Origin: Alphaproteobacteria bacterium
Lineage (GTDB): Bacteria > Pseudomonadota > Alphaproteobacteria > Puniceispirillales > Marisalimonadaceae
DNA: 38,874 bases
Reading direction: 5' to 3'
Assembly (NCBI GenBank): GCA_016777705.1
Contig: JADHQW010000002.1
Span: 1-38,874, forward strand
The position numbers were made by a program, and so were the translations under genes. The notes beneath the pieces were generated by a model. That model was not told where the DNA came from. It made no database searches and saw only the letters and a list, made by a program, of their open reading frames with translations. Positions 1 through 38,874 of this stretch are shown here, piece after piece (positions within the stretch are counted from its first letter, which is position 1; the number at the start of each line of letters is the position of its first letter).

Positions 1-356
1 TCTTTCTTTTGTTGATCAGTTCCATACCTTACTAAAACTTCCATATTTCCTGTGTCAGGTGCAGAACAGTTAAAAACTTCTGCACCTATAGGAGAACGCC
101 CCATAATTTCACATAAAGGAGCATATTCCGTATTTGTAAGCCCAGCTCCTAGGTCACTGTCTGGTAAAAACAAATTCCATAAACCTTCAGATTTTGCTTT
201 AGCTTTTAACTCTTCCATTATTGGAGGTATGCACCACCTTCCTCCTTCCTCAACTTGTTTTTTATAAACATCTTCGTTGTGATATACGTGTTCATTCATA
301 AAAATGGATAGTTTTTCTTGAAGTTTCTTAACTTTATCTGAATGTTCAAAATTCAT
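1..356 (-). CDS. Acyl-CoA dehydrogenase, N-terminal part (runs off the window)
   Basis: Translation leftward from ATG at 356 gives 118 residues with no stop before base 1, so the C-terminal part lies outside. The segment has the helical N-terminal acyl-CoA dehydrogenase pattern: an early amphipathic helix, then [20 protein letters not shown] (residues 58-77), then [20 protein letters not shown] (85-104). The last is characteristic of the ACAD10/ACAD11-like branch. Such enzymes are FAD-dependent and oxidise acyl-CoA to 2-enoyl-CoA, passing electrons to ETF. An AAAGGA ribosome binding site precedes the ATG. It lies 24 bases downstream of the APH-like gene on the same strand, so the two are probably co-transcribed. 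The substrate, and the catalytic base in the missing part, cannot be judged. Confidence 0.88.
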
Positions 357-380
357 TATTTTTCCTTTATTAAATATTCG

Positions 381-1445
381 TTAAAAATGAAAGACGTTAT
401 TTGCTCTATTTATTAAGGCTTCTACTCTATTCCCAAACGTAGAAAATCTTTTATCTTTTGTTTGTCCTTTTAAATATCTTATATAAATTTGCTGAAGTAT
501 GACTGCTAATTTAAATGCACCGAAAGCATAATACCAATTTATATTTTCTAAATCAAAACCAGTTCTATTTGAATAATAATCTATTATCTCTTTCCTAGTT
601 GGGTATAGTATATTATCAGTTGGCATAGAGGTTATAAACTTACATTCTTCATTATCATTTTCATCAATCCAATAATTTAACATATGACCAACATCCATTA
701 AAGGGTCTCCTCTCGTACACATATCCCAATCAAAAACGGCTACTGGGTCAAACGGATCTATATTACTCCACATAATATTGTCTAATTTAAAATCATTATG
801 TAAAATAGTAACAATCTTAGACTGTGGTAGGTTTAACCTCAAATGTGACGTTAATTTATCAAACCTAGATTTTAAATTTTCATTCTCAGTAGACTTTTTC
901 CACCTGTCTTCCCAGCCATTTAGTTGCCTTAATGCAAACCCTTCTGGTTTTCCCAAGTCACCTAGCCCTACTTGATTTGGGTTAACCTTATGCAAGTCAG
1001 CTAGAATATCAATCATTCTAAAACTTATTTTTCTAACATTCTCTTTTGAATTAGCAATATGATCATGCATTTTTTTTCTTATTACATAACCATTTCTTCT
1101 TTCAATAATATGGAACTTAGAACCTATAATACTCTCATCATCGCAGAAATATAAACTCTTAGGAGCAAGGGGAAATTTACTATTTATTTGAGACTGGACC
1201 TTATATTCTCTTAACATATCATGTGAGGATGGAGCAATCGGACCAAGAGGAGGCCTTCTCAAAACGTACTCTTTATTATCTAATTGTAATAAGTAGGTTA
1301 AATTAGCGTGGCCACCAGAAAATTGTAATATTTCGATATTATCAAAGCTGTAATGCAATTCGTTTTTTAGGTAGGTTTTTAATTTATTGAGATCTAGCTT
1401 TTCGTCTGCTCTAACATTAATTAACTCTTGATCGATAGTATTCAT
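381..1445 (-). CDS. Aminoglycoside phosphotransferase (APH)-like kinase, ACAD10/11 type
   Basis: 354 residues with the APH/choline-kinase fold. Visible motifs are a glycine-rich nucleotide loop FSGGHANLTYLL (42-53), the catalytic HNDFKLDN (216-223; H-x-D-x4-N, putative base D218), and the metal-binding FDWDMCTRGDPLMDVG (238-253, D239). The sequence resembles the kinase half of eukaryotic ACAD10/ACAD11, where this domain is fused to an acyl-CoA dehydrogenase. Here the two are adjacent genes (this one first, then the dehydrogenase). By analogy with 4-hydroxy acid catabolism by ACAD11, it may phosphorylate a hydroxyacyl-CoA before elimination. That role is inference; antibiotic resistance is unlikely. 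No clear Shine-Dalgarno precedes the ATG at 1445. Confidence 0.88.
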   Translation of the reverse strand: MNTIDQELINVRADEKLDLNKLKTYLKNELHYSFDNIEILQFSGGHANLTYLLQLDNKEYVLRRPPLGPIAPSSHDMLREYKVQSQINSKFPLAPKSLYFCDDESIIGSKFHIIERRNGYVIRKKMHDHIANSKENVRKISFRMIDILADLHKVNPNQVGLGDLGKPEGFALRQLNGWEDRWKKSTENENLKSRFDKLTSHLRLNLPQSKIVTILHNDFKLDNIMWSNIDPFDPVAVFDWDMCTRGDPLMDVGHMLNYWIDENDNEECKFITSMPTDNILYPTRKEIIDYYSNRTGFDLENINWYYAFGAFKLAVILQQIYIRYLKGQTKDKRFSTFGNRVEALINRANNVFHF

Positions 1446-1571
1446 AATAAGTAATTATTAACGCTCCAAAATTATTTTAAAAGAAAATTAAATATGATAA
1501 TCTTTTCTACTATTTATCATGTTAAATAGAATCACAACTAATAATTTATATAATTAACATTTAGGGAAAAT

Positions 1572-2354
1572 ATGGAAAACTTATTCAATTTAAACGGTAA
1601 AATAGCACTGGTTACGGGTGGATCAAGAGGTATTGGTGCAATGATAGCTGAAGGTTTTGTTCGTAATGGAGTAAAAACATATATCTCTTCAAGAAAATCA
1701 GACCCTTGCGATAAAAAGGCCAGAGAACTCTCAAAGTATGGAGAATGTATTTCAATACCTGCAGACTTAACTGACATGAACGAAATGGATAAATTAGTTA
1801 CTAAAATTAAAGATAAAGAAACCAAACTTAATATTTTAGTAAATAATGCAGGAGCAGCTTGGGGTGCTTCATTTGATGACTTTCCAGAGATCGGTTGGGA
1901 TAAGGTTATGGACACTAATGTTAAGTCTGTTTTTTTTCTTACTCAAAAATTAGTTGATATATTAGAGACGTCAGCAAGCACGTCTGACCCTTCAAGAATT
2001 ATAAATATTGGATCCATAGATGGCCTTGGAATTCCCAGAGCTGAGACATACTCTTATCCCGCATCCAAAGCGGCAGTTCATCAACTTACAAAAGTTTTAG
2101 CTAATAGATTAGCAAACCGAAATATAAACGTTAATGCTATTGCGCCTGGACCTTTTGAGAGTAATATGATGGCCCACACTCTTGAAGAATATGGAGAACA
2201 AATAAGATCTTCAGTTCCCAGAGGAAGAATTGGCGTTCCTGAAGATATGGCAGGTGCATCTATTTTTTTATCTTCAAAAGCGAGCTCTTATATAACAGGT
2301 TCAATAATTCCTGTTGACGGAGGATCTTTAATTGCGAGAAGGCATATGGAGTAA
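1572..2354 (+). CDS. SDR-family NAD(P)-dependent oxidoreductase
   Basis: 260 residues, normal length for a classical short-chain dehydrogenase. The Rossmann cofactor motif TGGSRGIG is at 15-22 and NNAG at 91-94. Catalytic Ser148 lies in NIGSIDG, with the Tyr162-x3-Lys166 pair in SYPASK. The C-terminal SSYITGSIIPVDGG is the usual family ending. It reduces or oxidises a hydroxyl/keto group; closest in appearance to 3-oxoacyl-ACP reductase, RhlG or gluconate 5-dehydrogenase types, which cannot be separated by reading. AGGGA sits just upstream of the ATG. It is transcribed alone between a divergent APH gene and a convergent ligase gene, so context suggests only a lipid or acyl-CoA role. Confidence 0.9.
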   Translation: MENLFNLNGKIALVTGGSRGIGAMIAEGFVRNGVKTYISSRKSDPCDKKARELSKYGECISIPADLTDMNEMDKLVTKIKDKETKLNILVNNAGAAWGASFDDFPEIGWDKVMDTNVKSVFFLTQKLVDILETSASTSDPSRIINIGSIDGLGIPRAETYSYPASKAAVHQLTKVLANRLANRNINVNAIAPGPFESNMMAHTLEEYGEQIRSSVPRGRIGVPEDMAGASIFLSSKASSYITGSIIPVDGGSLIARRHME

Positions 2355-2478
2355 ACTATATAGATCCAGATCTAAGGTGGCTATTAATAGCATCTATAAA
2401 TAATTTTACTTTCATTGCTCTTAAACGAAGTTAACATTGAAGTTTCGTTAGATTATTCAACTGGAAAATTTAAGTTAA

Positions 2479-2503
2479 AATAAGTTTTTTCTGTCAACTT
2501 ATT
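2479..2503. terminator. Possible bidirectional terminator hairpin between convergent genes
   Basis: A perfect 8-base inverted repeat, AATAAGTT (2479-2486) and AACTTATT (2496-2503), with a 9-base loop of mostly T. It lies at the convergent ends of the SDR gene and the ligase gene and overlaps the ligase stop codon. The stem is mostly A-T, so it is a weak candidate. Confidence 0.3.
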
Positions 2504-4128
2504 CTATGACCACCAAATTGATCTCTTAATTTGTTTTTTAAGATTTTACCTGTAGCTCCTAAAGGAATTAAATCTGTAAAAATCACATCGTCAGGTATCA
2601 TCCATTTGGCAATTTTACCTTCGTATATTTTTAAAATATCATCCTTTGATGGCGATTTTTCAGGCATAGATTGAACAATTAGAATAGGTCTTTCTTCCCA
2701 TTTTTCGTGGGGAACAGAAATAACAGCAGCGTTAGCGACCTCTGGATGACCAACGCATATATTTTCTAGATCGATAGAACTTATCCATTCACCACCAGAT
2801 TTAATAATATCTTTTGTTCTGTCGGTAATAGTCATAAATCCATTCTCATCTATTTTCGCAACATCACCTGTATCAAACCACCCTCCTTCAAGAAATCTAT
2901 CCTTTTCAGAAGTATCATTATAATATTCCTTTAAAACCCAAAATCCTTTTGATAGCAGTCTGCCTTGAGTCTCCCCGTCTTCTGGTAAATCGTTGCCTTC
3001 ATCATCAACTAATTTCATTTGATGACCAAAAATAGTTCTACCTTGTGGAATTTTTTGATCATAATATTCAGTCCTATTTTTAGGCTCTTCAGCTAATGCG
3101 GGCATATTTACAGTTCCAAGTGGGCTCATTTCTGTCATGCCCCATGCATGAATTACCTCTGCTCCAAATTCATCTTCAAATCCTTCAAACAATGTTCTTG
3201 GACAAGAAGATCCACCTATAACCAGTCTTTTAACTGTATCTATTTTTTTGCCAGAATCCCTTAAGTGATTTAATAATAAAAGCCAAATAGTAGGAACACC
3301 AAGGGAAATAGTTACCTTTTCTGCGTTCATAAGATCAGTTAAGCTTTCACCATCTAGCTTCGCACCAGGAAAGACTATTTTAGTGCCACACATTGGCGCC
3401 GCATAGGGTGTGCCCCAGGCATTAACATGAAACATTGGAACAACTGGGAGCACTACGTCTTTAGCTCCGTAGGGGACTACATCTTTTAAGTTCATACCAT
3501 AAGCATGAAGAACTGTAGATCTATGTGAATAAAGAACACCTTTTGGATTACCTGTTGTTCCAGAGGTGTAGCATAAGGATGAAGCGGTTTTCTCATCTAA
3601 TTGTGGCCAAATAAATTGGTCAGTTTCATCTTTAATAAAATCCTCATAACATATTACTTTTATATCATCTTTGATTTTAGGTTTTACCATATTCTTAGCG
3701 TCAGTCATGACCACTATGGCTTCAACTGTTTTAAAGTTTACAGATGCTTTTTCTATCAATGGTAAAATATTCAAATCAACACATAAAACTTTGTCTTCTG
3801 CGTGGTTAACAATATAGGAAACTTGGTCAGGGTGTAACCTAGGATTAAGTGTGTGACATATAAGCCCACTACAAGAAGTTGCGTAATATATTTCTAAGTG
3901 TCTATAACCATTCCATGCTAAAGTTCCAACTTTATCACCTTGTTGCAGATTTAATAATTTTAGAGCATTAGCTAATTTCTTAGTTCTTTTACCCCAATCT
4001 GAATAATTATATCTATGAATGCCACCCTCAACTGTATTAGATACAATCTCTTGTTTTCCATAGTTTCTAACGGCATGTTCAAAAATACTTGAAATTAACA
4101 AAGGATGATCCTGCATCAAACCTAACAT
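2494..4128 (-). CDS. AMP-forming fatty-acyl-CoA ligase (AlkK/FadD-like)
   Basis: 544 residues of the ANL adenylate-forming superfamily: carboxylate + ATP + CoA gives acyl-CoA + AMP + PPi. The phosphate-binding loop [11 protein letters not shown] is at 187-197. [12 protein letters not shown] forms the aliphatic binding/A5 region, [12 protein letters not shown] is the A7-A8 hinge region, and the catalytic lysine is K528 in [11 protein letters not shown]. Overall it resembles the medium/long-chain AlkK-type ligases. GGAG at about 4137-4140 is well placed upstream of ATG 4128. It sits 48 bases downstream of hyuB on the same strand, so it may be read from the hyuA promoter; a link with an N-heterocycle pathway is possible but unproven. 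Confidence 0.92.
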
Positions 4129-4176
4129 ATAACTATCTCCAAAATTTAGACTTAATAAATTCTATCTAGCATTACT

Positions 4177-5928
4177 CTATAATATTTTTTTATTTTTTCG
4201 CAAAAGTTTTGTTTCTTTTTGATTAATTTCGTAATCTTTTTCGTTAACATATACTCCAAAAAGTTGAATTGCTTCTTCTATAGAATATTTTTTTTCTATG
4301 ACATCTTTTAATACCAACAGCTCATCTCTTTCAAATGGAAGGCCATAACCTCCGCCTCCAGGTGTTTTTACATGAACTGTGTCACCTTTTTTTAGCTGAA
4401 TATCCTGCTCTTTAGACAAATGAACAGGGGTGTAAACTTTTTTTGATTGCTCGACATTAACAATGTTAACTTGACCATCCTGGCCTCCCATAGCTCCTTG
4501 AGGGCCAAATCTGCCATGATCCATTACAAAACTTGCTTGAGCATTATTACATAAAATCTCTAACTTATAATCTAAACCAAAACCACCTCTTTGTTTGCCT
4601 GCGCCTCCTGAACCTTCATGAAGAGCGTAATGGTGATACAAAACTGGAAATTTTTGTTCCATTATCTCTACAGGTGGAGCTTTGGATATGCCTATAGTTG
4701 AACATCCATTAGCAAGGCCATCGTGATCAGAATTACCGCCATACCCCCCACCAGATAATTGATACATAACAAAGTCGCTATTTGTATCTTCATTAAAACC
4801 ACCTAAAGCAAAATTTCCACTTGTACCTGCGGGTGCTGCAGTGACCCTTGATGGAAGGACTTCAACTAATGCGATAAACACTGCTTCAGCAATTCTTTGT
4901 GAAACCTCTGCTGCACAACCAGAAACAGGTCTTGGATAATGAGCATCTAAAAATGTGTTTAATGGTCTTTTAACTTTAAGAGGAATAAAAGCACCACCAT
5001 TTATAGGAACTTCTGGGAAAATGTGTCTCATAGCTAAGTAAACAGAACTTAAAGTAGTAGCTAAAACAGAGTTCATTGGGCCCTTACATGGCTTAGATGA
5101 ACCAGAAAAATCAAATTCTAATTCCTCTTCTTTTTTGGTAATTGATAATTTAATTTCTAGAGGTTCGTTAACTACCCCATCAGAGTCAACCCATGCAGAA
5201 GATTTGTAAATACCATCAGGTATTTCTTGTATCATTGACTTCATTTGATCTGAAGCTGCATTTCTTAACTCAACTATACTTTTTTCTACAACATCATCAC
5301 CATATTTGTCTAAGAGTATATTTAGACGTTCTTCACCAACTAAGAGAGCGGCTTCTTGAGCTTTTACGTCGCCAATTCTTTGGTCGGCAACACGAATATT
5401 AGAGCAAATAATTGAGTAAATTTCATTGTCAAGTTTACCTTTTTTAAAAAGTTTGACTGGAGGTAGCCTTAAACCTTCTTGTTCTACAGCTGTCGCAGAA
5501 GCTGAAAACCCACCTGGGACACTTCCACCAATATCAGGCCAATGTCCAGTATTAGATAACCAACAAAAAATTTTACCTTTTCTAAAATAAGGTTTTACAA
5601 ACCTTACGTCCATTAAGTGTGTTCCTCCAAGGTAAGGATCGTTAACAATGTAAATGTCATCCTGATTAGGTTTATCTACTTTGCCTTCGTTTATTAACCT
5701 AATAAGCTCTCTTGTAGAATACTCCATAGTACCAACAAAGACGGGCAACCCTCCAATTCCTTGGGCAATAAGGTCACCACTTTCAGCGGCATAAATACCA
5801 TCTGAACGGTCATTTGCTTCTGAAATAACTGGAGAAAAAGCTGCACGAGAAAACGTTAAATCCATTTCATCACAAACCTGTTGAAGGCCTGCTTGAATAA
5901 CAGATAGTGTTATTTTATCTATACCCAT
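4177..5928 (-). CDS. hyuB: HyuB / hydantoinase B-oxoprolinase family subunit
   Basis: 583 residues of the hydantoinase B/oxoprolinase family. Signatures include the N-terminal R-A-A-FSPVISEANDRSDG segment (28-44), NDPYLGGTHLMD (96-107), TGHWPDIGGSVPGG (127-140), and glycine-rich blocks near the C terminus (GGAGKQRGGFG and TPGGGGYGLPF). With HyuA, such proteins form ATP-dependent cyclic-amide hydrolases (5-oxoprolinase, N-methylhydantoinase, caprolactamase) or ATP-dependent carboxylases (acetone, acetophenone). Its ATG shares one base with the hyuA stop (TAATG), indicating translational coupling and an A+B complex. Position next to a ring hydroxylase and ring reductase favours lactam opening; the actual substrate is unknown. 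Confidence 0.93.
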   Translation of the reverse strand: MGIDKITLSVIQAGLQQVCDEMDLTFSRAAFSPVISEANDRSDGIYAAESGDLIAQGIGGLPVFVGTMEYSTRELIRLINEGKVDKPNQDDIYIVNDPYLGGTHLMDVRFVKPYFRKGKIFCWLSNTGHWPDIGGSVPGGFSASATAVEQEGLRLPPVKLFKKGKLDNEIYSIICSNIRVADQRIGDVKAQEAALLVGEERLNILLDKYGDDVVEKSIVELRNAASDQMKSMIQEIPDGIYKSSAWVDSDGVVNEPLEIKLSITKKEEELEFDFSGSSKPCKGPMNSVLATTLSSVYLAMRHIFPEVPINGGAFIPLKVKRPLNTFLDAHYPRPVSGCAAEVSQRIAEAVFIALVEVLPSRVTAAPAGTSGNFALGGFNEDTNSDFVMYQLSGGGYGGNSDHDGLANGCSTIGISKAPPVEIMEQKFPVLYHHYALHEGSGGAGKQRGGFGLDYKLEILCNNAQASFVMDHGRFGPQGAMGGQDGQVNIVNVEQSKKVYTPVHLSKEQDIQLKKGDTVHVKTPGGGGYGLPFERDELLVLKDVIEKKYSIEEAIQLFGVYVNEKDYEINQKETKLLRKNKKIL

Positions 5929-7997
5929 TAAAAATCACCTACCTCAATAAATATATTGCCTAAATCATCCCCATAGGCCTCATCATTTGGCTCTATTAAG
6001 GTTGTCGTATCCATTTGTTCAATTATTGCAGGCCCTTTAATTTTAAATTGAAATGGTAATCTGTCTCTAGAATAAATTGGTGTATTTAAAAATTTATCCT
6101 TAAAGAAAACTTCTCTATATTCTAATATAGCATCTTCTGCTTCATCCACTTTTCCAGATATATTATTTAATAATGCAAGGTCTAAAGGAATTTTATGGCC
6201 TTGAACCGTAGTGTTGATATTAACTATATTTGCTTTGATCTGAGGGAGTTCAACTTTAAATCTTATTAAATAGGCATCTTCAAAACTTTTTTGTATATAT
6301 TTTAAATCTGGTTTTGAATCATCTAGATTAATTCTTAAAATGTGGGTTTGACCAATAAATTGCATATCAAGACTGAAACTTGAACTGATTTTTGTGAGTT
6401 CAAGACCTTGTTTTTTGATTAACTCTTCTCCTCTTTCTTTTTGTTTTTTAAAGATAGTATGTAAATCAACAACATTAACTTTTTCAACAGGAATATTTAA
6501 AGTCTTAGTAAAATCTTGTCTTAAATCAGCAATAACACAACCTAGTGCATTCGTAATTCCTGGTCGAGCTGGTACTAATACTTTTGGGATACCTAGTTCT
6601 TTTGCCAAAGAACTAGCATGTAATGGACCAGCACCTCCAAAAGCGAATAAAGTGAAATCCCTTGGGTCAACACCAAGTGAAATGGAAACCATTCTTATAG
6701 CACCTGCCATTTTTGTATTAGCAATTTTTACAACTGCTTGAGCAGTTTGAACTTCATCAAGCCCTAGTCCTTCGCCCAAAGCAGAATTAAAAATATTTTT
6801 AATTTCATTTAAAGAGACATTTTTTTTCTCTGAAATTATTTTAGATATATTCAATCGACCAAGAAGAAGATTTGCATCCGAAATAGTTGGTAAAGTTCCA
6901 CCATTACCATAACAAATGGGACCAGGTTTAGAACCAGCACTTTCCGGACCCACTTCTAGTAAACCCGCCAAATTTAATTTAGCTATTGAACCGCCACCCG
7001 CTCCTACTGTTCTTACATCCACCATAGGAACGTGAACGGGCATAGCATATTCAACCTCTAAATCACTAGAAACAGATGGCTCATTTCCAATAATTAGAGC
7101 CACATCAGTTGAAGTTCCACCCATATCATATGTAATAATATTATTAATTCCAGAGGATTTTCCAGTATGCGCAGCAGCAATGACACCAGAAGCAGGTCCA
7201 GACATTACTGTTTTTGCTGCCTCTTCAACTACTAATTTTGACGAAATAGTGCCGCCATTACCATTCATAACAAGTAATTCACCAGTATATCCATTCGAAA
7301 CAAGTTCTTTTTCTAATTTATTAAGATATTTTTCTAGTATAGGTTGAACACTAGCATTAATCGCTGCTGTAACACCTCTTTCATATTCTCTATTTTCAGA
7401 GAGTAATGAATGGCCCATTGTTATATAATTATTAGGCCATATTTTTGAAATTATTTCTAAGGCCATAAGTTCATGTTGGTTGTTAGCATAGGAGTGAAGA
7501 AAATGAATAACAATAGACTCACAACCCAATTTTAGAAGTTTTTTAGTAGCATTAATTATTTCAATTTCTGAAAGTGACTTAATAACTTTTCCACTAGCAT
7601 TAATTCTTTCATTAACTTCATAACGTAAGTCTCTGGGTATTATTGGAACAAATTTTCCTAACATGCCATAAGAATTAGGTCTAGTTCTCCTACCTAATTC
7701 GATCACATCTCTAAAGCCTTTAGTTGTAATAAAACCAGTCTTAGATAACTTTCGCTCTAATAAAGCATTGGTAGTAGTCGTAGTTCCATGAACAATTAAC
7801 TTTACTTTTTCTAAGTCAAGTTCAGCCTTCTTGATTGCATTCATAACTCCAAAGGCCTGATTTTCTGATGATGTTGGAACTTTTGCAAATTCTATAACAT
7901 TATTTTTTTTGTTAACGTATATTAGGTCTGTGAAAGTTCCACCTACATCTATGCCTAGAACATTAAACTTTTCAGAATTTGTTTTATTTATTTTCAT
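5928..7997 (-). CDS. hyuA: HyuA / hydantoinase A-oxoprolinase family subunit (ATP-binding)
   Basis: 689 residues of the hydantoinase A family with the acetate/sugar-kinase/actin ATPase fold. The N-terminal phosphate motif GIDVGGTFTD is at 15-24, HGTTTTTNALLER at 70-82, and the second phosphate motif YDMGGTSTDVAL at 290-301. FAFGGAGPLH, typical of the C-terminal part of the fold, follows later. It supplies the ATP-driven activation of the amide carbonyl, with HyuB as partner. It is first in a leftward operon (hyuA-hyuB, perhaps ligase) and divergent from the molybdenum-hydroxylase operon across a 141-base promoter region. Full length and all main motifs are present. Acetone-carboxylase-like function is an alternative, but the third small subunit of that enzyme is not seen. 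Confidence 0.94.
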   Translation of the reverse strand: MKINKTNSEKFNVLGIDVGGTFTDLIYVNKKNNVIEFAKVPTSSENQAFGVMNAIKKAELDLEKVKLIVHGTTTTTNALLERKLSKTGFITTKGFRDVIELGRRTRPNSYGMLGKFVPIIPRDLRYEVNERINASGKVIKSLSEIEIINATKKLLKLGCESIVIHFLHSYANNQHELMALEIISKIWPNNYITMGHSLLSENREYERGVTAAINASVQPILEKYLNKLEKELVSNGYTGELLVMNGNGGTISSKLVVEEAAKTVMSGPASGVIAAAHTGKSSGINNIITYDMGGTSTDVALIIGNEPSVSSDLEVEYAMPVHVPMVDVRTVGAGGGSIAKLNLAGLLEVGPESAGSKPGPICYGNGGTLPTISDANLLLGRLNISKIISEKKNVSLNEIKNIFNSALGEGLGLDEVQTAQAVVKIANTKMAGAIRMVSISLGVDPRDFTLFAFGGAGPLHASSLAKELGIPKVLVPARPGITNALGCVIADLRQDFTKTLNIPVEKVNVVDLHTIFKKQKERGEELIKKQGLELTKISSSFSLDMQFIGQTHILRINLDDSKPDLKYIQKSFEDAYLIRFKVELPQIKANIVNINTTVQGHKIPLDLALLNNISGKVDEAEDAILEYREVFFKDKFLNTPIYSRDRLPFQFKIKGPAIIEQMDTTTLIEPNDEAYGDDLGNIFIEVGDF

Positions 7998-8021
7998 ATT
8001 TCAAAACCAATAGATTAAAAC

Positions 8022-8089
8022 ATAATAGTATTTATTTTAAATAATTTACAAAAAATTGTTAGATCATATATTGTGATTATCATCAATCA
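8022..8089. promoter_or_regulatory. Divergent promoter region between hyuA and the Mo-hydroxylase operon
   Basis: In the 141-base gap, a rightward candidate has TTTACA (8045-8050), a 16-base spacer and TATATT (8067-8072). A leftward candidate has TTGTAA (complement of 8046-8051), an 18-base spacer and TATTAT (complement of 8022-8027). Their -35 boxes overlap. Just downstream of the rightward -10 lies an imperfect operator-like repeat, TGATT (8074-8078) with AATCA (8085-8089). In AT-rich DNA such matches occur by chance; the divergent gene layout is the stronger argument that promoters are here. Confidence 0.35.
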
Positions 8090-8138
8090 TTGTTAAAAAA
8101 ATAAATGAAACTCGGTTTTAGAATTAGTTAGAAATTTA

Positions 8139-8996
8139 GTGTATTACAGACCTGAAAATATAAATGACGCAATTACTACTCTGTCTAAAGGGGAACTGAC
8201 TATTGCAGCAGGATGTACAGACTTATTTCCAACAACTCAAGAAGATAGTCTCGGCAGTAATATTTTAGACATATCAGCTATCAAATCATTAAAGAGTATT
8301 ACTATTGAAAAAGAATTCCGAAGAATTGGCTCAGGAGTAACTTGGACAGATCTTGAAAATGAAAAATTACCAAATTGTTACGACATGCTTAAAGAATGCA
8401 GCTTACAGGTAGGATCAAGGCAAATTCAAAATTTAGGAACTATAGGAGGCAATCTATGCAACGCTTCCCCTGCTGCAGACGGTGTCCCTTGCCTTTTATC
8501 ATTAGATGCATCAGTTGAACTGATATCAACAAATGGAAAAAGAATTTTAAAATTAGACGATTTTATTAAAGGCTCTAGAAATACAGAATTAAAGAAAAAC
8601 GAAATATTATCTGCAATTCTTATTCCTGAAAAAGCTGAAAGAGGACATTCATCTTTTGTTAAGTTAGGCGCACGAAAATATTTAGTTATTTCCATTGCAA
8701 TGGTTGCATGTAAAATTAACTTAGATGGCGATATTATATCTGACATTGCTATATCTATAGGCTCTTGTAGCGCTGTTGCCAGAAGATTAGGAGAACTAGA
8801 AAACACTTTAATTGGGAAGAACGTAAATTCTGACTTAACTCAAGATATTTATAATTTTGATTACAAAAATCATATATCACCAATTAATGACATAAGAGGA
8901 ACTGATGCATACAGACTTGAAGTAGCTAAAGTTTTGGTAAAGAACTCGATTATAGATACTATCAACAAATTTAAAAAAAAAGGCCAATATGAATAA
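8139..8996 (+). CDS. Molybdenum hydroxylase FAD-binding subunit (CoxM/XdhB-like)
   Basis: 285 residues. The start is GTG, giving MYYRPENINDAITTL, which matches the usual family N terminus. FAD-binding motifs are AAGCTDL (23-29; usually AGGTDL) and IQNLGTIGGNLCNASPAAD (96-114). A CO-dehydrogenase flavoprotein C-terminal domain follows. It carries electrons from the 2Fe-2S clusters of the next gene product to an acceptor. It overlaps that gene by 8 bases. The ~40-residue [4Fe-4S] insertion of 4-hydroxybenzoyl-CoA reductase beta subunits is absent, so an ordinary hydroxylase is more likely than a reductive dehydroxylase. Confidence 0.92.
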   Translation: MYYRPENINDAITTLSKGELTIAAGCTDLFPTTQEDSLGSNILDISAIKSLKSITIEKEFRRIGSGVTWTDLENEKLPNCYDMLKECSLQVGSRQIQNLGTIGGNLCNASPAADGVPCLLSLDASVELISTNGKRILKLDDFIKGSRNTELKKNEILSAILIPEKAERGHSSFVKLGARKYLVISIAMVACKINLDGDIISDIAISIGSCSAVARRLGELENTLIGKNVNSDLTQDIYNFDYKNHISPINDIRGTDAYRLEVAKVLVKNSIIDTINKFKKKGQYE

Positions 8997-11736
8997 TGCT
9001 AAAATTGAAATCAATTTTTATTTAAATAATAAAAAGCAAAATTTATTAGTAAATCCCTCTGATAGAGTTAGTAAAGTTTTGAGAGAGGACTTAGGCTTAA
9101 TGGGCACAAAAATAGGCTGCAATGCTGGAGATTGTGGTTCTTGTACAATTCTTGTTAATGATGAGCCAGTTTGCGCATGTCTGATGACAGTTGCAAAAGC
9201 AGAAAAAAAGAATATTCAAACTATTGAAGGGTTAAGCTTAAATGGAGTGAGCAGCCTTCAAAAATCATTTCTAAAATATGGAGCAGCACAATGCGGAATA
9301 TGCACACCTGGTCTTTTAGTAACAGCTACAGCTCTTCTTAAAAAGAACTCAACTCCAAGTAAAAAGGAAGTTGAAGAAGCCTTATCAGGTGTTCTATGCA
9401 GGTGTACTGGTTATCAAAAAATTATAACTGCCATTATGAACGTAAATTCTGAAGAGGAAATAGAACCCGTCTTTCATAATGCTGTAGGAAAAAGAATTCC
9501 TAGAATTGATGGTTTAAAAAAAGTTTTAGGAACAGAAATATATGGAGCAGACTATTGGCCTGAAGATTCACTTTACATTAAAATCGTTCGATCACCATAT
9601 CATAGAGCAAACTTTGAATTTGGAAATTTAAAGCAATGGCAGCTTGAAACTGAGGGTTTAGATATTATTCTGACTGCTAAGGATATACCTGGAGAGAATA
9701 AATTTGGAGTTATACCAAACTTCGCTGACCAACCTGCTTTAGCAGTTTCGGAAGCAAGGTTTAAAGGTGAAGCTGTAGCGATTATTGCAGGTACCTATAA
9801 TTCAATTAGTAATTTAAACATGGATAAGTTTCCAATTAATTGGGAACCTTCAACAGAAAGCCTGTCCATTAAATCATCAAAAGATAAAAATATAGATAAC
9901 ATTCATTCCGATAGAGAAAATAATTTATTAACTGTTGGTAAAGTGATCTCTGGAGACCCTGAAACTATTATCAACAGATCAACTTTTCAAGTTTCAGGAA
10001 ATTTAGAAACTTCTTATGTGGAGCACGCTTACATCGAACCTGAAGCTGGAAGTGCTTGGATGGACCATGATACTTTGGTAATACAGGCTTGTACACAAGC
10101 TCCTATTATGGACCGTGACGACACAGCTCATATACTTGGTTTAAAAAAAGAAAATGTAAGGATTATTCCAGCAACTGCTGGAGGAGGCTTTGGATCAAAA
10201 TTGGATGTTTCTATTCAGCCACTATTAGGCTTAGTAACATTAAAAACTAAAAAGCCTTGTAGAATAGTATACACTCGAAATGAATCAATGATATCTACAA
10301 CAAAGAGACATCCATCTGAGATGCAAGCCTCTGTTTCTGCAGATAAAAATGGTAAAGTTTTAAGTATGATTTTTGATGGTGATTTCAACACAGGTGCATA
10401 CGCAAGCTGGGGACCAACAGTTGCAACAAGAGTTCCAATACATGCAAGTGGTCCATATTACACTCCAAATTACAAGGCTGTTGGAAACGCATTACATACC
10501 AATGGTCCTGTTTCTGGAGCATTCAGAGGTTTTGGAGTTCCTCAAGCTGCAGCTCTTCAAGAAACTCTATATGATCAACTAGCAGATATCTGTAAAATTG
10601 ACCAATTAGAATTTAGAAAAATAAATGCTCTTAAAGACGGTCAAAAAACAGTTTGTGGACAAGAACTTTATGGTGTCGGCATATATGAATGCTTGGATGC
10701 CCTATCAGAAACATGGAAAGAAGGTCTTGAGAGAATAAAAAAATTTAATGAACATTCTAAATTTATAAAAAAAGGTATAGGTTTGGGGTCTTGTTGGTAC
10801 GGCTGTGGTAATACGGCCCTTCCAAACCCTGCTACTATTAAAATTGGAATAGATAAATTTGGACAACTTTTTTTACACCAAGGGGCTACAGATATAGGTC
10901 AGGGATCTAATACAGTTATAACACAAATATGTGCGGATGCTCTAGGAGTATCTATGGAGACATTTAACTTAATTGGTCCTGATACGCATTTAACTCCCGA
11001 TTGTGGAAAAACATCTGCTTCTAGACAAACTTATATTACGGGAAAGGCAGCAGAATTATCTGGAAAAACTATGCGTAGTAAAATTTTAAGATTAAGCAAC
11101 ATGGGCCCTGATGCAGTTATTGAAATTAAGAACCAGTCAATTTTTGTTAAACATAAAGAAAAAGAACAAAGACTTGAACTTAAAGACATGATCCCAGATA
11201 AAGATAACTATGTATTATCGTCAATTGAGACTTATGACCCTCCAACAATACCACTTGATGAGAATGGTCAAGGAAAACCTTATGCAGTATATGGATATGG
11301 CGTCCAAATGGCTGAAATAGAAGTCAATAAAGAGCTTGGCACAATAAAAGTTGAAAAAATTACAGCTGCTCATGATCTAGGCAGAGTTATCAACCCATTA
11401 TTGGCAGAGGGACAAATTGAAGGTGGAATTGCCCAAGGTTTAGGGCTAGCTTTAATGGAAGAATACATTCCAGATAGAACAGAAAATTTGCACGATTATC
11501 TTGTCCCTACTATAGGTGACATGCCAGAAATAAAGAGTATTTTTATTGAAAAACCAGATCCAGAGGGACCGATGGGCGCGAAAGGGTTAGGAGAACATGT
11601 TTTAATTCCAACAACACCTGCAATCTTAAATGCTCTTAGGAATTGTACTGGCGCAATTATTAAAAAACTTCCAGCGCTTCCTCATAGAGTTTTAGAGGCT
11701 ATATCGGAGGCTAATGTTGACACAAGAAAAAATTAG
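8989..11736 (+). CDS. Molybdenum hydroxylase, fused 2Fe-2S and Moco subunit
   Basis: 915 residues. The N-terminal ferredoxin-like domain holds cluster ligands C44, C49, C52 and C64. The helical domain holds C102, C105, C137 and C139. The molybdopterin-binding domains follow from about residue 165, with GGGFGSK, GAFRGFGVPQ, GATDIGQGSNT and GPMGAKGLGEH; the catalytic glutamate is E869. The fused Fe-S/Moco layout and length recall the ~907-residue Desulfovibrio aldehyde oxidoreductase, but here a separate FAD subunit is encoded upstream. It should insert oxygen from water next to a ring nitrogen or oxidise an aldehyde. Genomic context (6-hydroxynicotinate reductase homologue, HyuAB) favours an N-heteroaromatic acid such as nicotinate; this is inference. 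The next gene starts 23 bases inside its end. Confidence 0.93.
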   Translation: MNNAKIEINFYLNNKKQNLLVNPSDRVSKVLREDLGLMGTKIGCNAGDCGSCTILVNDEPVCACLMTVAKAEKKNIQTIEGLSLNGVSSLQKSFLKYGAAQCGICTPGLLVTATALLKKNSTPSKKEVEEALSGVLCRCTGYQKIITAIMNVNSEEEIEPVFHNAVGKRIPRIDGLKKVLGTEIYGADYWPEDSLYIKIVRSPYHRANFEFGNLKQWQLETEGLDIILTAKDIPGENKFGVIPNFADQPALAVSEARFKGEAVAIIAGTYNSISNLNMDKFPINWEPSTESLSIKSSKDKNIDNIHSDRENNLLTVGKVISGDPETIINRSTFQVSGNLETSYVEHAYIEPEAGSAWMDHDTLVIQACTQAPIMDRDDTAHILGLKKENVRIIPATAGGGFGSKLDVSIQPLLGLVTLKTKKPCRIVYTRNESMISTTKRHPSEMQASVSADKNGKVLSMIFDGDFNTGAYASWGPTVATRVPIHASGPYYTPNYKAVGNALHTNGPVSGAFRGFGVPQAAALQETLYDQLADICKIDQLEFRKINALKDGQKTVCGQELYGVGIYECLDALSETWKEGLERIKKFNEHSKFIKKGIGLGSCWYGCGNTALPNPATIKIGIDKFGQLFLHQGATDIGQGSNTVITQICADALGVSMETFNLIGPDTHLTPDCGKTSASRQTYITGKAAELSGKTMRSKILRLSNMGPDAVIEIKNQSIFVKHKEKEQRLELKDMIPDKDNYVLSSIETYDPPTIPLDENGQGKPYAVYGYGVQMAEIEVNKELGTIKVEKITAAHDLGRVINPLLAEGQIEGGIAQGLGLALMEEYIPDRTENLHDYLVPTIGDMPEIKSIFIEKPDPEGPMGAKGLGEHVLIPTTPAILNALRNCTGAIIKKLPALPHRVLEAISEANVDTRKN

Positions 11737-13138
11737 ATGTGACGCATGCCCAGTAATGTGTTTTATCGCCGACGGTAAATCAGGTGCTTGTGACAGGTAT
11801 GCTAATGAAAATGGAGAGATCATTAGACTAGACCCTTTAGTCATTTTAAATAATCAAATAGAAAAAGGGGAACAAGTAAAACCTTTTCTTAAAGCTGATT
11901 GGAATGGTGAAACTACAGAAAATGATAATACTTTTATAACAGCCATTGGGTCAGGTACCACTTATCCAGACTATAAACCTGCTCCTTTTATCTTCAACAG
12001 TAAAGTAGATGGTGCAGATTTTATTACTGTAGTTACTGAAGCAATCTTTTCGTATTGTGGAGTAAAAATCAAAATTGATACTGACAGACATTTAGGGTCT
12101 GAAAGAGCGATTGTTAGACATAAAGGCGAAGCTATAGGTCATGTCATGACAAGTGAATATGGGTCACAAATGCTTTCATTAGGTGGAGTTGACCACTTGA
12201 CCGGTGGTACTAAAGTTGAAGGTCGAGTAACTTGTGAAGCTTTGATGAACTTATGCAACAAAGAGGCAATAGAACTATCAATTGATGAAGGTCTTACAGT
12301 TATTGTTCAAGCAGGAAAGCCACCAATTATTGAAGGAATAGAAGAAACTAAAATGAGAGTTGGATGTGGATCTGCTACAATAGGAATGTTTGCATCTCAA
12401 TGGTTTGGTCTTGTTGATGAGGTTGTTGTAGTAGATGACCATATTACAGGTGTTGTTTCAGAGCATCAGGCTGGCAAAGTATTAGATTGGAAAAGTACAG
12501 GTATTTCAGTAAAAGGAAGACGATCTACTCCTGGCAGATATTTTCAAGTTGCAAACCCAGGCACGGGATGGGGTGGCACTGATATTCAAGACCCATTAAC
12601 AATTTTAGGCACTTGGAATGAGAAAAAAGGTGCTGTACCTGGATTAACTATTCTCATGGTCTCTACAACTGGTGAGAATTACTCTTATTACGAACTAGAC
12701 AATGAATTGATCCCCAAGAAAAAAAAATTACCTGCAAATCTAAAATCAAGTGTTGAGCTTATTAAAGAAAATTGTGAACCCGCTCTTTGCACCGTGATGT
12801 TTGTTGGAGGTGCTGGTGGATCACTTAGATCGGGTGTTACCAAGAATCCAATTCAGCTAACTAAATCAGTTAAAAACAACGAAACTAATATAACATGTGG
12901 AGGAGCTAAAACTTATATTTGGCCTGGTGGTGGAATTACTCTTATGGTTGATGTTCATGAAATGCCTGATAATTCATTTGGATATGTACCTACTCCTGCG
13001 ATTGTAGCTCCTTTAGAATTCACCATTGATAGAAACAAATATAAATCAATTGGTGGACATACTACAAAAATAAGGTCAAAAAAAGATATAATTGAAAATG
13101 GTGGTGAATATGGAAACAAAAAGTCCTTCTTGTCCTAA
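11714..13138 (+). CDS. 6-hydroxynicotinate reductase-like Fe-S protein
   Basis: 474 residues. I recognise it as the family annotated 6-hydroxynicotinate reductase, the enzyme of Eubacterium barkeri nicotinate fermentation that reduces 6-hydroxynicotinate to 1,4,5,6-tetrahydro-6-oxonicotinate with ferredoxin. The N terminus has a cysteine cluster C9-x2-C12-x3-C16-x9-C26 followed by DRY, suited to a [4Fe-4S] centre. The body is glycine-rich (GGVDHLTGGTKVEGRVTCEA, TCGGAKTYIWPGGG), with more cysteines in RVGCGSATIG and CEPALC. A GGAGG lies 3 bases before the ATG, within the end of the hydroxylase gene. Placement directly after a molybdenum hydroxylase repeats the nicotinate logic of hydroxylate, then reduce. 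Whether the substrate is nicotinate itself is not shown. Confidence 0.78.
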   Translation: MLTQEKIRCDACPVMCFIADGKSGACDRYANENGEIIRLDPLVILNNQIEKGEQVKPFLKADWNGETTENDNTFITAIGSGTTYPDYKPAPFIFNSKVDGADFITVVTEAIFSYCGVKIKIDTDRHLGSERAIVRHKGEAIGHVMTSEYGSQMLSLGGVDHLTGGTKVEGRVTCEALMNLCNKEAIELSIDEGLTVIVQAGKPPIIEGIEETKMRVGCGSATIGMFASQWFGLVDEVVVVDDHITGVVSEHQAGKVLDWKSTGISVKGRRSTPGRYFQVANPGTGWGGTDIQDPLTILGTWNEKKGAVPGLTILMVSTTGENYSYYELDNELIPKKKKLPANLKSSVELIKENCEPALCTVMFVGGAGGSLRSGVTKNPIQLTKSVKNNETNITCGGAKTYIWPGGGITLMVDVHEMPDNSFGYVPTPAIVAPLEFTIDRNKYKSIGGHTTKIRSKKDIIENGGEYGNKKSFLS

Positions 13139-13147
13139 CTTTCACTA

Positions 13148-14002
13148 ATGCTTATCAAAGAAAAAGATAATAGACTGTTCCTTAATCATGGTCCAATAGA
13201 TATAGTTCTTGAAGCTTTTGGAAAAGATAAACCTTTAGCATATGAAAAAGCAAAAAAATACTTTAGTACTTTATTGAATGAACTTGTCTTAGATATGGAC
13301 TTACTTAAAAAAGAAGTAGTTCCGCATAGACATTTTAATAATAAAATTTCTCAGAGCATGCAAAATGCAACTGAAAAGTTCTATCCTGACTTTATAACCC
13401 CAATGGCTGCTGTAGCTGGATCAGTAGCTGATAATATTCTAAATGTTTTAGTAAAAGATACTAAGCTTGAAAAAGCCTATGTAAATAATGGTGGGGATGT
13501 ATCATTTTATTTAACAGAAAATCAAACCGTTAAAAGTAGCTTGGCATCCATTCCAAACATTATTGCAGAAATTGATTATAAAGATAAATCCAGAGGTATT
13601 GCTACATCTGGATGGAGAGGACGAAGTTTTTCTCTTGGTATAGCAGATTCAGTTACTGTCTTAGCGGATAATGCAGCAATGGCTGATGCTGCCGCAACGA
13701 TGATTGCTAACTCTGTAAATATAAAAAATCACCCTTCAATTATTAAAAAACCTGCCGAAGAAATTTATGAAGATAGTGATTTAAAAAATTTAATGGTTAC
13801 GGTTGAAGTTGGTGATTTAAAACAATCAGAGATCGAAGACGCATTAAGAAATGGAAATGAAGTTGGTAAAACGTATCTTGAAAATGGCTTGATTAATTCA
13901 GCTTTGATTGAGTTGCACAATTGTTTTTGTATTGTACAAAAGGAATCAACTAATTTAAACTTTATTAACAAATCTAGTTTGAAAAAAATTAATTACGTTT
14001 AA
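13148..14002 (+). CDS. UPF0280 family protein (ApbE-like fold)
   Basis: 284 residues, matching the UPF0280 family: LNHGPIDIVLEAFG near the N terminus, FITPMAAVAGSVADNIL with AYVNNGGDVSFYL in the middle, and GIATSGWRGRSFSLGIADSV followed by LADNAAMADAAATMIAN. The last block resembles the D-A-x-(S/T) region of ApbE flavin transferases, and the family shares the ApbE-like superfamily fold. Function is unknown. ApbE proteins attach FMN covalently to redox proteins. Its position 9 bases after the 6-hydroxynicotinate reductase-like gene suggests a cofactor or assembly role for that protein; this is hypothesis. ATG at 13148 has no strong Shine-Dalgarno, fitting translational coupling. Confidence 0.82.
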   Translation: MLIKEKDNRLFLNHGPIDIVLEAFGKDKPLAYEKAKKYFSTLLNELVLDMDLLKKEVVPHRHFNNKISQSMQNATEKFYPDFITPMAAVAGSVADNILNVLVKDTKLEKAYVNNGGDVSFYLTENQTVKSSLASIPNIIAEIDYKDKSRGIATSGWRGRSFSLGIADSVTVLADNAAMADAAATMIANSVNIKNHPSIIKKPAEEIYEDSDLKNLMVTVEVGDLKQSEIEDALRNGNEVGKTYLENGLINSALIELHNCFCIVQKESTNLNFINKSSLKKINYV

Positions 14003-14021
14003 TACATTGAGCAAAGTAATT

Positions 14022-15332
14022 ATGAATTTAATAAAAGATTTTTTTAATGATATTACTAAAGAAAATATTACGAATGGATTTGTAGCATTCCTTTTTGCCG
14101 TTACAGGTCCTGTTGCAATAATGCTACTTGTTGGAACTAAAACAAGTCTTTCAAACCAAGAACTTTCAAGCTGGCTGTTTGGTGCCTTTGCTATAAATAG
14201 CGTAATAAGTATATTTTTTTCATTTTGGTTTAGACAACCACTAGTATTCATGTGGAGTATCCCTGGAATTATATTAATTGGTTCTTCGATAGAAAATTAT
14301 TCATTTAATGAAATAGTAGGAACATATTTAGTGACTGGAATGTTTCTTACATTTCTTGGTTTAACAAATATATTGAATTGGATAAATAAAAAAATTCCAA
14401 TTGAAATTGTAATGGGAATGGTTGCTGCTATTTTTCTCCAATTTAGCTTAAATTGGCTTTACTCACTAAAAGAAACTCCTTTACTATCTGGATCAATGAC
14501 AATTACTTACTTTATCATTTATGCTTTTCCTTCGCTACAAAGAATAATGCCTCCACTTTTAGGATCTTTAATTGTAGGTGTTTTAATTATTTTAAACTCT
14601 AATCATGCTGAAATTTTTAATAATTTAAGCTTGTCCCCTATAATGCCAACAATTTTTAAGCCTGAATTTAATTTAAATGCTAACATAGAATTAGTAATAC
14701 CTTTAGCTATTACAGTTTTATTTATTCAAAATGGGCAAGGTCTTGCCATTCTAAAATCTGCTGGTCACCAAACTCGTATTAAACCTTTCACTGTAGCCTG
14801 TGGAATAGGATCAATAATCAATTCTTTTTTTGGAACAGTATCATCTTGTCTAACAGGCCCTGTAACAGGCATAATTACATCAGACGAAAACAATAAAAAT
14901 AGCTTAAAAGTTTCTGATGCAAATAAATTACTCGGACAAGAAAGAGTTGAATTTCTGGTCAAAAAACATGGAAAAGAAAATTTTTTAGAAGCTTTAAAAG
15001 ATCATAAAGTTAAAACTATAATAAAAGGGCACTACACGAGTGGAATAGTTTTTTCTTTACTTTGCATAACCTTTGGTATTTTTTCTCCTTTTTTTACTGG
15101 ATTCATTTCCTCTTGCCCTCCAGGTTTCATTGCTTCTCTCGGCGGAATAGCGTTATTAATAGTCTTAAAAAACACATTTATAGCAGCTTTCTCTGGAAGC
15201 TTTTCACTTGGTGCACTTGTATCTTTTCTTATTACAATGTCAGATTTAGTTTTCCTTAATATTGGGTCACCTTTTTGGGGAATACTTGGTGGGTTATTGA
15301 TAGCCAAAATCTATGAAAAAAATAATATTTAA
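14022..15332 (+). CDS. BenE-family (benzoate/H+ symporter-like) permease
   Basis: About 436 residues from ATG 14022; a TTG at 14007 in the same frame would add five. Many hydrophobic segments are visible, with AVTGPVAIMLLVGT near the N terminus, FRQPLVFMWSIPG, CLTGPVTGIITSD, and a C-terminal FLNIGSPFWGILGGLL. These fit the BenE family of aromatic acid:proton symporters in the inner membrane. It is about 45 residues longer than typical BenE (~390), through a hydrophilic loop at roughly 293-343 (numbered from TTG) rich in Lys and Glu. Last gene of the rightward hydroxylase operon, so it probably imports that pathway's substrate, a ring carboxylate. Purine-type nucleobase permeases are the alternative. 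Confidence 0.8.
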   Translation: MNLIKDFFNDITKENITNGFVAFLFAVTGPVAIMLLVGTKTSLSNQELSSWLFGAFAINSVISIFFSFWFRQPLVFMWSIPGIILIGSSIENYSFNEIVGTYLVTGMFLTFLGLTNILNWINKKIPIEIVMGMVAAIFLQFSLNWLYSLKETPLLSGSMTITYFIIYAFPSLQRIMPPLLGSLIVGVLIILNSNHAEIFNNLSLSPIMPTIFKPEFNLNANIELVIPLAITVLFIQNGQGLAILKSAGHQTRIKPFTVACGIGSIINSFFGTVSSCLTGPVTGIITSDENNKNSLKVSDANKLLGQERVEFLVKKHGKENFLEALKDHKVKTIIKGHYTSGIVFSLLCITFGIFSPFFTGFISSCPPGFIASLGGIALLIVLKNTFIAAFSGSFSLGALVSFLITMSDLVFLNIGSPFWGILGGLLIAKIYEKNNI

Positions 15333-15536
15333 CAAAAAAAACGCATAATTAATTACTATTAATATGTTAATTAATATGATAAAAATAACTTGCTTTAAGA
15401 AATTTGCTGTGTTTCATTCTATATTTATATTATGGGGAAAATTAAAAAATCTTTAATTATATATGATATATTTAAGGACAACCATTTATAATAAACTATA
15501 TGTAAAATCAAAATATTTTTTTTCTGGGAGGTATTA
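15333..15536 (+). promoter_or_regulatory. Leader region of the ABC importer operon with strong ribosome binding site
   Basis: A 204-base gap, the largest between genes in the window. It holds an all-AT inverted repeat ATTAATTA (15348-15355)/TAATTAAT (15368-15375) that could end the permease transcript or be an operator. A weak promoter-like TTTGCT, 17-base spacer, TATATT lies around 15400-15435. GGGAGGT at 15526-15532, five bases before the binding-protein ATG, is the strongest Shine-Dalgarno seen here and suggests high translation of that protein. Confidence 0.4.
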
Positions 15537-16853
15537 ATGAAAATCAAAATATTTAACAAAACTACGAAAGTTGCATCTGCTTCAATGCTAGTCGCTTCAT
15601 GCTTGTTAGCCGGAACTGCTTTTGCAAAAGATACAGTTAAGGTTGGTGTGGTTTCATTTTTGACTGGACCAGCTGCAGGAGTTTTTGGAGTGCCTGCAAA
15701 ACAGGGAGCTCAAATAGTTATTGACGCTATTAATAATGGTACAATGCCTGCACCTTATAATAAGCAAGGATTTGCTGGTGCCAAGATGAACCCTATTTTT
15801 AGTGATGAATCAGGTGGTGGAACTAAACAAGTTGGTCTATTTAGAGATTTTGTTGAAAAACAAAAAGTTGATGCAATGATTGGTTATATATCTTCTGGAA
15901 ACTGTATGGCTATCGGTCCAATTGCTGATGAGTTAAAAATGCTAACTGTGTTTTCAACATGTGGAACACCTAGATTATATGAAGAAAAGCTGAGGTCTCA
16001 TGTTTTTAGAACACAAGCTAATGCAGTTGGTGATAGTTTAGCCGCAGCTAGATATATTACAGACATGTACCCTAATGAAAAGAATTACACAGGCATAAAT
16101 CAAAACTATGCTTGGGGACAAGATTCTTATAAATTCTTTGAATTAGGTATGAAACAAATGTCACCAGACAGTAAAGGTTCTGATAAACCTCAATTTCCAA
16201 AACTTTTTGTTGGACAATACGGAACAGAAATTTCAGCATTATCTTTAGATAAAGCTAAAGTTGTGCATTCAAGTTTTTGGGATGGTGATATTGAGGCATT
16301 TACTCTTCAAGCAATGGTTAGAGGCTTTTTTCAGAAAAAAATCTTTGTTTCTTCTGTTGGAGGATCAGCTGTTGATGCATTAGACAAAAAATTTCCCGAT
16401 GGTATTGTAATGGGTACAAGAGGTAATGTAGGTCTACTTGCAAGAGATGATAAAAGCCCATTAAATGTTTGGTTCATAAAAGAGTATAAAAAAAGATTTA
16501 ATGCTCTACCATTAGGACCATCATATCAATATGCTAGATCAATTTTAGCTTATAAATTTGCTATGGATAAAGCTATGGCCAAGGCAGGAAGTTTTCCTAC
16601 TCAAGACCAAGTTATTGCTGCTATGAAGAACATCAAGTTCAAATCATTTACAGAAACTATTTCAATGGCAAGGGGTGGTGGTCATCAAGCTGTTCATTCA
16701 GTTGGCTATGGTCTAACTAAATACAATAAAAAAGGTAAGACACCTGGAGCTGAAAAAGTTAAGATGTATGGTCCAGAATGTATATATCCACCAGCTGGAA
16801 CAAAGTCAGAAGACTGGATAAATGCAGGAATGCCTGGAGCAAAATGTAATTAA
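15537..16853 (+). CDS. ABC importer periplasmic substrate-binding protein (LivK-like)
   Basis: 438 residues. Residues 1-30 form a Sec signal peptide (basic start, hydrophobic core, AGTAFA before KD). The mature part begins VKVGVVSFLTGPAAGVFG, as in Peripla_BP_6 proteins of the branched-chain-amino-acid/amide/aromatic-acid (HAAT) importers. IGYISSGNCMAIGPIADE and VFSTCGTPRLYE form the first-lobe ligand region. A VASC sequence at 19-22 looks like a lipobox but is followed by a hydrophobic stretch, so normal cleavage after A30 is preferred. The four downstream genes complete the importer. The ligand is unknown; the aromatic context makes an aromatic or heterocyclic carboxylate a reasonable guess. 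Confidence 0.92.
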   Translation: MKIKIFNKTTKVASASMLVASCLLAGTAFAKDTVKVGVVSFLTGPAAGVFGVPAKQGAQIVIDAINNGTMPAPYNKQGFAGAKMNPIFSDESGGGTKQVGLFRDFVEKQKVDAMIGYISSGNCMAIGPIADELKMLTVFSTCGTPRLYEEKLRSHVFRTQANAVGDSLAAARYITDMYPNEKNYTGINQNYAWGQDSYKFFELGMKQMSPDSKGSDKPQFPKLFVGQYGTEISALSLDKAKVVHSSFWDGDIEAFTLQAMVRGFFQKKIFVSSVGGSAVDALDKKFPDGIVMGTRGNVGLLARDDKSPLNVWFIKEYKKRFNALPLGPSYQYARSILAYKFAMDKAMAKAGSFPTQDQVIAAMKNIKFKSFTETISMARGGGHQAVHSVGYGLTKYNKKGKTPGAEKVKMYGPECIYPPAGTKSEDWINAGMPGAKCN

Positions 16854-16864
16854 ACTTAATATTT

Positions 16865-16897
16865 AAAAGGGGTGCCTTCAAAAGCATCCCTTTTTTA
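16865..16897 (+). terminator. Rho-independent terminator/attenuator after the binding-protein gene
   Basis: GGGGTGC (16869-16875) pairs with GCATCCC (16884-16890), 7 pairs including one G-U. The loop is 8 bases, an A run precedes the stem and T6 (16891-16896) follows. It lies between the binding protein and permease genes of one operon, a common place for a leaky terminator that yields more binding protein than membrane components. Confidence 0.8.
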
Positions 16898-16918
16898 TTG
16901 CTATTTTGGAGTATATCA

Positions 16919-17815
16919 ATGCAATTTTGGGCTACAGTTTTTTTAGACGGTCTTACTTATGCCTCTTATCTTTTTATAGTAAGTTTAGGTTTAACTATTA
17001 TATTTGGGGTAATGAAAATTTTGAACGTTGCTCATGGTAGTTTTTATGCCTGGGGCGCTTACACAGCTGCATTTGCAATAGGTATTATTTCAGACAATGA
17101 TCTGCCTGAAATTTTATTTTTACCAGCTATATTAATTTCTGCAGTTTTAGTAGGTGTAGTTTTAGGGTATATTATAGAACGTTTTATACTTCGAAAAATG
17201 TATAATCAGGACATACACCTTATAGTTTTAGCTACTTTTGGGGTATTTTTAATTTTTGAAGATCTCATTATAATTACCTTTGGTGTTGACCCTTATCTTC
17301 CTTATCAACCTGCAATGATGCTTGGCTGGATTGATATTGTTGGTTTAAATAGAGGTGTCTATCAACTCTCTTTAATTCTTCTTGCTACAATTGTTGCTTT
17401 TGGTTGCTGGTATGGCCTTACCAAAACTAAGTGGGGTAAGCTCCTTCAATCGGTAATTTATGACAGAGAAATAAGTGAAGCTATGGGCATAAACGTTACT
17501 AAAGTTTATGTTGTAACATTTATCGGAGGTGCCATTTTAGGAGCACTAGGAGGTGCATATGTTGCTCCTACTACATCTGTATCTCCAGGTTTTGCTATAG
17601 ACCTTGTGGTTTTAAGCTTTGCTGTTGTGGTTATTGGTGGAATGGGTTCAATTCCTGGTGCTCTTATTGGTTCTTTAATAGTAGGGTTATTAAGAGCATT
17701 TGCAGTTCATCAAGCTCCAATATTAGAATTGTTTGTTGTTTTTGCCGTTATGGCAATCGTTTTAATTATTCGTCCTGAGGGCTTATTTGCTCCTCCTAAA
17801 GCAAGGAAAATTTAA
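16919..17815 (+). CDS. livH: ABC importer permease, LivH type
   Basis: 298 residues from ATG 16919. The frame is open to a TTG at 16898, but that codon touches the terminator T run, while GGAG (16908-16911) is correctly placed for 16919. It is a multi-spanning protein with SLGLTIIFGVMKILNVAHGS near the N terminus, FAVVVIGGMGSIPGALIGS (the cytoplasmic coupling region of LivH/LivM proteins) and a C-terminal IRPEGLFAPPKARKI. It forms half of the inner-membrane channel with LivM. The stop overlaps the livM start by one base (TAATG). The symbol reflects family; leucine itself need not be the substrate. Confidence 0.93.
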   Translation: MQFWATVFLDGLTYASYLFIVSLGLTIIFGVMKILNVAHGSFYAWGAYTAAFAIGIISDNDLPEILFLPAILISAVLVGVVLGYIIERFILRKMYNQDIHLIVLATFGVFLIFEDLIIITFGVDPYLPYQPAMMLGWIDIVGLNRGVYQLSLILLATIVAFGCWYGLTKTKWGKLLQSVIYDREISEAMGINVTKVYVVTFIGGAILGALGGAYVAPTTSVSPGFAIDLVVLSFAVVVIGGMGSIPGALIGSLIVGLLRAFAVHQAPILELFVVFAVMAIVLIIRPEGLFAPPKARKI

Positions 17816-18777
17816 TGTTTACTGGTATTTTCAAAGACACAAGCGTAAGAGTTTTGATCGTATTTATGATAAGCTTGTGCGTTATTTCATCTTTTATTTT
17901 ACCTGATTGGATGCAAAATAACTTTATGTATGGCTTGTCTAGAGGCTTAGCTATTTTAGGTCTTATGTTACTATGGCGAACAAACCTAGTGTCTTTCGGA
18001 CATGCATTATATTATGGTTTTGGAGCATATGCTGTTGCCTTATGTCAAAAATATTTTGGTATAACTGATATCTTGTTAAGGTTTACAATAGCAGTTGTTG
18101 CAGCAGGATTATTAGGTTTTTGTCTTGGGTTTATTCTCAGAAAATACAGAGAAATATTTTTTGCAATGTTATCGCTTGCTTTTTCTATGGTATTATATGG
18201 ATTGTTGGCTAAAGCCGAGTTCCTAGGATCAACTGATGGAATGTCAATTTCTCCGTCTACGCTTTTTGGATTAGAGCTTACAAGACAATATTTATTCTTC
18301 CTTATAACATTTTTTGTTATTTGTGCTGCTGTTTCAATACAAGCTTATCTTAGATCAACACTTGGACACTTAACTACAGCAATTCAAGATAATGAAATAA
18401 GAGTAGAGTTTCTTGGTTTCTCTGTACAAAAAGCAATACATATAAAATATGTTATTTCAGCTTGTTTAGCAGGAGGTGCTGGAGGGCTTATGGCTGCAAG
18501 CCTTGGTCAAGTTGATCCAGATTCAATGGTGAATTGGAATGTATCTGGAGAGCTTGTATTTATAACAATAATGTCTGGTTGGGGAAATATTTTAGCACCT
18601 TTTATTGGAGCGATAATTTTTGAATTCATAAGAACATACGCTTTTGAATGGGCACCGCAAGCTTGGGCAGCAATCGTTGGTGGAACATTACTTGCAATAA
18701 TTTTCTTTTTCCCAGGTGGTATATGGTCAATAATTGAAAAAGTTTTTAACTATGGAAAGAAAAAAGATGTCAAGTAA
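17815..18777 (+). CDS. livM: ABC importer permease, LivM type
   Basis: 320 residues with about eight to ten hydrophobic segments. Family motifs are LGLMLLWRTNLVSFGHALYY near the N terminus, YREIFFAMLSLAFSMVLYGL in the middle, AIQDNEIRVEFLGF (the EAA-like coupling loop) and SGWGNILAPFIGA. The C terminus is basic (YGKKKDVK). It pairs with LivH in the inner membrane and contacts LivG/LivF. ATG overlaps the livH stop by one base, and the livG start lies 11 bases before its own stop, so the genes are translationally coupled. Confidence 0.93.
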   Translation: MFTGIFKDTSVRVLIVFMISLCVISSFILPDWMQNNFMYGLSRGLAILGLMLLWRTNLVSFGHALYYGFGAYAVALCQKYFGITDILLRFTIAVVAAGLLGFCLGFILRKYREIFFAMLSLAFSMVLYGLLAKAEFLGSTDGMSISPSTLFGLELTRQYLFFLITFFVICAAVSIQAYLRSTLGHLTTAIQDNEIRVEFLGFSVQKAIHIKYVISACLAGGAGGLMAASLGQVDPDSMVNWNVSGELVFITIMSGWGNILAPFIGAIIFEFIRTYAFEWAPQAWAAIVGGTLLAIIFFFPGGIWSIIEKVFNYGKKKDVK

Positions 18778-19516
18778 TATAGTTTTAAAAGCATCTGAAT
18801 TAAATAAATCTTTTTCAGGTATTGTAGCGGCTAAGGATATTAATGTTTCAATAAATCAAGGAGAAATTATTGGTATAATTGGAGCAAATGGAGCTGGCAA
18901 AACTGTTTTTGTAAATATGATTACAGGTTATTTAAAACCTACAAGTGGTAAAATAGAATTTATGGGATCTGATATTACTGGAATTGAACCAAGAAAAGCA
19001 ACCCATATTGGCTTATGTAGATCGTTTCAAATTAGCCAAGTTTTTATGACAATGACAGTTAAACAAAACCTTATGATAGCAATGTCACTGGCTAAAAAAA
19101 GTGGTAAGACATTATTGGACCCCATAGAAGATGAGTCTATTTCAAAAGAATGCGACACAATACTGAAATTGTACAAAATTTTAGATCAAAAGGACAATAT
19201 AGTTAGCACCCTATCTCAAGGAATAAGAAAACTTCTAGACATTGCTATGGCTGTGGTTGGAAACCCTAAGGTAATATTACTTGACGAACCAACTTCAGGC
19301 GTTTCTGTTGAAGAAAAGTTTGGCATTATGGATATAGTTATTGCCGCATTAAAACAAACAGAAACTTCAGTATTATTTGTTGAACATGATATGGAAATAG
19401 TTGAAAGATACGTTGACCGTGTCATAGCTTTCTATCAAGGAGAAATTATATGTGATGCTCCACCCAAAAAAGCTTTATCAGATAAAAAAGTTATTGAATA
19501 TGTTTTAGGGCATTAA
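18767..19516 (+). CDS. livG: ABC importer ATPase, LivG type
   Basis: 249 residues from ATG 18767, preceded by GGAAAG; the frame extends to TTG 18734 and passes ATG 18752, but those lack a ribosome binding site. Walker A GANGAGKT is at 39-46, the Q-loop region at SFQISQVF, and Walker B VILLDEP at 169-175 with the H-switch in EHDMEIVERYVDRV. The signature motif reads LSQGIRK (149-155) instead of the common LSxGxQ/R form, a modest deviation. It drives transport with LivF. It overlaps livM by 11 bases. Confidence 0.93.
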   Translation: MSSNIVLKASELNKSFSGIVAAKDINVSINQGEIIGIIGANGAGKTVFVNMITGYLKPTSGKIEFMGSDITGIEPRKATHIGLCRSFQISQVFMTMTVKQNLMIAMSLAKKSGKTLLDPIEDESISKECDTILKLYKILDQKDNIVSTLSQGIRKLLDIAMAVVGNPKVILLDEPTSGVSVEEKFGIMDIVIAALKQTETSVLFVEHDMEIVERYVDRVIAFYQGEIICDAPPKKALSDKKVIEYVLGH

Positions 19517-19541
19517 ACAAATATGTTATTAAGGTTTAATT

Positions 19542-20180
19542 ATGTTAAGATTAGATAAAATAAATGTAAATATCGGATTAATTGAGATCCTAAAAGACGT
19601 TTCTTTAGATTTAAAGAAAGGTCAAATGGTTGGTCTAATTGGCAGGAATGGAGCAGGAAAAACAACATTATTGAGGGCTATAATGGGAATTTTGCCCACT
19701 ATTTCTGGTGAATTATCATTTGAAGATCATGATCTAATTAAAATGCCATCACAAAAAAGAGCCTATTTATCAATTGGCTATATGCCTGAAGATAGAAAAT
19801 TAATACCATCTATGTCTGCTGAAGAAAATATTCTTACTCCAGTTTGGGCTACTAATATAAATGACTGGAAACAAAGGTTGGATTGGATTTACAAAATTAT
19901 TCCGGAAGCTTTAGATTTGAAAGACAGACCTTCTACTAGTTTATCAGGAGGACAGCAAAAGCTTATAGCATTATCCAGAGCCCTTATGGTTGGAAGTAAA
20001 CTTTTACTTCTAGATGAACCGTCAGAAGGAATCGCCCCTGCTCTTACTAAAAGAATTATAGATATTTTGAATAATCTAAAAAAAGAAGGGGTTACAACTC
20101 TAATTGCAGAAAGTAATGCTGGTCATTATCAAGGCATGCTAGACAAATCTTTTGTAATAGAGCGTGGACAAATCAAGTAA
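19542..20180 (+). CDS. livF: ABC importer ATPase, LivF type
   Basis: 212 residues, somewhat shorter than the usual ~235. Walker A GRNGAGKT is at 34-41, GYMPEDRKLIPSMSAEENI follows at about 79-97 as in LivF proteins, the signature LSGGQQKLIALSRAL begins at 134, and Walker B LLLLDEP is at 154-160 followed by SEGIAP. The C-terminal region ends soon after FVIERGQIK, so the regulatory tail is missing or very short. Last gene of the importer operon, 25 bases after livG, with AAGG before the ATG. Confidence 0.93.
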   Translation: MLRLDKINVNIGLIEILKDVSLDLKKGQMVGLIGRNGAGKTTLLRAIMGILPTISGELSFEDHDLIKMPSQKRAYLSIGYMPEDRKLIPSMSAEENILTPVWATNINDWKQRLDWIYKIIPEALDLKDRPSTSLSGGQQKLIALSRALMVGSKLLLLDEPSEGIAPALTKRIIDILNNLKKEGVTTLIAESNAGHYQGMLDKSFVIERGQIK

Positions 20181-20216
20181 ATTTATAAAAAATTTATTGC
20201 TTAAAATTATCTTTAT

Positions 20217-20236
20217 TTTACTATTTAAATAGTAAA
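20217..20236. promoter_or_regulatory. 20-base perfect palindrome upstream of the second Mo-hydroxylase operon
   Basis: TTTACTATTTAAATAGTAAA reads identically on both strands over all 20 bases, centred on TTTAAA. It ends just before the AGGA ribosome binding site (20238-20241) of the Fe-S subunit gene (ATG 20249) and 37 bases after the livF stop. Position and symmetry suit an operator for a dimeric regulator, or an RNA hairpin that affects translation. No T run follows it, so it is not a standard terminator. I did not see a second copy in the window. Confidence 0.5.
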
Positions 20237-20248
20237 TAGGAAAATTTA

Positions 20249-20758
20249 ATGCCTTTGTATAAATCTGATTCAAAAATTAAAATTCAATTTAAATTGAATA
20301 ATAAAGATATAAATACGGAAACAGACAATAGAACTCTTCTAAGCGATTTTTTAAGACATACAATTGGCGAAACAGGCACTCATGTTGGATGTGAACACGG
20401 AATTTGTGGAGCCTGTACGATTTTACTAAACAATGAACCAATAAGATCCTGCTTGATGTTTGCATCACAATTAAATGGCAAAGAATTGGTAACTATTGAA
20501 GGGTTAGTAAATGATAAAAACTTTGATAATTTAAGAAAAGCTTTTAAAAAAAATCATGCTTTACAGTGTGGTTATTGTACGCCAGGTTTTTTAGTAACAA
20601 TTATAGCATTTTTAAACACAAAGCCTAAAAATGTTGATGTTAACAAAATTAGAGAAATGCTAAGCGGTAACATATGCAGGTGTACGGGTTATACAGGTAT
20701 AATAAATGCAGTAAAAGAAGTCATTGGAATAAATGAAATTGAACAAAAAAATGTTTGA
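20249..20758 (+). CDS. Molybdenum hydroxylase 2Fe-2S subunit (CoxS-like)
   Basis: 169 residues, normal for a separate CoxS/XdhC-type small subunit. The plant-ferredoxin-like domain has C48, C53, C56 and C68; the helical domain has C107, C110, C143 and C145 (QCGYCTPGF and NICRCTGY). It transfers electrons from the Moco site to the FAD subunit. Its partner subunits are encoded about 4.2 kb downstream (24985-28802), with four other genes between, which is unusual. The ligase gene begins inside its last 26 bases. It is not BoxA, which is a larger ferredoxin/flavin reductase. Confidence 0.93.
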   Translation: MPLYKSDSKIKIQFKLNNKDINTETDNRTLLSDFLRHTIGETGTHVGCEHGICGACTILLNNEPIRSCLMFASQLNGKELVTIEGLVNDKNFDNLRKAFKKNHALQCGYCTPGFLVTIIAFLNTKPKNVDVNKIREMLSGNICRCTGYTGIINAVKEVIGINEIEQKNV

Positions 20759-22274
20759 TCTTGGAACAACAATTTTAGCTTCAAAAGAAAAAAATCCAGA
20801 TGCAATAGCAATAGCAGGTCTAGATTACAAATACACCTACTATGAATGGTTTAAAAAAATAGATACTCTATCAGGATCTTTAAAATATTTAGGTTTAAAG
20901 AAACAAGAAAAAGTTATTACTTTACTCCAAAATAATTTTGAAGCCTCTACAATACATTGGGCATGTCAATTAAATAATCTAATCGTTGTGCCTTTAAATT
21001 GGAGAATGAAGCCTGAGGAGATTGATTTTTGTATTTCTAATTCAGAAGCTAGTTGCATATTCTTTCAAAAAGAAAGTATGGATGGAGTAGAGCTGTCGCT
21101 AGAGGCAAAGAAAATTAAACAAATCTTTGTTGGTGGCAATAATAATAAAATACTAAATATAAGCGAACTTATTAAAAATGGTAATCCTGGAAACCACCCT
21201 GAAGGAAAAAGTGATAGTTATTCAATAATTTTATACACATCAGGCACTACTGGAAAGCCTAAAGGTGTGCCAAGAACACATTTAGCTGAAAGGTCAGCTG
21301 CACTAGCTCATGTCGCTCAAAATATGTATAAAAATGGAGAAATCACTCTTGGTGTTATGCCTTTATATCATACAATGGGAATTAGATCATTAATTTCAAT
21401 GTCACTAATTAATGGAACATTTATAACACAACCTAAGTTCTCATCCCTAGAAGCTATAAAATTAATTAATAAGTTTAAAATTACTTCTTTATATTTGGTA
21501 CCTACTCTATTTCATGAATTAATCGAAGATAAGAGTTTTACAAATAATAAAGTTAAATCATGCAAGAAATTAGGATTTGCTGGCGCGCCTATGAACAATG
21601 GTCTCATAAAAAAAGTTATGAAAGCATTTAAACCTATACAACTTGTTAATCATTATGGATCGTCTGAAGTCTATACTTTTACTGTTGATCAGAATGCACA
21701 TAAAAAACCAGGATCAGCAGGCAAAGCTGGAATAAATCAGCGTATTCGAGTTGTAGAAATTGGATCTAAAAACCCTCAAAAAATTGTTAAAAAAAATATT
21801 GAAGGAGAGATAATTGCTTCTCTTAAATCTGAAGAATCTTTTTCAGGATATTTAAAAAGACCTGATGCTAATAAAAAGTCTATAATCAAGAACTGGTATT
21901 TTACAAATGACATTGGTTACATAGATAACAATGGTGATCTTTTCGTAACTGGCAGAGTTGACGACATGATTATAACTGGAGGTGAAAACGTATCACCCAT
22001 TGAAATAGAAAATTTATTGTCGTTAAATAAAAATGTTCTTGAAGTCGTTGTAGTTGGACTTCCTGACGAAAAATGGGGGCAAAGAATTTGTGGTTTTATT
22101 AAACGAGATGGTAATATTGAATTTGGTAATCTAGATAAACATTGTAAAGAATCTGGTATGGCCAACTTTAAAAGACCAAAAGAGTATATTTTTGTAAAAG
22201 AGATACCTAAATCTCCTACAGGAAAAATTTTAAGAAGAAAATTACTTGCAGGTGAGTACGATTTAGATAGATGA
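20733..22274 (+). CDS. AMP-forming acyl/aryl-CoA ligase
   Basis: 513 residues of the ANL superfamily. The P-loop YTSGTTGKPKG is at 168-178. NHYGSSEVYTF is the A5 region, WYFTNDIGYIDNNGDLFVTG the A7 region, GRVDDMIITGGENVSP the hinge, and K498 in SPTGKILRRKL the catalytic lysine. It converts a carboxylate to its CoA thioester. Start ATG 20733 follows GGAAT and overlaps the Fe-S gene by 26 bases; ATG 20751 is an alternative. Its place between the Fe-S subunit and the HpaB-like/ECH genes suggests that the ring or side-chain chemistry of this cluster works on CoA esters. The substrate cannot be read from sequence; it is distinct from the benzoate-CoA ligase at 28897. Confidence 0.9.
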   Translation: MKLNKKMFDLGTTILASKEKNPDAIAIAGLDYKYTYYEWFKKIDTLSGSLKYLGLKKQEKVITLLQNNFEASTIHWACQLNNLIVVPLNWRMKPEEIDFCISNSEASCIFFQKESMDGVELSLEAKKIKQIFVGGNNNKILNISELIKNGNPGNHPEGKSDSYSIILYTSGTTGKPKGVPRTHLAERSAALAHVAQNMYKNGEITLGVMPLYHTMGIRSLISMSLINGTFITQPKFSSLEAIKLINKFKITSLYLVPTLFHELIEDKSFTNNKVKSCKKLGFAGAPMNNGLIKKVMKAFKPIQLVNHYGSSEVYTFTVDQNAHKKPGSAGKAGINQRIRVVEIGSKNPQKIVKKNIEGEIIASLKSEESFSGYLKRPDANKKSIIKNWYFTNDIGYIDNNGDLFVTGRVDDMIITGGENVSPIEIENLLSLNKNVLEVVVVGLPDEKWGQRICGFIKRDGNIEFGNLDKHCKESGMANFKRPKEYIFVKEIPKSPTGKILRRKLLAGEYDLDR

Positions 22275-22300
22275 ATTATTAATAGAGAAGAGGAAGAAAT

Positions 22301-22690
22301 ATGTTAAAAAGAAAACCGCATCTTGAATTTACTAAAATTTCTTCAAACGAAAATTGGCATACGCCTCAAGGTTATCCAACTGGAATAAAACAACATATTT
22401 TAGCTTCTGACATTGATGAAGTTAATAAGACAGGAAGTAGATCAAGATTACTTAAATTTGAACCTGGTGTATTTACAACTGAAAAATTTATTCATGACCA
22501 TTGGGAAGAAGTTTATTTGGTTAGTGGGGATTTAATAGTAGGAAACGATGAAGATGGAAATGGTGGAGAACAATTTGAAGGATCAACATATGCATGTAGA
22601 CCTCCTGGCGTTTATCATGGTCCTTTTAAGTCTGATAAAGGCTGTGTCCTTTTTGAATTACATTACTATAAAAATGAAACTGAATTTTAA
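22301..22690 (+). CDS. Small cupin-domain protein
   Basis: 129 residues, a single cupin barrel. Metal ligands are probably H65, H67 and E69/E70 (FIHDHWEEVYLVSG) and H106 (RPPGVYHGPF). Strong AGAGGAAG ribosome binding site. Single-domain cupins of this ChrR/anti-ECF or dioxygenase-like type can be isomerases, decarboxylases, small dioxygenases or sensors; the sequence does not decide. It lies between a CoA ligase and an HpaB-family monooxygenase in one operon, so a catabolic step such as oxidation or isomerisation of an intermediate is plausible, but this is inference. Confidence 0.82.
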   Translation: MLKRKPHLEFTKISSNENWHTPQGYPTGIKQHILASDIDEVNKTGSRSRLLKFEPGVFTTEKFIHDHWEEVYLVSGDLIVGNDEDGNGGEQFEGSTYACRPPGVYHGPFKSDKGCVLFELHYYKNETEF

Positions 22691-22706
22691 TTTTTAAGGA
22701 TTTAAG

Positions 22707-24164
22707 ATGATTAAAACAGGCAAGGAACACTTAAGTCAATTAAGAGATGGAAGAGTAGTTTATATTGGTGATGAAAAAATTGATGACGTTACAACTCATC
22801 CAGCCTTTGAGAAAGCCGCGCAAAAAGTAGCTGAATTGTATGATATTAAACATCAAGAAATTTATAAAGACGTTTTGTCATATGAAGAAAATGGCGAACT
22901 ATGCTCTACTTGGTTTTTACAAGCAAAAAACAAAAGTGATTTAAGGAAAAGATCTAAAGCGCATAAAGTTATTGCTGACCAAACATCTGGAATGATGGGA
23001 CGTTCTATGGATCATGTAGCTAGTTTTGTAACGGGTATGTCTACAAATCCTGATATTTTTGATAGTGGTAAATATAAATTTAAAGAAAATCTCTTAAATT
23101 ATTATAAATACATGAAAAAAAATGATGTTTTTGCATCTTATGCTGTTGTTCCTCCTCAAGCGGCAAGAAACCCTGAATTTTATCAAAAGCAAAATCTTCC
23201 TATTCCAACTCTATCTGTTGTAGAGGAAAATAAAAAAGGCGTCATTATTTCAGGGATGAAGATGCTTGCTACAAGCGCTGTATTTGCCAATGAAATATGG
23301 ATTGGCAACCTTGTTCCCCTAGCCCCAGACCAGATCAAACAAGCCATAACATGTGCAATACCTTGTAATATTGAGGGATTGTCTCTCTGGATGCGTCAAC
23401 CACTATCAACACATTATGACAATCAGTTTGACTCTCCTTTATCATGGAATATGGATGAAACAGATGTACTTGTAATGTGTGATAAAGTATTTGTTCCTTG
23501 GGACAGAATATTCGTGATGGACGATGCTATTTTAGCTAGGGAGATATACATAAAAACACCTGCCCATTGTTATGGAAATCATCAAGCTAATGTAAGATAT
23601 TGGTCCAAAATGGAATTAATAACAGGACTATGTAATAAAATAGCTAAAGCCACCGGTGCAGACCAAATTCCAGCAGTAAGAGAAACACTTGGGAAAATGT
23701 CATCATTAGAAGCTAATTTATCTGGAATGATACATGGACAAATAGAAGCGGCTGAAACTTGGCCAAATAATCATATGACATTCAATAGAAGAATGATGTA
23801 CGCAGCATTAAATTGGTGCACCGAAAATTACACACCAATTGTTGACGAATTAAGAACACTTTGTGGTGGAGGTGTTTTTCAAATGCCTGCAAGTATTAAT
23901 GTTATGAAAAATGAAAAACTAAAGAAAGATTTTGAAACTTATTTTCAAACCCCACAAATGGACGCAAAATCAAGAATGAAGCTATTTAAATTAGCCTGGG
24001 ATGTAGTAGGCTCTGAATTTGCTGGAAGACAACAGCAATACGAAAAATTCTATGCAGGAGCTTCTTTTATTATTAAAAACCACAGTTACCGTGAAACTCC
24101 TTGGGATTATTTTGATGGTGTGGTGGATAGTTTAATGGATAAATATGATCTACCAGAAAATTAA
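22707..24164 (+). CDS. HpaB-family FADH2-dependent monooxygenase (4-hydroxyphenylacetate 3-hydroxylase-like)
   Basis: 485 residues with the family N terminus (LRDGRVVYIGDEKIDDVTTHPAF, residues 12-34), the acyl-CoA-dehydrogenase-like core and the C-terminal GSEFAGRQQQYEKFYAG. Characterised members use reduced FAD from a separate reductase to hydroxylate phenols. In HpaB the substrate hydroxyl is bound by an Arg-Tyr-His set; by motif alignment these are here R99, H103 (GRSMDHV, Tyr expected) and Y145 (SYAVVPP, His expected), so Tyr and His appear exchanged. The C-terminal LCGGGVFQMPAS is present. No HpaC-type flavin reductase is in the window. The substrate is probably not 4-hydroxyphenylacetate; the neighbouring CoA ligase suggests an aromatic acid or its CoA ester. 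AAGGA precedes the ATG. Confidence 0.87.
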   Translation: MIKTGKEHLSQLRDGRVVYIGDEKIDDVTTHPAFEKAAQKVAELYDIKHQEIYKDVLSYEENGELCSTWFLQAKNKSDLRKRSKAHKVIADQTSGMMGRSMDHVASFVTGMSTNPDIFDSGKYKFKENLLNYYKYMKKNDVFASYAVVPPQAARNPEFYQKQNLPIPTLSVVEENKKGVIISGMKMLATSAVFANEIWIGNLVPLAPDQIKQAITCAIPCNIEGLSLWMRQPLSTHYDNQFDSPLSWNMDETDVLVMCDKVFVPWDRIFVMDDAILAREIYIKTPAHCYGNHQANVRYWSKMELITGLCNKIAKATGADQIPAVRETLGKMSSLEANLSGMIHGQIEAAETWPNNHMTFNRRMMYAALNWCTENYTPIVDELRTLCGGGVFQMPASINVMKNEKLKKDFETYFQTPQMDAKSRMKLFKLAWDVVGSEFAGRQQQYEKFYAGASFIIKNHSYRETPWDYFDGVVDSLMDKYDLPEN

Positions 24165-24188
24165 TTTTAAGAAATATAGGAGTTTTAA

Positions 24189-24974
24189 TTGGCAATAGTT
24201 ATTAAAGAATTCGATGGGTTTAGAGTTGAAGTAAATAATGAAGATAATAGAGGTGATATTATTTTATCAAGACCCCCATTAAATGTTATTCAATATTCGC
24301 AAAGAATTCAAATGGCTGAAGCTATGAAAGATTTAGATAAAAATGAAAATGTAAGAGTTATTATTTTACGAGCAGATGGAAAAAACTTCTCATCAGGAGG
24401 AAATATTGAAGGTTTTTTAAAAGAGACACCAGAAACACTAACTATGCTTGCTCAAAACGTAATGACGCCTGAAAAAATTAGAAAACCAGTTATCGCTGCA
24501 ATTCAAGGTTACTGTTTTGGAGTTGGCTTAGAATTTTCTTTAGCTTGTGATTTCAGGATTGTGACTAAGTGTGCACAGCTATCCCTTCCTGAAATGAAAA
24601 TAGGAATGATACCAGGATCAGGTGGATCAGTTCGACTAGCTAGGATGATCGGGTTATCTAGGGTTAAAGATATGATAATGAGAGGTAAAAGAATTTCTGG
24701 AGAAGAATCTTATAATTATGGTCTAGCATCTGAAGTGGTTGAAATTAACGAACTTGAGAGTGCGACTAGTAATCTTGTTAAAGAACTTTGTTTAGTATCA
24801 CCTTTAGCACAAAGAGCCATTAAAACTGTTCTTAATGCATCTCAAGATGCGCCTTTACACGTTGCAATTGAGTTAGAAGGTGAAACATATGGCAGGCTTA
24901 GAAGTTCTAGTGATTTTAAAGAAGGTGTTCAAAGCTTTGTAGAAAAAAGAAAACCTGTTTATACAGGAAAATAG
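24189..24974 (+). CDS. Enoyl-CoA hydratase/isomerase (crotonase) family protein
   Basis: 261 residues. Start is TTG 24189, supported by AGGAG seven bases upstream. Crotonase motifs are NFSSGGNIEGF (67-77, oxyanion hole), AIQGYCFGVGLEFSLACDF (104-122) and LSLPEMKIGMIPGSGG (131-146). Both typical catalytic acids are present as E115 and E135, so true hydratase activity is possible. In this operon, with a CoA ligase and two ring-oxidising enzymes, it may hydrate a dienoyl-CoA or act in ring cleavage; related dienoyl-CoA hydratases and ring hydrolases share this fold. The exact reaction is open. Confidence 0.9.
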   Translation: MAIVIKEFDGFRVEVNNEDNRGDIILSRPPLNVIQYSQRIQMAEAMKDLDKNENVRVIILRADGKNFSSGGNIEGFLKETPETLTMLAQNVMTPEKIRKPVIAAIQGYCFGVGLEFSLACDFRIVTKCAQLSLPEMKIGMIPGSGGSVRLARMIGLSRVKDMIMRGKRISGEESYNYGLASEVVEINELESATSNLVKELCLVSPLAQRAIKTVLNASQDAPLHVAIELEGETYGRLRSSSDFKEGVQSFVEKRKPVYTGK

Positions 24975-24984
24975 AAGGTAAAAA

Positions 24985-27972
24985 TTGTTAATGGAGAAAA
25001 TTCTCAACAAAGTTAATAATTGTAAAATTGGATCATCAATTGAAAGATCAGAAGATGATACATTAATTATAGGTAAAGGAATTTATGGCGACGACAAAGG
25101 TAATCCACCTGGAACTTTACACGTTGCAGTATTAAGATCTCAATATGCAGCAGGAAAAATTCTTAACTTAGACACAACAATGGCTTCTTGTATTCCTGGA
25201 GTGCATTCAATAATTGATGGTAAATCATTTTCAAACCTTTCAAAACCTCTATTGTCCGTTTTAAGAATTGATATCGAGGTTTGGCCTTGCGCAATTGAAT
25301 ATGTTAGGTATGTAGGCGAACCTATAGCTCTAGTGTTAGCTGAAAACAGATATATTGCTGAAGACGCAATTGATAATATTAAGGTAACATATCAAGAATA
25401 TAATCCTATTATTAAGACAGAAGATGCTACGTTGGATTCTTCACCAAAAGTTCATAAAAAAACTAAAACTAACGTGGTCAGTGACAGAAAATTTTCATAT
25501 GGAAATCCAAAAGAAGCTTTTAAAAAAGCTGATGAAATAATTAAGTTGAAAATTGAATATCCTAGAAATAGTTGTACTCCACTTGAAGGTTTTATAGTTC
25601 AAAGCAATTATAATTCTTCTGAAAAAAGTTATACCGTTCACTCAAATTTTCAAGGACCATTTAGCCTTCATTCTGTGATTTCGAGATCTTTAAATGTTAA
25701 TGAAAATAAATTAAGGTTAATATCAAACCAAGATTCTGGAGGTAGTTTTGGTATTAAACAAGCTATACTTCCAATGATAGTATTAACCTGTCTAGCTTCA
25801 AGAATTTCAGGAAAAAACATAAAGTGGGTTGAAGATAGAATTGAACATTTAACCGCAGCATCATCAGCCACTAATAGAGTGACTACTATCAAAGCTGCTG
25901 TAAGAAGAAATGGTGAAATTCTAGCGCTAGATTATGATCAAATTGATGATGTTGGTGCTTATTTGAGAGCACCAGAACCAGCTTCATTATATAGAATGCA
26001 TGGAAACTTATCTGGAGCTTATTTGGTTAAAAATATATCTTGTAGAAACAGAGTGGTTCTAACTAATAAAACACCAACTGGTTTAAATCGAGGTTTTGGC
26101 GGTCCTCAGCATTATTATGCTCTTGAGAGATTGGTTCATAAAATTGCTGTTAATCTAAAATTAGATCACCTAGCAGTTATCAAATTAAATTTAGTAAAAG
26201 ATAAAGATTTTCCCTATCAATCTGCTTCTGGAGCACTTCTAGATTCTGGTCAATATAAAAAATTGATGGATAAAGTTTTAAAATCCAATGAATTTTCTGA
26301 TATGAAGTTGCGACAAAACTTAGCACAAAAAAAAGGTAACTTGTATGGAATTGGTTACGCTGCAATAGTAGAACCATCCGTATCAAATATGGGTTACATA
26401 ACTACGGCAGTACCATTTAAAGAAAGAGAAAAATCAGGACATAAAGGAGGAGCCATTGCAAGTGCGACTGTATCAATAGGACCTACTGGTGGAATTTATG
26501 TAACATGTGACAGCGTTCCACAAGGTCAAGGCCATAAAACTGTACTTGCACAAATTGTTGCCGATATTTTTGGATTAAGCTTTGAAAATGTTTTTGTTAA
26601 TGGTGAATTGGATACTCAAAAAGATGCGTGGTCCATTGCTGCAGGTAATTATTCAAGTCGTTTTGCAGGAGCAGTCGCAGGTACGACATCTCTTGCGGCA
26701 AAAAAACTAAAATTAAGAATATTAAAAATTGCTTCTACAAAACTAAATTGTAAAGCTGAAAATATAATATTTGAAAATAATTTCGTTATAGATAAAAATA
26801 ATTTTGATAATAAAATATCTTTTAATCGATTAGTTGGATTAGCACATTGGTCTCCAGGAGAACTTCCAGAAAACTCTGAGAATGGTCTAAGAGAAACTGT
26901 TCATTGGTCACCACCACAATTAGCTCCGCCTAATAACAAAGATCAAATTAATGGTTCACTTGCCTATGGTTTTGTTTTTGATATTTGTGGTTTAGAAATA
27001 AATCCTAAAACCGGTCAGACAAGGGTTGATAAGTATATTACAGGACATGATGCTGGAAATATTTTAAATCCTTTATTAGCCAATGGACAAATTTATGGTG
27101 CTTTCGCTCATGGTTTAGGAGCTGCATTGTTTGAAGAATTTAAATATACTGATGATGGCTCTTTTTTAGCTGGAACTTTTGCAGATTACCTTCTTCCATC
27201 AACTTATGAGGTGCCAACACCCTCTATAATTCATATTGAAACGCCTAGCCCTTTTACTCCCTTGGGCGCAAAAGGCTTAGGTGAAGGTAATTGTATGTCA
27301 ACTCCAGTAGCTATAGCAAATGCAGCATGCGATGCTTTAAAAATCGATAATGTTACACTTCCCCTAACACACTCTAAAGTTCATTCCTACATCACTTCTA
27401 ATTTAAAAGAACAACCAAGATCTAAATTAAATTCAAATAAAAACTTTATTAAGCCAAATGATAAAAATAATATTATTACTGGCCAAGGAAATAATTTATT
27501 ATACAAAAAACCGAACCAAATCTGGGATTTTTTATTGAATCCTGACAATCTATCAAAAATATTACCAGTTACTGAAAAGATTTTATTAATAAAAGATAAC
27601 CACTATGAAGGTAAAATTAAAATTAAATTTGGTCCGATTACTGGTGAATATGAATTTTCTGTACTATTAAGCAAATTAAATAAACCAAAAAATTTAAAAC
27701 TATCTGGAAAAGCAAGTGGCCCATTAGGAATAGCTAGTGGTGAAGGTTTGATAACATTGTCACCTATGAATAAAGAGAAAACAGAATTAACTTATCAATA
27801 TGATGTGCAAGTTTCTGGTAAAATTGCAGCTATAGGTGGTCGTTTCTTAAAAACTGCTTCAAATATAATTATAAATCAATTTTTTGATCGTTTAGCTCAA
27901 GAAATATCACCTGAACATAGAAAAAATAATTTTTGGAATTTGATATTAAAATGTTTGAAAGTCATTAAATGA
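24985..27972 (+). CDS. Molybdenum hydroxylase Moco subunit with fused CoxG (SRPBCC) domain
   Basis: 995 residues. The Moco domains occupy about 1-800: YVGEPIALVLAENRY, QDSGGSFGIKQA, LNRGFGGPQHYY, SVPQGQGHKT, and GAKGLGEGNC with catalytic glutamate E767. After a Lys/Asn-rich linker, residues about 830-975 form a CoxG-like SRPBCC domain (LLYKKPNQIWDFLLNPDNLS through SGEGLITLSP). CoxG normally is a separate protein that tethers CO dehydrogenase to the membrane. The CO-dehydrogenase Cys loop (AYRCSFR) is replaced by LNRGFGG, so this is not a CODH. TTG 24985 is well spaced from GAAGG; ATG 24991 is an alternative. It overlaps the FAD subunit gene by 4 bases (ATGA). Substrate is unknown, possibly an aryl or heteroaryl CoA ester or acid. 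Confidence 0.92.
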   Translation: MLMEKILNKVNNCKIGSSIERSEDDTLIIGKGIYGDDKGNPPGTLHVAVLRSQYAAGKILNLDTTMASCIPGVHSIIDGKSFSNLSKPLLSVLRIDIEVWPCAIEYVRYVGEPIALVLAENRYIAEDAIDNIKVTYQEYNPIIKTEDATLDSSPKVHKKTKTNVVSDRKFSYGNPKEAFKKADEIIKLKIEYPRNSCTPLEGFIVQSNYNSSEKSYTVHSNFQGPFSLHSVISRSLNVNENKLRLISNQDSGGSFGIKQAILPMIVLTCLASRISGKNIKWVEDRIEHLTAASSATNRVTTIKAAVRRNGEILALDYDQIDDVGAYLRAPEPASLYRMHGNLSGAYLVKNISCRNRVVLTNKTPTGLNRGFGGPQHYYALERLVHKIAVNLKLDHLAVIKLNLVKDKDFPYQSASGALLDSGQYKKLMDKVLKSNEFSDMKLRQNLAQKKGNLYGIGYAAIVEPSVSNMGYITTAVPFKEREKSGHKGGAIASATVSIGPTGGIYVTCDSVPQGQGHKTVLAQIVADIFGLSFENVFVNGELDTQKDAWSIAAGNYSSRFAGAVAGTTSLAAKKLKLRILKIASTKLNCKAENIIFENNFVIDKNNFDNKISFNRLVGLAHWSPGELPENSENGLRETVHWSPPQLAPPNNKDQINGSLAYGFVFDICGLEINPKTGQTRVDKYITGHDAGNILNPLLANGQIYGAFAHGLGAALFEEFKYTDDGSFLAGTFADYLLPSTYEVPTPSIIHIETPSPFTPLGAKGLGEGNCMSTPVAIANAACDALKIDNVTLPLTHSKVHSYITSNLKEQPRSKLNSNKNFIKPNDKNNIITGQGNNLLYKKPNQIWDFLLNPDNLSKILPVTEKILLIKDNHYEGKIKIKFGPITGEYEFSVLLSKLNKPKNLKLSGKASGPLGIASGEGLITLSPMNKEKTELTYQYDVQVSGKIAAIGGRFLKTASNIIINQFFDRLAQEISPEHRKNNFWNLILKCLKVIK

Positions 27973-28802
27973 AACCTGCATCTTTTGACTTATTTCAACC
28001 CAAAAATTGGCAAGAAGTTCTTGAAGGATTGCAAGAGTATGGTGAGGATGCACAAATATTAGCTGGTGGGCAATCTTTAATTGCAATGTTAAATATGAGA
28101 ATTGCAAAGCCAAAAGTTTTGATTGATATCAATTCCATAGAAGATGATGTTCCGTTAATCGATAATAAGACTAACATTGAAATCAGCGCATTATTTAGAC
28201 AATTACAACTTGAAAATAGAATAAAAACAAAAGATGACTTACCATTAATAAGCGAATGTCTTCCTTATATTGGACACCAACAACATAGAGCCCGTGGAAC
28301 AATCATAGGTTCTTTATGTCATGCAGACCCTAGCTCTGAGTTACCTTTATGTTTTATAGCTCTAAAAGGACAATTAAAGTTGAATAGTTTATCTACACAA
28401 AGAATTATTAATGCAGAAGATTTTTTTCTTGGTCCACTATTAAATTCTAGAAATCATAATGAGGTAATTAAGTCGGTAATAATACCTAAAGCAAAAGAAC
28501 AAACTGGTTACGCTTTTAAAGAAATTTCTGAAAAACACGGTGACTTTGCACTTGCTTCATTTGCTGCAATTGCAAGTCATAATAATGTTAGGTTTGTTGT
28601 AGGTGGTGTTAGCGATAAAATTACAGCAAGAGATTGGATTACAGATGACTTAAATGAAATTGAATCTCTTGTAAATGACTTTGCATGGGATTTAGATACT
28701 GCGACAGATCAATACACAACTGACAGGTATAAAAGAGATATTATTAGGAACTTAGGCTTTGAAACCATTAAAACAGCAATAAGTAGAAAGAATGCAAGAT
28801 AA
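27969..28802 (+). CDS. Molybdenum hydroxylase FAD-binding subunit (CoxM-like)
   Basis: 277 residues. FAD motifs are LAGGQSLIAMLNMR (31-44) and RARGTIIGSLCHADPSSELP (107-126), closer to CoxM than the paralogue at 8139. It completes the three-part enzyme with the Fe-S subunit at 20249 and the Moco subunit just upstream, with which it overlaps by 4 bases. No cysteine-rich [4Fe-4S] insertion is seen, arguing against 4-hydroxybenzoyl-CoA reductase. Last gene of this operon; 94 bases follow before the benzoate-CoA ligase. Confidence 0.93.
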   Translation: MKPASFDLFQPKNWQEVLEGLQEYGEDAQILAGGQSLIAMLNMRIAKPKVLIDINSIEDDVPLIDNKTNIEISALFRQLQLENRIKTKDDLPLISECLPYIGHQQHRARGTIIGSLCHADPSSELPLCFIALKGQLKLNSLSTQRIINAEDFFLGPLLNSRNHNEVIKSVIIPKAKEQTGYAFKEISEKHGDFALASFAAIASHNNVRFVVGGVSDKITARDWITDDLNEIESLVNDFAWDLDTATDQYTTDRYKRDIIRNLGFETIKTAISRKNAR

Positions 28803-28826
28803 TTTGTATTAATCTAAATTAATAAA

Positions 28827-28841
28827 TAACATTAGATGTTA
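28827..28841. promoter_or_regulatory. Small inverted repeat upstream of the benzoate-CoA ligase operon
   Basis: TAACAT and ATGTTA separated by TAG, a 6+3+6 dyad in the 94-base gap before the ligase. It could be a regulator site for the benzoyl-CoA genes. In AT-rich DNA a 6-base arm is weak evidence. Confidence 0.25.
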
Positions 28842-28896
28842 ATATTTTTGTAAGCTATTTTAAAAATATAGATAACTTGAGTGGGAGTAGTTAATT

Positions 28897-30453
28897 ATGT
28901 TTAAAGATAAAGTAACAAAACAAAATAATGCTGCTTATTATTTTATTGATAGACATTTAAACTCAACAATTGAAAACAAAAAGGCATTTGTTGAAGCAAT
29001 TCCAGATGGTAGAAGTATTTCATACAAGGATCTATCTATAGAAACAAATAAAATTATTGATCTACTTGCAAAATATAATATTCGAAGAGAAGAAAGAGTA
29101 TTAATGTTGGTATTAGACCAAATCGAGTTTCCAGTAATTTTTTGGGGATGCCTCAAAGCTGGAGTTATTCCTGTCCCTGTAAATACTTTATTGTCAAAAG
29201 ATATTGTTAATTCTATTTTAAATGATTGCAGAGCTAAAACTATTTTTATTTCAGAGGAAATTCAAAATTTAATTCCTAATCCGTCTGAAATTGATAATCC
29301 AATTGAGAATATATTTCTCATTAGTAAAGATAATAATATTAAAGAATTTAAACATTTTAAATCTGAGATGGATTTATGTGTTCCACAAGAACCACTTATA
29401 GTTTTAAAAGACGAGCCTGCCTTTTGGTTGTACTCCTCAGGCTCTACAGGAGAACCAAAAGGAGTTATTCATGTACATGGGAGTTTATTAGAAACTTATG
29501 AAACATACGCCTCAAAGATTTTAAATATAAAAGAAACAGATATAGTTTTTTCTGTAGCTAAACTTTTTTTTGCATATGGTTTAGGAAATGCGATGACTTT
29601 CCCTTTGGGAGTTGGAGCAACTACTGCCCTTTATCCATTAAGACCTACACCTGATAGTGTTAAGGAAGTAATGAAATTAATAAAACCTTCAATTTTATTT
29701 GCTGTGCCAACTATTTATGCAGCAATGATAGCTAGTTTAAAAAAAGAAGCTAATGTAAAATTTACAAATTTGAGACTTTGCGTGTCTGCAGGAGAGGCTC
29801 TTCCTTTTCAAATTGGAACTGATTGGAAAAAAATAACTGGAGTAGATATTTTAGATGGTGTTGGATCGACTGAAATGCTTCATATTTTTCTTTCAAACAA
29901 ACCAGATGATATAATATATGGCACTTCAGGTAGTGCTGTTCCTGGATATGAATTAAGATTGGTTAATGAAAGTGGAACAGAGGTGTCTATTGGAGAAATT
30001 GGAGAATTGCTTGTTAAAGGTAAATCATCTGCAACGTGTTATTGGAATAAACTAATAAAATCAAGAAATACCTTTGAAGGAGAATGGACAAGAACTGGAG
30101 ATAAATATGAAAAATTAGAAGACGAAAAGTATATTTATAGTGGTAGAACTGACGACATGTTTAAAGTCAGTGGAATATGGATATCACCATTTGAAGTTGA
30201 ACAAGCATTAATATCTCATGAAATTGTCCTAGAAGCAGCCGTCGTTGCAAAACAAGATAAAGAAGGTTTAGATAAACCATGTGCATTTGTCATTTTAAAT
30301 GAAAATGTCCCTAAATCAGGTAAAGAGGATATCTTAAAAGAGCATGTAAAAAACAAAATAGGTAAATGGAAATATCCTAGATGGATAAACTTTATTAACG
30401 AACTTCCTAAAACAGCTACAGGAAAAGTACAAAGGTTTAAGTTAAGAAAGTGA
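28897..30453 (+). CDS. Benzoate-CoA ligase family protein
   Basis: 518 residues of the ANL superfamily. The P-loop SSGSTGEPKG is at 180-189. AKLFFAYGLGNAMTFPLGVG (221-240) is the hallmark of the benzoate-CoA ligase (BclA/BadA) branch. GVGSTEMLHIFLSN is the A5 region, SGRTDDMFKVSGIWISPFEV the hinge, and K510 in TATGKVQRFKL the catalytic lysine. It makes benzoyl-CoA (or a ring-substituted one) from benzoate, ATP and CoA, the entry to the BoxB/BoxC reactions encoded two and three genes downstream. GGGAG lies upstream of the ATG. The stop overlaps the GTG start of the hydrolase by 4 bases. Confidence 0.93.
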   Translation: MFKDKVTKQNNAAYYFIDRHLNSTIENKKAFVEAIPDGRSISYKDLSIETNKIIDLLAKYNIRREERVLMLVLDQIEFPVIFWGCLKAGVIPVPVNTLLSKDIVNSILNDCRAKTIFISEEIQNLIPNPSEIDNPIENIFLISKDNNIKEFKHFKSEMDLCVPQEPLIVLKDEPAFWLYSSGSTGEPKGVIHVHGSLLETYETYASKILNIKETDIVFSVAKLFFAYGLGNAMTFPLGVGATTALYPLRPTPDSVKEVMKLIKPSILFAVPTIYAAMIASLKKEANVKFTNLRLCVSAGEALPFQIGTDWKKITGVDILDGVGSTEMLHIFLSNKPDDIIYGTSGSAVPGYELRLVNESGTEVSIGEIGELLVKGKSSATCYWNKLIKSRNTFEGEWTRTGDKYEKLEDEKYIYSGRTDDMFKVSGIWISPFEVEQALISHEIVLEAAVVAKQDKEGLDKPCAFVILNENVPKSGKEDILKEHVKNKIGKWKYPRWINFINELPKTATGKVQRFKLRK

Positions 30454-31241
30454 AACAAAGTAGTAATACAGAAATAAAATTTTTAGAAATTGATAGTAAA
30501 ATAATTGAATATCAAGTTTTTGGTGATATATCCAATGACATTCCTGTATTAATTTTATTGCATGAAGGTCTTGGCTCAATTGCTATGTGGAGAAAAATAC
30601 CAGAATTAATTCATCTTAAAACAAAACTAAATGTTTTTGTATATTCAAGGTTTGGTTATGGAAAATCATCAACTATTAAATTACCTAGACCTACAAATTA
30701 TATGAGTATTGAAGCAGAGGAATATTTACCTAAAATCATTAAAAGTTTATCAATTAAAAATTATTTTTTAATTGGACATAGTGATGGAGGCACAATAGCC
30801 AGTATAGGGAGTAAATCAAAAAACATAGAACAATTGTTAGGCACAATTTTGATTGCCCCTCACTTTTTTGTGGAACAAGAAAGCATTAATGCCATTGAAG
30901 ATATTTCTTATCAATATAAATATAAAAACTTAAAATCAAAATTAGAACGTTTTCATAATGATGTTGATAATGCTTTTTGGGGTTGGAGTAATGTCTGGTT
31001 AAGCCCCGATTTCAAAAATTGGAACATTTTAAAGTATTTACCTCAAATAAAAACTCCAATTTTGGCTTTGCAGGGAACAAACGATCCTTATGGAACGATA
31101 AACCAAATAAATATTTTAGAACAAAAAGTTCGTGGTCCGTTTGATAAAGTTGTAATTAAAGACTGTGGACATAACCCCTTTACTGAATATACAGATAAAA
31201 CAATCGAGCATATTAATGCTTTTATTAAAAAAATTATATAG
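30450..31241 (+). CDS. Alpha/beta hydrolase of the benzoyl-CoA cluster
   Basis: 263 residues. Start GTG 30450, in a GTGA overlap with the ligase stop. Catalytic triad by motif: S111 in GHSDGG, D212 in GTNDPYG, H241 in DCGHNPFTE; oxyanion region LLHEGLGSIAMW (36-47). Hydrolases of this type are often seen in aerobic benzoyl-CoA (box) clusters, where a thioesterase or lactonase/protective role has been suggested. The exact substrate is unknown. Coupling to the ligase argues for a role on benzoyl-CoA pathway intermediates. Confidence 0.88.
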   Translation: MKQSSNTEIKFLEIDSKIIEYQVFGDISNDIPVLILLHEGLGSIAMWRKIPELIHLKTKLNVFVYSRFGYGKSSTIKLPRPTNYMSIEAEEYLPKIIKSLSIKNYFLIGHSDGGTIASIGSKSKNIEQLLGTILIAPHFFVEQESINAIEDISYQYKYKNLKSKLERFHNDVDNAFWGWSNVWLSPDFKNWNILKYLPQIKTPILALQGTNDPYGTINQINILEQKVRGPFDKVVIKDCGHNPFTEYTDKTIEHINAFIKKII

Positions 31242-31298
31242 TCTTTAATATTAAAATACTTATACAATTATATTATTAAAAATAAACTTGAGGTAAGA

Positions 31299-32960
31299 AT
31301 GCGTCCAAATATAAATTTTGATACAAACCCTTCTATTTATAAACATTGGCAATTAATAGTTGAAAATACAAAAGCATTTTTAATAATGAAAGTTGATGAA
31401 GATGCAGGTTTTTTTGATGGATATAAATTAAAGTTAAACAGCTATGATATTGGTGTTGATATAGAGTTAGCAGATGCTGTTCAAAGGTTAAGGTTTGAAT
31501 ATCCAAATGTAAATTCTGTAATTATAAAGTCAGGAAATGAGAAAGCATTTTGTGCAGGTGCCAATATCAAAATGTTAGCGTCTTCAGATCATGCGCATAA
31601 AGTTAACTTTTGTAAGTTCACAAATGAAACTAGAAACTTTTTAGAAAATTCATCAAAAGAGTCTAATCAACTATTTATTTGTTTAGTTGAAGGGGTATGT
31701 GCTGGTGGTGGATATGAGCTTGCGCTTGCATGTGATCATATTATTTTGATGGATGACGGTTCCTCAAGTATATCATTGCCTGAAGTTCCACTCCTTGCTG
31801 TTCTTCCTGGAACAGGAGGTTTGACAAGACTTACAGATAAAAGAAAGATAAGAAGAGACCTTGCTGATGTGTTTTGTACTATGGAAGAAGGTGTTAAAGC
31901 CAAAAAAGCTTTTGAATGGCGTCTAGTAGATACAATTTTAAAAAAAACTACATTAAATGATGATCTACAAGCATTAATAGAAGAAAAGTCTATTAAAAAA
32001 CCTAGTATGGATAATTTAACTGGTATTAAACTAAATAATATAAAAAAAAATATATTAAATGAAAATGAGATTAAATACTCTACTATATCTGTTAATATAG
32101 ATAGAGATAAAAAATCTGTAACTATCACAATTCAGGCTCCTGTAGACAAAGCTCCGATAAACATTGAAGATATTTTGTCTCAAGGCGACGATGTTTGGCT
32201 TTTACGTTGTGCTCGTGAATTGGATGATGCTATTTTATATTTAAGGTTCAATGAATTAGAAATTGGAATTATTTTTTTTAAAACAAGAGGAGAAATAGGA
32301 AAGGTTCTTTCTTATGACAAGTTATTTGAAACTTTTGAAAATCATTGGTTTATAAAAGAGATTTCTTATTATTGGTCTCGAGTTTTTAAAAGAATTGATC
32401 TAACATCAAGAACTTTAACAACTTTAATAGAAGCTGGTTCATGTTATGCAGGTTTTCTTTGTGAATTAATTTTTTCTGCCGATAGAAGCTATATGGCTGA
32501 AGGTAAGTTTGAAGAACTTAATAATAAAGAAGCAAGTATTGTTTTATCTAATTCAAACTTTGGTAGATTTTTAATGTCAAATGATATGTCTAGATTAAAC
32601 ACTAGATTTATTGGATTACCTAATCAATTGCTTCTTACAAAACAAAACCAAAGTAAATATATTTTGGCAAAAGAAGCATATGAATTAGGTTTAATAACAT
32701 TTATTTTTGACGACATAGATTGGGATGATGAAATAAGATTGTTTTTAGAAGAAAGAAGTAGTTTTTCTCCTGATTCTATGGTGGGCATGGAGGCAAATTT
32801 AAGGTTTCCGGGAAAAGAAACTATGGAAACAAAAATTTTTGGAAGGTTGACTGCGTGGCAAAACTGGATTTTTCAAAGACCAAGCGCAGTAGGAGAAGAA
32901 GGTGCTTTAAAAAAATATGGTACTGGAAACAAAGGAATGTATACTAAAGAAAGAACATAA
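31299..32960 (+). CDS. boxC: Benzoyl-CoA-dihydrodiol lyase BoxC
   Basis: 553 residues, the usual BoxC length (~555). It has two crotonase-like halves. The first shows AFCAGANIKML (83-93), EGVCAGGGYELALACDHI (131-148) and SLPEVPLLAVLPGTGGLTRL (159-178). The second has EAGSCYAGFLCELIFSADR. BoxC opens the ring of 2,3-epoxy/dihydrodiol benzoyl-CoA by hydrolysis, releasing formate and giving 3,4-dehydroadipyl-CoA semialdehyde. GAGG lies before the ATG. It is followed after 11 bases by boxB. The whole family pattern, including RPNINFDTNPSIYKHWQL at the N terminus, is intact. Confidence 0.96.
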   Translation: MRPNINFDTNPSIYKHWQLIVENTKAFLIMKVDEDAGFFDGYKLKLNSYDIGVDIELADAVQRLRFEYPNVNSVIIKSGNEKAFCAGANIKMLASSDHAHKVNFCKFTNETRNFLENSSKESNQLFICLVEGVCAGGGYELALACDHIILMDDGSSSISLPEVPLLAVLPGTGGLTRLTDKRKIRRDLADVFCTMEEGVKAKKAFEWRLVDTILKKTTLNDDLQALIEEKSIKKPSMDNLTGIKLNNIKKNILNENEIKYSTISVNIDRDKKSVTITIQAPVDKAPINIEDILSQGDDVWLLRCARELDDAILYLRFNELEIGIIFFKTRGEIGKVLSYDKLFETFENHWFIKEISYYWSRVFKRIDLTSRTLTTLIEAGSCYAGFLCELIFSADRSYMAEGKFEELNNKEASIVLSNSNFGRFLMSNDMSRLNTRFIGLPNQLLLTKQNQSKYILAKEAYELGLITFIFDDIDWDDEIRLFLEERSSFSPDSMVGMEANLRFPGKETMETKIFGRLTAWQNWIFQRPSAVGEEGALKKYGTGNKGMYTKERT

Positions 32961-32971
32961 GCGAGGTAAAA

Positions 32972-34420
32972 ATGTTAAGTAGTCAAGTTGAATATGATAC
33001 AATAATTCCTAACAATGTTAGTTTATCTTCAGATAGAAGAGTTCTTAAAGCTCTTGAAAAATGGCACCCTGGATATATTGACTGGTGGAAAGATCTTGGT
33101 CCAGTAGGATTTCAAGATATGTTAGTTTATTTAAGAACAGCAATTAATGTTGATAAAGATGGTTGGGCTACTTTTGATTACGTTAAAATGCCAGAATATA
33201 GATGGGGTATTTTACTAGCTCCTCAAAAAGAAGGAAGAACAATTCCATTTGGTGATCATATCGGCGAACCTGTGTGGCAAGAAGTTCCTGGTGAATACAG
33301 ATCGATGCTAAGAAGATTAATTGTTATCCAAGGTGATACCGAACCTGCTTCAATTGAACAACAGCGATTTTTAGGAAGTACAGCACCATCCTTATATGAT
33401 ATGAGAAATTTATTTCAAGTAAATGTTGAGGAGGGAAGACATTTATGGGCAATGGTATATCTACTTCAAAAATATTTTGGATCTGATGGTAGAGAAGAAG
33501 CAAATGAGCTACTTAAGCGACAGTCTGGATCTGAAGATGCACCAAGAATGCTAGGAGCTTTTAATGAATCAACACCAGATTGGCTTTCATTTTTTATGTT
33601 TACAGCATTTACAGATAGAGACGGTAAAATGCAATTAGAAGCATTAGCTCAATCTGGGTTCGACCCTCTGTCAAGAACTTGTAGATTCATGCTTACAGAA
33701 GAAGCCCATCATATGTTTGTTGGAGAAAATGGTGTAAGAAGAGTCATAAAGAAAACTTGTGAAATGATGAATAAAGCTGGTATTTCAGATCCATTTGATA
33801 TTGATAAGATAAGACAGTTAGGCGTAATTGATCTACCCACCATCCAAAAAAAAATTAATCTTCATTACTCTTTATCACTAGATCTATTTGGATCAGAAAT
33901 TTCTACAAATGCTGCTAACACATATACAGCTGGTGTAAAAGGAAGATTTTGGGAAACAAAAATTAAAGATGATCATATTCTTAAAAATGATACCTATCCG
34001 ATTTTAGAATTTGCTAATCAAAAAATAATTAACAAACAAGCTCCTGCCCTTTTATCACTAAATATGAGATTAAGAGACGACTATACTAAAGATACTGCAG
34101 TGAGTATAAAAAGATGGAATAGGACTATTGAAGAGGCAAAGATAAATTTTAACATTAAATTACCTTTTGAGGGTTTTAATAGAAAAATTGGTACTTTTAT
34201 GAGCGCTCATATATCGCCATCAGGCGATGTTTTGACAGAGGAAAGTTGGAACAAAGAAAGTAATAAATATTTACCAACAAAAGATGATAATTTATTCATT
34301 GAGTCACTTATGACACCAGTATCTGAACCTGGAGTTTATGCAGATTGGATAGCGGCTCCAGATCTGGGAATTGACAATAAACCCGGTGACTTCGAATATG
34401 TGAAAATCCATGACGCTTGA
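32972..34420 (+). CDS. boxB: Benzoyl-CoA 2,3-epoxidase oxygenase subunit BoxB
   Basis: 482 residues (family ~475). It is a di-iron protein. Likely ligands are E124, E154 and H157 (NVEEGRH), D215, and E243/E244 with H246/H247 (LTEEAHH). It inserts one oxygen atom of O2 across C2-C3 of benzoyl-CoA, needing electrons from BoxA. AGCGAGG precedes the ATG; directly after boxC. No boxA follows, as the next gene is convergent and unrelated. The presence of an O2-requiring epoxidase shows aerobic aromatic catabolism. Confidence 0.96.
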   Translation: MLSSQVEYDTIIPNNVSLSSDRRVLKALEKWHPGYIDWWKDLGPVGFQDMLVYLRTAINVDKDGWATFDYVKMPEYRWGILLAPQKEGRTIPFGDHIGEPVWQEVPGEYRSMLRRLIVIQGDTEPASIEQQRFLGSTAPSLYDMRNLFQVNVEEGRHLWAMVYLLQKYFGSDGREEANELLKRQSGSEDAPRMLGAFNESTPDWLSFFMFTAFTDRDGKMQLEALAQSGFDPLSRTCRFMLTEEAHHMFVGENGVRRVIKKTCEMMNKAGISDPFDIDKIRQLGVIDLPTIQKKINLHYSLSLDLFGSEISTNAANTYTAGVKGRFWETKIKDDHILKNDTYPILEFANQKIINKQAPALLSLNMRLRDDYTKDTAVSIKRWNRTIEEAKINFNIKLPFEGFNRKIGTFMSAHISPSGDVLTEESWNKESNKYLPTKDDNLFIESLMTPVSEPGVYADWIAAPDLGIDNKPGDFEYVKIHDA

Positions 34421-34439
34421 TCTTCACTTTTTTAAAAGA

Positions 34440-35375
34440 TTATTTTAAACCAGATTGCTTTAAAGCTTTTCTTAAGTTATTTATTTCTTTTTCGCTGATT
34501 TTCATAAGCGGGGGACGAACAACAGCTTCCTTCATATGTCCAGTTAAAACTAATACTTCTTTCATCCTATTATGCATATCTAAAAATGGTGGTGAATAAA
34601 ATGCCTGAGCCAAAGGAAATATTTGATCATTTATTTTTTGGGCTTCTTGTAAATCTTTCTTCTGAATTGCTCTGAATAAAGCAACTTGAAAGTTTGCTAT
34701 CACACTACCTGCTCCAGACAAAAGACCTTTTGCACCCATAACAAGCGAAGACATTAACCAAGAACTATGAGTAGTTAGAACATTCACCGGATTAGATAAG
34801 TTTTGAAATGTTTTTATATGTTTTTCATGTAGCATAGGGTCATTTGACCAGTCTTTTATTGCCTTTATTGTAGGCACTATCTCAAATAATTTTAATAATG
34901 TTTCAAATGGATAAGTTAAGTTGCCAGAAGATGGATAATTAAAGCATATCAAGGGTAAATCTGTCACATCAGCAATTCTTTTAAAATGCTCAAGAGCCAT
35001 TTCTGGCCTTAGATGCCCTCCCATAGACATACTTTGTGGAGGAAAACAGAGTAAAGCAGAAGCTCCATTTTCTTGAGACATTTTAGCAATTTTAGCTGCT
35101 TCTATACTACCATCTGCATATACACCATTTATTATTGGAATAATGTCGCCAATTTCATCAAGTGAAAAATTCAATATTCTTTTTTGTTCTTCAAAATTAC
35201 ATGCATGCACTTCAGATGAGTGTCCGTTAATGGTGAGAGCAGATATTCCGTCAGTTAAAGCACAAGTTTTTATGTGCTTTCTACTAGATTTTTCGTCAAT
35301 TTGAAAATCTTTGTCAAAAGCTAACAATGTAGCTGGTATAACACCTTCTAATTTTATTTTATTTGAATGAGACAT
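34440..35375 (-). CDS. DapA/dihydrodipicolinate synthase-family lyase, atypical active site
   Basis: 311 residues of the class I TIM-barrel aldolase/lyase family. The Schiff-base lysine is K174 in KAIKDWSND. The canonical TTGE proton-relay motif reads HSSE (52-55), and the catalytic Tyr of the usual LYNVP motif aligns with F146 in CFNYPSSG, so two of the usual active-site positions differ. It is therefore not a DapA for lysine synthesis; it probably cleaves, condenses or hydrates another 2-keto acid. Convergent with boxB (19 bases between stops), divergent from the MaoC gene, with GGGGA before its ATG. Transcribed apart from the box operon, so membership of the pathway is uncertain. Confidence 0.87.
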   Translation of the reverse strand: MSHSNKIKLEGVIPATLLAFDKDFQIDEKSSRKHIKTCALTDGISALTINGHSSEVHACNFEEQKRILNFSLDEIGDIIPIINGVYADGSIEAAKIAKMSQENGASALLCFPPQSMSMGGHLRPEMALEHFKRIADVTDLPLICFNYPSSGNLTYPFETLLKLFEIVPTIKAIKDWSNDPMLHEKHIKTFQNLSNPVNVLTTHSSWLMSSLVMGAKGLLSGAGSVIANFQVALFRAIQKKDLQEAQKINDQIFPLAQAFYSPPFLDMHNRMKEVLVLTGHMKEAVVRPPLMKISEKEINNLRKALKQSGLK

Positions 35376-35468
35376 TTAAATCCCCATAAAAAATTTATTT
35401 TTATTTAATATAAAATACATTATCATTTAAAATAATTTTTTAAACATATTAAAATAAGAGATTAAAAA

Positions 35469-35927
35469 ATGGTAATTATTGAAAGTCCATCAGAAATTAA
35501 AAAATTCATCGACAAACCATTAACTCCAAGTGAGTGGTATGACGTTACTCAAGATAAAATTAACAAATTTGCAGACTCAACATCAGATCACCAATGGATC
35601 CATATAGATGAAGAAAGAGCTAAAAAAGAAATGCCTGATGGAAAAACTATAGCACATGGTTATTTCATGGTATCTCTACTTCCAAAACTTGCAGCGCAAA
35701 ATGCAGAAATCAGAAATACTTCTAGAACATTAAATTATGGTTCTGATAAAGTAAGATTTATTAATATGGTTAAGGTAGGTTCACAAGTTAGATTAAATAG
35801 AACTATTATATCGTGTGAGAAAATGAATAACGGTGGTTTTAGAGTAGTCAATAAATGCGAATTAGAAATTAAAGATGAAGATAAACCAGCTTTTATCGCT
35901 GAGACAATTTCTTTAGTTTTTCCTTGA
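35469..35927 (+). CDS. MaoC-family (R)-specific enoyl-CoA hydratase
   Basis: 152 residues, hot-dog fold. The catalytic Asp40-x4-His45 pair lies in STSDHQWIHID, followed by GKTIAHGYFMVSLLP (58-72), the family signature. It hydrates trans-2-enoyl-CoA to (R)-3-hydroxyacyl-CoA. The downstream MDR-family gene starts 20 bases after its stop. It lies after a 93-base AT-rich gap shared with the divergent lyase gene. It may serve general fatty acid or aromatic-derived acyl-CoA metabolism. Confidence 0.9.
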   Translation: MVIIESPSEIKKFIDKPLTPSEWYDVTQDKINKFADSTSDHQWIHIDEERAKKEMPDGKTIAHGYFMVSLLPKLAAQNAEIRNTSRTLNYGSDKVRFINMVKVGSQVRLNRTIISCEKMNNGGFRVVNKCELEIKDEDKPAFIAETISLVFP

Positions 35928-35947
35928 AAAAAGCAAAAGGAACAAAA

Positions 35948-36916
35948 ATGAAAGCTATTGTTTGTAATAATTTTGGACCCATCCAAGATATTGAATATAA
36001 AGAAGTAGATCAACCAAAACTTGACGATGATAGTGTAATTATAGATGTAAAATCTGTTGGTGTAAATTTTCCTGACGGCCTATTAGTTCAAGGAAAATAT
36101 CAGTTAAAACCTGAAACACCCTTTATACCTGGAATGGAAGTTTCAGGTGAAATAATGAAAACAGGTCAGCACGTATCAAATTTTAAAATTGGTGATAGAG
36201 TGACTGCATTATCACAATTAAACGGGTATGCTGAACAAACTGCAGTTAAAGAGAGTTCTGTATTCAAAATACCTGAAAACATGTCATTTGATGATTCATG
36301 CGCTTTATTATGTGCATATGGTACTTCCCATTATGCTCTAAAACAAAGAGGCAGACTTCAGAAAGGAGAATTACTTGTAGTTTTAGGAGCGTCTGGTTCT
36401 ACCGGATTAGCCGCAATACAAATTGGCAAAATTATGGGCGCTAAAGTGATTGCTGTAGCGTCTAATGATGAAAAACAAAAAATAGCTAAAGACAATGGAG
36501 CAGATATATCTATTGGATACGATAATTTAAAAGAAGAGTTGAAAACTATTTCAGATGGTAAAGGTGTTGATGTTATATTTGATCCTGTAGGAGGAGATAT
36601 TTTTGAAACTGTAGCAAGAACTATGGCTAGAAACGGTAGGCTATTAGTCATTGGGTTTGCTTCAGGTACTATCCCAAAATTAGCGGTTAACTTAGCTCTT
36701 GTTAAAGAATTTAGTGTTGTAGGTGTTTTTTGGGGTGCTTTTACCAGAGGAGAACCTGAAAGGTACAAAGAAAATATGATTGAGCTTTTTCATTGGTATG
36801 AAAATAAATTAATTAAACCTCTTGTAGAAGAAAAATTTCCTTTGTCAGAAGCTAGTATGGTTTTAGAAAAAATTCTTTCCCGAGGAGCCAAAGGTAAAAT
36901 AATATTAAAGCCATAA
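35948..36916 (+). CDS. Zinc-less MDR protein, NADPH:quinone oxidoreductase-like
   Basis: 322 residues from ATG 35948, preceded by AAGGA; the open frame back to TTG 35924 has no ribosome binding site there. The GroES-like N-terminal domain is followed by a Rossmann domain with GASGSTG (147-153). NFPDGLLVQGKYQ near the N terminus and EKILSRGAKGKIILKP at the C terminus fit the QOR/enoyl reductase branch. Zinc ligands of alcohol dehydrogenases are missing. It may reduce quinones or enoyl/acrylyl-type CoA esters with NADPH. Probable operon with the MaoC hydratase. Confidence 0.9.
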   Translation: MKAIVCNNFGPIQDIEYKEVDQPKLDDDSVIIDVKSVGVNFPDGLLVQGKYQLKPETPFIPGMEVSGEIMKTGQHVSNFKIGDRVTALSQLNGYAEQTAVKESSVFKIPENMSFDDSCALLCAYGTSHYALKQRGRLQKGELLVVLGASGSTGLAAIQIGKIMGAKVIAVASNDEKQKIAKDNGADISIGYDNLKEELKTISDGKGVDVIFDPVGGDIFETVARTMARNGRLLVIGFASGTIPKLAVNLALVKEFSVVGVFWGAFTRGEPERYKENMIELFHWYENKLIKPLVEEKFPLSEASMVLEKILSRGAKGKIILKP

Positions 36917-36948
36917 TCATGTATAATTAATTTATTTAAATTATGATT
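36915..36948. terminator. Possible bidirectional terminator, weak
   Basis: AATCAT (36915-36920) and ATGATT (36943-36948) flank an AT-rich loop between the convergent MDR and znuB genes. The stem is short and the loop long. Confidence 0.2.
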
Positions 36949-36951
36949 CTA

Positions 36952-37758
36952 TTATTCCTTTTTTAGAAACATTCCAAAAAAATGGGAAATAAAAAACAAA
37001 ACTGCACTAACTACTACTATTGATGGTCCGGATGGCGCATCAATTTCTACTGATAGATAAATACCTAAAATTACTGATATAATTCCCAATAGGGTTGCAA
37101 CAATAGCCATCATTTCTGGAGAATTTACCAACCTCCTAGATGTTGCCGCAGGTATTATCAACATTGCTGTTATCAAAAGTAATCCAATAATTTGAATTGA
37201 TACTGCAACAACGATTGTAAGAATTGAAGTTAAAAGTAGATTTATAAACAAAGGGTTTACCCCTTCAGCTTTTGCCAGATCCTCATCGATAGTGACTAAA
37301 AGTAATGATGACCAATTTAAACAAATAATTATTACTACAAATAATACTGCTAAATACATACCCCAGAGATCATTCTGTGTTACAGCTAGAATATCACCAA
37401 ACAAGAAAGCATGAACGTCGATTTTAATTCTATTCATTGAAATAACTATAATACCAATTGAAAGAGCTAGATGAGCCAATACACCTAATAAAGTATCAGA
37501 GGATAAAAGTTTACTTTGTTGTAACCATAAAAATAGAATACCAAACAATAAACATGTAAACACTATACCTAAATTAATGCCTACACCCATTAAAATACCT
37601 AATCCTACTCCAAGCAAAGAGCTGTGCGCTATTGATTCACCATAATAAGACATTCTTCTCCATACAACGAAACAACCTACTAGGCCTGATATCATAGCAA
37701 CTGCCAACCCTGCTAAAATACCTCTAAGAATAAAAGGATCAGTTATTTTCTTCTCCAA
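36952..37758 (-). CDS. znuB: Zinc ABC importer permease ZnuB
   Basis: 268 residues of the ABC-3 family with about seven to eight hydrophobic helices. LVGCFVVWRRMSYYGESIAH and SSLLGVGLG near the N terminus, then LVTIDEDLAKAEGVNP (the cytoplasmic coupling loop) and LITAMLIIPAATSRRL are characteristic. It is the inner-membrane channel for Zn2+ (manganese permeases are similar). The start is TTG 37758 within the end of znuC (20-base overlap), giving MEKKITDPFILRG, which matches the family N terminus. Regulated with zur and znuC in one leftward operon. Confidence 0.9.
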   Translation of the reverse strand: MEKKITDPFILRGILAGLAVAMISGLVGCFVVWRRMSYYGESIAHSSLLGVGLGILMGVGINLGIVFTCLLFGILFLWLQQSKLLSSDTLLGVLAHLALSIGIIVISMNRIKIDVHAFLFGDILAVTQNDLWGMYLAVLFVVIIICLNWSSLLLVTIDEDLAKAEGVNPLFINLLLTSILTIVVAVSIQIIGLLLITAMLIIPAATSRRLVNSPEMMAIVATLLGIISVILGIYLSVEIDAPSGPSIVVVSAVLFFISHFFGMFLKKE

Positions 37759-38497
37759 TGATAAAATTCTGATTATTATGATTATGTCTACTATCAGAGT
37801 GTTGGTAGACAGCCATCATGTTTGCCATATCTTTTCCAAACATTGAAATAAATTCTGGATCTTTTGTAATTTGCTGAGGTTTACCTGAACAACATATGTG
37901 ATTAGAAAGACATAGTACCCTCTTGGTAGAAACCATAACTAGATGTAAATCATGAGATACCATCAAAATACTAAGGTTTCTTTTTTTATAAATGGACTGT
38001 AAAAGTTTATAGAAATTCATTTGACCTGAAATATCTAAATTTTGAGCTGGTTCGTCCAAAATAAGTAAGTCTGGATTATTTAATAGACTTCTAGCCAACA
38101 AAACTCTTTGCATTTCACCACCAGATAAAATTGATAATTGTTTATCAATGATTTTATCAATCTGTGTTTCTAAGATAACTTGTTGAAATGAGATTTTATC
38201 AAATTTTTTTCTAACTGTTATGAAGCTTTTAACATTTATAGGTATTGTATTTATAACTTTGATACTTTGAGGCATATAGCCTATTTTTAAGCCTTCCTTT
38301 TTATTAATTTCTCCAAATTCAGGTTTATAAAAGCCCATAAGACATTTTAAAAGCATCGTCTTACCAGCACCGTTAGGGCCAATTATAGAAACAAAATCAT
38401 TTTTATTAATCTGAATATCAATATTTTTTAAAATAGATTTTTGATTCTTAATTACGCTAATGTTTTTAGCAGATATGAGTGCATTTATTGATTTCAT
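37739..38497 (-). CDS. znuC: Zinc ABC importer ATPase ZnuC
   Basis: About 252 residues from ATG 38497, chosen because it overlaps the zur stop as ATGA; a TTG at 38509 in frame is less likely. Walker A GPNGAGKT is at 40-47, the signature LSGGEMQRVLLARSL and Walker B LLILDEPAQNLD follow. The C-terminal tail HSDSRHNHNNQN carries several His residues, as in many zinc importer ATPases and possibly metal-binding. It supplies energy to ZnuB. The binding protein ZnuA is not in the window and may lie beyond base 38874. Confidence 0.92.
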   Translation of the reverse strand: MKSINALISAKNISVIKNQKSILKNIDIQINKNDFVSIIGPNGAGKTMLLKCLMGFYKPEFGEINKKEGLKIGYMPQSIKVINTIPINVKSFITVRKKFDKISFQQVILETQIDKIIDKQLSILSGGEMQRVLLARSLLNNPDLLILDEPAQNLDISGQMNFYKLLQSIYKKRNLSILMVSHDLHLVMVSTKRVLCLSNHICCSGKPQQITKDPEFISMFGKDMANMMAVYQHSDSRHNHNNQNFIIGEENN

Positions 38498-38874
38498 TTT
38501 TGAATACAATCATTGCAATGACCTTCAATTTCTAAAGTAGTGTTACTTACTATGAAATCTCTTTTGTTGGCAGATTTAAAAATATTTTCAGTTAAATTTT
38601 TATCACAACATTCTTTATAAATATTACATATTTTACAAATAAGAAAATAACATTCCTTATGAACTTTAGGGTGAAAACAACCAACATATGAATTAATAGA
38701 ATTTAATTTATGTATGAAACCATTCTCTATTAAAAAATCTATCGCTCTATATATTGTAGGTGGATGAGCTCTTTTTCCTGTAACTTCAGTAAAAACATCT
38801 AAAATTTCATAAGCTTTTATCGGTTTCTTATACTTTATAATTATTTCAAATATTTTTTGACGTATTTCTGTAAA
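38494..38874 (-). CDS. zur: Zur, Fur-family zinc uptake regulator (5' end outside window)
   Basis: The last 126 codons are present; the start lies beyond base 38874. A winged-helix segment (KRAHPPTIYRAIDFLIENGF) is followed by the dimerisation/metal domain: CFHPKVHKECYFLICKICN, with the CxxC pair C-K-I-C, and a C-terminal H-C-N-D-C pair for the structural zinc. The HPPT-YRA-DFL and FLIC-x2-C patterns are those of Zur rather than Fur. Zinc-bound Zur represses zinc importers; here it is the first known gene of zur-znuC-znuB and so probably autoregulated. The stop TGA overlaps the znuC ATG by 4 bases. Confidence 0.9.
   Translation of the reverse strand, partial: FTEIRQKIFEIIIKYKKPIKAYEILDVFTEVTGKRAHPPTIYRAIDFLIENGFIHKLNSINSYVGCFHPKVHKECYFLICKICNIYKECCDKNLTENIFKSANKRDFIVSNTTLEIEGHCNDCIQK

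Follow-up and report, generated by a model that had tools for sequence, protein, structure and literature searches.

The seven-gene block at positions 20249-28802 of the window is probably a permuted hmf operon, hmfC-hmfD-(cupin-hpaB-like)-hmfE-hmfA-hmfB, whose most likely substrate is 2-furoate or a closely related five-ring heteroaromatic acid, and which would carry an imported cupin-HpaB module. The window is the whole stretch of 38,874 nucleotides that was analysed. It belongs to a 1.73-Mb draft genome (160 contigs, 79% complete) of a marine SAR116 host, and its best matches in a genome scan were SAR116 single-cell genomes and MAGs. Our explanation is based on homology, trees, gene order and kept active-site motifs, from which we infer the substrate, the order of the reactions and what the cupin and HpaB-like proteins do.

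The seven genes encode, in order, the Fe-S subunit, CoA ligase, cupin, HpaB-like protein, crotonase, Moco subunit and FAD subunit, and all of them are located on the plus strand (Table 1). The intergenic gaps are 10-26 bp, with overlaps of 26 bp between the Fe-S and ligase genes and 4 bp between the Moco and FAD genes, and no credible plus-strand terminator was found between the seven genes. The initial annotation had described these genes with their positions, short gaps and overlaps correctly, and every open reading frame was found where it had been placed. Its family names also agree with Pfam and NCBIfam; the CoxG domain of the Moco subunit, which it did not mention, is an addition.

Table 1. 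Genes of the block and the transporter directly upstream of it (positions in the window)
Feature	Position	Strand	Evidence
[2Fe-2S] subunit, HmfC-type, 169 aa (S)	20249..20758	+	PF01799/PF00111; motifs CEHGICGAC..C, CGYC..CRC
AMP-forming acyl-CoA ligase, HmfD-type (2-furoyl-CoA synthetase-like; LIG)	20733..22274	+	PF00501/PF13193
Small single-domain cupin (CUP)	22301..22690	+	Pfam score 26.3, just below cut-off 27
HpaB-superfamily flavin oxygenase, catalytic Tyr/His exchanged (HPAB)	22707..24164	+	PF11794/PF03241
Crotonase, HmfE-type (2-oxoglutaroyl-CoA hydrolase-like; ECH)	24189..24974	+	Tree with HmfE; signatures
Molybdopterin subunit with C-terminal CoxG domain, HmfA-type, 995 aa (L)	24985..27972	+	PF01315, PF02738, PF20256, PF06240
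FAD subunit, HmfB-type, 277 aa (M)	27969..28802	+	PF00941
Branched-chain-amino-acid-type ABC transporter, directly upstream of block	15537..20180	+	PF13458 (binding protein)

It is reported that HmfD is a 2-furoyl-CoA synthetase and HmfABC the Mo-dependent 2-furoyl-CoA dehydrogenase, that HmfE is a proposed 2-oxoglutaroyl-CoA hydrolase, and that benE adjoins hmf in one Pseudomonas (PMC6678421; PMC12064950). The five core proteins of the block share 40-54% identity with proteins of contiguous clusters that other proteobacteria carry on plasmids and chromids. These reference clusters were called hmf from their layout and the literature, and the comparison was made without the proteins of C. basilensis HMF14. 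Against the cluster of Burkholderia aenigmatica (L100), which reads UbiD-UbiX-HmfA-B-C-D-E-GMC oxidoreductase-MFS, the identity was 50.5% for HmfA (over 964 residues), 40% for HmfB, 47% for HmfC, 51% for HmfD and 54% for HmfE. In Cupriavidus necator NH9 (L103) these genes are all present, with the blocks ordered differently. Clusters of hmf layout also occur in Alphaproteobacteria (L101, L102, L105), and an ABC transporter or BenE comes after ABCDE in Azospirillum, Bosea and Paracoccus.

The trees agree with this assignment (SH-aLRT supports are from quick trees). The SAR116 ligases are sister to nine HmfD sequences in a 15-row clade with SH-aLRT 99. The crotonase groups with HmfE (SH-aLRT 87), carries the FSSGG and FGVG signatures and keeps both glutamates. 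The Fe-S and FAD subunits group with HmfC and HmfB (SH-aLRT 83-91), the FAD subunit with the alphaproteobacterial HmfB. The active-site elements of Mo hydroxylases are kept, namely the [2Fe-2S] cysteines, the GFGG and QGQG hairpins and the catalytic Glu in GLGE (764). The Moco subunit falls inside an HmfA superclade (SH-aLRT 100), where the SAR116 position is a fork without resolution. This superclade also contains HmfA-like enzymes located next to other ligases (L122-L127, L133), and these two observations suggest that the substrate may have shifted.

The initial annotation knew of no described pathway with such a set of genes. For five of the seven genes this does not hold, as the ligase, the three Mo-dehydrogenase subunits and the crotonase make up the HmfABCDE set. 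A furoate-type core is already known chemistry, and the cupin and HpaB-like genes alone are unexplained. CoA activation followed by Mo-dependent hydroxylation, which the annotation had put at the start of its pathway, is supported. Its linear scheme, with flavin monooxygenation after the Mo hydroxylation, is unsupported: in hmf the crotonase step follows Mo hydroxylation and the opening of the ring, and the HpaB/cupin pair is a module that travels separately. In the pathway we propose, the HmfD-type ligase would form the aryl-CoA, the three-subunit Mo enzyme would hydroxylate C5 with water as the source, the hydroxy-furoyl-CoA would tautomerise and open, and the crotonase-fold enzyme would lead to 2-oxoglutarate. 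The cupin and HpaB-like protein would be an imported O2-dependent upper module, and our leading guess is that they act on a precursor to supply the carboxylic acid on which HmfD works.

The block resembles hmfABCDE of Cupriavidus basilensis HMF14, Pseudomonas and Burkholderiaceae in its five families, including the CoxG-fused Moco subunit, and in the adjacency of hmfC and hmfD. It differs in its order (C-D-x-y-E-A-B), in the two additional genes that separate D from E, in its marine SAR116 host and in having no gene for HmfF/HmfG (UbiD/UbiX) or HmfH within the window, so that HMF itself is not indicated. The contiguous A-B-C-D-E order is seen in L100, L102, L103, L105, L135 and L136 and is not found in the block; this order is typical, not essential, for hmf function. 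The splitting of the Mo enzyme is a real arrangement, a cyclic permutation from ABCDE to CD-(cupin-hpaB)-EAB. The Fe-S gene keeps its ancestral neighbour, since the HmfC-HmfD adjacency is present in the window with an overlap. The split could go back to a rotation of the ABCDE order of the ancestor; a tandem duplication in which each gene then lost one of its copies would be one way to produce it. No repeat scar accounting for the rearrangement was found within the block, just short imperfect repeats.

A genome scan with the HpaB-like protein gave 50 loci. The gene order of the block recurs at seven SAR116 loci, several of them from single-cell genomes. The full collinear S-LIG-CUP-HPAB-ECH-L-M block is present in L025, L026, L041, L027 and L042, and L070 and L072 harbor partial blocks at contig ends. 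The initial annotation had considered that a gene order not conserved in relatives, or a separate Fe-S gene beside the Moco/FAD pair, would indicate chance rearrangement. The order is kept across the SAR116 loci and the Moco/FAD pair has no second Fe-S gene next to it, so the arrangement is not due to chance; the seven-gene arrangement is real, and the shared order bears out the view of the block as one unit. The dN/dS ratio was far below 1 for all seven genes, with dS saturated.

The real oddity of this locus is the pair of genes, cupin and HpaB-like, that stands between hmfD and hmfE. In the cupin, H65, E69, E70 and H106 were invariant among 38 homologues and H67 was near-invariant. Its structure model (pLDDT 92.4) matches cupin folds. 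The Fe-dependent acetylacetone dioxygenase Dke1 (3bal) was the top Foldseek match (E 1.4e-07), yet it shares ~20% identity with the window cupin and many other cupins tie with it on fold. VIA-align placed 3bal at rank 31, tied, with many cupins sharing Z 10-12, and the sole profile match among PDB sequences was again 3bal, at a non-significant E of 0.7. Since a large range of different cupins tie as its closest folds, no reaction is assignable to this protein. 2,4'-Dihydroxyacetophenone dioxygenase was also considered and rejected, the PDB giving no sequence match.

The HpaB-like protein shares superfamily, length and the catalytic Arg with HpaB (4-hydroxyphenylacetate 3-monooxygenase), and FADH2-dependent C4a-hydroperoxyflavin chemistry is likely. 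It scored below the HpaB equivalog cut-offs (TIGR02309, 312.9 vs 480.2 bits; TIGR02310, 210.8 vs 885.2 bits), and it also differs from HpaB in having no adjoining HpaC and in the cupin that stands beside most homologues of its clade. The block holds no flavin reductase gene; candidates are present elsewhere in the genomes. It was documented that the catalytic triad of true HpaB is Arg100-Tyr104-His142 (PMC10537072). The window protein and all the cupin-linked homologues that were aligned (35% to 94% identity) keep the Arg, but Tyr104 is replaced by His and His142 by Tyr. Because His142 is the phenol-deprotonating base in the proposed HpaB mechanism, this exchange argues for an altered chemistry or geometry. 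It is no proof that the enzyme is inactive; the protein is probably not a standard phenol hydroxylase. The SAR116 block thus displays a cupin-linked HpaB clade with an exchanged catalytic pair, and the usual annotation of this clade as 4-hydroxyphenylacetate hydroxylase is likely wrong for that reason. A pyrrole-2-carboxylate monooxygenase was rejected as a candidate, as the literature yielded just an old citation.

Outside SAR116, the cupin-HpaB pair was found in Alpha- and Betaproteobacteria, usually with DUF2848, a family with weak similarity to FAA hydrolases, and without hmf neighbours. A MarR regulator is another neighbour, and some genomes have indolepyruvate-oxidoreductase-like genes and an AMP ligase there. 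A more distant HpaB subfamily has a flavin reductase, an amidase and an ABC transporter alongside. In L033, L035, L039 and L040, cupin-HpaB is followed by genes that by their look resemble indolepyruvate-ferredoxin oxidoreductase subunits, and L035 has an AMP ligase there too; these neighbours are a possible clue to the substrate of the module. DUF2848 was also considered as a missing partner in SAR116 and rejected, with 0 matches in 41 genomes, though the control also matched nowhere. The literature search on DUF2848 and on clusters of HpaB, cupin and amidase yielded nothing relevant. An HmfA-like gene is present elsewhere in 11 of ~29 non-SAR116 genomes with the module, which would speak for a link between the module and hmf; the count is weak, since these genomes are large and mutually related.

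An alternative reading is a diverged hmf-type operon with a changed substrate: a CoA-linked or substituted heteroaromatic would be the target of the cupin and the HpaB-like protein within the pathway, and the seven genes would form one new pathway instead of furoate degradation with an add-on. In every SAR116 locus the two genes stand between D and E and never at the edge. Within the genus, HPAB and the CoxG-fused Moco gene co-occur perfectly: among 37 genomes screened for the two genes, each was present in an identical set of 5. Across SAR116 genera, HPAB and CUP are also more strongly conserved than the other five, with 75-78% in L027 where these have 55-67%. Moreover, hmf-like genes lie ~5 kb from a cupin gene in Caballeronia NK8 (L104), and in the marine MAG L123 they are near a cupin gene and DUF2848, without HPAB. 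On the other hand, outside SAR116 the pair usually stands beside DUF2848, MarR, amidase or 2-oxoacid oxidoreductase genes and not with hmf, and LIG and ECH are still close to HmfD and HmfE, so we regard one integrated new pathway as unlikely. The occurrence of cupin-HpaB elsewhere without hmf neighbours, together with the joint inheritance of the whole block in SAR116, was counted in favour of a permuted hmf operon with an imported module. Our tentative suggestion, for which we claim less confidence than for the hmf core, is that the cupin and the His/Tyr-exchanged HpaB constitute an undescribed alpha- and betaproteobacterial oxygenase module, which would hydroxylate a non-classical substrate and pass it to the metal cupin. 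In SAR116 it would be built into a furoyl-CoA-type pathway, so that the seven genes would together break down a heteroaromatic compound whose degradation is not yet known. If the permuted hmf reading is true, furoate-type heteroaromatic catabolism is placed in the abundant, streamlined marine SAR116; a full-text search of the open literature found no paper on SAR116 and furoate.

Directly after the block, genes at 28897-34420 encode BclA, an alpha/beta hydrolase, BoxC and BoxB, with BclA, BoxC and BoxB exceeding their curated cut-offs. No BoxA above cut-off was found in the draft genome or six relatives. It could be supposed that the operon feeds these benzoyl-CoA (box) genes, the cupin/HpaB pair and the ligase making benzoate or benzoyl-CoA from an aryl precursor, and a betaproteobacterial MAG (L055) indeed has BoxC, BclA, cupin and HpaB together. 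However, the ligase is HmfD-like and not BclA-like, and L027 and L042 keep the intact seven-gene block without box genes downstream. These findings weaken the supposition to the point of being very improbable; the aerobic benzoyl-CoA pathway genes adjoin the block but are a separate unit, not always beside it.

A Mo enzyme of the 4-hydroxybenzoyl-CoA reductase or carbon-monoxide-dehydrogenase type with unrelated neighbours, to which the weak profile similarity to TIGR03193/03194 and TIGR02416 might point, is refuted on present sequence evidence: the profiles score far under their curated cut-offs (TIGR03195, 32 vs 404.55 bits; TIGR02416, 375 vs 991 bits), the 277-residue FAD subunit has only three Cys (97, 117, 128) and no room for the [4Fe-4S] insert of the reductase, and the Moco loop reads NRGFGGPQ in place of the AYxCSFR/CSFR active-site loop of aerobic CO dehydrogenase (form I).

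The ABC transporter upstream of the block, also kept in L025 and L026, probably takes up aromatic acids. The idea that it is an orthologue of the transporter beside the Bosea hmf genes was dropped, the identity being only 23-34%. Between the ABC transporter and hmfC, L041 (731-7500), L027 (786-7500) and L042 (780-7500) carry an extra cassette that is missing from the window, consisting of FAD, Fe-S, ~250-aa protein, Moco, SDR and AMP ligase genes.

Further upstream in the window, the genes at 8139-14002 encode a Mo hydroxylase (FAD subunit and fused Fe-S/Moco subunit), a 6-hydroxynicotinate reductase-like protein and a UPF0280-type protein (PRK04334 model), and they probably serve nicotinate catabolism. 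The reductase-like protein (474 aa) shares 65% identity with annotated 6-hydroxynicotinate reductases, and neither Pfam nor NCBIfam gave a match for it; a ring-opening amidohydrolase had been considered for its gene (11714-13138) and was dropped in view of this likeness. Together with the box genes to the right of the block, these genes give the region the look of an island devoted to aromatic monocarboxylic acids, which is consistent with furoate. A HyuA/HyuB (hydantoinase/oxoprolinase) pair on the minus strand at 4177-7997 adjoins the nicotinate-type genes.
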